In this document: positions 1 through 51,637 of the stretch, in pieces | Layout of the letters: every line of letters begins with the position of its first letter | How positions within the stretch are numbered: position 1 is the first letter of the stretch | Source of the DNA: an uncultured Methanomethylovorans sp. | GTDB lineage: Archaea; Halobacteriota; Methanosarcinia; Methanosarcinales; Methanosarcinaceae | Reading direction: 5' to 3' | Assembly (NCBI GenBank): GCA_937968035.1 | Contig: CALBTS010000414.1 | Coordinates: 1-51,637, forward strand | Length of the DNA: 51,637 bases | Position numbers and translations under genes: made by a program | Notes under the pieces: generated by a model | The model's database searches: none | What the model was told of the DNA's origin: nothing | Seen by the model: only the letters and a program-made list of their open reading frames with translations

Positions 1-279
1 GCCCTCCCTTTGACCACAGGCCTACAGTCCTTTCTATGAATGCCTGCATCTGAAACGGGACCATCCCAAAACAGGTAAGAACACCGAAAATTATACCGTC
101 TGCTTCTGCGAGTGAATCAATTGTAGCTACCAGTATATGGGCAAATGGTTTCTTTGACTCAATGGCCCCATTTTTTCAAGCATCTCTTCATTAAACGTTT
201 CTTGTATCTGGAAAAGTTCTACTTCTGCCATTCTGTAGATGTGTCCATAAAGGCTGTAGAATATCACATTTATTTTCAT
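1..279 (-). pseudogene. WrbA-like flavodoxin-family NAD(P)H:quinone oxidoreductase, broken and cut by window edge
   Basis: The minus strand starts MKINVIFYSLYGHIYRMAE, the usual opening of WrbA-type FMN proteins of methanogens, preceded by a good Shine-Dalgarno (GAGGT, 7 nt from the ATG). The text then jumps from RMAE straight to VELFQIQETF. About a dozen residues that normally lie between (the first helix) are missing, as if deleted in frame between two Ala-Glu codons. After KMG the reading frame is lost by one base. The sense continues in another frame with IESKKPFAHI, then ADGIIFGVLTCFGMVP and QAFIERTVGLWSKGG, which is typical WrbA. The original frame stops after PIYW. The C-terminal half lies outside the window. 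Two independent lesions argue for a pseudogene, although a sequencing error could explain the one-base shift alone. Confidence 0.8.
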
Positions 280-445
280 ATTATCTACCTCTTATTGAAG
301 CAAGATCCTTTCTTAGTATTCCAGCCATTTACAAAGGTATCCGCTGGACTGTATAATGCATATATGTCAATGGACTTCTGTCTTTTAGTCGTCAGTATTA
401 AAGAACAATTTTCTTGACTCTACAAAAGCACACCCATGTAAATAT

Positions 446-460
446 ATGACTAATAGTCAT
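446..460. promoter_or_regulatory. Perfect palindrome ATGACTAATAGTCAT, candidate repressor operator
   Basis: Six-base arms (ATGACT/AGTCAT) flank a 3-base centre. It lies between the decayed wrbA (minus) and the TPR gene (plus). The form TGAC-N5-GTCA is common for TetR-type or other dimeric helix-turn-helix regulators. The regulator is not in the window. The rest of 280-550 is non-coding and AT-rich. A run of nine or more T at about 474-482 and several overlapping TATA-like stretches (about 498-530) precede the TPR gene. Confidence 0.4.
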
Positions 461-550
461 CTCTCAGGCACAAATTTTTTTTTAAGATAAATCTATAAAG
501 ATATATAGTATATTAATTAGTATATATTTGAAAAAACGGAATGTGATTTC

Positions 551-3500
551 ATGGTTGCTGTACTCGGAGGAAACTTAGTTCTCTACTTTCTAATGGTCTC
601 TGTAATTTTATTGCTTTATTTTTTTATCCTTGAACATAAGAAAAGAGAAAAATTGGATAAAAAGATAAACCAGCTGAAAGAGTCCTTCACACATAAGGTA
701 GATATATCAGATGTGGATTTTGAACAATTCAACACACTTCCAAATACCGACATACCTCCACAAATAAAAAAGGAATTTGTTTCACTGTGTGACTATAGTA
801 GATTTGCAACTATCCTTGATTGTGAACTCTCTGCAGCATACCACCTTAACTGTGGTATTGGTTTTTACTGTGCCGGTTCACTTGAGGAAGCATCTCTTGA
901 GTTCGATGAAGCATTAAAGATAGATTCAAACTATGCTAATGCATGGAATAACAAGGCTTTCACATTAGCTGAGATCAGTAACTATGCAGATGCATTAGAG
1001 AACTATTGTAAAGCACTGCAACTTGATCCCACACTTGCCCAGGCATGGAACGGGCAAGGAAAAGCTCTGTTGCAGCTCGGAAAATATTGGGACGCACTGG
1101 AAGCATTTGAGAAGGCCACTGAGATCAAAACTTCAATGATTGATGCGTGGGAAGGCAAAGGCGAGGCCTGCATCAAAGTGGGTAAATGTACTGAAGCACT
1201 GGAAGCTTTCGATAAAACACTTGAATTAAAACCGGATTTTGCACAGGCATGGTATGGTAAAGGTTTAGCCCATGAAACTCTTGGAAGTAATGAAGAGGCA
1301 CTTGCAGAATATGACAAAGCACTTAAACTGGAGCCGCAGAATGCTGAAGCCTGGTACAGTAAGGCTACTGTTCAATGGAAGTTGGGAAGGTTCCAGAAAG
1401 CTCTAGAAGCATTTGACAGGGCACTGGAGATACGTCCGGAAGATGCCAGGATATGGAATGATAAAGGAGCCCTTTTCAATGAGCTTGGAATGCACGAGGA
1501 GGCTCTTGAAGCTTTCACAAATGTGACAGATATAGAGCCGGATAATGCCAAGATATGGTTCAATAAAGGAACCTTGCTGGAAAAAATTGGAAGGAACGAA
1601 GAAGCTCTGCAAAGCCACATAAGGGCAACAGAGATCGAACCGAAGCTTACAGAGGCCTGGTATGGAAAAGGCAAGGTCTATGAAACACTTGGACAGCAAC
1701 AAAGTGCACTTGAAGCATTTACAAGGGCAACTGATCTTCAACCTGATAATGCTCAGGCCTGGTATAGCAGAGGCATACTCCTTCAAAAACTGGAAAGAGG
1801 GAAAGAGGCACTGCAAAGCTATGAAAAGGCACTGGACAATGAACCCAACATCACAGGAGCCTGGTATGGAAAAGCTGTTATCCTTGCTGAACTTGGAAAA
1901 CATGAAGAGGCACTTGCAGCATTTAAAAAGGTTACAGACTTAGACCCGGAAAATATGCAAGCGTGGTACAACAGGGGCAAGATGCTTGCGGAATCCGGTA
2001 AATACCTGGAAGCTCTGGCAGCCTTGGAGAACGCAAGCTCAAATGATAACAACAAGGCAGGAATATGGTATTATAAGGGTATTGCTTACGAGGGCCTGGA
2101 AAAATATGAAAAGGCATTGGAAGCATTTGCAAACACAACAGAACTTGAACCTGATAATGCACAGGCATGGTATAGATTGGGCAATGTTCATGAAAGGTTT
2201 GGGAAATGTGAAGAAGCACTGCATGATTATGAGAGATCTTTAAAGATCAATGCCAGCCTTTTTGATGTCTGGGGAAGCAAAGGAAGAGCACTTTTAAAGC
2301 TAGGACAATATCGTGATTCACTGGTGGCTTTTGAAAAAGCTTTGGATATAGACCCACAGCATGCAGATATCTGGTACAGCAAAGGAGAAGCACTTTCGAA
2401 GCTTGAAAGACATGAAGATGCACTTGAAGCATTTACAGAGGCTTCAAAGTTAGATCCAGAGAATGTACAGGCCTGGTACTACAAAGGAAAGATGCTTACA
2501 GAGCTTGGAAAGAATCAGGATGCAATAGAGGCTTTCGAGAAAGTTGTAAGGATAATGCCACAACACTCAGAAGCATGGTACAGCATGGGAATGATACGTA
2601 TCATTACTGGTAAACAGCAGAAAGCTCTGGATTGTTTTTTAAAGGCCTTGGAGATCGATCCAAAAATTGGCCCCGCATGGTATAATAAGGGTGTCATCCT
2701 TGGAGATCAGGGTGAGCATGAAGAAGCACTTATAGCTCTCATAAAAGCTTCTGAACTTGAACCTGCAAATGCACATGTCTGGAACAGGTTGGGAATGACA
2801 CTTGCAGAACTTGGACAATATGAAGAGGCATTGAACAACTACCAGAAAGCTCTTGAAATTGACCCTGAGCTACCAAGAGGCTTGTTCAATCAGGCTGTTG
2901 TATTTGCAGGAATGGGAAAACATGAAGAAGCAGTGGCAAGTTATCAGAAAACGGTGGTAATTGAACCAGAATTTGCTCAGGCATGGTCTAACATGGGAAG
3001 TTCTTTTGCAGAGCTTGGAAGATACACAGAGGCTATGGACAGTTACGATAAAGCATTGGAACTTAGACCCAATTGTGCAGAAGCGTGGTATAACAGGGCA
3101 GCTACTCTATCCAAACTTAAGAAATATGATGAAGCTTTGGAAAACTACCAAAGGGCATTGGACCTTGAACCAGAGATGTCAGATGCCTGGTGTGGAAAGG
3201 GGATAATTTATGAAAAGCTTGAAAGATATCAGCAGGCTCTTGAAGCATTTGAAAGAGCAAGCAGCCTTAAGCCCTCCTTTGCTGAAGCATGGAAAGGGAC
3301 TGGTAGTACCCTTATAAAACTACAGAGATATGATGATGCTCTGAAAGCTCTGGAAAAGGCTTTAAAGATAAAGCCAGAGTTCTCAGAGGCCTGGAATGGT
3401 AAATGCATGGCTCTCAACCATCTTGGAAATTACCAGAAGGCATTGGAAGCATTTGAAAAAGCTGTAGAGCTATACCCTGACTACGCAGATGCATGGAATA

Positions 3501-4480
3501 GCAGAGGTATGGTACTTTCAAATATGGGTAAATATGAAGAAGCTCTGAATTCTTACAAGAAGGCACTAGACCTTAAGCCTAACCATCCGGATACACTGTA
3601 CAATATGGGTATGGCATTGAATAAGCTGGGTAAATACGGGGAATCTTTGGAGCATCACCAGAAAGCACTGGAACTCAAACCAGATTTTGCAGAAGCATGG
3701 CGTGAAAAAGGTGTTGCCCTTGAGAATATGGGCAAGCATGAAAAGAGTCTTGAAGCACTGGAAAAATCGCTTGCTCTGAAACCTGATCTTGCTAAAACAT
3801 GGCGTGATAAAGGAGTTACTCTTGCACATCTTGGAAAGTCTATTGAAGCTTTGGAAGCATTCGAAAAAGCTACAGAAATAAAACCCGATTATCCTGAAGC
3901 ATGGAACAGCATTGGTATTTTGCTTGCTAACCTTGGAAGGCTCCTGGAGAGTCTTGAAGCTCTGGATAAGACCATCAAATTTAAGCCGGACAATCCGAAA
4001 TCATGGAACACTAAAGGGGTAGTACTTTCAAGTCTTGGCAGGCATGAGGAAGCCATAAAGAACTTTGAAAAGGCGCTGGAATTAAAACCTGATTTCTTTG
4101 AAGCATGGTACAACAAAGGTATCGATCTGGGTAACCTTGGGAATTTCCAGGAATCTTTGGAGGCTTTTGACAAGGTGACCATGCTTAAAGGTGATCATGC
4201 AGAAGCATGGAACAGCAAAGGTGCAGCTCTTGCAAATCTTGGAAAGTTCGACGAGGCACTAGTAAATTATCAGAAAGCAATAGAACTGCAACCAAACTTT
4301 GCAGAAGTGTGGTACAATAAGGCATGTGCATATTCCCGTACTGGTAAGAATAAAGAAGCTATCAGGTCTCTTAAATATGCTGTCGAACTGGAAAAGTCCT
4401 ACCTAGAATATGCGCTAAACGATAGTGATTTCGAAAATATAAGGAAAGAACCTGAATTCATGAAGATAATCGAAGACTAG
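551..4480 (+). CDS. Giant membrane-anchored tetratricopeptide repeat (TPR) protein
   Basis: The protein has 1309 residues. Residues about 8-28 are a single hydrophobic helix followed by basic residues (EHKKREKLDKK), so it is probably anchored in the membrane with the repeats in the cytoplasm. From about residue 95 to the C-terminus there are about 35 units of 34 residues. Each begins with a Trp-containing helix (AEAWYNKG, AQAWYSRG, DAWNSRGM) and continues with Leu-Gly-x-x-x-Glu-Ala-Leu-x-x-Phe/Tyr-x-Lys-Ala and Pro at the turn, which is the TPR consensus. TPR arrays form superhelical scaffolds for protein-protein contacts. No enzymatic domain is visible. The very regular repeats suggest repeated internal duplication. 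A TATA-like sequence at about 521-530 would give a very short leader before the ATG. The gene stands alone and its 3' end faces the tRNA. The partner proteins are unknown. Confidence 0.93.
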   Translation: MVAVLGGNLVLYFLMVSVILLLYFFILEHKKREKLDKKINQLKESFTHKVDISDVDFEQFNTLPNTDIPPQIKKEFVSLCDYSRFATILDCELSAAYHLNCGIGFYCAGSLEEASLEFDEALKIDSNYANAWNNKAFTLAEISNYADALENYCKALQLDPTLAQAWNGQGKALLQLGKYWDALEAFEKATEIKTSMIDAWEGKGEACIKVGKCTEALEAFDKTLELKPDFAQAWYGKGLAHETLGSNEEALAEYDKALKLEPQNAEAWYSKATVQWKLGRFQKALEAFDRALEIRPEDARIWNDKGALFNELGMHEEALEAFTNVTDIEPDNAKIWFNKGTLLEKIGRNEEALQSHIRATEIEPKLTEAWYGKGKVYETLGQQQSALEAFTRATDLQPDNAQAWYSRGILLQKLERGKEALQSYEKALDNEPNITGAWYGKAVILAELGKHEEALAAFKKVTDLDPENMQAWYNRGKMLAESGKYLEALAALENASSNDNNKAGIWYYKGIAYEGLEKYEKALEAFANTTELEPDNAQAWYRLGNVHERFGKCEEALHDYERSLKINASLFDVWGSKGRALLKLGQYRDSLVAFEKALDIDPQHADIWYSKGEALSKLERHEDALEAFTEASKLDPENVQAWYYKGKMLTELGKNQDAIEAFEKVVRIMPQHSEAWYSMGMIRIITGKQQKALDCFLKALEIDPKIGPAWYNKGVILGDQGEHEEALIALIKASELEPANAHVWNRLGMTLAELGQYEEALNNYQKALEIDPELPRGLFNQAVVFAGMGKHEEAVASYQKTVVIEPEFAQAWSNMGSSFAELGRYTEAMDSYDKALELRPNCAEAWYNRAATLSKLKKYDEALENYQRALDLEPEMSDAWCGKGIIYEKLERYQQALEAFERASSLKPSFAEAWKGTGSTLIKLQRYDDALKALEKALKIKPEFSEAWNGKCMALNHLGNYQKALEAFEKAVELYPDYADAWNSRGMVLSNMGKYEEALNSYKKALDLKPNHPDTLYNMGMALNKLGKYGESLEHHQKALELKPDFAEAWREKGVALENMGKHEKSLEALEKSLALKPDLAKTWRDKGVTLAHLGKSIEALEAFEKATEIKPDYPEAWNSIGILLANLGRLLESLEALDKTIKFKPDNPKSWNTKGVVLSSLGRHEEAIKNFEKALELKPDFFEAWYNKGIDLGNLGNFQESLEAFDKVTMLKGDHAEAWNSKGAALANLGKFDEALVNYQKAIELQPNFAEVWYNKACAYSRTGKNKEAIRSLKYAVELEKSYLEYALNDSDFENIRKEPEFMKIIED

Positions 4481-4503
4481 ATAGTTTTAACTTAAGTGTT
4501 AAT

Positions 4504-4538
4504 TTCACTTCGCATCTTAATAGATCAAGCGAAGTGAA
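4504..4538. terminator. Perfect 10-bp inverted repeat between convergent TPR gene and tRNA
   Basis: TTCACTTCGC (4504-4513) and GCGAAGTGAA (4529-4538) are exact reverse complements around a 15-base loop. The hairpin starts 24 bases after the TPR stop codon and lies downstream of both the TPR gene and the minus-strand tRNA. It is a plausible 3'-end or terminator structure for either transcript. Confidence 0.5.
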
Positions 4539-4561
4539 TGCATAGCACTTAATTATTTTAG

Positions 4562-4633
4562 CGTCCCGACCGAGATTTGAACTCGGGTCTAAGGCTCCGC
4601 AGGCCTCAAGGATATCCACTACCCTATCGGGAC
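4562..4633 (-). tRNA. tRNA-Arg(GCG)
   Basis: The minus strand folds as a full cloverleaf. The acceptor stem is GTCCCGA/TCGGGAC with discriminator G. The D arm is GGGT/ATCC. The anticodon stem GAGGC/GCCTT holds the loop CTGCGGA, giving anticodon GCG (Arg, codons CGC/CGU). There is a 4-base variable region, and the T arm CCGAG/CTCGG has loop TTCAAAT. CCA is not encoded. No intron is present. An AT-rich stretch about 30-40 bases upstream (4660-4672) is the likely box A. Confidence 0.95.
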
Positions 4634-4755
4634 AACTGGTTTGATGTCTAATGTACTATTCAAATAAAAGTTTGTTGGTGGACATGTTAAAGTGAGAAGT
4701 AATAGTCAATTGTAATTAAAAAAAGTTAAATCCTGACAAGCGAATTTAATAGATT

Positions 4756-5937
4756 ATGTCGATGACCATAGGACTTGCAGGAAAACCCAACTCAGGAAAA
4801 TCCACCTTTTTCAAAGCTTCCACTCTTGCAGATGTGGAAATAGCTAATTACCCTTTTACCACCATCCACCCCAACAAAGGGGTCACGTATGTAAGGGTAA
4901 GATGTCCGTGCATGGAGCGAGATCACAGATGTGGTAACTGTGTGGATGGGATACGGTATGTACCCATTGAACTCATAGATGTTGCAGGCCTTGTACCCGA
5001 CGCGCATATGGGCAAGGGTCTTGGAAACACTTTTCTCGATGACCTCAGGCAGGCTCAGGCCATCATACACGTAATAGACGCAGCAGGCTGTACAGATATA
5101 GAAGGAAATCCTGTCGATATCGGATGTCATGATCCTGTTGAAGACGTGCAGTTCCTCAACCATGAGATCACTATGTGGATGGTAGGTATACTCAAACGTA
5201 ATTGGCAGAAGTTATCCCGTAAGACCCAAGGGGAGAACCTGAAGATCGAAAGAGTATTAGCAGAACAGCTGGCAGGTGCGGGAGTTGAGGAATCACAGGT
5301 AATCGAAGCGCTTTTGATGACAAGACTTGATCATAACATTACCAAATGGACCGACGAAGAAATAATCGACCTGTGTGATAAGATAAGGGTGATCAGCAAG
5401 CCTATGATAATTGCAGCCAACAAAGCAGATATTGCACCTGCTCAGAACTTAGAGAAACTAACAGCTGTTGGAGGGATCGTAGTGCCTACAAGCGCAGCTG
5501 CAGAACTTGCCCTTAGGTCTGCCTCAAAAGCAGGAGCTATCAGTTACGACCTTGGAGACAAAGATTTTTCCATTATTTCCCAGGATCTCAGTCCTGCCCA
5601 GCAGAAAGCACTTGAGAGCATTCGACATTTTCTGCATAAAATGCACAATACGGGCATTCAGGAATGCATTAACAAAGCCGTATTCGAATTGCTTGATCTG
5701 ATAGTTGTATATCCTGTGGAAGATGAAGGTAAATGGACAGACAAACATGGAAAAATGCTGCCTGACGCATTCCTTATGAAAAGAGGGTCTAATGCCCATC
5801 AGCTTGCATACAAGGTACATTCGGATATAGGTGATAGGTTTCTGTATGCGGTGGATGCAAAGACAAAGATGAGACTGGGAGAAAAACATGAGCTTGAAAA
5901 TGGTTCAGTGGTGAAGATCGTCTCGACAGCAAAGTAA
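4756..5937 (+). CDS. Obg/YchF-type GTP-binding protein, archaeal form
   Basis: The protein has 393 residues, a P-loop NTPase of the OBG/YchF group thought to act on ribosomes or in translation-linked stress signalling. Visible motifs: P-loop GLAGKPNSGKST (residues 6-17), the G3 region IDVAGLVPDAHMGKGLG, and G4 NKAD (about 222-225). The C-terminal 90 residues contain WTDKHGKMLPDAF and read like a TGS domain. A cysteine cluster CPCMERDHRCGNC lies between G1 and G3 in the position where YchF-like archaeal proteins carry extra residues. The first ATG is used. A second in-frame ATG lies two codons on (4762). It is followed 33 bp later by the prenyltransferase-like gene, so they may be cotranscribed. 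ATP versus GTP preference cannot be read with certainty. The canonical NKxD argues for GTP. Confidence 0.9.
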   Translation: MSMTIGLAGKPNSGKSTFFKASTLADVEIANYPFTTIHPNKGVTYVRVRCPCMERDHRCGNCVDGIRYVPIELIDVAGLVPDAHMGKGLGNTFLDDLRQAQAIIHVIDAAGCTDIEGNPVDIGCHDPVEDVQFLNHEITMWMVGILKRNWQKLSRKTQGENLKIERVLAEQLAGAGVEESQVIEALLMTRLDHNITKWTDEEIIDLCDKIRVISKPMIIAANKADIAPAQNLEKLTAVGGIVVPTSAAAELALRSASKAGAISYDLGDKDFSIISQDLSPAQQKALESIRHFLHKMHNTGIQECINKAVFELLDLIVVYPVEDEGKWTDKHGKMLPDAFLMKRGSNAHQLAYKVHSDIGDRFLYAVDAKTKMRLGEKHELENGSVVKIVSTAK

Positions 5938-5970
5938 CAGAAAAAGAAAATTATAAAAAAAGCTGGGTAT

Positions 5971-6645
5971 ATGAAATATAGGAGCATATTAAGTTCAGTG
6001 TATGAAAAGTATCTCCTCAGAGATCTTTCTCGCAACAATTATTCCATTCCTGAAAATCTCACCCTGGTAATATCAGAGAGTGATCTGCTTTACAAGAAGG
6101 GGATGGATAAGTTAGGAACATATATTCACTGGTGTCTGGAACTGCACATCAAGGTTATAAGTATATATGTGGATGTGCTGGACACTGAAGAGAAACTTCG
6201 GTCAGCAATGATGGAAAGTTTGCTGGATCCTCTTAGTTTGCTGATGGAACAGCTTCCCAAAGAAATAGGGTTTGAGATCTATAATGCTACGGGAGAATCT
6301 GTTAAGACAAGAAGCGGTCCAAAGCTTATGGTATATATGGCGATCGATTTTGGTGGACGCAGTGAGATCACAAAGGCTGTAAGGACCATACTTGAAGACG
6401 TAAAAATGAAAAAGATCTCTCCAGAACAAATTGACGAAAAGACCATAGAAGCTCATCTCATGTTGAAACATGAACCTGACCTTGTTATAAGGGCCGGAGG
6501 CAAGCATCTGTCGGATTTCATGATATGGCAGTCTGTGTATTCAGAGCTGTTCTTCACGGATGTTAACTGGATAGGTTTCAGAAAAATAGATCTGTTAAGG
6601 ATCCTTCGGGATTTTAGAAAAAGACAGAGAAGGTATGGAAAATGA
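5971..6645 (+). CDS. cis-Prenyltransferase homologue lacking the N-terminal catalytic motif
   Basis: The protein has 224 residues. The C-terminal half is clearly of the undecaprenyl diphosphate synthase family: AIDFGGRSEITKA (125-136) matches the NYGGR region, and PDLVIRAGGKHLSDF with WQSVYSELFFTDVNW (169-200) matches the RxG/WQxxYxE/Y-F-x-D-W block. In active enzymes the N-terminus carries MDGNxRWA with the catalytic Asp. Here the aligned segment is LTLVISESDLLYKKG (31-44), so that Asp is absent. This is the pattern of regulatory subunits of two-subunit cis-prenyltransferases (eukaryotic NgBR/Nus1 with DHDDS), which keep the C-terminal RxG motif. The likely role is a non-catalytic partner in making the long polyprenol carrier for N-glycosylation. 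A catalytic UppS is not in this window. The gene converges with rimI, with stop codons one base apart. Confidence 0.8.
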   Translation: MKYRSILSSVYEKYLLRDLSRNNYSIPENLTLVISESDLLYKKGMDKLGTYIHWCLELHIKVISIYVDVLDTEEKLRSAMMESLLDPLSLLMEQLPKEIGFEIYNATGESVKTRSGPKLMVYMAIDFGGRSEITKAVRTILEDVKMKKISPEQIDEKTIEAHLMLKHEPDLVIRAGGKHLSDFMIWQSVYSELFFTDVNWIGFRKIDLLRILRDFRKRQRRYGK

Positions 6646-6646
6646 A

Positions 6647-7072
6647 TCATATCTTGAGGTACATTCTCACAGCATTGTCCTCAAGATAATAGCCAGGAAC
6701 TATTTCTTGTTCCTTGAAGCCATGTGCTTGGTAGAATTTCTGTCCTTTCAGGTTCTTTTCCCTGACCTCAAGAGTGATACACTCATATCCATAGCATCGG
6801 GCAATACCTATACAGGCCTTTAATAAAAATGAGCCTATCCCATGTTTTCTGTGCTCCGGATGCACTGCAATGCTGAGCAAATGAGCATTGTCCATAAATG
6901 TTCCAAGGATGGCGTACCCTACTATATTTTTTTTGTCTTCGTATACGATAAAACCAGGATTTCCCAGATTGGCCATGAAAAGAAAATCTGGCCAGGGTAC
7001 CGGAAATGACATATCTTCTATAATAACTATTCCGGCTATGTCTTTTTCTTGTGCCTCACGTATAAGGTGCAT
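6647..7072 (-). CDS. rimI: GNAT acetyltransferase, RimI-like (ribosomal protein/N-alpha acetyltransferase)
   Basis: The protein has 141 residues and is a complete single GNAT domain. It has an N-terminal IREAQEKDI strand-helix, acetyl-CoA pyrophosphate-binding loop HPEHRKHGIGSFLL (R-x-x-G-x-G type), LEVREKNLKGQKFYQAHGF near the C-terminus, and the closing MYLKI strand. This is the RimI/Ard1 (NatA-like) form that acetylates protein N-termini in archaea. The ATG lies 28 bases from a TATA box, so the mRNA is probably leaderless. The GAGG immediately abutting the ATG is too close to act as a Shine-Dalgarno. It diverges from the zinc-ribbon gene and converges with the prenyltransferase-like gene. 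Confidence 0.85.
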   Translation of the reverse strand: MHLIREAQEKDIAGIVIIEDMSFPVPWPDFLFMANLGNPGFIVYEDKKNIVGYAILGTFMDNAHLLSIAVHPEHRKHGIGSFLLKACIGIARCYGYECITLEVREKNLKGQKFYQAHGFKEQEIVPGYYLEDNAVRMYLKI

Positions 7073-7096
7073 CCTCGGTCTTTATGAGCAGTACAG

Positions 7097-7104
7097 TATT
7101 TATA
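7097..7104. promoter_or_regulatory. Single TATA box centred between two divergent leaderless genes
   Basis: TATTTATA on the plus strand (TATAAATA on the minus) sits in a 54-bp intergenic gap. Its centre is about 26.5 bases from the plus ATG at 7127 and about 28.5 from the minus ATG at 7072. Both distances are as expected for leaderless archaeal transcripts. No other TATA-like element is present in the gap. Confidence 0.65.
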
Positions 7105-7126
7105 GCTGGCATAAGAAGTGTTTGTG

Positions 7127-7618
7127 ATGTATGGGGTAATAGTATGTACTAAATGCCGGATGCATGCACAGATCATAGAAGTTGGCACTTCCAGGACCGT
7201 GCAATGCCAGAGATGTGGTGCCAGGCTGGAGGTAAGAAAGCTACAATTGACCAGTGCATCTGAAACCCTTGATGAGGTTGTCAAGGCCCGTACTTTGATG
7301 CAGGCAAAGATACAAGCAAATGGAGCTGTACACACGATCCATTCACAGAGTTTTCAGTGTAGTATGTCTCAGAACAACGATCCAGTAGGCGGGATCTATT
7401 GTGCTGCACCAAATAAGGGTCAGAAAGCTCGTAACAAAGACATTTCCAAGATCATACTTGAGCATATTTCAGCCGGAGGGGAACTGGGCATAGACGAACT
7501 GGAAGAGAAATGTAAATTATTGGACATCGATAGAAACGATCTCGAGAAAACAATTGCCAGGTTACTGGAAGCCGGCGATATATATTTCCCTGTAAAAGGG
7601 AAGATAAAGAAAGTCTGA
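7127..7618 (+). CDS. Zinc-ribbon and winged-helix protein (archaeal DUF5817-like), putative nucleic-acid binder
   Basis: From the ATG at 7127 the protein has 163 residues. A GTG three codons upstream (7118) is in frame but would lie upstream of the transcription start predicted from the TATA box, so I prefer the ATG. The N-terminus is a four-cysteine zinc ribbon: C7-x2-C10 (VCTKC) and C27-x2-C30 (CQRCG). The middle (about 40-105) is low in motifs. The C-terminal 60 residues (KIILEHISAGGELGIDELEEKC with ARLLEAGDIYFPVKGKIKKV) look like a winged helix with a Glu-Ala-Gly-Asp-Ile-Tyr wing turn, as in Mcm-type or replication-linked wHTH domains. A DNA-binding or transcription role is inferred. The target is unknown. 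The DUF number is from memory. Confidence 0.75.
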   Translation: MYGVIVCTKCRMHAQIIEVGTSRTVQCQRCGARLEVRKLQLTSASETLDEVVKARTLMQAKIQANGAVHTIHSQSFQCSMSQNNDPVGGIYCAAPNKGQKARNKDISKIILEHISAGGELGIDELEEKCKLLDIDRNDLEKTIARLLEAGDIYFPVKGKIKKV

Positions 7619-7674
7619 TCTCACAACTTGTGCAGCACATCCTTAATTATACAAAAGCTTATTTAAAAAGAACA

Positions 7675-7684
7675 CTTATATAAG
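7675..7684 (+). promoter_or_regulatory. TATA box of the AAA+ ATPase gene, with adjacent short inverted repeat
   Basis: CTTATATAAG, a fully palindromic TATA element, lies 54 bases before the ATG at 7738. The identical ten bases occur before thiC (48563-48572). Just downstream GTCCA-aacga-TGGAC (7687-7701) forms a 5-bp inverted repeat close to the expected transcription start. Confidence 0.6.
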
Positions 7685-7737
7685 ATGTCCAAACGATGGA
7701 CTTCTGAAAATACAGAACACTTTTGATCGGTTAGAAC

Positions 7738-9015
7738 ATGGCGGACATAACCCTTGATATAGTTGAGCTTTTGCTTACCACCCATATATTTAACAAATAT
7801 TCAGAACTGGAAATAAGTGACCTTCCAAAAAATGTGAGGAAAAACTACTGGAACCGGGAAAAAAGAACAGTTCCCAGGCCACTATCCGTTTCTAATTCGG
7901 ATATCGAAAAACTCTTTGAGATAAAGGAACTCAAGGGAGAGATAAGGTCACTGCCTTTTATAGATGTAAATGAACGCGATTTTCGTATTCGCCTTACAGC
8001 GTTCGAGGTAGCTGCCGAATGGTTTGAAAAAAGGGAGGGGGCTCTTGAAAAGATAGCGCATAATCCCTGTCTGGCATATTACTATGAGAAAAAGAAGTTA
8101 GAAGGTGCAAATTATGCTGATGCCCGCAGCAAGATAAGACCTAAAGAAGTTGACAGGGAATGGATCGAGTCTCTGATAAATGCCATTGCTGCTGAGGAAG
8201 GGGGCGATGACATGCTTAAACTTGTCCACATAAAGGCCCCTGAAGATATTGTCCAGCCATTGAAGGACCTGGTGCTCACAAAAGAACAGGAATCTGAGGT
8301 CGAGAAGATCGTTAAGGCTATTCAATATAGGGATTATCTGAACAAGATTGGCCTGTACGACATCGGAAAGATCCTCATGGTGGGCCCACCGGGTACTGGC
8401 AAGACAAGTGTTGCAAGGGCAATGTCCGAACGTCTTGCAATACCTTTTGTTGAGGTAAAGCTCTCCATGATCACTGATCAGTATCTCGGAGAAACTGCAA
8501 AGAACATAGACAGAGTGTTCGCTCTTGCAAAAAGACTTAACCCCTGTATCCTTTTCATTGATGAATTTGATTTTGTTGCCAAGACAAGAACCTCTGATGA
8601 ACATGCAGCTTTGAAGAGAGCTGTCAATACCCTGCTCAAGGCCATTGATGACATAAGTCTCACAAGGGACGGAGTATTGCTCATGGCAGCTACGAACCAT
8701 CCACGGATGCTGGATTCTGCAGCCTGGAGAAGATTTGATGAGATCATGAACTTCCCGTTGCCGGATGAAGAAATGAGAATACGTATCCTCGATATAATCA
8801 CAAAACCCATCCCAGGTGAATATGATAACTCTGAGATAGCAGCTCTCACCGAAGGATACAGTGGATCCGATCTGAGGATGGTCATAAGGGAAAGTGTGCT
8901 CACCGCCCTTATAGAGGAAAGGACCGAGCTAACACAGCAGGATATGATCAATGCAGTTGATGCGTTCAATGAAAGGGCCGTTATGAAAACAGATGAATAT
9001 TCCGATCAGGTCTAA
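7738..9015 (+). CDS. AAA+ ATPase with own N-terminal domain, function unknown
   Basis: The protein has 425 residues. Residues 1-about 180 form an unrecognised helical domain (rich in charged residues, e.g. DLPKNVRKNYWNREKR). The AAA+ core follows: Walker A GPPGTGKTS (216-224), pore-like region MITDQYLGETAKNID, Walker B ILFIDEFD (271-278), sensor 1 AATNHP, Arg-finger region AAWRRFDEIMNFPLPD, and sensor 2/lid EGYSGSDLRMVIRESV. This is the spastin/katanin/proteasome-ATPase-like lineage of classic AAA proteins, and one-ring AAA proteins of this size are common in methanogens. It is followed 5 bp later by the metallo-hydrolase gene, so an operon is likely. The substrate is unknown. No protease or zinc-binding region is seen. 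Confidence 0.9.
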   Translation: MADITLDIVELLLTTHIFNKYSELEISDLPKNVRKNYWNREKRTVPRPLSVSNSDIEKLFEIKELKGEIRSLPFIDVNERDFRIRLTAFEVAAEWFEKREGALEKIAHNPCLAYYYEKKKLEGANYADARSKIRPKEVDREWIESLINAIAAEEGGDDMLKLVHIKAPEDIVQPLKDLVLTKEQESEVEKIVKAIQYRDYLNKIGLYDIGKILMVGPPGTGKTSVARAMSERLAIPFVEVKLSMITDQYLGETAKNIDRVFALAKRLNPCILFIDEFDFVAKTRTSDEHAALKRAVNTLLKAIDDISLTRDGVLLMAATNHPRMLDSAAWRRFDEIMNFPLPDEEMRIRILDIITKPIPGEYDNSEIAALTEGYSGSDLRMVIRESVLTALIEERTELTQQDMINAVDAFNERAVMKTDEYSDQV

Positions 9016-9020
9016 TACAC

Positions 9021-9761
9021 ATGAAGATCACTCTTCTGGGAACAGGTGATGCTCCAGGCACTCCTGTAATAGGATGCACATGTCCAACCTGTACTGATGC
9101 TCAAAACGGTGGGCGCAGCAAGAGAACAAGATTTTCTATCCTCGTAGAGTCGGAAAAAGGAAAGGTGCTTGTGGATACAGGTCCGGACCTACGTTCTCAG
9201 CTGCTTGGTAATGGTGTCCGGCATATTGATGGTGTGATATGGACACATACCCATTATGATCATTTTGCAGGTTTTGCTGAGTTCCACAGAGTACAGTACA
9301 ACGTGGATGTATATGGAATAAAAGAGACTCTGGATTACATATTGGAATATCTGCACTACATGCACCCCCGACGTCACGAAGTGAAAATGTACACTCCTTT
9401 TTTGCTAATAGGCCTGGAATTCACACTCTTCGAAGTGGTGCATCCGCCAGCTAAAAGACCTGTTGGGGTAATAATAAAAGAAGGTCAGAAAAAAGTGGTT
9501 ATCACAGGGGATACACAACGCAACATCTCTGCCAGGAGTCTTGAACTCATAGTGAACCCTGATATTCTCATCGCCGATGCAATAGTACCGCCAACTGTAG
9601 AAGTAAAAAAACATATGAATTCTGAAGAGGCACTAGACCTTGCCATAGAGATCAGAGCAAAAAAAGTGGTTTTTACTCATCTGAGCCACTATTTTGCACC
9701 ACATGAGATAGCCTCCAGAGAATTACCACTGGGATTCGATGGAATGGAAATAAACATATAA
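9021..9761 (+). CDS. Metallo-beta-lactamase fold hydrolase, PhnP-like phosphodiesterase
   Basis: The protein has 246 residues. The metal-binding signature HTHYDH (76-81) is followed by conserved GDT (about 163) and a C-terminal THLSHYF His, giving the di-metal site of this superfamily. The N-terminal GTPVIGCTCPTC segment, with Cys 19, 21 and 24, is the extra zinc site seen in PhnP-type cyclic phosphodiesterases. PhnP cleaves cyclic ribose phosphates, and archaeal relatives have unknown substrates. The gene begins 5 bp after the AAA+ ATPase stop, which suggests cotranscription. No phosphonate genes are nearby, so the PhnP name describes sequence type only. Confidence 0.85.
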   Translation: MKITLLGTGDAPGTPVIGCTCPTCTDAQNGGRSKRTRFSILVESEKGKVLVDTGPDLRSQLLGNGVRHIDGVIWTHTHYDHFAGFAEFHRVQYNVDVYGIKETLDYILEYLHYMHPRRHEVKMYTPFLLIGLEFTLFEVVHPPAKRPVGVIIKEGQKKVVITGDTQRNISARSLELIVNPDILIADAIVPPTVEVKKHMNSEEALDLAIEIRAKKVVFTHLSHYFAPHEIASRELPLGFDGMEINI

Positions 9762-9780
9762 TCATGCCCGGAACATTGAA

Positions 9781-10689
9781 CTATGTCTGTGGCTTTTTTC
9801 CCTTCGCTTCGGCTTCGATCTCTTCACGCAGTTTTCTTAATTTTCTTCTTTTTTTGAGATAATCTGTGATCACTATCAAAGCAAGAGAAGTCAATATCAC
9901 TCCGGCAACAAGTAGATGCCCGGGTGCCGAATCCTTGTAGAACTTCACTGCTATGAGCTTTATTGTATTGGGAGGTGTTTGGATCTCCGTTTTGAATAGG
10001 GTCTCGAACATGCCTACTACAGAACTTTTCTCTGTACCCATATTATACCATACCAGATTCATCCGCCCTTTTTCATCATAATATATGTCTTCAGGATCTG
10101 GTCTTGCCCTGCCTATCAATGAATTTCCTGTAGTATAGCCTTCGGGAAGTACTATACGAACTACTGATGGTGCCTTAGAAATGTGGAGGAAATTCTGACC
10201 GGTGGGCACAGCCATTGTATATGCCACATAACCTCTTATGGGTTCACTGAAGTTGAGGTAGATATGTTTTTGTCCCTTTATCACTTTTTCAGAGATAGTA
10301 TAGTTTAAAGATGATACTTTTTGCTCTGTTGAATAGTTCTGAAAAATATCTATAGAGGAACTGGTATTATTAGCATAATCAGCTATGACCACTATGTTTG
10401 ACAGTATTTCATCATCCGTTCTTGTAATGTCCTCCAGAGGCATGATATCCAATAATGACTCATTATCGATCATGTTTACAACTTTTGCACTGGAATTCGT
10501 AGACAGATAAAAAGTGCTTGTCCTTGCAAAACTGCCATTGAGCTGGCTTCCATTGAGAAACACGTCAAACTCATACATCGAGGAATCAGGTGACTCAGAT
10601 ACTTTCTCCAAAGGCACCAATTCGTCTATGCACCCTGATAGGGGAACTACTGCCAGGAAGCAGGCAATGAGCAGGATAAATCTATTCAT
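9781..10689 (-). CDS. Predicted membrane lipoprotein with C-terminal transmembrane helix, unknown function
   Basis: The protein has 302 residues. The N-terminus MNRFILLIACFLAVVPLSGC is a signal peptide with a lipobox ending at Cys20. The long outer domain is rich in Ser, Thr and Asn, with several N-glycosylation sequons (e.g. NGSF, NNTS). A hydrophobic helix HLLVAGVILTSLALIVI (about 262-278) is followed by a very basic tail KKRRKLRKLREE. It would therefore be held at both ends, with its middle outside the cell. It resembles archaeal DUF5803-like proteins in layout, but that assignment is from memory. It lies 20 bp beyond the hydrolase gene and faces it. Confidence 0.7.
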   Translation of the reverse strand: MNRFILLIACFLAVVPLSGCIDELVPLEKVSESPDSSMYEFDVFLNGSQLNGSFARTSTFYLSTNSSAKVVNMIDNESLLDIMPLEDITRTDDEILSNIVVIADYANNTSSSIDIFQNYSTEQKVSSLNYTISEKVIKGQKHIYLNFSEPIRGYVAYTMAVPTGQNFLHISKAPSVVRIVLPEGYTTGNSLIGRARPDPEDIYYDEKGRMNLVWYNMGTEKSSVVGMFETLFKTEIQTPPNTIKLIAVKFYKDSAPGHLLVAGVILTSLALIVITDYLKKRRKLRKLREEIEAEAKGKKPQT

Positions 10690-10740
10690 CGTATACCAAA
10701 TATCATATTATTAATTCAATATATCGCTTTCAACAATTTG

Positions 10741-11532
10741 TCATACGATCAGTTTTTTCTTCATGAGATTCATGGACAATACAAAAAAAAGCAACGATGC
10801 CATGAATATCCATAACAGGCTTGATAGCAGGGATAATTCTAAAGAACCATAAGCAATGGACCGTATGACCCTTACGATATGGGTGAGTGGTAAGAAGGCA
10901 AAGGCAAAGTATTGTATGGGTTCCGGCAGCACTTCCAGAGGAAAAAATGTTCCGCTGAACAGGAACATTGGAGTAATGAACAACAGGGCCGGATATTCAA
11001 GAACCATAATGTTTGGTGTCAATGCTGTAAAACACATCCCTATACAGGCAAAGAGCAATCCTGCCAAAAAAGCAAAAGGAATAATTAGCAGAGCATACTT
11101 CAGATCAATCAACCCAAAGGCTGCTATTACAGGTACCATTACCAAGGCATTGATAGTACTACGTGTGGCTCCCCAGAACAATTCTCCAGCGATCACATCC
11201 TCAATAATGAGAGGAGTAGCTATAATGGCATCGAATGTCTTTTGGTAATACATTCTTACATAAGAACTATAGGTACATTCAAAGAAAGAAGCGTACATCA
11301 CAGACACTGCTATAAGGGCGGGAGCTATAAATTGTGCATAGGACACGCCACCGATGTCATCCACGAATGTTCCTAGCCCGAATCCCATTGCCACCAGGTA
11401 TAGTATGGGTTCAAGGAAAGGTGGCAGGAAATTAAGTTTAATGTTCTTCATGAAAACATCCTTGTTCCTTAGCCAGACCTTTAAGAGCCTTCTGTCAAGT
11501 TCCGGAATCTGGAAGTATTGCAAGTAGGACAT
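10741..11532 (-). CDS. ABC-2 type exporter permease
   Basis: The protein has 263 residues with six predicted transmembrane segments. A soluble N-terminus (ELDRRLLKVWLRNKDVFMKNI) leads into PFLEPILYLVAMGFGLG, followed by further helices (LLIIPFAFLAGLLFACIGMCF, PALLFITPMFLFSGTFFPLEVLP, LLSSLLWIFMASLLFFVLSM). The FLFSGTFFPLEVLPEPIQ stretch is the conserved ABC-2 permease motif found in NodJ/DrrB-type drug or polysaccharide exporters. It lies immediately downstream of the ATPase gene (2 bp apart) and clearly works with it. The substrate is not readable. Confidence 0.9.
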   Translation of the reverse strand: MSYLQYFQIPELDRRLLKVWLRNKDVFMKNIKLNFLPPFLEPILYLVAMGFGLGTFVDDIGGVSYAQFIAPALIAVSVMYASFFECTYSSYVRMYYQKTFDAIIATPLIIEDVIAGELFWGATRSTINALVMVPVIAAFGLIDLKYALLIIPFAFLAGLLFACIGMCFTALTPNIMVLEYPALLFITPMFLFSGTFFPLEVLPEPIQYFAFAFLPLTHIVRVIRSIAYGSLELSLLSSLLWIFMASLLFFVLSMNLMKKKLIV

Positions 11533-11534
11533 AG

Positions 11535-12452
11535 TTACTCCCTCAGTTTTCTGCCTGTGAGTTTAAGGAACACGTCTTCAAGAGTGGCTTTTCTGGTGGT
11601 TATTTTATCCAGAGAGCACTCCATGCTGAGCTGGTCCGCAATATGCATTGGGTCATTCGTATATATCACTATGATATCTCCCATTATCTCGTAGCTGGAC
11701 CCACTTTTTTGTAGGCATTCCACAATTTGAGGGTGGTTATCAACTTCCACCACACCAGTGCCAATGTGATCCTTTATTATCTGCACAGGCTCACCCTCTA
11801 CGACTATTTTTCCATAATCCATTACTACAAGCCTGTCGCATAATTTTTCCGCTTCATCCAGATAATGCGTTGTAAGTACAATGGTGACACCTCTTTTTTT
11901 AAGAGACCGCAATTTATCCCATATAAGATGCCTGGCTTGGGGATCAAGGCCTACAGTAGGTTCATCAAGCACTATCAGCCGAGGATTGTTCAAGAGGGCC
12001 CTTGCAAGCACAAGACGGCGCTTCATACCCCCTGAGAGGGATTCTGACATGAAGTGCTTTTTGTCCTGAAGCTGCATAAAATCAAGAAGTTCTTCTATGC
12101 GTTTATCTGCTTCTTTCGGAGGAATGTCAAAATATCGGGAATAGTTCCTGAGATTCTCGTACATAGTAAAATCGGGGTCCAGGTTGTTCTCCTGAGGAAC
12201 GACACCCATGTCTTTTTTAATTTCACGTGGATGCTCAGATACATCCATCCCAAAGACCTCAAGTTTACCAGATGTTTTAGGTGAAACGCACTGAACCATT
12301 TTCATGGTGGTGGTCTTTCCTGCACCGTTGGGACCAAGGAAGCCGAACATTTCCCCTTCTTCCACATAAAAACTTACGCCATCAACTACCGTGAGTTCAC
12401 CGTATCTTTTGACAAGACCCTCTGCTTTGATAATACGATTTATGGTCACCAC
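11535..12452 (-). CDS. ABC-2 exporter ATP-binding protein (DrrA/NodI-like)
   Basis: The protein has 305 residues. Walker A GPNGAGKTT (about 39-47), signature LSGGMKRRL (about 139), Walker B LIVLDEPTVGLD and switch His in TTHYLDEAE are all intact. The C-terminal 80 residues after the nucleotide-binding domain follow the DrrA pattern, ending in TLEDVFLKLTGRKLRE. The first codon is GTG at 12452, with a second GTG at 12449, and no good ATG is in frame. It forms an operon with the permease 2 bp downstream. Together they would export a small molecule or lipid-linked compound, substrate unknown. Confidence 0.92.
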   Translation of the reverse strand: MVTINRIIKAEGLVKRYGELTVVDGVSFYVEEGEMFGFLGPNGAGKTTTMKMVQCVSPKTSGKLEVFGMDVSEHPREIKKDMGVVPQENNLDPDFTMYENLRNYSRYFDIPPKEADKRIEELLDFMQLQDKKHFMSESLSGGMKRRLVLARALLNNPRLIVLDEPTVGLDPQARHLIWDKLRSLKKRGVTIVLTTHYLDEAEKLCDRLVVMDYGKIVVEGEPVQIIKDHIGTGVVEVDNHPQIVECLQKSGSSYEIMGDIIVIYTNDPMHIADQLSMECSLDKITTRKATLEDVFLKLTGRKLRE

Positions 12453-12553
12453 ATTGATATAAGGTAAGAAATGGGTTCTTATGCTTTTCGATGGGATGAT
12501 CTATCACGCAAACTTTATGTCAGAAGCTTTCCTCTTTATCATAGGGAGATTAT

Positions 12554-12961
12554 ATGGCACAGCTACAGAACATAATACGGACAGCACAAGAAAAAAGGTC
12601 TTTTCAGAGCCTGCTTAAAGCCGCAGAGGTACTGGGACTGATAGACAAATACAGCAATACAGGCCCATTTACTGTGTTCGCACCAGTGGAATCGGCTTTT
12701 GAGGTGATACCTGAAGAGGTCATAGAGGAAGCCTTTGCTGACATTCCATACTTGACGGGGATCATAAATTATCATATCGTTGAAGGCAAATACATGTTGA
12801 AGGATCTCCAGAACATTGATTCCCTCAGGACCATAGGCGGTAAAGAACTGAGAATTAAACACAATGGTGGCATTGTGGTGGATACCGCCAACATAACAGA
12901 GCCGGATATTGAATGCAGCAATGGAGTCATCCATGCTATAAGTGAGATCCTGGTTCCATGA
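12554..12961 (+). CDS. Fasciclin (FAS1) domain protein, cytoplasmic form
   Basis: The protein has 135 residues, a single FAS1 domain with both hallmark boxes: GPFTVFAPVESAFEVIP (H1 region, about 37-53) and LTGIINYHIVEGKYM (H2 region). It ends with NGVIHAISEILVP. No signal peptide or membrane anchor is visible, so unlike most FAS1 adhesion proteins it may be intracellular or leave the cell by another route. The start is supported by GGGAGATTAT directly before the ATG. FAS1 proteins of this single-domain size are common in methanogens and halophiles, with unknown role. It faces the ArsR-like gene with 6 bp between ends. Confidence 0.88.
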   Translation: MAQLQNIIRTAQEKRSFQSLLKAAEVLGLIDKYSNTGPFTVFAPVESAFEVIPEEVIEEAFADIPYLTGIINYHIVEGKYMLKDLQNIDSLRTIGGKELRIKHNGGIVVDTANITEPDIECSNGVIHAISEILVP

Positions 12962-12967
12962 AGCCGA

Positions 12968-13261
12968 TCAACTGAATATGTTCTTCAGGTCTTCTGTGCA
13001 AAGTTTCACATCGAATTCCTTCAGCCTGAAGAATTTTTTTGCACGCAGATCATTTTCTTCAAGTCGCAGGTCGCTTTCCACAAAACCTGCCTTTTCAAGG
13101 CGTTTGAGATGAAGGTCCACTACCTGTCTTGAGAGGTTCAGATCTTTGGCAAGCTCATAGATATATCTCTCCTTTTCGGAAAGCATGTACAATAATTGTA
13201 TTCTTACCGGATGGGCGAGAGCCTCGCCGATGTGTACTATTTGTTCAAGCGATCGGGTCAT
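12968..13261 (-). CDS. ArsR-like winged helix-turn-helix transcription regulator
   Basis: The protein has 97 residues. The fold reads VHIGEALAHPVRIQLLYML, ERYIYELAKDLNLSRQVVDLHLKRLEKAGFV, the standard ArsR HTH with recognition helix SRQVVDLHLKRL, followed by the wing (ESDLRLEENDLRAKKFFRL). No metal-binding Cys pair is seen in the helix positions used by ArsR/SmtB, so it probably senses something other than thiophilic metals. TTACTCTA occurs 31-38 bases before its ATG and again before the next gene upstream (13335-13550), suggesting auto- and co-regulation. Confidence 0.85.
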   Translation of the reverse strand: MTRSLEQIVHIGEALAHPVRIQLLYMLSEKERYIYELAKDLNLSRQVVDLHLKRLEKAGFVESDLRLEENDLRAKKFFRLKEFDVKLCTEDLKNIFS

Positions 13262-13291
13262 CTGCAGACCATCTCTAAGCCAGGAATTATG

Positions 13292-13299
13292 TTACTCTA
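13292..13299. promoter_or_regulatory. Element TTACTCTA before the ArsR-like gene, shared with the next gene
   Basis: TTACTCTA on the plus strand (TAGAGTAA on the minus) occurs here and at 13589-13596, both within about 30-46 bases of a minus-strand start. In this copy TACT and AGTA form a small inverted repeat around it. A role as ArsR operator is inferred only from position. Confidence 0.3.
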
Positions 13300-13334
13300 A
13301 TAGTAGAAGAATATACCTTAGTGCATTCTAAAAA

Positions 13335-13550
13335 TTAGATCTCGTTCAGTTTGTTCCTTATTTCTTCCACGGCTTTTTTGATCTCTTCCACATCCTTTTC
13401 CACTTTCACCAGCCTCTCATTGTTACCTGAGCCTGCAAAATTGGACTTGCTGAGCAGCATGACCACAACTCCTACAATGAGAAGTATGACCAATATCTGG
13501 ATAAGGAAACCAAAGAGGCCGCCATACATACTACCATAATATCCCATCAT
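13335..13550 (-). CDS. Small membrane protein with C-terminal coiled coil
   Basis: From the ATG at 13550 the protein has about 71 residues. A longer reading from 13601 exists, but GGGGAGAA lies about 10 bases before the inner ATG, so I take that one. The N-terminus is Gly/Tyr/Met-rich (MMGYYGSMYGG), followed by one long hydrophobic helix (LFGFLIQILVILLIVGVVVMLL) and a heptad-like helix VEKDVEEIKKAVEEIRNKLNEI. The layout suggests a membrane-anchored oligomer facing the cytoplasm. Its neighbours are an ArsR-like regulator downstream and a secreted PepSY-like protein upstream, with which it shares Gly-Met-Tyr-rich segments. The function is not known. Confidence 0.75.
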   Translation of the reverse strand: MMGYYGSMYGGLFGFLIQILVILLIVGVVVMLLSKSNFAGSGNNERLVKVEKDVEEIKKAVEEIRNKLNEI

Positions 13551-13588
13551 ACCTGTCAGTTCTCCCCATAAATATGTCCTTAAATAAA

Positions 13589-13596
13589 TTACTCTA
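13589..13596. promoter_or_regulatory. Second copy of TTACTCTA, before the small membrane protein gene
   Basis: It is identical to 13292-13299 and sits 39-46 bases before the ATG at 13550, in the expected TATA/BRE zone. A regulator binding at both sites could link this gene to the ArsR-like gene. Confidence 0.3.
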
Positions 13597-13665
13597 TTCA
13601 ATAATACAGATGACTTTCTTCGGATTTAAAGAGCACTTCATACTGTTCAAAAAGCGAATATGGGT

Positions 13666-14109
13666 TTAATATCTCCACATACCCATCATGCCATAGCCCC
13701 TGCCCATTCTCTGCCTGTATTGGCCGGGAGCATACTGTGAGGCGAAAAAGTCTGGAATAACTTCACCTGTATATGCATCGATACGTCCTTGCCTGGCAGT
13801 GTCATCTACAGTATAATAGACTACCCACCATCTGCCCATCTGGTAAATGTCATTTTCTGTTACATCGGCTGAGATCTGCTCTTTGGCTATCACAAGAGCT
13901 TCTTCTGCGGTCTTTACTGTAAGTTCCTGACCTGCGTACGCAGCGCAGTAACCCGGACCATATCCATTGCCTCCTGTGCCCCAGTTGCAAAAAGCTCCAG
14001 CATAACCTGAAGCACGCTGCACAAGAGGAGTCTCAGCGCTTACCATGGCAGTTGCAGCCAACCCTGTAAGGAGCGCTATTGCAAGTATTGCTATTGTTTT
14101 GCGTCTCAT
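13666..14109 (-). CDS. Secreted PepSY-like small protein
   Basis: The protein has 147 residues. MRRKTIAILAIALLTGLAATAMVSAE is a clear signal peptide with cleavage near Ser-Ala-Glu. The mature part has a Gly/Tyr/Cys-rich stretch. A PepSY-type unit follows (TVKTAEEALVIAKEQ, WWVVYYTVDDTARQGRIDAYTGEV): a helix, then a strand-turn-strand reading as an inhibitor-like fold. The tail is Gly-Met-Arg-Tyr rich (MGRGYGMMGMWRY). Such proteins act outside the cell, and the Met/Cys content could bind metal, but this is only a guess. A 9-bp-arm palindrome covers its promoter. Confidence 0.75.
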   Translation of the reverse strand: MRRKTIAILAIALLTGLAATAMVSAETPLVQRASGYAGAFCNWGTGGNGYGPGYCAAYAGQELTVKTAEEALVIAKEQISADVTENDIYQMGRWWVVYYTVDDTARQGRIDAYTGEVIPDFFASQYAPGQYRQRMGRGYGMMGMWRY

Positions 14110-14136
14110 ATTGGTACCTCTTTAAGTCAATTAAGA

Positions 14137-14162
14137 TATATGTAGCGGTTATACTACATATA
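14137..14162. promoter_or_regulatory. Perfect 9-bp inverted repeat over the promoter of the PepSY-like gene
   Basis: TATATGTAG (14137-14145) and CTACATATA (14154-14162) are exact reverse complements with an 8-base spacer, 28-53 bases upstream of the minus-strand ATG. This overlaps the position of the TATA/BRE, so a bound dimer would block transcription. Confidence 0.5.
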
Positions 14163-14473
14163 GTGTTTTTCTATGATATATACTTGTTGACAGGATTCAC
14201 ACTTGCGCATTGAAGCGCCACAAAAAGGCAGTAGATAGTGCATTATAATAAAAAAGTACTAATTTGCAATTCTCTTGGAAACGGAGGGTTTCTATATAGC
14301 CCTTTTTTCACATGCATAAGTTCTCTTTTTTATTTCAATAGAGTTATATTTCTTAAAACTGTCTATTTAATAGAATGCCGCTGGAACGTATTGAAGAAAA
14401 CTTTGAAGAACCACCATAGCAATATATAAGTAAATAACTTCACCCAAAACTTAATACAAAGTAAAGATTCAAT
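14163..14473. other. AT-rich intergenic stretch entering the accessory island
   Basis: No convincing gene is present. A short reading of 14 codons (MPLERIEENFEEPP, about 14374-14418) is too short to call. AATATATAAG at about 14419-14428 is a good TATA box about 50 bases before the nuclease gene. The marked drop in GC relative to the genes on the left suggests a transferred segment starting here. Confidence 0.5.
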
Positions 14474-15367
14474 ATGACATTCTCTGAAATAAACAATAAG
14501 TTGACAAACATAAATTCAGAAGACCTTCTTACATCAGACATATTTGGATGTTGTTCTTTTTTGAACTTTGATGAGTTATTAAAATATATTTTAAAGGAAT
14601 CAATGCATTTTGATTCTAATGACCAATTAGATACTTCTGAACCTGTCGTTTCAGAGGAATACATTTTCTGGCCTAGGATTAAAACAGGAAAAACGCACAC
14701 TGAACCAGATGTTTTGATTATACTTCAGCATCCAGAGAATAAATGTAGTTTAATCCTGATTGAAGCAAAATATAGCTCTGGAAAGTCCTCAGAAGCAAAC
14801 TACGATACAGATGAGATTACAGATCAATTAGCAAAAGAACTGAGGATAATAGAAGAACAAGAATTATACACACAATTTGGTTTCTTGGAGGGGAAGCAAA
14901 TTGTTTCAAAGGCTCTTATTTATGTCACAGCTGATGATACTATACCAAGAAGTTCACTTTATGATTCTGCTAATGAGTTTATTGAGAAACACAGGACAAA
15001 TATAAATTATAAAGAACCGGCAAAACTCCCTTTATACTGGCTACCTTGGTGGAAGATTGAGCACATTGCAACTAACACCAATATTTTTGATTTTGAAGAT
15101 AAAACAAAAAATAGGATAATAGCACATATAAAAGACGTCTTGCAAGCCAAGAAACTTTCAAGGTTCAGTGGATTTAATAAGATGGACTTTGATTCCTCTA
15201 AATATTCATATATATCCGAGATTGAAGATTACAGTCATCTAAGATATGGTTTTTCGGTTATCATTTCACAAATAACTTATAATTATATTGAAGATAAAGG
15301 CATTAAAGAATACAATTTTAGTAGGATGCTCCCAAAAATCAGCTACAATTACCATATGAGGAGGTAA
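14474..15367 (+). CDS. PD-(D/E)XK nuclease-superfamily protein, putative defence component
   Basis: The protein has 297 residues. The catalytic core is visible: EPDVLIIL (Asp79), then LILIEAKYSSGKSS with Glu97-Ala-Lys99, and Gln118 in the following helix (DEITDQLAKEL). The order D-x17-E-x-K-...-Q fits the restriction-endonuclease-like fold. The N-terminal 65 residues are helical. The C-terminal half (LPLYWLPWWKIEHI and onward) has no recognised domain. The coding sequence is clearly more AT-rich than the flanking housekeeping genes. It forms a tight pair with the next gene, whose Shine-Dalgarno (AGGAGG) is made by its own last two Arg codons. A nuclease role and a link to defence are inferred from fold and context only. 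Confidence 0.65.
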   Translation: MTFSEINNKLTNINSEDLLTSDIFGCCSFLNFDELLKYILKESMHFDSNDQLDTSEPVVSEEYIFWPRIKTGKTHTEPDVLIILQHPENKCSLILIEAKYSSGKSSEANYDTDEITDQLAKELRIIEEQELYTQFGFLEGKQIVSKALIYVTADDTIPRSSLYDSANEFIEKHRTNINYKEPAKLPLYWLPWWKIEHIATNTNIFDFEDKTKNRIIAHIKDVLQAKKLSRFSGFNKMDFDSSKYSYISEIEDYSHLRYGFSVIISQITYNYIEDKGIKEYNFSRMLPKISYNYHMRR

Positions 15368-15369
15368 AC

Positions 15370-15972
15370 ATGGAAAGCACAGATTTTAACCAGCAACTAA
15401 ACCAATCTTTTGAAAATATGAATGGATTTTTTTCTGAAATTGCCTCTTTGTTAAGAGATTGCGATCGTTTGATGGGAGAAAGTAGATACACTACATTTAA
15501 TGGAAATACAGCAGTATATGAACAAAGTAGGTCTTTACTGAATCCAGAATCATGGATACCCTCATATTTCTGCAGAGCTTATGCTCTTGAACAAGAAATT
15601 GAAGGTACAGAGCCTGATCAAATTTTATTTATAAGTCTCTTTTTACGGTACAGTGGCGGTTGCAAAGATATTAAAATGCAGGAAAATGTTCCTCTTATCG
15701 TTGCAGGAATAATTGTACCACATAATCCAAAGTCATTTAGATTTGAAGGATGGCTCTCAAAAAAATGGTTCTGGATAGATAAGCCAGAAGAAAAGAACAT
15801 GCTGAATGATGATATTTCTACAATGAGAGATTTCTCCGATATTCCCAATGGGCATTACAACAACTCTAAATCAATCATTACATTTGCATTTCCATTAGAA
15901 AAAGTTAAAAGCACAATAGAATTGAAAGAAAACATAATTGACAAACTAATTAACTGTACGGAAAATTTATAA
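15370..15972 (+). CDS. Uncharacterised protein, partner of the PD-(D/E)XK protein
   Basis: The protein has 200 residues. I do not recognise the family. It has a helical N-terminus (QLNQSFENMNGFFSEIASLLRDCDRLMG), then an aromatic-rich alpha/beta section (WIPSYFCRAYALEQEIEG, ILFISLFLRYSGGC, FRFEGWLSKKWFWIDKP), and a C-terminal helix (IELKENIIDKLINC). It is soluble, with no signal or membrane segment. The start is fixed by AGGAGGTAAAC directly before the ATG, two bases after the upstream stop, so it is translationally linked to the nuclease-like gene. It could be an immunity protein, a sensor or a structural subunit. The low GC matches its partner and suggests joint transfer. Confidence 0.7.
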   Translation: MESTDFNQQLNQSFENMNGFFSEIASLLRDCDRLMGESRYTTFNGNTAVYEQSRSLLNPESWIPSYFCRAYALEQEIEGTEPDQILFISLFLRYSGGCKDIKMQENVPLIVAGIIVPHNPKSFRFEGWLSKKWFWIDKPEEKNMLNDDISTMRDFSDIPNGHYNNSKSIITFAFPLEKVKSTIELKENIIDKLINCTENL

Positions 15973-16002
15973 GGTATTCCTGTATGAAATACAAACATTT
16001 GT

Positions 16003-16050
16003 AAAGAAAAATCTGTAAAACCCATCTGGAAGTGTCTGCTTCAAAAATAG
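16003..16050 (+). pseudogene. Remnant: last 16 codons of a DUF4143-type ATPase
   Basis: Reading in frame gives KEKSVKPIWKCLLQK-stop, which aligns without gaps to KKIFVRPIWKWLLQK-stop, the end of the intact ATPase at 17577-17624. The rest of this copy is missing. No start or upstream domain is left. Confidence 0.85.
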
Positions 16051-16085
16051 AGGTGTAATCACCTCTTTGATCTGTTTTACTGCCT

Positions 16086-16214
16086 TTAAGCCTCTTCCTC
16101 ATCCAGGAACATCCGCGCCAGCACACCCAGATGGTCCTCGTGAAAAGGATCAAGTTCTTTGCGTTGAAGCACCTAGAACTGCACGCCAAAGTCACCTTCC
16201 AGCTTTTTGACCTC
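16086..16214 (-). pseudogene. Remnant: C-terminal part of a second fibrillarin gene
   Basis: Minus-strand translation gives LQRKELDPFHEDHLGVLARMF then LDEEEA-stop, nearly the same as the end of the intact fibrillarin (LQRKELDPFHEDHLGVLARMF then VEDED). There is an in-frame TAG at 16173-16175 where the intact gene has a Glu codon. Homology to the real gene stops near 16214. A short match beyond it (TTCTAAGAA) may mark an internal deletion, since the same bases occur about 80 bp further into the intact gene. Confidence 0.85.
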
Positions 16215-16281
16215 TTCTAAGAAGCATTATATTCAACGTTATAACTACAAACCACAGAAAAATCAACACCATTTAACTAAC

Positions 16282-16333
16282 TTGGTTTGCTAAACCAAAT
16301 AAACTGCTTATTATTTGGCCTATTAAACCAAAT
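16282..16333. promoter_or_regulatory. Two tandem palindromes (TTGGTTT/AAACCAA type) before the ATPase gene
   Basis: Site 1, TTGGTTT-gct-AAACCAA (16282-16298), is a perfect inverted repeat. Site 2, ATTTGG-n9-CCAAAT (16313-16333), is a related inverted repeat with a less perfect centre. The centres are about 33 bp apart, close to three helical turns. They end right at the TATA box (GTATATAAAC, 16334-16343), which itself is about 27 bases from the chosen ATG. They are therefore placed to act as operators. Confidence 0.6.
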
Positions 16334-16364
16334 GTATATAAACAAAGAACAACCAGTATGGAAT

Positions 16365-17624
16365 ATGGACAGAGAGAAACTAAAAACCCTGCTAAAAGAG
16401 CAGAATGATCAGATAAAAGATGTGAGAGAGCTGGTCAAAAGGGAGATGCTGGATGAGATAAAAGAAAAAAGGTCTGATCTTATCGTTATAGTATCCGGGC
16501 TTCGAAGAGCAGGGAAATCAACACTCATGAACGAAATCAGGAAAGACCATCTTCATGAAAGCTATTTTGTAAATTTTGATGATGAGAGGCTCTTTGACTT
16601 CACAATAGCTGATTTTCAGTTGATGCAGGAACTTCTGACCGAACTGTACGGTGAGAAAAATATCTACTTTTTCGATGAGATACAGAACATACAGGGTTGG
16701 GAAAGATTCGTAAGACGACTCCATGACAACGGAAAGAAGGTATATGTAACCGGCTCGAACGCAAGCATGCTGAGCCGTGAGATGGGAACCCACCTGACGG
16801 GCAGGCATCTGAGCTATTCATTATATCCATATTCATTCAAAGAGTTCCTGCATTTTAAGAAATATGAGCTGCCAATCCCGGAAGTACTGACAACCACAGA
16901 AAAAAGTACAATAAAAAGACACTTCAACGAGTACATTGATGTCGGCGGAATACCTGAATTTGTGAAGAATAGGGATGAATTATACGTCAAGACATTGTAT
17001 GAGAACATACTCTACCGCGACATAATTACAAGATACAATCTCAAAGACGAAAAAGCACTGAAAACAACAGTCTTCTTTGCAGCATCAAACATAGCAAAGG
17101 AGATAAGTTACAACAATATCAGGAAACTGACTGGCCTTTCCAGTGCAACAACAATAAAAGAATACTTTGAGTATCTCGAGAACAGTTACCTTGCATATCT
17201 TTTACCAAGATTCTCCACTTCCCTTAAAGTACAAGTTTATTCCAATAAGAAAGTCTACTTTACAGACACTGCTATTGCAAGAATTCTGGGCTTCAGGACA
17301 TCAGAGGACTATGGAAGAATCCTTGAGAACACTGTGTTCATGGAGCTGAAAAGGGAATCCAAAGAAGTGTACTATCACAAAGAGAATAAAGAGTGTGATT
17401 TTGTTATAAGGGATGGATACAACATAACAGAAGCTATACAGGTGACTCAAAGTCTTGAAAACACGGATACCAGAAAAAGAGAACTAGATGGAATGCTTGA
17501 TGCTATGAAAGCTTACAAGCTGAAAGAAGGTCTGATCCTTACTGATGACACTGAAGATGAAATAGAGATAAAAGACAAGAAAATATTTGTCAGACCCATC
17601 TGGAAGTGGCTGCTTCAAAAATAG
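16365..17624 (+). CDS. AAA-family ATPase with DUF4143-type C-terminal domain
   Basis: From ATG 16365 the protein has 419 residues. An open frame continues upstream to 16287, but that codon lies inside a palindrome and upstream of the TATA box at 16334-16343, so a leaderless start at 16365 fits best. Walker A is GLRRAGKSTL, Walker B is IYFFDEIQN, followed by sensor region VYVTGSNASML and the LTGRHLSYSLYPYSFKEFL motif typical of this family. The C-terminal domain (TAIARILGF, LENTVFMELKRESKEVYYHKE, ECDFVIRDGYNITEAIQVT) is the DUF4143 type, which has a nuclease-like core (Asp, Glu-x-Gln). Such proteins are plentiful and mobile in archaea and bacteria, with unclear roles. It is 34 bp from, and converges with, fibrillarin. 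Confidence 0.88.
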   Translation: MDREKLKTLLKEQNDQIKDVRELVKREMLDEIKEKRSDLIVIVSGLRRAGKSTLMNEIRKDHLHESYFVNFDDERLFDFTIADFQLMQELLTELYGEKNIYFFDEIQNIQGWERFVRRLHDNGKKVYVTGSNASMLSREMGTHLTGRHLSYSLYPYSFKEFLHFKKYELPIPEVLTTTEKSTIKRHFNEYIDVGGIPEFVKNRDELYVKTLYENILYRDIITRYNLKDEKALKTTVFFAASNIAKEISYNNIRKLTGLSSATTIKEYFEYLENSYLAYLLPRFSTSLKVQVYSNKKVYFTDTAIARILGFRTSEDYGRILENTVFMELKRESKEVYYHKENKECDFVIRDGYNITEAIQVTQSLENTDTRKRELDGMLDAMKAYKLKEGLILTDDTEDEIEIKDKKIFVRPIWKWLLQK

Positions 17625-17658
17625 GGGGTAAGCACCTCTTCGATCTGTGTTACTATCT

Positions 17659-18354
17659 TTAATCCTCATCTTCCACAAACATCCGTGCCAGCACGCCCAG
17701 ATGGTCCTCGTGGAAAGGATCTAGCTCTTTGCGCTGCAGCACCTCGAACTCCACGCCAAAGTCGCTTTCCAGCTTTTTGACCTCGTCCTTGAACATCTTC
17801 TTGGGACTGGCTACAGTATCGATGCTGCGGGATTTGATGGAAAGCACCAGATGTCCATCGTCTTCTAAGAAATATTTGGAATTAAGAGCAGCTATCTCAG
17901 CCTGGTTGGGCTGGGCTACGTCCTGGAAGATAACATCGACGTTTTCCACGATATGAGCATATGAACGGGGCTTGTTGGCATCCGCAAGTATGGGAATGAT
18001 ATTGGGGCGCTGATCGCACAGCCTGATAAGGTCGCGCATGGTGCGCGGGGAGAACTCCACAGCATACACCAGGCCATCAGTCAGGATATCCGAAACATGG
18101 CTTACTGTAGTGCCCGATGCAGCCCCCAGATACAGTGCGTGGGAATCATATTCGAGGGGAATGTCAAAACCCTTGAGCACCATAGCACCAAGCTTGCTCC
18201 TGTGGGGGTCCCACTGGCGGTATTCCACGCCATCCACATCCATAAGCTTCTCACCGTATACGCTATGGCTAGGATAGAGGTTATGCGTAGCCAGTATCTT
18301 CCTGTCGTCCGTGACCACTTCAAAGATACCGTCCGACAACTGCTCAATGCTCAT
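17659..18354 (-). CDS. flpA: Fibrillarin, rRNA/tRNA 2'-O-methyltransferase of C/D box sRNPs
   Basis: The protein has 231 residues, full length for archaeal fibrillarin. The SAM-binding motif LYLGAASGTTVSHVSDI, VYAVEFSPRTMRDLI (motif II), DVIFQDVAQPNQ (motif IV), the small N-terminal domain (SIEQLSDGIFEVVTDD) and the conserved WDPHRSKLGAMVLKG are all present. With Nop5, L7Ae and guide RNAs it methylates ribose 2'-hydroxyls. Its ATG overlaps the Nop5 stop (ATGA), so the two are translationally coupled. A decayed second copy of its 3' end lies at 16086-16214. Confidence 0.97.
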   Translation of the reverse strand: MSIEQLSDGIFEVVTDDRKILATHNLYPSHSVYGEKLMDVDGVEYRQWDPHRSKLGAMVLKGFDIPLEYDSHALYLGAASGTTVSHVSDILTDGLVYAVEFSPRTMRDLIRLCDQRPNIIPILADANKPRSYAHIVENVDVIFQDVAQPNQAEIAALNSKYFLEDDGHLVLSIKSRSIDTVASPKKMFKDEVKKLESDFGVEFEVLQRKELDPFHEDHLGVLARMFVEDED

Positions 18355-19451
18355 GCGGGTCTGCCTCCCGATCTGTCAACTGTGTTCTTGCTACCTTTGT
18401 TCATGCCACCCTTTTTCTGACCACCGCGCTTTTTGGCTGGCCTGCCGCCTGCCCTGCCCGGACCCGGCTGAGTGACCTTCGTAGACTGTTTCTTAGGCGG
18501 CTCAGGATGAGCTTTTCTGATGGCTTCCACTTTACGCTCAAGGTTTTCCTTTATGTAAGGGTCAGGCTTCCCGCCATAGGCATCCATGCGCACCGCAAGA
18601 CTGATCTTGGCTGCCAGTGCCCTGGCGATCTTACCCCTCTGCCACCATGGTGCACCCTTGATGAGAGGATGGTTGAAGATCACACCATGTTTTGGGGATG
18701 GGGCGCGGGACCTCAGGTGCTTGAACAGGGCATTGCTCGCGCCGATGACCTGCACGGTGCTTGACGGAAAGGCCGCAAGCTTCTCCAATCCTCCGGCAAG
18801 GCTGATAAGCCTCGCACCAAGGGGAGCACCTGCTATGTTTGTAAGGTTGGGAGCCACTGCACCCATATTATTCATAATGTACTGCTCCAGATGCTTGCGG
18901 GTATCATATATCCCGCACAGGCTGGCCGCAAAGTTGCGTAAAAGGTCCTCTTCCACCAGCGACAGTTCCGCACCCATGGAACTGCTGGCCTTTACGAACA
19001 TATCATGGTCCTCTGGCACATTTTCACGGGAGCCGAACCTTGCCACGAACCTCGCCATGGACTCTGCTGTAAGCTCAAGTTCCGGGAAATATACGCCATA
19101 CCATTCAGTAAGCCTTTCAGAAAGCTCATTGGCTGCTTTATCAATGTCATCCATGGCCTCCACTGCCTGGATGATGCGCTTGTCATCGGTATCTGTCATG
19201 GATATCTGACGCTTGGCTGCTCTTATGCACACTTCCCGAAGCAACACGTCATAATCCTCTTCAAGTTCAACAAAACCACAACCAAGTGCCAGTTCCCTAA
19301 GGCTCAGGCCGTGCACGGGCAAATATTCATCTCCCGCAGCAAGCAACATGTGCTCAGCAAGGAGTTCCGGATCTTTTTCCAGCAGGCAGCATTCCTCAAC
19401 TTCCCCATCTTCAGAAATGAACAATGTGCCGAACCATGTAACTGCCTTCAA
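18351..19451 (-). CDS. nop5: Nop5 (Nop56/58 homologue), C/D box sRNP scaffold
   Basis: The protein has about 366 residues from the proposed TTG at 19451. An ATG at 19475 gives 8 more residues but would overlap the upstream gene. The strong GGAGG at the end of mptG is correctly spaced (six bases) to the TTG, and the protein then begins (M)KAVTWFGTLFISEDG as archaeal Nop5 does. The N-terminal domain binds fibrillarin, a coiled-coil middle follows (MDDIDKAANELSERL), and the Nop domain contains the RNA-binding signature NLTNIAGAPLGARLISLAGGLEKLA with SSTVQVIGASNALFKHL. The tail is Lys/Arg/Gly rich (KKRGGQKKGGMNKG). It scaffolds fibrillarin, L7Ae and guide RNA. Confidence 0.95.
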   Translation of the reverse strand: MKAVTWFGTLFISEDGEVEECCLLEKDPELLAEHMLLAAGDEYLPVHGLSLRELALGCGFVELEEDYDVLLREVCIRAAKRQISMTDTDDKRIIQAVEAMDDIDKAANELSERLTEWYGVYFPELELTAESMARFVARFGSRENVPEDHDMFVKASSSMGAELSLVEEDLLRNFAASLCGIYDTRKHLEQYIMNNMGAVAPNLTNIAGAPLGARLISLAGGLEKLAAFPSSTVQVIGASNALFKHLRSRAPSPKHGVIFNHPLIKGAPWWQRGKIARALAAKISLAVRMDAYGGKPDPYIKENLERKVEAIRKAHPEPPKKQSTKVTQPGPGRAGGRPAKKRGGQKKGGMNKGSKNTVDRSGGRPA

Positions 19452-19452
19452 A

Positions 19453-20421
19453 TCATTCCTCCAAAATAGAAGCACCGGTATTGTTTGCTCTGGTAATTAT
19501 GACCTTACCCCCGATGGTGTTGTCCAGGAAAGCCTGTGCATCTGCCTTTAAGTAAGCTGCGTCCTCGGGATTATCCGTGAAAGCATACACAACAGGCCCG
19601 AAAGAGCTCATGCCTGCCCCATAAGCACCACTGTCCTGCAAAAGCTCTATCAGGTCCCTGACGGCCTGATGCTGTAACCGTATTTCCCTCTGCTTGAAAC
19701 CCAGGGTCTGCAGACGATTGGTGGCCTGGCCGAAGCCCTCAATGTCCTTTTCCACGATGGCAGGCATCATTTTCATGAGCACTATATGGGCTACGGCCTG
19801 CACCTCATGTAACGGGATAGGACATTCCTTTCTGAATATATCCACTTCCTGAGCATCATGAGCCCCTATGTGCATGTCCTCACCCGGCAAAGCCAGCACA
19901 ATTTCCCAATCCGGAAAATCTTCCCTGAAGAGTACGGGTCCAGGAGGTGTTTTACTTGCTGATGAGGGAGAGAATGAACCCTTGTCTGCGAACTTATGCC
20001 CGCCATCAACTATGAAACCGCCTTTTTCAAAAGACGCAACCCCAATACCAGAAGTTCCACCACGCTCCACAGCAATGGCCATCTCCCGCACACTCAGGCC
20101 CAGTCCATACAGCCTGTTCACCGCAGCTGCGACTGAAAGCGCTGCCTGGGTCCCGGAACCACAGCCCACATGAGGAGGCATATCTTCTTCTATGGTCACC
20201 CTTACACCCTGACCCTCTGGAAGCAGAACCCTGGCTGCTGCCTTCATGCGCTGTGCAAGCAAAGAATGCCCAATGATCTCTATATCATCGGCGATCTCCG
20301 CTGAGATCATCACGTGGGGATGATCAATAGATATCCCTACCCCACCGTCCACTCTGCCAAGCTCGGCATTCATGTCTATAAGACCCATATGAATTCTGGA
20401 AGGGGACTTTACTCTGATCAT
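19453..20421 (-). CDS. mptG: Beta-ribofuranosylaminobenzene 5'-phosphate synthase (methanopterin biosynthesis)
   Basis: The protein has 322 residues of the GHMP-kinase fold. It has N-terminal VKSPSRIHMGLIDMN, the glycine-rich loop PPHVGCGSGTQAALSVAAAVN, GGTSGIGVASFEKGGFIVDGGH, and C-terminal SGAYGAGMSSFGPVVYAF. This enzyme joins 4-hydroxybenzoate or aminobenzoate to phosphoribosyl pyrophosphate with loss of CO2, the first committed step to the arylamine part of methanopterin. It is diagnostic of methanogens and relatives. It is the first gene of an mptG-nop5-flpA run, with its 3' end providing the Shine-Dalgarno for nop5. Confidence 0.93.
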   Translation of the reverse strand: MIRVKSPSRIHMGLIDMNAELGRVDGGVGISIDHPHVMISAEIADDIEIIGHSLLAQRMKAAARVLLPEGQGVRVTIEEDMPPHVGCGSGTQAALSVAAAVNRLYGLGLSVREMAIAVERGGTSGIGVASFEKGGFIVDGGHKFADKGSFSPSSASKTPPGPVLFREDFPDWEIVLALPGEDMHIGAHDAQEVDIFRKECPIPLHEVQAVAHIVLMKMMPAIVEKDIEGFGQATNRLQTLGFKQREIRLQHQAVRDLIELLQDSGAYGAGMSSFGPVVYAFTDNPEDAAYLKADAQAFLDNTIGGKVIITRANNTGASILEE

Positions 20422-20492
20422 TCAGGTCTTAATCATCACTGCATGTTATTAAACTTTGACACTTGTGTCTCGATACAGCCTATATAAAGTGT

Positions 20493-21188
20493 TCATCTGT
20501 AGGTACGTACCAGTAACCAGCCCGTTCTGAGCACACCCCTATCAAGTGCAAAACGTAGGAATGTGGGAATAAATCTATAAATACGCACCCTCACATCAGC
20601 CATGAATTCCAGGTCCAGCACTTTATCATCGAACCTGGGTTCCAGAAAATAAGAAAAAGTCTGCCAGTAATGATGCAGGGACCCAAATGCTCCAAAAAGA
20701 AAACCGCACAATACTCCTGTATCTGCAGGATCCGGAAAACCAAAAGCGACATCACATCTGCCGCATCTCAATCTGAGACTACGCATTGTGCCTTTGAAAA
20801 GCCTTAAAAGAGGTTTCTTAACATCATAGAATATCTTAATAAGATCCTTAGCCTTCAGTTCTTTTTTCTTTTTTGTGCTTTTTGCTTCATTTGTTATCTT
20901 TTCTTCAGACTCCGTTCCCTCATGACTTGCATTAATATGGCCGGACTTTTCCATTTCTTCCTTCTTACCGGCATCTCCATTTTTTTTTGAAGCAGAACTT
21001 TCGGACTCAGCCGGATAGAATACCTTTGAATAGGACAGAAATAGCCATTTGACCACTATCCTTCCGGAAATGTCCCGATCCTTTTTCTTCAGGTCCACTA
21101 TCAGATCTATAGCACAGAAAAGTACAAGCAACGCCAGCAATATGATTACGAGCGCTGCTACCTGTACAACCTGTATTGCAGTGAACAT
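20493..21188 (-). CDS. DUF2953 membrane protein (YtfI-like)
   Basis: The protein has 231 residues from the ATG at 21188. A TTG at 21203 would add five residues but lacks a ribosome site. There is one N-terminal membrane helix (IQVVQVAALVIILLALLVLF), then a charged, disordered linker (about 55-110, many Lys/Glu). The conserved DUF2953 part follows: RLRCGRCDVAFGFPDPADTG, GALFGAFGS-type segment (LCGFLFGAFGSLHHYW) and VRVRIYRFIPTFLRFALD. In Bacillus the family member YtfI is encoded beside YtfJ/GerW, and the same pair is found here, so the products probably act together at the membrane. No enzymatic motif is seen. Confidence 0.8.
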   Translation of the reverse strand: MFTAIQVVQVAALVIILLALLVLFCAIDLIVDLKKKDRDISGRIVVKWLFLSYSKVFYPAESESSASKKNGDAGKKEEMEKSGHINASHEGTESEEKITNEAKSTKKKKELKAKDLIKIFYDVKKPLLRLFKGTMRSLRLRCGRCDVAFGFPDPADTGVLCGFLFGAFGSLHHYWQTFSYFLEPRFDDKVLDLEFMADVRVRIYRFIPTFLRFALDRGVLRTGWLLVRTYR

Positions 21189-21258
21189 AGTATGCCCGAA
21201 CAAAGAAAGGATGCCAAAGTACAGGGATCCAATAGGTATATTCTGTAATCTATCTGGT

Positions 21259-21687
21259 TTACTGTTCTTCTACCTCGATTTCAACAGATCCTTCACTTTC
21301 ATCAGCTGTATCTGTACCATTGTTGTCTTTTCCCTTGTCCTTTTTTCCCTTCATGGTCTTGATCTTCTCGATCAGACCCGGAACTGATTCAAGAAGGACA
21401 CCAATATCAGATTTTCCGGAAATAGACATCAAACGGGTTTCTTCCTTGGATATGACTATAAAAGCCACAGGCTCTATCTTTGCACCTGCTGCGCCGCCAC
21501 CACCAAAGCCTTCTTCATTGTCTTTGCTCTTACCCTCTCCACCGCCTGTACCGAAACCAAAGGATACCTTGGTCACAGGAATGATTGTCGTATCACCAAT
21601 TGTTACGGCATCTCCAACCACTGTCTTGGTACTCACAAGTCTTTCAAGTTCAGTGGAAACTTCTTTCATCAGGTCTTCAAGTCCCAT
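21259..21687 (-). CDS. GerW/YtfJ family protein
   Basis: The protein has 142 residues from the ATG at 21687. The GTG three codons earlier is less likely, because AGGAG lies 8 bases before the ATG. Family features: LMKEVSTELERLVSTKTVVGDAV, the IIPVTKVSFGFG strand, a Gly-rich loop (GFGGGGAAGAKIEPVAFIVI), and a final helix SVPGLIEKI. It ends with an acidic tail. Bacterial GerW is named for spore germination, but the family is widespread in non-sporulating bacteria and methanogens, so a sporulation role does not apply here. It is paired with the DUF2953 gene downstream (about 55-70 bp gap). Confidence 0.88.
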   Translation of the reverse strand: MGLEDLMKEVSTELERLVSTKTVVGDAVTIGDTTIIPVTKVSFGFGTGGGEGKSKDNEEGFGGGGAAGAKIEPVAFIVISKEETRLMSISGKSDIGVLLESVPGLIEKIKTMKGKKDKGKDNNGTDTADESEGSVEIEVEEQ

Positions 21688-21769
21688 TGTATACACTCCT
21701 ATAAATTTTGAAAATTACGTTCTATAAGTTTATGACCCATACATGATATAAATTATCCTGAGATCTTCA

Positions 21770-23947
21770 TCATGAATTGTCCTGGAAGAAGTTCATCAAG
21801 GAGAACTTCACTTTTTCTGGTTGAACATCTACAAACTCCTCTCTCTCATCAGGAGGAAAGATCTCAAAAACAGCGAACTTTCCATATCGTTGGCGTGAAT
21901 CTGTGAGGAAGCGTCCGTCAAGCAATATCCTCACTCCATGATCCATAGGAGAACGCACGACCCTGCCCATGGCCTGTCGTATCTTACGGATCGTAGGTAT
22001 CTGCACCGCATAGTCCCACCCAGCTCCGGACCCGTAAGAATGATCATAGGCTGACTCCACAGCATTCATTCTGTCATTGAGGGCCGGATAACCGACACCT
22101 ACGATAATAACAGTTCTGCCCCTGCCATCCCTGAAATCCACCCCTTCGCTCAACGTACCCCAGAGATATGAGAAAAGCACACCTTTTCCTCCTTTCTCCC
22201 CAAGTTCAAAGAAAGCTTCTCTCACTTCATGGGAAGACACTCCGGCCTCATCCAGGAACACAGGCACATTCAGTTTGTCACCAAGTTTTGAATAGTATCT
22301 TCTGGCTTCAGCTGCACTCTGGAAAAAGATAATTACATTGCCTTTCGAATTCTCGATGGAACCTGCCAGTACTTGCTCCACGGCCTCCAGAGCATGAGGG
22401 TCATCCCTGCTTCTTGCAAATAAAGGAGGAACATCTACAGCTATGGTGAGACGTCTTTCAGGGGGGAATGATGTCATGTATGAAAGCTCGCACGTTTCCC
22501 GCTTTATACCCAGGGTAGCCTTCACCATATCAAAGGGCCGAAGTGTGGCGGACATAAGAATGACAGAGAACACAGAAGCAAAAAGCGGCTCTGTAACATT
22601 GCTGGGAATACAGGTGAAGAGCTCCAGACGCCCGTATATCTGATCGTTTGGGTCCCTGCGCACATTCATAATGGGATAATAGCGATAATCGTTGGACAGG
22701 ACCAGATAAGAAGATAAGAAATCTGCAGCATGGCGAATATGTGACCTTTTCAGTATTTTGCTTAAGCCTTTCTTATATTGCTCTTTGTACTCCTCGTCAA
22801 GTGTTTGTCCGAACTCACTTGCCTCGGAGAGCACAAGCTGTATGGCAGCCTCATCCTTAAAACCAAGTTCCAGAGCCTGCCTCATAAACCTGCCCCGAAT
22901 CACGTCATTACGCTCATAGGGATCGCTGATGCGCATATCATACCAGAGCCGGCCTACTCTTTCCCTTTCACCGAACTTGAACCTGTTGTTGTATGTTTCC
23001 CTTATGATGTCATTTAACATTTTGAACAATTCAACTGCACGGCTTTCAGGCATTTGGTCCTGATTGGCTTCTATCTCTGAGATGGCTTTTTCAATGGTAT
23101 GCTCAGTGATGGTCATGGATGAATGTGAACGTGCTGCTGATTCCAGGTTGTGTGCTTCGTCAAAGATCACTATTACATCCTGGGGCTCCTTGTCCAGCCA
23201 GGTAAGCAATGTTGCAAATATCTCAGCACTCAGTACATGGTGGAAATTACAGATAATGAGGTCTGCATACTTCAATTCCCTTTTCAGTAATTCATAGCCA
23301 CACATACCTCTTTTTGTGGCGTACTCGTTAATTTCCTCAGGAGTGCGCACATCAGCGAAAAGCCATTGTCTGAATACCTCGCTTTCAAAGCGCAGTACCT
23401 CATAAAGGTCATTGCATGCCCTCTCCCTAATACCACGAGCCTTTTGTTCACCTGCCTCTATTTCGTTGAACAATGCATCTCTTAAAGCTATAAGCGCCGG
23501 ATCCTTGGAGCGTTTGTAGTTTTCTGATGCAGACTTAAGCTCCTTTTTCTTCAGATCAAGTTCCTTTTCCAGTTCTATCAGTTCAAAAGTATTGTCCCTT
23601 TTGATCCGGCATTCCTCATAGTCTACTTCATGGGGGCACATGGCAGCCTTACCCTTTACCACCGCCACCTTGACATCATTTCCCTGCTTTATCTCCCTTG
23701 CCTCGTTGATGAACTGCACCATCTGCTGGTGGACGTTAGTTGCAATGATCACAGTTTTCTGCAGTTGTTTACCTACATTGAGTGCAGGAGCAAGAGAACT
23801 GAGGGTCTTACCAGTACCACATGCTCCCTCGAAAAGTATGATCTCCTTTCTTAGAAGTGCAGAATATATCTTTTCCATAGCATCCTGTTGGTTAGGATAA
23901 CAGTGTTCCTTGGGGAAATAGCGTAAGTATCCTTTCTGTCCGCTCAT
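21770..23947 (-). CDS. XPD/Rad3/DinG-family ATP-dependent DNA helicase with iron-sulfur cysteines
   Basis: The protein has 725 residues, a superfamily 2 helicase with 5'-3' polarity expected for the family. Walker A is FEGACGTGKT (39-48), motif II IVIFDEAHNLESAAR (about 256), motif III LMSATLRP, and motif VI QAMGRVVRSPMDHG. Cys104, Cys113, Cys178 and Cys216 lie between motifs I and II and fit the 4Fe-4S domain of XPD-type helicases (the last in MCGYEL, like the CPYY of XPD). A long helical stretch (about 118-175) sits between the second and third Cys and is larger than in archetypal XPD. It probably acts in DNA repair or replication-fork processing. The ATG is preceded by AAGGTAG. It is independent of the pilin gene upstream. 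Confidence 0.9.
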   Translation of the reverse strand: MSGQKGYLRYFPKEHCYPNQQDAMEKIYSALLRKEIILFEGACGTGKTLSSLAPALNVGKQLQKTVIIATNVHQQMVQFINEAREIKQGNDVKVAVVKGKAAMCPHEVDYEECRIKRDNTFELIELEKELDLKKKELKSASENYKRSKDPALIALRDALFNEIEAGEQKARGIRERACNDLYEVLRFESEVFRQWLFADVRTPEEINEYATKRGMCGYELLKRELKYADLIICNFHHVLSAEIFATLLTWLDKEPQDVIVIFDEAHNLESAARSHSSMTITEHTIEKAISEIEANQDQMPESRAVELFKMLNDIIRETYNNRFKFGERERVGRLWYDMRISDPYERNDVIRGRFMRQALELGFKDEAAIQLVLSEASEFGQTLDEEYKEQYKKGLSKILKRSHIRHAADFLSSYLVLSNDYRYYPIMNVRRDPNDQIYGRLELFTCIPSNVTEPLFASVFSVILMSATLRPFDMVKATLGIKRETCELSYMTSFPPERRLTIAVDVPPLFARSRDDPHALEAVEQVLAGSIENSKGNVIIFFQSAAEARRYYSKLGDKLNVPVFLDEAGVSSHEVREAFFELGEKGGKGVLFSYLWGTLSEGVDFRDGRGRTVIIVGVGYPALNDRMNAVESAYDHSYGSGAGWDYAVQIPTIRKIRQAMGRVVRSPMDHGVRILLDGRFLTDSRQRYGKFAVFEIFPPDEREEFVDVQPEKVKFSLMNFFQDNS

Positions 23948-23984
23948 CGCACTACCTTATACCTTTCTGTACTAATAATTTGGG

Positions 23985-24635
23985 TTAGCTCTTCTTTGCA
24001 GCCATGACTTTTGTATCACAGCTTGAGATCAGCCTGTTGGATGGACTTTCTATGATCTTCACGATAATTTCTGTTCCCTTCTTCAAGCCGAAGTTGTTTG
24101 ACGTATTTGTGATACTTCCCACTTGCACAGTTACAGTTGAACTGTGACCCAGACCATCGTCACCATTAAGGACAATGACTTCTCCTGCGGACCAATAACC
24201 ATCTGCTATGCAGGGGTTCCTTTTGGCATAATGTGTTTCTTTTCCTGCAGAACATAGATCAAGGTATGTTACCTGCACATCCCCATTGACAATTCTTCCT
24301 CCATGTGCCACCACTCCGGTATAACTGCTACCCTGCCCAACAATAACTATCTTTATGTTTTCAAGGGGCAGGGGATCACCTCCATTATGTACCAGCGTAA
24401 TGAGATTTTCGTTATATCTGATCTCATTAGGTATGCCACCCTCTATTAATTCTAACTCCACATCTGCTGTTAACCCCTTTTTTAAAGGGTTAGGTACTCC
24501 AGCAAGTGAGACAGCAGTGACCCCTATAAGCAACATTGTAATAGCCAGCATCAACAAAGTCCCTACGACAGGACTTATTCCCTGGTCTGTGAACCGGATT
24601 TGCATAAAGTAGGGAAAAGATCGTTTTTGGCCCAT
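23985..24635 (-). CDS. Archaeal type IV pilin-like protein (DUF1628/pilin N-terminal domain)
   Basis: The protein has 216 residues. The N-terminus contains DQGISPVVGTLLMLAITMLLIGVTAV, the standard archaeal pilin/DUF1628 signal with hydrophobic helix, to be cleaved by a prepilin peptidase just before it. The rest is a beta-rich outer domain with two Cys pairs (LCSAGKETHYAKRNPCIADGYW, SSCDT). The TATA box at 24657-24666 lies about 27 bases from the ATG, so translation is probably leaderless. The GAGGT touching the ATG cannot be a normal Shine-Dalgarno. It is near the giant vWA protein and the pilin-like cluster on the same strand, but has its own promoter. Confidence 0.88.
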   Translation of the reverse strand: MGQKRSFPYFMQIRFTDQGISPVVGTLLMLAITMLLIGVTAVSLAGVPNPLKKGLTADVELELIEGGIPNEIRYNENLITLVHNGGDPLPLENIKIVIVGQGSSYTGVVAHGGRIVNGDVQVTYLDLCSAGKETHYAKRNPCIADGYWSAGEVIVLNGDDGLGHSSTVTVQVGSITNTSNNFGLKKGTEIIVKIIESPSNRLISSCDTKVMAAKKS

Positions 24636-24656
24636 ACCTCGAATTACAGATGACTA

Positions 24657-24666
24657 ACTATATAAA
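24657..24666 (-). promoter_or_regulatory. TATA box of the pilin gene, leaderless arrangement
   Basis: On the minus strand AGTTTATATAG is centred about 27 bases before the first base of the ATG. The rest of 24667-24891 is very AT-rich, non-coding, and separates the pilin gene from the end of the giant vWA gene. Confidence 0.6.
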
Positions 24667-24891
24667 CTATTCTAAAATAATTAAACACTTGTAATAATTA
24701 AGTCTTTGCCAGCTATTGCATTAAAAAACATCAGAAAATAAGTAGTGAGAGAAAAGAAACTTTGTTTTATACACACATACAAAAAATAATTTTTTAATTT
24801 TCTGACTGAAAACGGATATTTATCCAAAAATGAAAAATTTAGGCTGAATGAATCAGCCTCGCACCAAAAAAAAGTAGAATAAAAACTCACT

Positions 24892-27800
24892 CTACTTGAT
24901 CCTGATCATCCCCTTTGGTCTGACAACAAGCACTTCTTCACACTCTTTTGTGTCATTTATGTTAGTAGAGTTGATTTTGTGTGCATAAGCCTTAATGTAG
25001 GCATTCCCTGCAGTGGCACTTGAAAAATTCAATGTCTCTGAACCAATCACTGTTATATTTATAGGATTCTGCTTCTGATTAAAATAACCAAGGTTTGTGT
25101 ATAGAGTAACATACGCAAAGCTGTAGTTACCTGTAGTGTCCTTTACCCACAGTGTCAGCTTAGAAGGCTCGTTTATTAAAGTAACAGGCTTGTCAGTTGT
25201 CATCGTGAGGCTTCCTAGAGAATAGGACCATATCCCACCTGCACTACCCCCGACACTTGAACCGCCGCTGGTGGGGAGGTATACTGTTACATTTGAACCA
25301 TTTAAGTCAGTATACGTTATATTCGACTGTGGCAGGATGATAGGCACGTAACCCGAACCTAAAACTTTCATCTGATACCATATTCCCCATTTTTCACCTG
25401 GGTCAAGATTTGGGAGTTGCCATGAAAGGACCGACCTGTCATTGAGATTTGTAATTAGTGGTTCAGAGTTACCTCTTTTCGGAGACCTCGGGATTATAAA
25501 AGAGCTCATATTACCGGTTGTGCAGTTACTGCTTCCCGGAATGTAAGTAGCCTTTGCTATGGCAGTAGGTGTGATGTAGTTGCGAGGTATCTGTATGTTT
25601 AACACAGGTCCCTGGGCAGAAAAATTAGTGATCTGTTCTGCAATGCCTCTGAATATATCCTTCAGAACACTGGAATTTGGTGCAAAATAATACTCTCCTC
25701 CGGTGATACTTGCAATTTCCGACAGCATTGGGTCTACTTCAGATTCACTGTTACCAAATCCTACCGTATATATAACCGTATTGTTTTCCTTTGCCCTGTA
25801 TGCTTCTTCCAACAGTGAGTGGTAACCTGCATTATCTATTCCGTCGGTCATGATGACTATAGTAGAGTTACCGTCTACTGAAGAAAGCTCATTGTTGGCA
25901 ACGAACAGACCTTCATCTATTGCAGTCAACCCATCAGCTGTAATGGTATCTATGACGTTGCTCAGATGGGCGAGGGAATCATTGTTAAAAGTTGATTTCA
26001 CACTTGCAGTCCACTGGCTCCATGAAAGCTGTCCACTTCCTGCAAAATCTTTCTGATAATTATAAACGATATCAAAACATTCATAGGTGCTGCTGGATGA
26101 GGTTTCAATTTCAGAGGTACTACTCCATGAAGAACCGCTCCATCTCTGGATATTGAGATCATTGCTTCCATCAGATGTCATAAGGAATATTTCATTTGAT
26201 TCCGGGTCCGGTGCCAGCTTCACCCAACGTGTTGTGCCTCCTATATTCGATGCTGATAGGGCAGAACCCCATGAACCGGTCCACATGCGATACTTCGGCA
26301 CAGAAGTGCTGTCTCCCCAGACGATCAAAGCTCTTCCACTGGATTGCTCAAACGCAACATCCATTGATCTTCTGGCAGTACTACCGGTATTAGTCCCGAT
26401 TGATTGCCGGGATGACCAGGAGGAACCGCTCCATGAGAAGGCATGTACTGCGTTGGAACCATCCTGGTAAGCAAGTATAACCTTATTAGAATTGGGGTCA
26501 GCTGCTAATTTGAGCCAGTAAGCATTACCCGTGGAATAAAGGTTCTGTTCACTTCCCCACGAACTACCGCTCCAAATACGATATTTTATATAGCTGGAAT
26601 CGGCCCATACGACCATTGCACGCCCTGTTCCCTCTTCATAAACCACATCGAAACACTGGTAACTTGAAGTTCTTGCAGAATTTGTCAGGGATATAGCATT
26701 GCCCCAGGAATTTCCATTCCATACCTGAGCACGCATATACTTTTGATCATCAAGAGTTACAAGTACCATTTCATCAGAATTTGGATTTGCTTCCAGTCTG
26801 ATCCATGCAATGTTACCTGTGCCTGAATATACACTATTGGCCACAGGAGAATCGGAACTCCATATTGAACCATCCCATGTAGTATATCGAGGAACCCGGC
26901 GGTTATCGTACCAATCTGTGAAAACAGCAATTGCGTTCCCTGAACTCTGCTCATATGATATGTCGAAATTTTTTACGTTATAGAAGTTCAATTCACTTAC
27001 CAGCTCCGTAGTGCCATCCCACGATAAACCATTCCACGTCTGGACGTTCAAATTGTAATCATCATCAGAAATGGCCATAATGATCTCAGGACTCGTAGGA
27101 CTTGATTTAAGTACCATGTAAGAAGGAATTTCGTCAACATTATTAGCAGATTTTTCCACAGACCACTGAGAAGTATCCCAGGTTCTGTACTTTGGTGTTG
27201 AACCACCTGCGCTGCTATCGTAATAAGCAGTCATTATAATATCCAGCGGCAAAGCTGAAACATTCACTGTGAATCTGGTATCCGTGAGAGAACCAGCACC
27301 TTTTACAATGTCAATACGATAGGTTTCTCCTGCCTGGAGCAAAGAAGATACCTCACATGTACCTGTCCCGCCGGAAGAGTCCAGAAGGTCCGTCCCATCA
27401 TAAAGATAAGCACTCATTGACGCTGAATCGATCCATGATACATTGAAATTGTACCTTGCAATGTCCGGGACCGTAAAGTACCCAGTCCAGATACTATTAT
27501 CATAAACATAACTTGTCTGAGTATCAGTAGGAGCTAGATCCTCATAGCTGTATAGAGCCAATCCTGCATTGTCACCTCTGGTTTCATCGAAGCTTGAGAG
27601 GAATGCATGTGACGACAACTTGGATGCACTCTTCTTATCGATATACGTTGATACTGTGAAAGGTTGGGAACCTACAGCTGACCCGCTCACCCTTACCGTC
27701 CAGGTACCAAATTCGACGCTATTCCCGGCATCTTCGGAATACAGGTATGAGATGGGCTCGATCCATATATATTCTGAAGTGTCACTGGGATAATAGCCGG

Positions 27801-30426
27801 TTGTACTATAACCTGAACCGTATACTATTCCTGAAGGGCTTGTAAGGCGGAGATTCAGGTCAGAAGCGCTATTGGTCCAGCTTAACTTTACCTTCAGGTC
27901 GTCTATTGATTCATTTATCGTGAAAGTATCCTGGAAAGTACTGCTTCCCGAAATAGAACCGGAAAAACTGAAATCATATGGCGTGAAACCATCCTCACCA
28001 TATTCGATCTCAGAAACATCATAATCGCTCAGTTCCTGTGCAATAGCAGCATAAATTGCGCTCAGATTTGAACTGTCCGGCGTATAATAATATTTGCCCC
28101 CGGTTTCTGATGCAATGTAACTCAATAAAGACTCATCTACATCTCCCAGACCAATCGTATATATAATGATATCGTTTTCGTTTGATACAGGAATTGCATC
28201 TTCTGGATCGCTTCCTCTGTTTGTTTCACCATCTGTGAGCACGACCATTACTTTTTTTGCTCCGGAACGGCCGTTGTTTATAAGCAAATTATTTGCGTCA
28301 GTCATACCGTCTCCCATTGCAGTGTAACCATTTGCGATCATGGAATCTATCTTATTATTAATGGGAAGCCTGTTGTTGTAAACATTAAGAGCGGTCATTC
28401 CGTAATCTACAGTACTTGAGGTTGCAAAGGATACAATACCAACCTTGGAATTTGACACCAGGTTTCCTATGAATTCCTTTGAAGCGGCCTTGGCATCAAC
28501 TATTGGCTGCCCGGCCATACTTCCAGACCTGTCAATAACAAGCACCACATCAAGCGGCGTTCCTGCATAGTAGTCCGGATCCATACTGCCCGAGCGGTCA
28601 AGGACCAGCATTGCGCTTGCAGCTGGTCTTGTGATCGGCAGGTCTCCTTCGATAGACACCACTGAAGTAACACTCACCACATCACCTGAGTTAAGGGACT
28701 CGGGTTCTACGGAAACGGTTGCACTAAGGAAAGGTACATCTTTGACCGTTATAGGAGTGGATGCGGTAGCATTGCCTGCAATGGCAACAATTGTGGTATT
28801 CCCGGGAACATCACTGCACACAAACTTCAGAGACACTCTACCGAGTTCATTTGTTGTTACATTTATGCTTGTAGCATTAACACCATTCATTGAGAGGTTA
28901 CCTAAGGTAGCATTAGTTGTACTGATGGTGAGGTTTATGCCAGATAACGTATGTCCCCACTGGTCTATCGCAACCGCTTTGATCGTACTTTCGTGATTTC
29001 CATTCAAACCCTGAGCAAGCAGAGTGTCATGTGAAGAGTATATATCAAGACTTAGGTTTGACCCTGCCATAAATTGCAACATTGTGGAATTTGCGATATT
29101 AGTATAACCACTGGCGTTCCTGTAGGTAGCAATGATGCTGACATTTTCGACGTAAGGCGTAGGCCCGACCTGAATAGATGCTTTTCCCTCTGAATTAAGA
29201 AGGCCTATCAAGGAACTACTACCATCGTAGAAGACAATCTGCTCTTTTATTGGGAATACGTCTTGGTCCGGAATAATGGGATTAAGGAACTGGTCCACAG
29301 CCTGACCGGTGAGCCTATACTTGTCTTCATTATTAGCATAGGCAATTGTTGGGGAATGAGTAAGAATAAGAGCATCAGCTGAATCTGCAAGTCCTTTTAT
29401 TATGATCTTATAGCTTAGTGAAGTATTGGCCACAGTAATGTTGATAGTATTATCACCTGATCTTTTATCTGTTCTGAATACCGTGTAAGCCAGCCCATCA
29501 ATTCCAGTAATATCGTGAAGATTGCTGAGGTTCAGGGAATTGTACTCATTTGGACTGTTATATGGAGTATGTACAGGAGGGGTCGCATTGAATACAACCA
29601 GGGAATTTTCCACAAAATTATTATAGATATCATAAACGCGTACAGTGATCTCTGAAGTAGTGTTTACGGTGTATTCCACATTGTACCAGAGGCCTATTCT
29701 GAATGGAGCTGCTGGCTCAACTTCAATATCCTTTGAGTTGCTGGCTCCCCCACATGATGCAGAAATATTGATATTACCTGCAATAGTAGAATTGATTGCC
29801 AAAGTTACATTTTGATCAGTAGTTACTGAGTTTGTGAGAACTATATCGGCTATCCCTCTGTCTGTCAGATTATGGCTGGACAGTATATGTGTCAACGTAT
29901 ATGGTGTCCTTGTGATCCTGTCTTCTTTTAGGATATTTCCAAAAACATCTTCAACTCTAACGTCTAAAGTTAGCTCAGCAGTATCATTGATATTGCCAAA
30001 TTGATCCAACATGCTGATCGTAACAGTTGTTGCATTGCCTGCAGTTATCGGATTCTCTGATTCTGTTATGACTATACTCTCGACATCCATAGAAGAAAAA
30101 GTTATGTCCGTGGTGCTGGAAACGCTTCCAATGCTTGCATTGACTGTTGCAACCCCTGCCTCCGTTGTTGCGAGGAACACACGGCCATATCCAGATGCAT
30201 TTGTCAATGCTGAGGCTGAACTCAAGTGACCCAGATTTGTGATGAAATTCACAAGTGTATTGTTTAAAGGAGTGGAATTGTCTGTGACTCTGACCATTAC
30301 ACTTACATTATCCCCTGCACTGTTCTGGACAGACATTGGGTACACTTCTATATTTAATGCCATTACAGACATACTTAATGAAAGAAGCATTAAGGATAGG
30401 ATTAGAAATCTGGTTTGAGCTCTCAT
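24892..30426 (-). CDS. Giant secreted surface protein: Ig-like domains, vWA domain(s) and propeller repeats
   Basis: The protein has 1844 residues. There is a signal peptide (MRAQTRFLILSLMLLSLSMS, cleaved near VMALN). Residues about 25-600 form a series of Ig/invasin-like domains (SVQNSAGDNVSVMVRVTDNSTPL and repeats). At about 607-650 two MIDAS motifs follow each other (LVLDRSGSMDPD, then VVLVIDRSGSMAG), leading into a full vWA domain to about 800. Next come beta domains (about 805-1075) and four repeats of about 100 residues (about 1077-1455), each with two W-G-x-x-W half units (YRIWSGSSWG, FSWSGSSWSS), which suggests an eight-bladed propeller. A partial vWA follows (about 1470-1600: TADGLTAIDEGLFVANNEL, IVIMTDGIDNAG) without its own DxSxS. 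The end is a beta region with no membrane anchor. It probably binds surfaces or other cells. A Shine-Dalgarno (GAGGT) precedes the ATG. Confidence 0.9.
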   Translation of the reverse strand: MRAQTRFLILSLMLLSLSMSVMALNIEVYPMSVQNSAGDNVSVMVRVTDNSTPLNNTLVNFITNLGHLSSASALTNASGYGRVFLATTEAGVATVNASIGSVSSTTDITFSSMDVESIVITESENPITAGNATTVTISMLDQFGNINDTAELTLDVRVEDVFGNILKEDRITRTPYTLTHILSSHNLTDRGIADIVLTNSVTTDQNVTLAINSTIAGNINISASCGGASNSKDIEVEPAAPFRIGLWYNVEYTVNTTSEITVRVYDIYNNFVENSLVVFNATPPVHTPYNSPNEYNSLNLSNLHDITGIDGLAYTVFRTDKRSGDNTINITVANTSLSYKIIIKGLADSADALILTHSPTIAYANNEDKYRLTGQAVDQFLNPIIPDQDVFPIKEQIVFYDGSSSLIGLLNSEGKASIQVGPTPYVENVSIIATYRNASGYTNIANSTMLQFMAGSNLSLDIYSSHDTLLAQGLNGNHESTIKAVAIDQWGHTLSGINLTISTTNATLGNLSMNGVNATSINVTTNELGRVSLKFVCSDVPGNTTIVAIAGNATASTPITVKDVPFLSATVSVEPESLNSGDVVSVTSVVSIEGDLPITRPAASAMLVLDRSGSMDPDYYAGTPLDVVLVIDRSGSMAGQPIVDAKAASKEFIGNLVSNSKVGIVSFATSSTVDYGMTALNVYNNRLPINNKIDSMIANGYTAMGDGMTDANNLLINNGRSGAKKVMVVLTDGETNRGSDPEDAIPVSNENDIIIYTIGLGDVDESLLSYIASETGGKYYYTPDSSNLSAIYAAIAQELSDYDVSEIEYGEDGFTPYDFSFSGSISGSSTFQDTFTINESIDDLKVKLSWTNSASDLNLRLTSPSGIVYGSGYSTTGYYPSDTSEYIWIEPISYLYSEDAGNSVEFGTWTVRVSGSAVGSQPFTVSTYIDKKSASKLSSHAFLSSFDETRGDNAGLALYSYEDLAPTDTQTSYVYDNSIWTGYFTVPDIARYNFNVSWIDSASMSAYLYDGTDLLDSSGGTGTCEVSSLLQAGETYRIDIVKGAGSLTDTRFTVNVSALPLDIIMTAYYDSSAGGSTPKYRTWDTSQWSVEKSANNVDEIPSYMVLKSSPTSPEIIMAISDDDYNLNVQTWNGLSWDGTTELVSELNFYNVKNFDISYEQSSGNAIAVFTDWYDNRRVPRYTTWDGSIWSSDSPVANSVYSGTGNIAWIRLEANPNSDEMVLVTLDDQKYMRAQVWNGNSWGNAISLTNSARTSSYQCFDVVYEEGTGRAMVVWADSSYIKYRIWSGSSWGSEQNLYSTGNAYWLKLAADPNSNKVILAYQDGSNAVHAFSWSGSSWSSRQSIGTNTGSTARRSMDVAFEQSSGRALIVWGDSTSVPKYRMWTGSWGSALSASNIGGTTRWVKLAPDPESNEIFLMTSDGSNDLNIQRWSGSSWSSTSEIETSSSSTYECFDIVYNYQKDFAGSGQLSWSQWTASVKSTFNNDSLAHLSNVIDTITADGLTAIDEGLFVANNELSSVDGNSTIVIMTDGIDNAGYHSLLEEAYRAKENNTVIYTVGFGNSESEVDPMLSEIASITGGEYYFAPNSSVLKDIFRGIAEQITNFSAQGPVLNIQIPRNYITPTAIAKATYIPGSSNCTTGNMSSFIIPRSPKRGNSEPLITNLNDRSVLSWQLPNLDPGEKWGIWYQMKVLGSGYVPIILPQSNITYTDLNGSNVTVYLPTSGGSSVGGSAGGIWSYSLGSLTMTTDKPVTLINEPSKLTLWVKDTTGNYSFAYVTLYTNLGYFNQKQNPINITVIGSETLNFSSATAGNAYIKAYAHKINSTNINDTKECEEVLVVRPKGMIRIK

Positions 30427-30729
30427 TGCAAAACCTCAGCATATTCACATTTTGGCAACATTGGATATTTTCAATTAACAATACACCCAAGTTTCATCAT
30501 GAACATGTATATAAACAAAATGAACATTACTTTCTTATTCACAAAGTTATTAAATTATAGTAAACATACCTGCAAGACGGTAAAAATCATCTCATGTGTC
30601 TGCATATCCGCTTATGTAAAAGGTTTTTGTGAATATGAAAATGCTCTAGGAACACATTATGATCTACGCACCCTGTGAGATCAAGATAACCTTGGCAAAT
30701 GGTTGTCCATCATGATCCCCCAAAAATTC
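30427..30729. other. Non-coding gap with promoter of the giant vWA gene
   Basis: On the minus strand GTTTATATACA (30506-30516) is a strong TATA box, putting the transcript start near 30485 with a leader of about 58 bases. GAGGT at 30433-30437 is the ribosome site. The vWA gene thus has its own promoter, although the six-gene pilin-like cluster upstream reads in the same direction. No gene or structured RNA was recognised in the remainder. Confidence 0.6.
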
Positions 30730-32190
30730 TTAATTGAGTGAAGCTGAAAGATCATTCCTTGTCACATGCAGGTATGTAATAGCCCCTGGCATGCCTTCAT
30801 AATACAATATCAGGCTTGATTCATCATAGTCCACCGGATCAGAGTTGCCCGGGCTGTTCAGATTGAACTTCACAGATCCATCCATTGTGATGAGTTTCAT
30901 GTAATGCTGGGTGATGTTGTAAAGTGAGGTCTGGTCCCCAGAATGATAATTTACATTAGGAGGTAAGCTGATAGAACTTGTGGCATTCCATGAGAAGTCG
31001 TTGGCTTTGTCATATTCCATGATAAAGTTCTTATCCAGCAGGTCCACAATGGCTTGCTGATCCTTCTTGGTACCTGTTACAGGGAAAATATTGACCCCAT
31101 CCCATTCTTCGATATATGATGCTGCTGCTGTGTCCTGATATGTCACAGTAAGCTGGAGCTGGTTTGCTCCTCCTTTCTTTGCCAGAGAATAGATGAGAGT
31201 CTTTGTACCTGATGTCGCAGATATCTGGTAATTCGTAGGATTCAGGCCCTGGGAAGCCCTGGCGCCAAGATCAAAAGAGAAATTGTACATAGGTGCAGAA
31301 CGGGAAACATTAAGTGCCCCTACCTTAAAGTTTTGGGTAAGCACCGATTTGCCCATAGGCGGCATAACCTCAAGTTCCACGACTGCCGTGCTGTTGGATT
31401 CATCCACAGTGGCGCTTGTATATGCAAGCGTGTTAGCGTAGTCAGCCCACGCATTATAAAAATCACTTTTAATGTATATGAGAACCTTGTCAGATTTGAC
31501 AGGATTGGTCATCCTGTCGTCTGTGATAGGGTCTGGATATAAAACTGTGGGCGTGTTATTGGAACTCACCGTTATTCCTACATCAGTATCCCCACTGATA
31601 CTTGTGTTTCCATTGATGCACATTATTGGTAACGTCAGTGTCTCACCATTATAGTTAAACTCGGGAGGTGAGATCATAACAGCTTTCCCTGTAGGATATT
31701 TTGACCATACACCTCCACCTTCGTATGCTACTACACGGTCATCGTTCTTGAAGATGATACTGCCCATGGAAGCATTGAACATAGTGAAGTTCGTCTCGGC
31801 CTCAAAACCCTCCCATGCTTTCCATTTATAGCGTTGGTGGCTGAAACTATCGTACCAGGGAGCATCAATGTCAGCCAAAACCACCTTTATCTCACTGTTA
31901 CTGTATGACTTGCTTTCTCCCTTGACTTCCAGCGTTCCACCCATTAGGGAAATGGATGTGGTCTGTATAGGCGACTCTCCTAGAGCTACCTTGCTGGTCC
32001 TTGAGTCAAATACCGTGAAAGCCTGTTCTGCTTTCTGTGCTTTTGCCATATCCTGCATATCGTTGATTGTAGGTATACCGTATAGAAGGATAGCACCTAC
32101 AGAAAGAGTGGTGAGCATAAGGATGATCACTACGCCCACTACTGAAGATTCGGCTTTTTGACACTTGATGACCACGTTTTTCCCTGTCAT
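30730..32190 (-). CDS. Pilin-like surface protein (cluster gene 6), paralogue of gene 5
   Basis: The protein has 486 residues from the ATG at 32190, which follows GGAGATAAT. An earlier ATG at 32205 overlaps the previous stop and is less likely. The N-terminus has QKAESSVVGVVIILMLTTLSVGAILLYG: a charged residue, small residue, then a long hydrophobic helix, as in archaeal class III pilins and DUF7289-type proteins (family number from memory). The following part (AEQAFTVFDSRTSKVALGESPIQ) aligns clearly with AFGSSPSQSVEIKL of the neighbouring gene, so the two are paralogues. The rest is a large beta-rich outer domain with N-glycosylation sequons. It is likely a filament or minor-pilin component. 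Confidence 0.75.
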   Translation of the reverse strand: MTGKNVVIKCQKAESSVVGVVIILMLTTLSVGAILLYGIPTINDMQDMAKAQKAEQAFTVFDSRTSKVALGESPIQTTSISLMGGTLEVKGESKSYSNSEIKVVLADIDAPWYDSFSHQRYKWKAWEGFEAETNFTMFNASMGSIIFKNDDRVVAYEGGGVWSKYPTGKAVMISPPEFNYNGETLTLPIMCINGNTSISGDTDVGITVSSNNTPTVLYPDPITDDRMTNPVKSDKVLIYIKSDFYNAWADYANTLAYTSATVDESNSTAVVELEVMPPMGKSVLTQNFKVGALNVSRSAPMYNFSFDLGARASQGLNPTNYQISATSGTKTLIYSLAKKGGANQLQLTVTYQDTAAASYIEEWDGVNIFPVTGTKKDQQAIVDLLDKNFIMEYDKANDFSWNATSSISLPPNVNYHSGDQTSLYNITQHYMKLITMDGSVKFNLNSPGNSDPVDYDESSLILYYEGMPGAITYLHVTRNDLSASLN

Positions 32191-32201
32191 ATTATCTCCT
32201 T

Positions 32202-32990
32202 TCATTGAATTGTAACCCTCATGGGTGAGGAAACTATTACCACGTCTATGTTGTCCGGAAGGTATTGCTTCGATGCAGATACAGTACCATTGAACACATC
32301 GTATCCAGTTACCTGCATACCCATTGTTTCATTTAGAAATCTTCCCCAACCATCGTAATATTCACTTCCAATGGTGATGTTGACCATTGATACATTCTCA
32401 TACCTGTGCACAGAAGGCAGTCCTCCATCGCATACAACCCTGACAAGCCCTGTTCCTGAAACACTTGAAGAACCGGACAGCATAACCACAGGTATCATTA
32501 ACAAATTCTCAGCAACTGCAAAATTGGGTTTCGAGATCATCACCACTTTTTCCCTTTCATACTTTGCCCAGGCACCGGTGTTCTCATATCCGATAGATCG
32601 CTCTTTGTAACGATTTTCTATTACTCTCAACTGTCTGTCAAAAGACTTTGTATCAACTACGTGGGTGGAAGAATTCCATACCTTCATCTCCACAATGATG
32701 GAACTGGTACCTGAAACAGCTGCAGTGCTTTCATGCAGCTTTATTTCCACTGACTGAGAAGGGGAGCTGCCGAACGCAACCTTGTTGATATTTGAAGTCA
32801 GTACAGTAAAGCTTTGCTTTATGTTCTCTGTATGTTGCGCTTCCTGCATATGTTCCACCAAAGGAAAACCGGCAGTGCCTATGATAGCTATGGCAGCCAG
32901 CATGATACCCATGGTTATACTGAAATCAACCACTTCTGAAACAGCTTCTTCAGCAGCTTTTAAACCATTTAGAGTATTTTTGAGGGCCAT
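32202..32990 (-). CDS. Pilin-like surface protein (cluster gene 5)
   Basis: The protein has 262 residues. Near the N-terminus, AAEEAVSEVVDFSITMGIMLAAIAIIGTAG is one hydrophobic helix preceded by acidic and small residues, with no further membrane segment. The outer domain starts with EHMQEAQHTENIKQSFTVLTSNINKVAFGSSPSQ, the same pattern as MQDMAKAQKAEQAFTVFDSRTSKVALGESPIQ-type text in gene 6 (split here only by gaps), showing a duplication. The ATG is one base after the stop of the gene before it, so translation is coupled. Confidence 0.75.
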   Translation of the reverse strand: MALKNTLNGLKAAEEAVSEVVDFSITMGIMLAAIAIIGTAGFPLVEHMQEAQHTENIKQSFTVLTSNINKVAFGSSPSQSVEIKLHESTAAVSGTSSIIVEMKVWNSSTHVVDTKSFDRQLRVIENRYKERSIGYENTGAWAKYEREKVVMISKPNFAVAENLLMIPVVMLSGSSSVSGTGLVRVVCDGGLPSVHRYENVSMVNITIGSEYYDGWGRFLNETMGMQVTGYDVFNGTVSASKQYLPDNIDVVIVSSPMRVTIQ

Positions 32991-32991
32991 G

Positions 32992-33462
32992 TCACCTGAT
33001 CTCCAGAGTCCTGTATACTGGATCGTATACTATATAGTGTGTCCCAGCTTCACTGAAGATGGTACTTTCAATGACTCTCATGTTGTTCGTACTGTATGGT
33101 ACCATCACCTTAGTTTCTGTCTTGTCTCTGGATTGCAGCAATATCTCATGGCTGCTGTTAACTATACTTACAGAATAATGTTCCCCTGCTATCCGATCAG
33201 GAAGATCGAGATCATATTCCAGCACCCCTATGTATGCTCCGGAGTTGTCCATAACAGCTACAAGAGAATCTATGCTGGAGATCTGCATCGAAATGTCATT
33301 TCCATGGATCTCGAACTCACTTCTCATAGCAGTCTGTTCTGCCCTGTCCATAAGCGTATAGAAAGCAGTAAGTACAGTGATAAGTGCCAAAACGCTGATA
33401 ACAAAAGTAAGGATGAAACCAATAGAAATAGAAACAGCAGCCTCATCTTCAAGGAGTTTCAT
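32992..33462 (-). CDS. Pilin-like surface protein (cluster gene 4)
   Basis: The protein has 156 residues. EDEAAVSISIGFILTFVISVLALITVLTAF gives a charged start, small Ala-Ala, and one hydrophobic helix, like class III pilins (DUF7266-like from memory). The remaining 120 residues are beta-rich, e.g. HYSVSIVNSSHEILLQSRD. A very strong Shine-Dalgarno (GGAGGT, five bases from the ATG) lies inside the end of the upstream gene, and the ATG overlaps that gene's stop (ATGA). Confidence 0.72.
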   Translation of the reverse strand: MKLLEDEAAVSISIGFILTFVISVLALITVLTAFYTLMDRAEQTAMRSEFEIHGNDISMQISSIDSLVAVMDNSGAYIGVLEYDLDLPDRIAGEHYSVSIVNSSHEILLQSRDKTETKVMVPYSTNNMRVIESTIFSEAGTHYIVYDPVYRTLEIR

Positions 33463-34334
33463 TTTCTACCTCCGGGAACAGGGATAGGATATGAAACGAA
33501 TATTTCTTTATCAGAAGATACTACAGTAATGTTGGCAATCACTACTGCATGCCTTGAGATGGTAAACGGCTGACCGTCAACAAAATTTCCTGAGATCGTG
33601 AATATACCTTCACCTGCTGTGCCATTGAGGACATTTATCTGGTACTCGTGGGAAGACGTCAGATCATTGAAATGGAAGTTAAAGTAGCTGGTCCCGTTCG
33701 TTCCATCACGGATGTGGTTCCCTGTGACATTCAGATAAGTGTATCCTGAAGAAGTTGCAGTATCCAGTGTGGAATTGGTGTCCATAACACTCACGTGCAC
33801 ATCGCCTCCAGAATTGTGGATGTCCATAGCCCAGAGCATGTTGCTACCCATTTCGACAGCTTCAATGCGCAAGCAGCCTGAATTATTAGACAGAGTACTG
33901 GCGTCTGGTATTTCCATTATGAAGACATCTGTCAGGTTCACATTCCTTACCAATGTCCAGTTAGCCACACCATCTGCCATACCATTCTTTGAAAAATGGG
34001 CATTTATAAGCGTACTATTTTCTATGTTCAGACTTGTTCCAGAAAAAGCGAACATCTTAACTAATTGATTTTCGTATGATAAGAGAAAATTTTTGAATAC
34101 ATTACTATCAAAAGTACCGGAGTTTATTGCACTTATATAGGCATCCTCATAAGCATGTGAAGTTAGTGCAAGCACATTTCCCATCTCAAAAGAACTGGTC
34201 TCAGTGCTGGAATCAGAGGCCATGTTGCTTGCATATATGACATTATTGAGCATAACAGTGAATACAACGATGCCCACACCTATAGCAAAGCCAGCGATGA
34301 GTAATATCTGTGCTGAATCATCATCCAGTCTCAT
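33459..34334 (-). CDS. Pilin-like surface protein (cluster gene 3)
   Basis: The protein has 291 residues. The N-terminus MRLDDDSAQILLIAGFAIGVGIVVFTVML shows three Asp, then Ser-Ala-Gln-Ile followed by a hydrophobic helix. The Ala/Gly-Gln-Ile junction is shared with cluster genes 1 and 2 and is the likely cleavage point of a prepilin-type peptidase. The outer domain is long, with many sequons (NNSG, NGTS, NLTD), and ends in a beta strand before PIPVPGGRK. GGAGAA precedes the ATG by seven bases. Confidence 0.72.
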   Translation of the reverse strand: MRLDDDSAQILLIAGFAIGVGIVVFTVMLNNVIYASNMASDSSTETSSFEMGNVLALTSHAYEDAYISAINSGTFDSNVFKNFLLSYENQLVKMFAFSGTSLNIENSTLINAHFSKNGMADGVANWTLVRNVNLTDVFIMEIPDASTLSNNSGCLRIEAVEMGSNMLWAMDIHNSGGDVHVSVMDTNSTLDTATSSGYTYLNVTGNHIRDGTNGTSYFNFHFNDLTSSHEYQINVLNGTAGEGIFTISGNFVDGQPFTISRHAVVIANITVVSSDKEIFVSYPIPVPGGRK

Positions 34335-34350
34335 TATGTTTTCTCCTTGA

Positions 34351-34971
34351 TCACATTCTCCAGAGGGTAAGCTTCACATCCACTATGTTATAGAGATCAG
34401 AAGATGGATCCGAGTCAGGTATACCAGTGTTTGCCACAAAGGAGATCGGATCAGATAAATCGAAGTCAGAAAGCAACACTTTCCTGGAAACAGAAACTGC
34501 GTTATCGGAAGGATCACCATTGTAGATATAAGCTGCTCTTTGTGGTAGTCCAGAACTGTCGATGTATATAAATAAAACATTATGTGCTATCCCTCGGGGT
34601 ACAGCTATCTCTTTAAGTATCCCCGAAGTGGAACTGTTCAAAAGATTAGAGTTCTTAGTATTAACTGAACAGTATGCTGTACCGTTCCAGGAAAACTCCT
34701 GGCCATTCCATGAGATAATGTCCTGCTTAAGAGATGAGGCATGTGCAGAAGAGGTATGGTCCAGCACATTAAGCATGTCCTGCCCTATTGTTTGCATCTG
34801 GGCTTCAATGTGGGCATTGGCCGTAGAGGATGTAAGTGGAGTAAGAGACGTGGCCTGCACAGTGAACACAATTACTGAAACCATTATCATAGTGGCAGTG
34901 ACTGCTTCCAGTGTGTGTATCTGCCCGAAAGGATCTTTTTTCAGATTAGAGTTGATACTCACTCTAGTCAT
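34351..34971 (-). CDS. Pilin-like surface protein (cluster gene 2)
   Basis: The protein has 206 residues. KKDPFGQIHTLEAVTATMIMVSVIVFTVQA holds a basic region, Gly-Gln-Ile junction, a Glu at position +6 after it and a hydrophobic helix: the layout of type IV prepilins (Gly, then Glu near +5, then helix). A possible disordered linker follows and a domain with WNGQEFSWNGTAYCSV. It starts two bases after the stop of gene 1 (TGAGATG). Confidence 0.75.
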   Translation of the reverse strand: MTRVSINSNLKKDPFGQIHTLEAVTATMIMVSVIVFTVQATSLTPLTSSTANAHIEAQMQTIGQDMLNVLDHTSSAHASSLKQDIISWNGQEFSWNGTAYCSVNTKNSNLLNSSTSGILKEIAVPRGIAHNVLFIYIDSSGLPQRAAYIYNGDPSDNAVSVSRKVLLSDFDLSDPISFVANTGIPDSDPSSDLYNIVDVKLTLWRM

Positions 34972-34972
34972 C

Positions 34973-35437
34973 TCACCACACCCTGAATGACATTATGGCA
35001 GTATGTGTGTTACCGATACTGTCCTCTACTAAAACTATTCTTTTAGTCTGTCCTATGCTTCCCACATCCGGAAGACGTTTCCCGGCATATGAGACAACTT
35101 TTGTGCCATTTTCCAGGGAAACATTAAGATCATAGATGAAAAACGTACCACTGATCCCAAGCGAGTTTTGAGCGCTTGTGTAATTTGTATTCAATTGTGT
35201 GAAGAAATCATCCATAAGACTACTGTTCACCATGTTGGGCGTCTGTGGATCACCCGCACTTATCTGATCTTCTACCACAGTTTTTGCTACTCTATCTGCT
35301 ATAATGGTCACCTCATCCGAACTTGATTCAAATGGTGTGAAAAGTCCTGTGGCATACTGGAACACAAACACGAGAGCTAGCAGGAATATCGTAATACCTG
35401 CCAGATAATCCAATGTTATCTGTCCACTTTCATTCAT
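34973..35437 (-). CDS. Pilin-like surface protein (cluster gene 1, first of the operon)
   Basis: The protein has 154 residues. MNESGQITLDYLAGITIFLLALVFVFQY is a minimal prepilin leader: Gly then Gln-Ile-Thr-Leu-Asp (Asp at +5 in place of the usual Glu) and a hydrophobic helix. The rest is a small outer domain (FFIYDLNVSLENGTKVVSYAGKR). It is the first gene of a six-gene minus-strand run (34973 back to 30730) with overlaps or tiny gaps throughout. A TATA-rich element at 35454-35472 is about 27 bases from the ATG, so the operon mRNA may be leaderless. Confidence 0.75.
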   Translation of the reverse strand: MNESGQITLDYLAGITIFLLALVFVFQYATGLFTPFESSSDEVTIIADRVAKTVVEDQISAGDPQTPNMVNSSLMDDFFTQLNTNYTSAQNSLGISGTFFIYDLNVSLENGTKVVSYAGKRLPDVGSIGQTKRIVLVEDSIGNTHTAIMSFRVW

Positions 35438-35542
35438 TTGATAGACTATATTTTATAAATATATAAATATAACATTCCTACTATTTCGTTCAAGTCTACA
35501 GAGTCTACATTTCGCAATATTAAAATGCTGTAGAGGCATAGT
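35438..35542. promoter_or_regulatory. Divergent promoter region between pilin-like operon and mre11
   Basis: An AT-rich block ATAAATATATAAATATA (about 35454-35470) supplies the minus-strand TATA. Two adjacent 9-base direct repeats AGTCTACAG and AGTCTACAT (35493-35510) lie in the centre of the gap and may be a regulator site. For mre11, GAGG lies about 9 bases before its ATG. No clear plus-strand TATA was picked out. Confidence 0.5.
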
Positions 35543-36955
35543 ATGACACAGATGGACCGAGAGATCAAAATAATCCATACTGCAGACACTCATATAGGAT
35601 ACCGGCAATACCACAGTGATGTACGCAGACAGGATTTCCTGCAGGCATTTTCAGCGGTTATCGATGATGCAATTAAAATGAAAGTAGATGCTGTGGTACA
35701 TGCAGGTGACCTTTTTGATTCAAGGACCCCTTCCCTGGAAGATATCCTGGATACAATGAAATTATTCTCCCGGCTCAAAGTAGCAGATATCCCTCTTCTG
35801 GCCATTGTAGGCAATCATGAAAGCAAGCAGAGTACACAGTGGCTTGACCTTTTTGAAAGCATGGGACTTGCAATAAGATTGGGGAACACTCCGTATATGC
35901 TTGAAGAAGTGGCCTTTTTTGGGATTGACAGTGTTCCCCGGTCCAAGATACCACTTTTCGATTTTTCGGTCTTTGAAGAACCTCTGGACTCTTCATATAA
36001 TGTACTTGTAATGCATCAGCTCATGAGTCCCATTACTATTGGTGAGTGGGACTGTGCTTCAGTGATAGGATCTATGCCCTTCCATGTGGATGTGATGCTA
36101 CTGGGAGATTATCACAAGTATGAGAAGATCACCGTGGGTGATACGTGGGTAACATACTGTGGCAGCACTGAGCGCAATAGTCTTGCAGAAAAAGAGGATC
36201 GATCTTACAACATAATTACCGTTTCCGAAAAGGGCATCGATATCAGCAGACGGACTATTTGTACACGGGAATTCTTGAGGATACCAGTGACAATAAGGGA
36301 CCCTGCAAAGATATACGAGGACATATTGTCTGCTGTGAAAGAACAGGACGTGGAAGGGAAAGTGGTGTTCGTAGAAATAACCGGCGATGATGACAGCGTG
36401 TCGATCTCCTATGCTGAGATAGAAGAGATGCTACTTTCACGTAATGTCCTCGTTCCAGGGGTAAGGGACCTGAGGAAAGTCACTGAAGATCTTCTTGGAC
36501 AATCTGTTTCCATTTCCTTCTATGATCCAGATGAGGCGATAAAAGACGAGATCAAAAAAATGAATCTTTCAGAGGGTGGGCTGCTCATGGACGAGATCGT
36601 CAGAGACCTATCCCTTCCCAAAACAAAGGTTAGCGATGAGGCAGAAAACCGTCTTAGTACTCTTCTGGAGATAATGGACTTTTCAAAACCAATACCATTA
36701 ACATGTATCCAGGAAAAAACATCGTTACCTGTATCTGAATCAGGGAAAGAGGCAACTCTTTCTTTACCCCCTGAAATAACTATAATAGAAACTGAAAGAT
36801 CTGAGATCAACATTACCGAGGACAAGGTCCCTGGATCTGAAAATAGGTCAGATATGATTGCAACAGAAACAGAGAATGAAAAGCATCCAGAAAAGAAACA
36901 AAAGGCATCTGCTCATGCAAAGCCAAAACAGTACAATCTGGGTGATTACCTTTGA
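35543..36955 (+). CDS. mre11: DNA double-strand break repair nuclease Mre11
   Basis: The protein has 470 residues. The phosphoesterase motifs run in order: HTADTHIG (I), HAGDLFDSR (II), IVGNHES (III), MHQL (IV) and LGDYHKYE (V, with Gly-Asp-Tyr-His in place of the more usual Gly-His-x-His). The C-terminal 120 residues are less conserved: an acidic Ser/Thr/Glu-rich linker, then KPKQYNLGDYL, the short helix that docks on Rad50 in many archaea. With Rad50 it processes DNA ends. Its TGA overlaps the Rad50 ATG by one base, so the pair is coupled. Confidence 0.95.
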   Translation: MTQMDREIKIIHTADTHIGYRQYHSDVRRQDFLQAFSAVIDDAIKMKVDAVVHAGDLFDSRTPSLEDILDTMKLFSRLKVADIPLLAIVGNHESKQSTQWLDLFESMGLAIRLGNTPYMLEEVAFFGIDSVPRSKIPLFDFSVFEEPLDSSYNVLVMHQLMSPITIGEWDCASVIGSMPFHVDVMLLGDYHKYEKITVGDTWVTYCGSTERNSLAEKEDRSYNIITVSEKGIDISRRTICTREFLRIPVTIRDPAKIYEDILSAVKEQDVEGKVVFVEITGDDDSVSISYAEIEEMLLSRNVLVPGVRDLRKVTEDLLGQSVSISFYDPDEAIKDEIKKMNLSEGGLLMDEIVRDLSLPKTKVSDEAENRLSTLLEIMDFSKPIPLTCIQEKTSLPVSESGKEATLSLPPEITIIETERSEINITEDKVPGSENRSDMIATETENEKHPEKKQKASAHAKPKQYNLGDYL

Positions 36956-39615
36956 TGCTTAAATACCTGAAAGTTGAGAATATCCGCAGTTACCAAGACC
37001 TTGATATTCATTTTAAGAATGGGGTTACTGTTGTTTCAGGGGTTAATGGCAGTGGTAAGTCCAGCCTGCTGGAAGCTTGCTTCACAGGTCTTTTTGGAAG
37101 CAGGACCCTCACAAAAGATTTCACTATCACCGATATTGTGCGAAAGGGAGCCACAAAAGCATCTATTTTATTGGAATTTGAGCAAAATGGTAATGTTTAC
37201 TCTATGGAACAGGTATTTCGTAATGATCCTGAATCTGGGAGAGCCTCAAATACCCGTTCAGTGCTGAAGGTCAACGGGCAGATATTCACAGACCAGGCAA
37301 AACGCACTTACGACAGCATTCTTTCGCTCCTTAGAATGGATGAAGAAGCTTTCAGGAACTGCGTGTACATAAGGCAGGGCGAGATAGATGTACTTATTAA
37401 TGCAAAACCTGCGGACAGGCAGAAGATGATAGATGACCTTCTGCAGATCGGAAAACTTGAAGATTACAGAGAACGTGCCGGAAGTGCCAGGATAGGAGTG
37501 GGAAGACATCAGCGGGATACAGAAAGGCGGATAAAGGAAGTAAAGAACGAAACAGCAGAGATCGAAAGTAAGGATCCTGTTGGCAGCTTGAACCGCTTGC
37601 TGACCGAAGCCTCACAGATTAAGGAACATCATGCTAATGTCATTAAAAAAAGAGATAAAGCAAGGTCAGGCATCGATGAGTTGCGTTCAAAGCTTGGAGA
37701 ATATGAACAACTTACACTTCAAAAAAAGTCGATCAGCACCCAGATACTGGGTTTCAATAATAAAAAAACAGAAGCATTTGAGAGTATTAACAACAGTACT
37801 TCTTCTATTCAATCTCTACGCTCACATATAAATGAACTCAAACAAAGTGTTTCCAGTATCAAGGAACAAATGGAATGGGATGGAGAAGTAGAGCAAATGC
37901 TTGTGCATGCTGAAAAGCAGGAGCTTGTACAACGAAACAAGCTTAACGATGCCGAGCAAAAAAAAGCCTTGCATACGCAAAAAATTGAAAATGCAGATAG
38001 GAATTTACAGCAGCTTTCCAGCCAGATAAAGGATATAGATCTCTCTCTTAAAAGCAACCTGAAGAAGAAGGAAGATGTGGCTGTACAAATTGAAAAGCTA
38101 AAAGTTTCACTTAAAGATACGCAAGCGGAAAAATTACACATGGCAGGAGAAATAGAGTCCCTTGGTTTTACTCCTAAGAAATTATCAGGACTTGAAGACA
38201 TAATAGAACTCGTACAAACCCAACAAAAGAGTTTGCACGGAGACAAAATGAAATTGTTCGCCCGAAAAGAAGAGATCAGCAAGCGTATAAAGAAAAGTAA
38301 ACAACTTATGGATCAAGGCAAGTGCCCTACCTGTGGCCAGGATCTGCATGGCTCTGCAATGCATGAAACGATCCAATCTGATGAGGAACATTTGGCTTCT
38401 TTGGAAGATGAACTGGCTGCTATCAGTAAGAAAGAAGAAGAATTTGGCCTGAAGATGGAACAACTAAAGCAGGTAAAAGCAGTTTCCAAGAAGATGGAGG
38501 ATTGTGATAATCGTATCAGATCATCTAATGAGATAATAGATATGTCTGAGAAAATGCTTCAAGACCATGCTTCAAGAATAGATTATGACAGTAAGAGATC
38601 AAATGAAGCTGTTTCCCATAAACAAGAAATGGAAACAGCAGTTGCACAACTGAAGGAACAGGGACAGTTGCTGCAGGAATCTGTTTCTGTCTCTGTTAAA
38701 AAGCATGCTGAAGCTCTGGAAAAGCTTGATCTTGCAAAAAAAGCACAACAAAAGTTTATAGAAAGTGAATCTAAGGTAAAGGATATAGAGAAGCTGGAAG
38801 AACGGATACACAGTGAACAGGAAAAGATTGGACTGCTGGAACAGCAGATCAAGGATGGAAAACAACGGTTATCAGAGATCGACAAAAGGATGGGAGGGAT
38901 AGATGCAGAATCACTTAGATCCCTGTTGCAGCAGTATGAAGAAGCTCTCAGGAATATCGAAGACGATATCAGGAAGCTGGAAGAGAGAAAGACTGAAGTG
39001 ATGAAGCAAACAGGAATGGCAGAAAAGGAAATAGAAAGGCTTTCCCGCCTGCAACAGGAGTTGCGCTCCCTTCAGCACAGATCAGATTTTCTTGGTGCAG
39101 TGTACAGGGATGCAGAAGAACTTGAGAGTATGTACATGCGCATCAGAGCGGAGCTTCGGTCCCGCAATGTAGGTGCTCTTGATGCTCTTATAAATGAGAT
39201 ATTCGGATTCATGTATTCGAACAACGCATATTCTCATGTGCAGCTCGATCCTGAGTATAATCTGACAATCTTCGGAAAGGATGGTACTCCTCTGGAACCA
39301 AAGTTACTTAGTGGTGGAGAAAGAGCGATCTTCAATCTGGTATTGCGATGTGCCATCTACAGATTATTGTCCATGGCAATGAACGGGCCCGCAAAGGGTT
39401 CAACCCTTCCTCCTTTGATAATGGATGAACCGACTGTATTCCTTGACAGGGGACATGTGCAACAGCTCATCAGGCTCATAGACCGCATGAGAGATTTCGG
39501 TGTGGTCCAGATAATTATTGTTTCACATGATGAAGCACTTATCGATTCTGCAGATCACTTGTTCTATGTGGAAAAAGATCCGATCACAAATACTTCCTCA
39601 ATAACAGCGCGCTAA
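36955..39615 (+). CDS. rad50: DNA double-strand break repair ATPase Rad50
   Basis: The protein has 886 residues from the ATG at 36955. The TTG just before it also reads in frame, but the TGATG overlap with mre11 favours the ATG. Walker A is VSGVNGSGKSSLLEA (about 28-42), Q-loop region YIRQGEIDVLI, then a long coiled coil to the zinc hook GKCPTCGQDLHG (Cys-x2-Cys, about residue 458), the return coil, signature LLSGGERAIFNL and Walker B LIMDEPTVFLD with the D-loop. All key residues are intact. It works with Mre11 to tether and process broken DNA ends. Confidence 0.97.
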   Translation: MLKYLKVENIRSYQDLDIHFKNGVTVVSGVNGSGKSSLLEACFTGLFGSRTLTKDFTITDIVRKGATKASILLEFEQNGNVYSMEQVFRNDPESGRASNTRSVLKVNGQIFTDQAKRTYDSILSLLRMDEEAFRNCVYIRQGEIDVLINAKPADRQKMIDDLLQIGKLEDYRERAGSARIGVGRHQRDTERRIKEVKNETAEIESKDPVGSLNRLLTEASQIKEHHANVIKKRDKARSGIDELRSKLGEYEQLTLQKKSISTQILGFNNKKTEAFESINNSTSSIQSLRSHINELKQSVSSIKEQMEWDGEVEQMLVHAEKQELVQRNKLNDAEQKKALHTQKIENADRNLQQLSSQIKDIDLSLKSNLKKKEDVAVQIEKLKVSLKDTQAEKLHMAGEIESLGFTPKKLSGLEDIIELVQTQQKSLHGDKMKLFARKEEISKRIKKSKQLMDQGKCPTCGQDLHGSAMHETIQSDEEHLASLEDELAAISKKEEEFGLKMEQLKQVKAVSKKMEDCDNRIRSSNEIIDMSEKMLQDHASRIDYDSKRSNEAVSHKQEMETAVAQLKEQGQLLQESVSVSVKKHAEALEKLDLAKKAQQKFIESESKVKDIEKLEERIHSEQEKIGLLEQQIKDGKQRLSEIDKRMGGIDAESLRSLLQQYEEALRNIEDDIRKLEERKTEVMKQTGMAEKEIERLSRLQQELRSLQHRSDFLGAVYRDAEELESMYMRIRAELRSRNVGALDALINEIFGFMYSNNAYSHVQLDPEYNLTIFGKDGTPLEPKLLSGGERAIFNLVLRCAIYRLLSMAMNGPAKGSTLPPLIMDEPTVFLDRGHVQQLIRLIDRMRDFGVVQIIIVSHDEALIDSADHLFYVEKDPITNTSSITAR

Positions 39616-39722
39616 GCGAGAGTATTTATAAGCATATTTATATAAAATGAACCATAAGTTATATTATACTTTTGTCATATAATTCGCCACAGAAGGGATA
39701 GAATGGTCTTGCGAGGTATCAC

Positions 39723-40490
39723 ATGAATGGTGAGAATAGGGATTTCATCATTGAAAGGCTTGAAAGGCAACTAAGGGAAAAAGAAACAGAGATAGATGAG
39801 ATCAAAAGGTCTCTCAGGGACTCCATCCTGACAGAGCTTCGTAGTGAATTCAAAAATGATCTTGATATCAATAATCGTCTTTCAAAAGTTGAGAACAGGA
39901 TCCAGGAACTGGCCAATAATCTCAATGGCGTTATGGATGAATTGTTAGATCAAAAATCATTGATCCGCTCATTCAAAAAGTCGGCACTTGAAAGGAGAGA
40001 ACAGGATAGTTCAACATCGTTGCAACCTCCTGCCCCTGTTGCTACAAGAGAAACAACAGTAGCAAGAGAGACAGAGACAAGGATATTAAGGGATGAAAAA
40101 AAGAAGACAGTGCCACAACCTGAAGTTCCCAGGCCCCCTCAGTCACCTGCGAAACCTCCATCCTTTTCAATCAGGCCCAATGACCTGCCGCGGGGACCGA
40201 TCGGGCAGACAGCTTCAATGAACCAGCGCTTTTACATAAGGGATGCACAACCAGAACCTTCCCAAATGAAAAAACCTGAAGCTGAAGAAAAAAAGACTGA
40301 ATATATCATAGCAGAAAGTGATGACGCACGCAGTTTCAGAAGGAAAGAGAAGAACGTTCCCCCAACATCCAGTGGTGAGTTCATCGTTGCCAGAGACAAT
40401 GTTTCCAGGAAGAGGTCAGAGACGGACTACGAAAGCGTAGAGACACGTGATGATGAAGATGCGGTCGTAACTGTCACCCGCAGGAAATGA
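39723..40490 (+). CDS. Coiled-coil protein with disordered tail and repeated short motifs, unknown function
   Basis: The protein has 255 residues, and I do not recognise the family. Residues 1-about 80 form a coiled coil (IIERLERQLREKETEIDEI, SKVENRIQELANNLNGVMDE). From about 90 the protein is Pro/Arg/Glu/Thr rich and likely disordered. In this tail a short aromatic motif recurs: SFSIRPND, RFYIRDAQ, EYIIAESDD, EFIVARDN. The repeats suggest a multivalent binding peptide. The start is supported by GAGGT 5-7 bases before the ATG. Its own TATA box (TATTTATAAG) follows the rad50 stop. Position between rad50 and smc suggests a chromosome-related role, but this is inference. Confidence 0.75.
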   Translation: MNGENRDFIIERLERQLREKETEIDEIKRSLRDSILTELRSEFKNDLDINNRLSKVENRIQELANNLNGVMDELLDQKSLIRSFKKSALERREQDSSTSLQPPAPVATRETTVARETETRILRDEKKKTVPQPEVPRPPQSPAKPPSFSIRPNDLPRGPIGQTASMNQRFYIRDAQPEPSQMKKPEAEEKKTEYIIAESDDARSFRRKEKNVPPTSSGEFIVARDNVSRKRSETDYESVETRDDEDAVVTVTRRK

Positions 40491-40529
40491 CCACCTTTCA
40501 GAGAAAGGATTTAAACACAGAGGATCCAC

Positions 40530-43500
40530 GTGTACATAAAGGAAATCGAGTTCATTAACTTCAAGTCCTTCGGGAAAAAAGTGAAGATACCATTCTATGA
40601 TGATTTCACCACAATATCAGGCCCAAACGGCAGTGGTAAATCCAATATAATTGACGGTATACTTTTTGTGCTGGGCCTTTCCAGCTCACGCACTCTTAGG
40701 GCTGAGAAGCTCACAGACCTTATCTATAACGGTGAGAAGGCAAAAAAGCCTGATTTTGCACAGGTGACCATCAAATTCGATAACACAGACAGAGAGATGC
40801 CTGTGGATACTGATGAAGTTGCCATCACCAGGAAAATAAGGGAAACTGATACCGGATATTACAGTTATTTCTACTTCAATGGTAAAGCTGTGAGCCTTGC
40901 AGATGTGCATAATTATCTTGCAAAGGCCAGGGTGACACCTGAAGGCTATAATGTAGTAATGCAGGGTGACGTAACCCGCATAATCACCATGACTCCTGTT
41001 GAAAGGCGCAAGATCATCGATGAAATTGCAGGAGTTGCCGAGTTCGACAACAAAAAGGAAAGAGCTCTCAGCGAGCTTGAGATCGTCCGGGAAAGGGTTG
41101 AAAGGGTCGATATCATTCTGGAAGAAGTTGCTGCTCAGCTCGAAAAACTTAAAGGGGAAAGAGACCAGGCACTCAAATACCAGGCATTGAAAGAAGAAAA
41201 AACAAAATTTGAAGGCTTCATGCTCCTTGCAAGGCTCAAGGATGCGAAGAAGGAACTGGTATCAATTGATGCTGACATGGAATCACGCAGATCTTCCATG
41301 AAAGAGCTGGAAGCTAGCCTTGAAGAAAGACGCCAGCGGATGGAAGAACTGGAAAAGTCACTTGAAGAGCTCACTCTCCAGATACAGCGGATGGGAGAAG
41401 ATGAGCAGATCCAGATAAAGAAAGATATAGAGTCTACACGCGGTGAGATCTCACGGTGTAAGGACAGTATAGAACTTGCAGACAGGGAACTGGAAGATGT
41501 GGATTCCAGAAGGAGGAAAGCCTTTGTAGAGATAGATGAGATCAAAGGCAAGGTATCTGACCTGGATGCAAAAATAAACGAAGAAAAAGCACGTCTTGAA
41601 GGTATCAGGGCAGAACATTCGGAAAAGCGGACTCAGAGAATGATACTGCAGAGCCGGATATCCGATGTGGATGCAAAGTTTGCCAAGACACGGGATGAAC
41701 TTACCCAGCTTAAGAACAGTCTTGAGAACACTAGAAATGAGAAAAATGAGCTCATGCGCCAGGAAGACAGGCTATTGGATGCCCTGAGGCGCAAATCAGC
41801 TGAGGTAAGGGATATTGAGAGCGAGATGGAAGATGCCCGTTCAAAGGCTGCTTCTTCAGACAGTGATATCGGTTCTGTGAAATATGATATTGAGAAGCTC
41901 AATGAGAAAATAAGTTCGCTCACAAAGGATATAGACGACCTTGAAAGCAACCGCTCCCAGCTCAAAGGAGTGGTAAAAGATATCGAAGAATCACTACGTA
42001 AATACCATGATGACTATGCCCGTATCGAGGCCAGAGTAAGAGCCGCCGAGGAACACAGCAAATATTCTAAAGCTGTGGACATGATAATCAATGAAAAGAA
42101 GCATCATGGGCTTCCCGGAATATATGGTACCATCGCTGAGCTTGGAAGTGTTGATCAGAAGTATGCAACTGCCCTTGGCATAGCTGCCGGCGGAAAGATG
42201 CAGGCAGTAGTGGTGGACACTGATGAAGATGCTGCCAGAGCTATAGACTTCCTTAAACGCAGACAGGCTGGCAGGGCTACGTTCCTTCCTCTTAACAAAA
42301 TGGAAGAGCGAAGGCCTTACAAAGATCTCAGCGACAGGAATGGGGTCATCGGCTATGCGATAGACCTTGTGGACTTCGAACCGAGGTTCGAGTCTGCCTT
42401 CTGGTATATTTTCAGGGACACTCTTGTGGTAGATACATTACAGAATGCCCGCAGGCTTATGGGTGGTCTGAGAATGGTAACCCTGGAGGGAGAGCTTATC
42501 GAGAAGAGCGGTGCTATGGTCGGAGGTTCGGCGCAGAGTTCCGGACTGTCCTTCGCCACCTCAGAAAAAGATAAACTGATCAAAGTCGCAGAGAAGATCA
42601 CCGAATTCGATTCAAGACGCAGTGCAGCTATCAAAAAACTGGATGCTGTGGAAGGCCATATTGCTGATGTGAACAGGGAGATAAATGAGCATGACAAAGA
42701 GATCTCCCGTAAAGAAATGCAGCTAGAGGAGATCGCTAGCAGAGGAGAGCGTCTGGCGCAGGTGCTGGCAGCAAAGAATGCTGAACTTGCTGAGATCGAA
42801 GAAACTCGCAAGCAACTGAGAACAGAGATGGAGGCTGTAACTGCTCAGAAAAAAGAAAAGGATGAACATGCCGGTTCACTTGAAGAGAAGATCTCTGAAC
42901 TGGAAGGTGAGCTTGCAGGATCTGAGGTGCCTGAACTGAACAGACAGGCAGAGAGCATTGATGAAGAGATGAGACATCTGGAAGGGCGTATCCGTGACAT
43001 TGAAGCACAGATCAATGCCTTTAACCTTGACAGGGAATATGCTACTGGCAGGATAGAGGAGAACAGAGATATCATAAAGTCCCTGGATGAAAAGAAAACA
43101 AATCACAAGCAACGCGTGGATGAGCTTACAGTAAAGATCAAGGAACTTGAGGTAGTGCTTACCCAGAAGCAGGCTCGTGAATCAGAGCTTGTTAATGAGC
43201 TAAAGGACATGCAACAGCAGCGTCTTGGCATGCAGAACGAGTATGGTCTTTCCAGGAAACAGTTCGAGTCCTCAAGGACAAGGTTTGATGAAGGTAACAG
43301 ACAACTGATGGCTATGGAAGCCACTCAGGCGGCTCTTGTGGAACAGATAACAGAACTGACAACAGAACTGACACAAAGAGGCATCGAGGAAACAGATGAT
43401 GTTCCAGGATCTGAGGCTGTACGTACCAGGATAGCCTCCATTGAGAAGGCAATGGAACGTCTGGAACCTGTCAATATGAGGGCCATAGATGAATTCAATG

Positions 43501-44051
43501 AAGTAGAGGCAAGGCTGGAAGATCTCAGGTCAAGAAGGGACACTTTGTTCAATGAAAGGGAACAGATCCTGGAGAGGATCAAGCAATATGAAGTCCTTAA
43601 AAAAGGTGCCTTTATGGAAACATACAATGGGATAAATACTGCTTTCCACGATATATTCAATGAACTTTCAGATGGTATTGGAGAACTTGTGCTGGATGAT
43701 CCTGAGGATCCTTTCAACGGTGGTCTTACTTTGAGGGCCCAGCCCAAGGAAAAAACCTTGCAACGCCTTGAAGCTATGTCAGGCGGTGAGAAAAGCCTTA
43801 CCGCATTGTCATTTGTGTTCGCTATTCAGAAATACAGGCCAGCACCATTCTATGCTTTTGATGAGATCGATATGTTCCTGGATGGAGCCAATGCTGCCAG
43901 AGTGGCTGAAAGGGTCAGAAAGTCTGTGGAAAATGCCCAGTTCATTGTTGTTTCCCTGAGAAAACCAATGATAGAAGCAGCTTCAAGGACTATAGGTGTT
44001 GCAATGCAGGAGAACAACATTACAAGCATAACGGGTGTGAAGTTCAGATGA
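40530..44051 (+). CDS. smc: Chromosome segregation protein SMC
   Basis: The protein has 1173 residues, full length. The start is GTG at 40530, preceded by AGAGG. Walker A is SGPNGSGKSNIIDGI (about 31-45). There are two long coiled coils flanking the hinge (about 510-675, with GLPGIYGTIAEL and GGKMQAVVVDTDEDAARAIDFLK), signature MSGGEKSLTALSFVFA and Walker B FYAFDEIDMFLDGANA. It forms the condensin-like ring with ScpA and ScpB for chromosome compaction and segregation. Its TGA overlaps the scpA ATG (ATGA). Confidence 0.97.
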   Translation: MYIKEIEFINFKSFGKKVKIPFYDDFTTISGPNGSGKSNIIDGILFVLGLSSSRTLRAEKLTDLIYNGEKAKKPDFAQVTIKFDNTDREMPVDTDEVAITRKIRETDTGYYSYFYFNGKAVSLADVHNYLAKARVTPEGYNVVMQGDVTRIITMTPVERRKIIDEIAGVAEFDNKKERALSELEIVRERVERVDIILEEVAAQLEKLKGERDQALKYQALKEEKTKFEGFMLLARLKDAKKELVSIDADMESRRSSMKELEASLEERRQRMEELEKSLEELTLQIQRMGEDEQIQIKKDIESTRGEISRCKDSIELADRELEDVDSRRRKAFVEIDEIKGKVSDLDAKINEEKARLEGIRAEHSEKRTQRMILQSRISDVDAKFAKTRDELTQLKNSLENTRNEKNELMRQEDRLLDALRRKSAEVRDIESEMEDARSKAASSDSDIGSVKYDIEKLNEKISSLTKDIDDLESNRSQLKGVVKDIEESLRKYHDDYARIEARVRAAEEHSKYSKAVDMIINEKKHHGLPGIYGTIAELGSVDQKYATALGIAAGGKMQAVVVDTDEDAARAIDFLKRRQAGRATFLPLNKMEERRPYKDLSDRNGVIGYAIDLVDFEPRFESAFWYIFRDTLVVDTLQNARRLMGGLRMVTLEGELIEKSGAMVGGSAQSSGLSFATSEKDKLIKVAEKITEFDSRRSAAIKKLDAVEGHIADVNREINEHDKEISRKEMQLEEIASRGERLAQVLAAKNAELAEIEETRKQLRTEMEAVTAQKKEKDEHAGSLEEKISELEGELAGSEVPELNRQAESIDEEMRHLEGRIRDIEAQINAFNLDREYATGRIEENRDIIKSLDEKKTNHKQRVDELTVKIKELEVVLTQKQARESELVNELKDMQQQRLGMQNEYGLSRKQFESSRTRFDEGNRQLMAMEATQAALVEQITELTTELTQRGIEETDDVPGSEAVRTRIASIEKAMERLEPVNMRAIDEFNEVEARLEDLRSRRDTLFNEREQILERIKQYEVLKKGAFMETYNGINTAFHDIFNELSDGIGELVLDDPEDPFNGGLTLRAQPKEKTLQRLEAMSGGEKSLTALSFVFAIQKYRPAPFYAFDEIDMFLDGANAARVAERVRKSVENAQFIVVSLRKPMIEAASRTIGVAMQENNITSITGVKFR

Positions 44052-44899
44052 GTAGTATTATAGAGGAAATTGAGACAATAACTGTAGTCGAACCTCTTTC
44101 AGAAAGCCATACTTTGCTACCCGGGGCTATTGATCCTGAATTCCTGGATACACTGCGCACTCTGGGAGTTGATGAGAACCTGCTTGAGTTTTCTGATGAT
44201 GTAATGAACGAGCCCGTAGAGATATTGGTAAATCTCGCCAAAAATGGAGAGATTGATCCATGGGATATTGATATTGTCAGTGTTACCGACAAATTCCTGG
44301 CGCGCATAGAAGACATACAGATGATGGACCTGCGCATCTCAGGGAGGACACTGCTTTATGCTTCCATACTCTTACGTATGAAGTCTAACTGGGTAGACAT
44401 GGATGAGCCGGAAGAAGCTGATATTTTCGACGACAGCATGGACTTCTTTGAAGTTGATGATTATCCGGTACCGAAGCTGCCTGTGAGAAGGATTGCCACA
44501 AGACCTGTGACGCTGCAGGAACTTATAGCTGAACTGAAGAAAGCTGAAAGAGTGGAACACAGGAAAAAGGAAAAGAAACTGCTCCGCAAACTTGAAGAAA
44601 GAGTTGCTGTAACCACTGATGAGGTTCTGGGCATAGCCCATGAAGAAGATATCCTTGGACGTGTTTCCAGACTTAACCATGTGCTTGATTCTGTTTTTGA
44701 AGAACATGGGTCTGTTGTGTTCTCAGAATTGATGGGTGAAGAAAGGTCAGAGAACATAATGACCTACGTTTCCCTGCTTTTCCTTGCTACTGAGAAGAAA
44801 ATATGGCTTCAGCAGGATGAGCTGTTTGGAGAGCTTTTCATATATCCCTCACATATTTCTGATGATAGTCCCAGCGAGGTTATGACAGGGAATGAATGA
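44048..44899 (+). CDS. scpA: Segregation and condensation protein A (kleisin)
   Basis: The protein has 283 residues. The kleisin signature is clear: NEPVEILVNLAKNGEIDPWDIDIVSVTDKFL and ISGRTLLYASILLRMKS near the N-terminus, acidic middle (DEPEEADIFDD), and C-terminal winged helix (FSELMGEERSENIMTYVSLLFLA, WLQQDELFGELFI). It bridges the SMC heads. It overlaps smc by four bases and scpB by eight, so the three genes are translationally coupled. Confidence 0.95.
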   Translation: MSSIIEEIETITVVEPLSESHTLLPGAIDPEFLDTLRTLGVDENLLEFSDDVMNEPVEILVNLAKNGEIDPWDIDIVSVTDKFLARIEDIQMMDLRISGRTLLYASILLRMKSNWVDMDEPEEADIFDDSMDFFEVDDYPVPKLPVRRIATRPVTLQELIAELKKAERVEHRKKEKKLLRKLEERVAVTTDEVLGIAHEEDILGRVSRLNHVLDSVFEEHGSVVFSELMGEERSENIMTYVSLLFLATEKKIWLQQDELFGELFIYPSHISDDSPSEVMTGNE

Positions 44900-46007
44900 G
44901 AAGGAAACTATTGAAGCAGCACTTTTTGCTGCCGGTGGGGCACTGGATGCCCAGACCTTGGGAAAGATCATAGGCAAGCCTGCAAACAAAGCTGTTGCAG
45001 TAGTTGGAACACTCATGAAAGAGTACTCAGCGAGGGAATCCGGCATAGAGATAATAGACCTGGGACAGCGTTATGTTATGCAGGTAAAACCCATGTTTAC
45101 AGACCTTGTAAGACCAGTGGCTCCTAAAGAGCTGAGCGCTCCTATGCTGCGCACTCTTGCAATGATAGCGTATCATCAGCCTGTTGTACAATCTGACCTG
45201 GTGGATATGAGGGGCAACACGGTGTATGATCACATAAGAGAACTTACAGACCGTGGTCTGATCATGTCCGTGCCTTACGGCAGAACAAAAAAGCTGCAGA
45301 CAACTCCACTTTTCGCCGATTATTTCGGATTGAGTTCGAACGATCCGGAAGCTATCAAACAGAAGATCATTGAGCTTTCCCGCCAGCAGAGCGGTGACAA
45401 GGGACTCAATAAATGGCTTGGATGCAAGGTTGTGGCATTCACCCCTATGTACCAATCCCTGGCAATATTTTGTGGCATAGAGGATTATAAAGTGATCAAT
45501 GCCTATGATCCTACAGAGGAAGAAATAGAAGAACTTGCAGATGTTTCTAAACTTGTGATATCCCGGGGATATCTGGAAAAGGTAAGCAGGTACTATGATG
45601 GAGAGATCATCGAGGTCGGTTCCACTACTTTCGATGACCTTATTCAGGCAGTGAAAGCGCTGGAAAATATAGGGAGTTCCCAGAAAGTAGAACTTACCCT
45701 GTCAAACCTGAGGGAACTCAAGGAAAAGTATGCTTCAAAAGCTCTTCTGATAGATAAGAAAGTTAAGCCGGCAACTGATATGGTGGCCAGGATCATTAAT
45801 GACCTGAAACTAGGAGTATCTGCAGAAGGCGTTGTGATCGCTCCTGATTATGGACTGTCGAGCAATGATGTGCAAGTAAGCGAAGGGGCTGACATACTTG
45901 TCCCAACTCACGGAAGCTTGGAGGCAGACCTTATAGAAAGGATATGCAGAAAATACGATGCTATCATAGATGGATTGAAAGCCCTGGAAAAAGAATCTTC
46001 TGATTGA
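44892..46007 (+). CDS. scpB: ScpB with a long C-terminal extension of unknown function
   Basis: The protein has 371 residues. Residues 1-about 165 are ScpB: two winged helices, with KETIEAALFAAGGALDAQTLGKIIG at the start and the LRTLAMIAYHQPVVQSDLVDMRG and LTDRGLIMSVPYGRTKKLQTTPLFADYFGL core. Typical ScpB proteins are about 170-220 residues. Here a further 200 residues follow (171-371), an alpha/beta region with AFTPMYQSLAIFCGIEDYKV, STTFDDLIQAVKALENIG, SAEGVVIAPDYGLSS and GADILVPTHGSLEADLIERI. I do not recognise this part. It may be a fused domain. The ATG overlaps the scpA stop by eight bases. Confidence 0.9.
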   Translation: MNEKETIEAALFAAGGALDAQTLGKIIGKPANKAVAVVGTLMKEYSARESGIEIIDLGQRYVMQVKPMFTDLVRPVAPKELSAPMLRTLAMIAYHQPVVQSDLVDMRGNTVYDHIRELTDRGLIMSVPYGRTKKLQTTPLFADYFGLSSNDPEAIKQKIIELSRQQSGDKGLNKWLGCKVVAFTPMYQSLAIFCGIEDYKVINAYDPTEEEIEELADVSKLVISRGYLEKVSRYYDGEIIEVGSTTFDDLIQAVKALENIGSSQKVELTLSNLRELKEKYASKALLIDKKVKPATDMVARIINDLKLGVSAEGVVIAPDYGLSSNDVQVSEGADILVPTHGSLEADLIERICRKYDAIIDGLKALEKESSD

Positions 46008-46053
46008 TCTCATTTATTCAATAGATGGAGTACTATTTTAATCTGAAACGGTA

Positions 46054-46653
46054 TCAATAATGATATGCTTTAATGTTATTCGCCGCAAGTTCAACTGTCT
46101 TTAAGATTCTTCTGTCTCTTGTTTCTGGTTTTTTAGCTTTTGAGATCCATTCAAGGATGACCCTTTTTGATGAAGGGGAAAAAGAAATAAAATTTTTAAA
46201 TGCTATCTCATTTTTATCAAATAATTTCTGTAGATCATCCGGGATAACCAGGTTCTGAGCTTCAATTAATGCTTCCCATGTTCCCATCTTTTTAGCAAGA
46301 TCAATAACCTCTTGTCCTCTTTGTGTCATTAAACCCATTTTGATCATTTTCTCTGCCCGCTCTCTATTGGCTTTGCCCCATGTACTCTTTGGATTACGCG
46401 GTGTAAAAAATAAATAGAAATTGTCATTGTCCCTTTTGACCGCCTTGCTATCAACCCAGCCAAAACAAATTGCTTCTTCTATTGCTTCAAGAAAACCAAT
46501 ACTTGGTGTTTTACTCTTCTTTTTGTAAATTATTAACCATATTGAGTTCTCAGACCAGCAATTTTCTTCCAGCCATTCGCGCCATTTGCTTCTCGTTATA
46601 GCATAAAGAACAGGGATACCGTTTTTAGTTTCCCCTTCTTGGCTAATGTCCAT
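46054..46653 (-). CDS. YdeI-like protein (bacteriocin-protection / DUF1905-related family)
   Basis: The protein has about 199 residues from the ATG at 46653, which follows GGGGAAGGC. The longer reading from 46716 has no better ribosome site. The family pattern is evident: SKWREWLEENCWSENSIWLIIYKK, FLEAIEEAICFGWVDSKAV, YLFFTPRNPKSTWGKANRERAEKMIKMGLM, and final LEWISKAKKPETRDRRILKTVELA. Homologues occur sporadically in bacteria and methanogens, so the gene may have been acquired. The role is unclear. It faces scpB and diverges from tbp. Confidence 0.85.
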   Translation of the reverse strand: MDISQEGETKNGIPVLYAITRSKWREWLEENCWSENSIWLIIYKKKSKTPSIGFLEAIEEAICFGWVDSKAVKRDNDNFYLFFTPRNPKSTWGKANRERAEKMIKMGLMTQRGQEVIDLAKKMGTWEALIEAQNLVIPDDLQKLFDKNEIAFKNFISFSPSSKRVILEWISKAKKPETRDRRILKTVELAANNIKAYHY

Positions 46654-46786
46654 ACTTTTGCCTTCCCCTATGTTAAAAACAGATGATCCTGATTTATGAA
46701 ACGTATTAAATATCATCTTACAAGAACGTAATTTTTATTTTTTACACCCGGTGAGTTTAAATACGTATATAAATATCAAGCTATTA

Positions 46787-46797
46787 GTTTATATAAG
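46787..46797 (+). promoter_or_regulatory. TATA box of tbp
   Basis: GTTTATATAAG lies about 43-53 bases before the tbp ATG, placing the transcript start near 46823. GAGG at 46828-46831 is the ribosome site. A second TATA-like stretch CGTATATAAATA (about 46764-46775) lies further up, so two promoters are possible for this key factor. TBP could itself bind both. Confidence 0.55.
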
Positions 46798-46839
46798 GAA
46801 TTATGGATATAAACCATGCTTAAATACTGAGGATTTTCA

Positions 46840-47391
46840 ATGACCGAATACAATATTAAGATCGAGAATGTGGTTGCCTCTACAAAACTTGCCGATGAGT
46901 TTGATCTAACAAAGATCGAGGCAGAATTCGAAGGTGCTGAATACAACAAACAGAAATTCCCTGGTCTGGTATACCGGGTCTCTGAACCCAAGGCTGCATT
47001 CCTGGTCTTTACTTCCGGAAAAGTTGTGTGTACCGGCGCAAAGAACGTGGCTGATGTCCATACAGTAATAAGCAACATGGCCAAAAAGCTCAATGAGATC
47101 GGTATAAAAACCATAAAAGAACCAGAGATCACCGTACAGAATATTGTAGCATCTGCAGATCTTCACGCTGTGCTTAACCTTAATGCAATAGCTATAGGGC
47201 TTGGTCTTGAGAACATAGAATACGAACCTGAGCAATTCCCCGGACTTGTATATCGTATCGATAAACCAAAAGTAGTTGTTCTTATTTTCAGTTCAGGAAA
47301 GCTTGTGGTAACTGGCGGGAAAACACCTGAGAACTGTGGGGAAGGCGTTGAAGTAGTTAAACAGCAGCTTGATAGTATGGGACTTCTCTAA
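46840..47391 (+). CDS. tbp: TATA-box binding protein (TBP)
   Basis: The protein has 183 residues, two tandem homologous halves of about 90: [29 protein letters not shown] and [29 protein letters not shown] each carry the DNA-contacting beta saddle with intercalating residues (the two runs are shown here only as hallmark strands). It ends at the short acidic/Leu tail (QQLDSMGLL). It is the basal factor for recruiting TFB and RNA polymerase to the TATA boxes noted above. Confidence 0.97.
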
Positions 47392-47402
47392 AGGGTAGAA
47401 TC

Positions 47403-48323
47403 TTGCAGGAAAAAGACGTCTGTATACTTATTCCCACACTTAACGAAGGAGCCACAATAGCTCAGCTAATAAGGGATTTCAGATCTGAAGGATTCAATAA
47501 CATAATTGTCATAGATGGACATAGTACCGACAAGACCAGGGAACTTGCAGAAACTGAAGGTGCCAGCGTCGTCTTACAGAAGGGAAAAGGTAAAGGTCAG
47601 GCTGTCCAAGAGGCCTTTGAAACACTGGATAATGAATATCTCGTAATGCTGGATGGGGATGGCACTTATCTTGCTTCTGATGTGCATGCAATGCTGGCTC
47701 CTCTGTTAGAGGGCCGTGCAGAGCATGTGATAGGGAACAGACTGGACAACTTCGAAAAGGGAGCCTTCCCAGGTCTTAATCTGATTGGCAACAAACTCAT
47801 TAATAGCTTGTTCAGTATGGCATACCGGCAACATCTCACTGATATATTGACCGGGTATCGGGCTTTCACCCGGGATGTTTACAAATCTTTTGCTCTGAAA
47901 GAAACGGGATTTGAAGTTGAGTCAGAAATGACCATACAGAGCATTAAACTTGACCATGCCATAGAGGTAGTGCCAATAACTTATCTTTCCCGCAAGTCCG
48001 ATGCGGCAACCAAGCTCAATCCTCTTAAAGATGGTTTCAGGATAGGTAAAACAATATACCTTTTAGCCAGGTTTCACAACCCTATGTTCTATTTTGGCAT
48101 AATCGGAACTATATTTATTCTTTCAGGCCTTGTAACAGGTACTTACGTGGTCGATCAATGGTTCAAAGGTATCACACGTATACCTATGACCGTTCTTACA
48201 GCTTTGCTGATCATGTCTGGTTTTCAGATGTTCGTTTTGGGTATGCTAAGCGATCTTATGGTTTCGATGCATATGGAGATCATGCGTGTGCTGCGACAAA
48301 GGAACAAGTCAGGCAAGCAATGA
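47403..48323 (+). CDS. aglJ: S-layer N-glycosylation glycosyltransferase, AglJ-like (GT2)
   Basis: The protein has 306 residues. The start is TTG at 47403, 11 bases after the tbp stop, with AAAGGG just ahead. It begins MQEKDVCILIPTLNEGATI, typical GT2. The metal-binding DxD is in VMLDGDGTYL, and the nucleotide region VIDGHSTDKT is intact. The acceptor region TDILTGYRAFTRDVYKSF is of the dolichol-phosphate-mannose-synthase-like group, and two C-terminal membrane helices follow (MFYFGIIGTIFILSGLVTGTY, VLTALLIMSGFQMFVLGML). This is the AglJ layout: it adds the first sugar to dolichol phosphate for S-layer glycoprotein glycosylation. The surface proteins at 24-35 kb are rich in N-x-S/T, so they are plausible targets. 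Confidence 0.88.
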   Translation: MQEKDVCILIPTLNEGATIAQLIRDFRSEGFNNIIVIDGHSTDKTRELAETEGASVVLQKGKGKGQAVQEAFETLDNEYLVMLDGDGTYLASDVHAMLAPLLEGRAEHVIGNRLDNFEKGAFPGLNLIGNKLINSLFSMAYRQHLTDILTGYRAFTRDVYKSFALKETGFEVESEMTIQSIKLDHAIEVVPITYLSRKSDAATKLNPLKDGFRIGKTIYLLARFHNPMFYFGIIGTIFILSGLVTGTYVVDQWFKGITRIPMTVLTALLIMSGFQMFVLGMLSDLMVSMHMEIMRVLRQRNKSGKQ

Positions 48324-48377
48324 TGTTCATTGAACGGATTTTTCTTTCCAAACAGTCATTTTTACTTGATAGCACAT

Positions 48378-48400
48378 CAAATCAACTTGATTTGTTTTTT
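48378..48400 (+). terminator. Hairpin with T-run after aglJ
   Basis: CAAATCAA (48378-48385) and TTGATTTG (48387-48394) form an 8-bp perfect inverted repeat, followed directly by six T. It begins 54 bases after the aglJ stop. The form matches an intrinsic terminator. In archaea the T-run matters most. Confidence 0.65.
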
Positions 48401-48562
48401 ATACTATTCTAATTTTACTTGCATATCGTGACAGTAAACGAACTTACAAGTTTAAAACGCTTCATAGATGCTGAAAATGAACAAGTTGATACATATAGAG
48501 AATTTTGAATAGAATCAAGTAAAGTCAGCTTGATTTAAACAAAAGTTAATTTTTTAAAAAGT

Positions 48563-48572
48563 CTTATATAAG
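48563..48572 (+). promoter_or_regulatory. TATA box of thiC
   Basis: CTTATATAAG, identical to the element at 7675-7684, lies 43-52 bases before the ATG and predicts a transcript start near 48595. GAGGT (8 bases before the ATG) is the ribosome site. I saw no TPP riboswitch motif in 48401-48614, which otherwise is AT-rich and holds no gene I can support. Confidence 0.6.
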
Positions 48573-48614
48573 AGCTGTACTTTGTAGGATATAGTAACCA
48601 TCGAGGTATCGATC

Positions 48615-49904
48615 ATGACAATAGTAACAGATGCAAAGAATGGAAAGATCACAGAAGAGATGAAGACCGTAGCCAAGATCGAAGGCAAAGACCCTGAGTT
48701 CATAAGAAGAGGAATTGCTGCAGGCAGAATAGTAATCCCCATGACCCCCTACAGGAACATTAAGCTGTGTGGTATTGGTGAAGGTCTCAGAACCAAGGTA
48801 AATGCATCCATAGGTGCATCATCAGACATTATAGATGAGGAAATGGAAGTAAAGAAAGCAAAGGCAGCAGAAGCAGCTGGTGCTGACACACTGATGGAGC
48901 TCGGTACTGGCGGCGACTTCCTTAAAATGAGAAAGCTTGTGTGTGACGCAATTTCCCTGTCAGTGGGCTCAGTGCCACTCTATCAGGCATTCATCACAGC
49001 AGCAAAGAGGGACGGTTCCATTGTCCACATGACAGAGGACGACCTCTGGTATGCAACCGAGGAACAGGCAAAACTCGGTACAAACTTCATGGCAATCCAC
49101 ACTGGTATCAATAACATTGTCCTTGACAGGCTGAAAGCCCACGGCAGATACGGTGGTCTCTGCTCCCGTGGCGGTGCATTCATGAGCACATGGATGCTCC
49201 ACAACCAGAAGGAAAACCCACTTTACAAAGACTTCGATTACCTTTGTGAGATTCTCAAAGAACATGAGGTCACATTGTCCACAGGTAATGGAATGCGTGC
49301 AGGTGCAGTTCACGATGCAACCGACAGGGCACAGGTCCAGGAACTCATTATCAACTCCGAATGCGCAGATAAAGCACACGACAAATACGATCTGCAGGTC
49401 ATAGTCGAAGGTCCAGGCCACGTACCACTTGACCAGGTAGAAATGAATGTCAAGCTCATGAAGGCAATGAGTAATGGAAAGCCATTCTACATGCTCGGTC
49501 CACTCGTATCTGACATCGGTGCAGGCCGGGATCATATAGTAACAGCAATCGGTGCAGCAACATCCGCAGCAGCTGGCTGTGACTTCCTCTGTTATGTCAC
49601 ACCTGCAGAGCATCTTGCACTTCCAAACCTCCAGGATGTTATTGAGGGTGTCAAGACCTCAAAGATCGCAGCTCACGTCGGTGACATGGTTAAGTATCCA
49701 GAAACCGCCCGTGAAGTTGATCTTGCAATGGGCAGAACACGTGCAAAACTCGACTGGGAGGGAATGTACAAACTGGCACTCGATCCAGAGCTTGCAAGGA
49801 GCATCAGGAATAGCAGAGCACCTGGCGATGAAGATGCATGTACCATGTGCGGTGACTTCTGCGCACTGAAGATCGTTAACAAGAACTACGACCTCTGCAA
49901 GTAA
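48615..49904 (+). CDS. thiC: Phosphomethylpyrimidine synthase ThiC (or paralogous 5-hydroxybenzimidazole synthase BzaF)
   Basis: The protein has 429 residues, the short form found in archaea and anaerobes without the N-terminal domain of many bacterial ThiC. Motifs: GIAAGRIVIPMTP, GADTLMELGTGGDF, FMAIHTGINN, GGLCSRGGAFMSTWM, EGPGHVPLDQVEMN, FYMLGPLVSDIGAGRDHIV and FLCYVTPAEHLALPN. The iron-sulfur Cys motif is at the end: CTMCGDFC, which is C-x2-C-x3-C, one residue shorter than the C-x2-C-x4-C of many ThiC enzymes. It is a radical SAM enzyme turning aminoimidazole ribotide into the thiamin pyrimidine. BzaF, a paralogue making the base of factor III cobamide, has near-identical motifs, so the assignment between the two is open. 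Expression probably uses its own promoter. Confidence 0.88.
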   Translation: MTIVTDAKNGKITEEMKTVAKIEGKDPEFIRRGIAAGRIVIPMTPYRNIKLCGIGEGLRTKVNASIGASSDIIDEEMEVKKAKAAEAAGADTLMELGTGGDFLKMRKLVCDAISLSVGSVPLYQAFITAAKRDGSIVHMTEDDLWYATEEQAKLGTNFMAIHTGINNIVLDRLKAHGRYGGLCSRGGAFMSTWMLHNQKENPLYKDFDYLCEILKEHEVTLSTGNGMRAGAVHDATDRAQVQELIINSECADKAHDKYDLQVIVEGPGHVPLDQVEMNVKLMKAMSNGKPFYMLGPLVSDIGAGRDHIVTAIGAATSAAAGCDFLCYVTPAEHLALPNLQDVIEGVKTSKIAAHVGDMVKYPETAREVDLAMGRTRAKLDWEGMYKLALDPELARSIRNSRAPGDEDACTMCGDFCALKIVNKNYDLCK

Positions 49905-49936
49905 TGCCTTGGCATTACTTCTTACCATTCTTTTTT
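49899..49936 (+). terminator. Perfect 10-bp hairpin overlapping the thiC stop, followed by T-rich tract
   Basis: AAGTAATGCC (49899-49908) and GGCATTACTT (49911-49920) are exact reverse complements with a 2-base gap. The TAA stop lies inside the left arm. A run of six T and further T-rich stretches follow (about 49931-49963). It is a clear candidate terminator. Confidence 0.65.
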
Positions 49937-50040
49937 CCTATCTTTACCTCTTTTAATTTTTTGTACAGGTTTTAACCCGTCCTTATGACTGGTTTTATGT
50001 ACTGTGCTGCAAATGTTCTGGTTGTGGATAGTTGAACATC

Positions 50041-50667
50041 ATGGAAGAAGACTATTACTCATACACAAGGAAATTATTTCACAGATTGTCTTATGTTTAT
50101 GGTTTGACAGAAATCGTTCTCTCCGGCACCAGGACTAAAGTTGCAGATCTTATCGATGAAAAAGAAGGCGCCAAAATACTTGATGTAGCCACTGGCACTG
50201 GAAAGCAGGCTTTTGAATTTGCAAAAAGGGACTACAAAGTTATTGGAATCGATCTTTCAGAACCTATGTTAAGACTGGCTGTCAGGAACAACAGGTATAA
50301 TAATGCAAATTTTATTCTTGCCGATGCGACAAAACTCCCATTCAATGAAGAGCATTTTGATGTCTGTTGCATTTCACTGGCTTTGCATGAAATGCCTTTA
50401 AGTATAAGACAAGAAGTTTTGCAGGAGATGAGTAGAGTTACAAGAAGTGATGGCACTATATTGATCATAGACTATTCTACTTCGCCCAAAAGCAGGCTGG
50501 CAAGGTATTTTCTATGTTACATTGCCAGATTGTTCGAAAGCAAGTATTACCCTGAATTCATACATTCTGATCTTGGATCCTTACTTAAAAAACAAGGAAT
50601 AGAAGTGACTGCAGAACGATCTGTTATATACGGGATATGCACAATATTCAAATGTATCAGGAGATAA
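50041..50667 (+). CDS. Class I SAM-dependent methyltransferase (UbiE-like)
   Basis: The protein has 208 residues from the ATG at 50041. A TTG three codons earlier (50032) is less likely. Motif I is ILDVATGTGKQAFEFA, followed by VIGIDLSEPMLRLA, FILADATKLPFNEEHFDVCCISLALHEM and DGTILIIDYSTSPKSRLARYF. The overall look is of a UbiE/MenG-type or arsenite-type class I methyltransferase. No quinone or arsenic genes are adjacent, so the substrate is not determined. It is cotranscribed with the next methyltransferase: the Shine-Dalgarno of that gene (AGGAGAT) is formed by its last codons and stop. Confidence 0.85.
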   Translation: MEEDYYSYTRKLFHRLSYVYGLTEIVLSGTRTKVADLIDEKEGAKILDVATGTGKQAFEFAKRDYKVIGIDLSEPMLRLAVRNNRYNNANFILADATKLPFNEEHFDVCCISLALHEMPLSIRQEVLQEMSRVTRSDGTILIIDYSTSPKSRLARYFLCYIARLFESKYYPEFIHSDLGSLLKKQGIEVTAERSVIYGICTIFKCIRR

Positions 50668-50671
50668 GACC

Positions 50672-51469
50672 TTGTACAAATGGGACCCCTGCGATTATAA
50701 CACTCAATCTTTGAACCAACAGCAATGGGCTCAGGAGCTTATTCAGAAGCTTGCCCTTAAGGGAAATGAAAGGATCCTGGATATAGGATGCGGGGATGGT
50801 AAGGTCACAGCTCAGATCTCAAGACATGTGCCTTCAGGTTTTGTTGTGGGTATTGACAGCGCTGAGTCGATGATACTTTTTGCCCGTGAAAAATTCCCTG
50901 AAGTTAAATATTCAAATCTTGCTTTTCAAAATGTGGATGCAAAGGAGTTGGATTTCAACGGGGAATTTGATATAGTCTTTTCAAACGCGGCTCTTCATTG
51001 GATAATTGACCATCGTCCCGTTCTTAAAGGCATAAAAAAGAGTTTGAGATCACCTGGGAAAGTATTACTTCAAATGGGTGGAACTGGAAATGCTGCCAGC
51101 ATCTTTGAAGTATTGGATAAACTCCTGAAAGATGAAAAATGGAGCAGGTTTTTTAAAGATTTTTCGTTCCCATATGGCTTTTACAGCCCGGAAGAGTACA
51201 AGGTATGGCTTGATGAAGCAGACCTTCAAATCAAGAGAGTCGAAATCATACCCAAGGACATGAAACTCAAAGGCAAAGAAGGATTATCCGGCTTTATTCG
51301 TAGTACCTGGCTTCCATATACGTTGAGGTTACCTGAAGATCTGCGCACCGAGTTCATTGATTCTGTTGCAGAGAAATATCTGGAAGAGCACAACATAGAC
51401 AAAAACGGCATTGTTCATATAGGAATGATCAGGCTGGAAGTAGAAGCTGAGAACTGTATGAGTAGATGA
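50672..51469 (+). CDS. Class I SAM-dependent methyltransferase (trans-aconitate methyltransferase-like)
   Basis: The protein has 265 residues. The start is TTG at 50672, supported by AGGAGAT six bases upstream and by the sequence MYKWDPCDYNTQSLNQQQWAQELI. Motif I is ILDIGCGDGKVTAQIS, then VGIDSAESMILFAREKFP, DIVFSNAALHWIIDHRPVL (the A-x-H-W motif of Tam/BioC-like methyltransferases) and GKVLLQMGGTGNAA. The C-terminal YTLRLPEDLRTEFIDSVAEKYLEE fits trans-aconitate 2-methyltransferase-like proteins. The natural substrate in methanogens is not known. It is in an operon with the preceding methyltransferase. Confidence 0.88.
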   Translation: MYKWDPCDYNTQSLNQQQWAQELIQKLALKGNERILDIGCGDGKVTAQISRHVPSGFVVGIDSAESMILFAREKFPEVKYSNLAFQNVDAKELDFNGEFDIVFSNAALHWIIDHRPVLKGIKKSLRSPGKVLLQMGGTGNAASIFEVLDKLLKDEKWSRFFKDFSFPYGFYSPEEYKVWLDEADLQIKRVEIIPKDMKLKGKEGLSGFIRSTWLPYTLRLPEDLRTEFIDSVAEKYLEEHNIDKNGIVHIGMIRLEVEAENCMSR

Positions 51470-51637
51470 AACATCCCGTGTGATGGATCATTCTCATTAA
51501 CTTGCCATTCTTTTTGTTGTAACGCCAAGCTTAGTAGATGAAAAAACATGAGAATGGGTCGACTAGAGATTATATAAATTATGTATTGCAACCATTATAA
51601 TACAAGTACTTCACTCATTTAATCTCTTTTAGAAGCA
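51470..51637. other. Non-coding right edge with possible promoter
   Basis: No gene is visible. ATTCTTTTT (about 51507-51515) may end the methyltransferase transcript. TTATATAAATT (51570-51580) is a good TATA box that could serve a gene beyond the right edge. A 9-bp inverted repeat (CATTCTCAT 51489-51497, ATGAGAATG 51548-51556) has a 50-base loop and may be chance. Confidence 0.4.

Follow-up and report, generated by a model that had tools for sequence, protein, structure and literature searches.

Six pilin genes and a vWA/propeller protein in Methanomethylovorans: a candidate adhesive type IV pilus in Archaea

How archaeal pili grip their targets is little known, and the only printed proposal of a tip adhesin that we met concerns another pilus clade (PMC4858521, consulted in part). 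A contig of an uncultured Methanomethylovorans sp., analyzed over its full length of 51,637 nucleotides ("the window"), raises the question anew: six tightly packed genes are followed, on the same strand, by one for a large vWA/propeller protein. In the initial annotation the ensemble was likened to bacterial minor pilins with PilY1, served by a motor encoded elsewhere. Do the six genes belong to a pilus, what would build it, and is the large protein its adhesin?

The six genes, g1 to g6, all on the minus strand, are separated by 1, 16, -4, 1 and -4 bases, and each product shows a strong N-terminal hydrophobic window in its hydropathy profile. The packed six-gene block stands as first described; its start, given as 34973, is the 3' end of g1, and the block runs from 35437 back to 30730. 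By Pfam, g1 (34973..35437, 154 aa) belongs to DUF7287 (8e-35), g2 (34351..34971, 206 aa) to DUF7288 (3.6e-48), g4 (32992..33462, 156 aa) to DUF7266 (4.3e-11) and g5 (32202..32990, 262 aa) to DUF7289 (1.8e-25); g3 (33459..34334, 291 aa) is DUF7261-like, its match of 16.9 bits lying below the cut-off of 27. The last gene, g6 (30730..32205, 491 aa), is modular, with DUF7289 (9.6e-26) and DUF7308 (1.4e-22) parts. The pair of paralogues noticed earlier is g5 and g6 (26% identity over 244 aa, E 7.5e-23); g5 has one extra, weak hydrophobic window (mean 1.44 at residue 157). A structure model of g6 (pLDDT 85.5) predicts an N-terminal helix at residues 21-74 and, in the DUF7308 part (aa 303-470; 30796..31299, minus strand), a sandwich of galectin/ConA-like shape. 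Foldseek returned no match for g6 at E<=0.001, and its fold lists are topped by no archaeal or bacterial pilin other than PilC rows, absence from such lists excluding nothing.

The 1844-aa ORF begins 303 bases beyond g6 and is followed, after 256 bases, by g8 (23985..24635, minus strand, 216 aa), rightly taken for an archaeal pilin (PF07790, Pfam 1.9e-14) and possibly the major one. The nearest relative among the genomes compared, Methanomethylovorans sp. PtaU1.Bin093 (G001), has a DUF7288 protein 96% identical to that of the window. Elsewhere, the window encodes a 1309-aa protein with TPR family matches over most of its length (551-4480) and a small stand-alone fasciclin-domain protein (12554-12961).

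The N-termini have the organization of archaeal type IV pilins: a class III leader, short, hydrophilic and ending in G/A, is followed by one hydrophobic helix. With the junction marked by a slash, the sites read SG/QITLD in g1 (D at +5), FG/QIHTLE in g2 (E at +6), SA/QILLIA in g3, AA/VSISIG in g4, EA/VSEVVD in g5 and KA/ESSVVG in g6; the G/A-Q-I junction common to the first three is present as reported. When family members are aligned, counting the window's own row and excluding rows that begin other than with M, V or L, position -1 is G/A in 43/44, 40/43, 43/43, 46/46, 29/30 (A) and 41/41 rows of g1 to g6. Position +1 is Q in 41/44, 40/43 and 43/43 rows of g1 to g3, and V in 42/46, 22/30 and 34/41 rows of g4 to g6. 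Prepilin-type sites thus appear, from the alignments, to be conserved in all six families. A Peptidase_A24 gene, one per genome, was found in all six of the relatives' genomes searched.

An acidic residue follows the junction in g1 (D+5 in 43/44 rows), g2 (E+6 in 41/43) and g5 (D+6 in 26/30); it is present at +6 in 13/46 g4 rows and nearly absent, at +5/+6, from g3 and g6. Tip pilins of the GspK/PilX type lack an acidic residue near +5. In bacterial pilins a missing Glu5 is described as the mark of a tip subunit (PMC9934059, consulted in part); since the rule comes from bacteria, its extension to g3 and g6 as tip subunits is suggestive only.

It is very improbable that these helices serve as plain signal peptides or as membrane anchors. 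Loose junction motifs may occur by chance, and a looser pattern, applied to wider sets, is passed by 55/67, 67/70, 61/64, 88/106, 56/77 and 21/21 rows by family, the 56/77 being those of DUF7289. Against this stand the near-invariant G/A at -1 in the stricter alignments, the 54 residues of the helix modelled for g6, and the presence, in other genomes, of T2SSE and T2SSF genes within the same locus.

The cluster recurs well outside the genus. DUF7288 is present in 39 of 60 relatives, in 61 of 111 family genomes and in 106 of 146 phylum genomes (104 above cut-off), Haloferax volcanii being detected among the controls. The order DUF7287-7288-7261-7266-7289 is kept in 37 of 40 order-level loci; some of these are clipped by contig ends and one has decayed. 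The genes are rearranged in L061 and L062, and L069 ends at a contig edge after two genes. The same order is found in 20 of 20 phylum loci, several of them haloarchaeal by our mapping, L120 and L121 each lacking a match for one member and L123 for two. All these order- and phylum-level loci were chosen because they hold DUF7288; the recurrence of the gene order is beyond chance. The set fits a known kind of system, the PilB4-type set of euryarchaeal type IV pili. That g1 to g6 are a set of pilins is near certain; in the preferred reading they form one operon for such a pilus and are probably its minor pilins.

Some loci depart from the single cluster. In L038, L039 and L040 two complete six-gene clusters lie in tandem, the first adjoining mre11 as in the window. 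In G006 (L043, L044) one cluster is decayed: DUF7287 is spread over two ORFs, g6 is missing and the adhesin survives as a remnant interrupted by stops. The other six-gene cluster of this genome is intact.

What would assemble these pilins? In line with the first description, no assembly ATPase or platform gene was found in the window: Pfam detected neither T2SSE nor T2SSF in the 40 window ORFs scanned, a set that leaves out the Rad50-like ORF at 36952-39615 and small or overlapping ORFs. No secretion ATPase was seen beside the clusters in the family loci read. Among the phylum loci, 12 of 20 contain an ORF with the P-loop GGTASGKTT or GETASGKTT, and in both loci checked (L120, L132) it comes as a T2SSE and T2SSF pair.

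The suggestion of a motor encoded elsewhere now has a specific candidate, an orphan pair of a PilB-type ATPase and a TadC protein; in L140 the pair was confirmed as a T2SSE ATPase followed by a T2SSF protein. In a tree of 32 ATPase cores, the orphan class falls together (91/91) with most of the ATPases encoded in the operons of the phylum loci; the ATPase of L133, which adjoins a DUF7287 cluster, falls outside this group on a long branch. The class, delimited at 59% identity, a limit chosen post hoc with the next whole-domain matches at 55%, occurs in 35 of 60 genomes, all bearing DUF7288: 35 of 39 genomes with DUF7288 have it, versus 0 of 21 without. The Fisher probability of 1.6e-12 is not that of independent observations, because the genomes are related; counted by genus (16, 1, 0, 8), p is 8e-6. 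Four DUF7288 genomes are without the class: G006 has a 98%-identical remnant of the ATPase carrying a stop, G031 and G050 are incomplete genomes (75% and 87%), and G057, 99% complete, has no orphan-class match. FlaI, the split-TadC class and the pilin-linked class were also considered as motors; they are not preferred, since it is the orphan class that tracks DUF7288 and groups with most operon ATPases. The orphan pair is the likely motor for these pilins, and the steps that lead from the genes to a pilus have good support.

The 1844-aa protein (24892..30426, minus strand) has Pfam matches to VWA (4.6e-35) and Big_1 (4.4e-20), and its model predicts a beta-propeller at aa 1103-1450 (26077..27120), in line with the vWA and propeller parts attributed to it. 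The propeller model resembles PLL-type lectins and other propellers, between which its structural Z score fails to separate. Foldseek rows include the pilus-tip adhesins SpaC (rank 1), PitA (13) and Mfa5 (38). An inner vWA spans aa 626-792 (28051..28551); a second vWA half, at aa 1466-1605 (25612..26031), is matched by Pfam only from profile position 55. A first MIDAS-type motif, LVLDRSGSM (aa 607-615; 28582..28608), of which D610-M615 is invariant in 11/11 homologues, precedes the inner domain and is proposed as the first strand of an outer, split vWA. On joining aa 598-624 to 1466-1606, the score rose from 18.3 to 28.4 bits for VWA_2 and from 39.8 to 42.4 for VWA; for VWA_3 it went from 30.5 to 30.0, and in this weak test no best stretch reached the profile start. 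Because of these last two results, we infer, and claim no more, that the outer vWA is split by an insert.

The protein begins with a hydrophobic, signal-like segment and has no C-terminal membrane segment. Its homologues agree: among the 91 tested (out of 120 listed, of 356 proteins found), none has a C-terminal membrane segment and 80 have a hydrophobic N-terminus; in one alignment of homologues the N-termini look like Sec signals.

Genomic proximity was surveyed in 111 family genomes, calling the adhesin at E<=1e-60. The expected co-location of such clusters with a vWA/propeller gene was found in most adhesin-bearing genomes: the adhesin is present in 27 of 111, and 23 of these 27 have a copy no more than 6 kb from DUF7288. 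The distances derive from 35 adhesin rows (gene pieces merged by hand), 7 of them without DUF7288 on the contig, and 56 DUF7288 rows mainly from adhesin-bearing genomes, other DUF7288 rows being excluded. Of the 28 copies sharing a contig with DUF7288, 18 are convergent with a five-gene cluster and 8 divergent; the remaining two are nearby on the same strand (G001) and at 58 kb (G003). The commonest neighbor is a five-gene sister cluster, rather than the six-gene type of the window; the two types, A and B, are our own labels, assigned from profile span, score and the loci read. Genes ordered on one strand as in the window were seen in its genus alone: in the window itself, in G001 and G002, and, with a piece of the adhesin, in G004. 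In G002, on a short contig, a g6-like gene is directly upstream of the adhesin; the copy in G009 adjoins a pilin and a DUF7289-like gene. In the reading of these loci, HMM labels do not tell DUF7266 apart from g6-type genes. The copy of G202, a genome without a DUF7288 match, lies where its contig ends.

A strict coupling of adhesin and six-gene cluster was rejected, because the modules come apart: in G003, where the six genes are missing, the adhesin stands at the mre11 locus; six-gene clusters unaccompanied by an adhesin are found in G005 and G006; and 35 of 61 DUF7288-bearing family genomes lack it at E<=1e-60. The same facts lend weight to a type IV pilus beside an independent adhesin, S-layer-associated or released, the two being neighbors through a shared surface-adhesion island. 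The adhesin is also found away from the pilins in five genomes of other families (f3 and f4; one with hardly any flank), and in the window 303 bases part it from the operon. Yet proximity is kept in 23 of 27 genomes across several arrangements, an anchor of the adhesin's own is missing in 91 of 91 homologues, and sister families build adhesin-type modules into pilins of the same set: FG-GAP repeats in two DUF7288 proteins and Big_7 in one DUF7266 protein. An independent adhesin is possible, and to be taken seriously, though short of probable.

In six loci of family f3 (L055-L060) the DUF7288 pilin reaches about 1470-1690 aa and carries an insert that interrupts it near position 76-85; both proteins scanned (L057, L060) contain FG-GAP repeats. 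A sister family, ANME-2c-like at a guess, would have a propeller built into its DUF7288 pilin.

A short pseudopilus, a pilin piston exporting the large neighboring protein and others with no surface filament, would suit the mostly large size of the pilins (154-491 aa), the lack of an abundant small major pilin in the operon and a secreted neighbor. It is improbable: the adhesin appears to carry a Sec-type N-terminus of its own, and in archaea of this kind a secreted protein meets no second membrane. Moreover, related loci are described as pili (PMC4858521, consulted in part).

An adhesive type IV pilus, with operon pilins, orphan motor and an adhesin held by the pilins, most simply at the tip, is the reading toward which we incline, with modest confidence. 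The class III leader of each pilin would be cut by the prepilin peptidase of the cell, and the pilins would be assembled by the remotely encoded motor, the orphan PilB-type ATPase with its fused TadC platform. The last pilin, g6, would bear the extra galectin-like sandwich. The 1844-aa protein, lacking a membrane anchor, would be exported through Sec and held by the pilins non-covalently; its propeller and metal-binding vWA domains could then attach to a surface, to a partner cell or to a glycan. Since the two are neighbors in most adhesin-bearing relatives, the part that the filament presents for gripping may be the adhesin. Adhesin-pilin binding, tip location and adhesion we infer from the neighborhood, the absent anchor, the fusions and analogy; display on the pilus tip is plausible but unproven.

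In some relatives a further gene heads the cluster: directly upstream of the pilins, on the same strand, lies a protein of 446-902 aa ending in Arch_fla_DE, the ArlD/E domain of the archaellum, some with a weak FlaC match. The domain was confirmed by Pfam in all five proteins upstream of DUF7287 (L037:2912-5620, L046:238-2424, L064:635-1975, L048:17489-19900, L041:17630-19717). Taking the 20 pairs chosen by eye as near, 19 of 61 DUF7288 family genomes have Arch_fla_DE upstream of DUF7288 at a distance below 2 kb; in the window's genus the gene sits elsewhere. This neighbor hints at a link of the pilus to archaellum-type ring or taxis parts. In L113 (G012), at 4289-10555, two ArlDE-like ORFs are close together, among ORFs with N-termini that look pilin-like by eye.

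A broader scheme, which we hold to be rather doubtful, is an independent archaeal route to a PilY1-like tip. It would combine a lectin-fold modular pilin with a double-MIDAS vWA/lectin-propeller adhesin. In this adhesin an insert with the inner vWA and the propeller would divide the outer vWA; the sister family would have put the propeller inside its DUF7288 pilin, and in other genera the ArlCDE-like protein heading the operon might couple pilus and taxis.

In the open-licence literature searched, neither the adhesin family, with its folds and pilin neighborhood, nor the name DUF7288 was found. If the adhesive pilus is real, a design of pilin set plus vWA/propeller adhesin exists outside the PilY1 family, and a role is gained for DUF families, one of which, DUF7288, is found in 106 of 146 phylum genomes. 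The named pilin set, candidate motor and candidate tip adhesin are amenable to genetics in cultivated relatives (Methanolobus, Methanohalophilus).

Euryarchaeal clade 2 pili (Makarova, Koonin and Albers 2016; PMC4858521, here and below as consulted in part) are among the closest known systems: their PilB4-type sets, like that of the window, have pilins beside or away from the ATPase/TadC genes. They include arCOG02911, a minor pilin that is FlaFind-positive, duplicated and 250-550 aa long, to which DUF7289 would correspond, in our mapping, by size and duplication; the roles of the other pilins were left open. That description names an S-layer-like protein for the clade but no adhesin of the vWA/propeller kind, and the part available mentions neither the orphan motor nor DUF7308.

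PilY1/PilC of bacterial type IVa pili is likewise a secreted non-pilin whose gene lies close to those of minor pilins, and it too has a propeller and an N-terminal vWA (PMC7541494, in part). The window protein differs by its lectin-type propeller, Ig-like N-terminus and second vWA half, and its pilin families are unrelated to bacterial minor pilins. Homology to PilY1 was not found: Pfam, up to E 1, gave no PilY1-type C-terminal beta-propeller domain in the 1844-aa protein, and the propeller resembles PLL-type lectins, among others; membership in FimU/PilV/PilW/PilX/PilE or PilY1, to which the initial annotation likened these genes, is unsupported. In the tip pilins PilA/PilB/PilC of S. sanguinis the vWA is fused to the pilin, whereas here it is part of a separate secreted protein (PMC9934059, PMC8179133, both in part); no sequence homology of these pilins to the window proteins was found.

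The idea of a tip adhesin in archaea has a precedent, since Makarova et al. proposed, by analogy with PilY1, DUF2341 PilY-like tip adhesins for the pili of Methanococci (PMC4858521); those proteins belong to another type IV pilus clade and have another domain, DUF2341 being absent from the Pfam matches of the 1844-aa protein. The Kil/Tad tips are made of bacterial Tad pilins, with no DUF7288-like family in the part of the source available, and likewise rely on minor pilin sets with added modules customizing the tip (PMC12075869).
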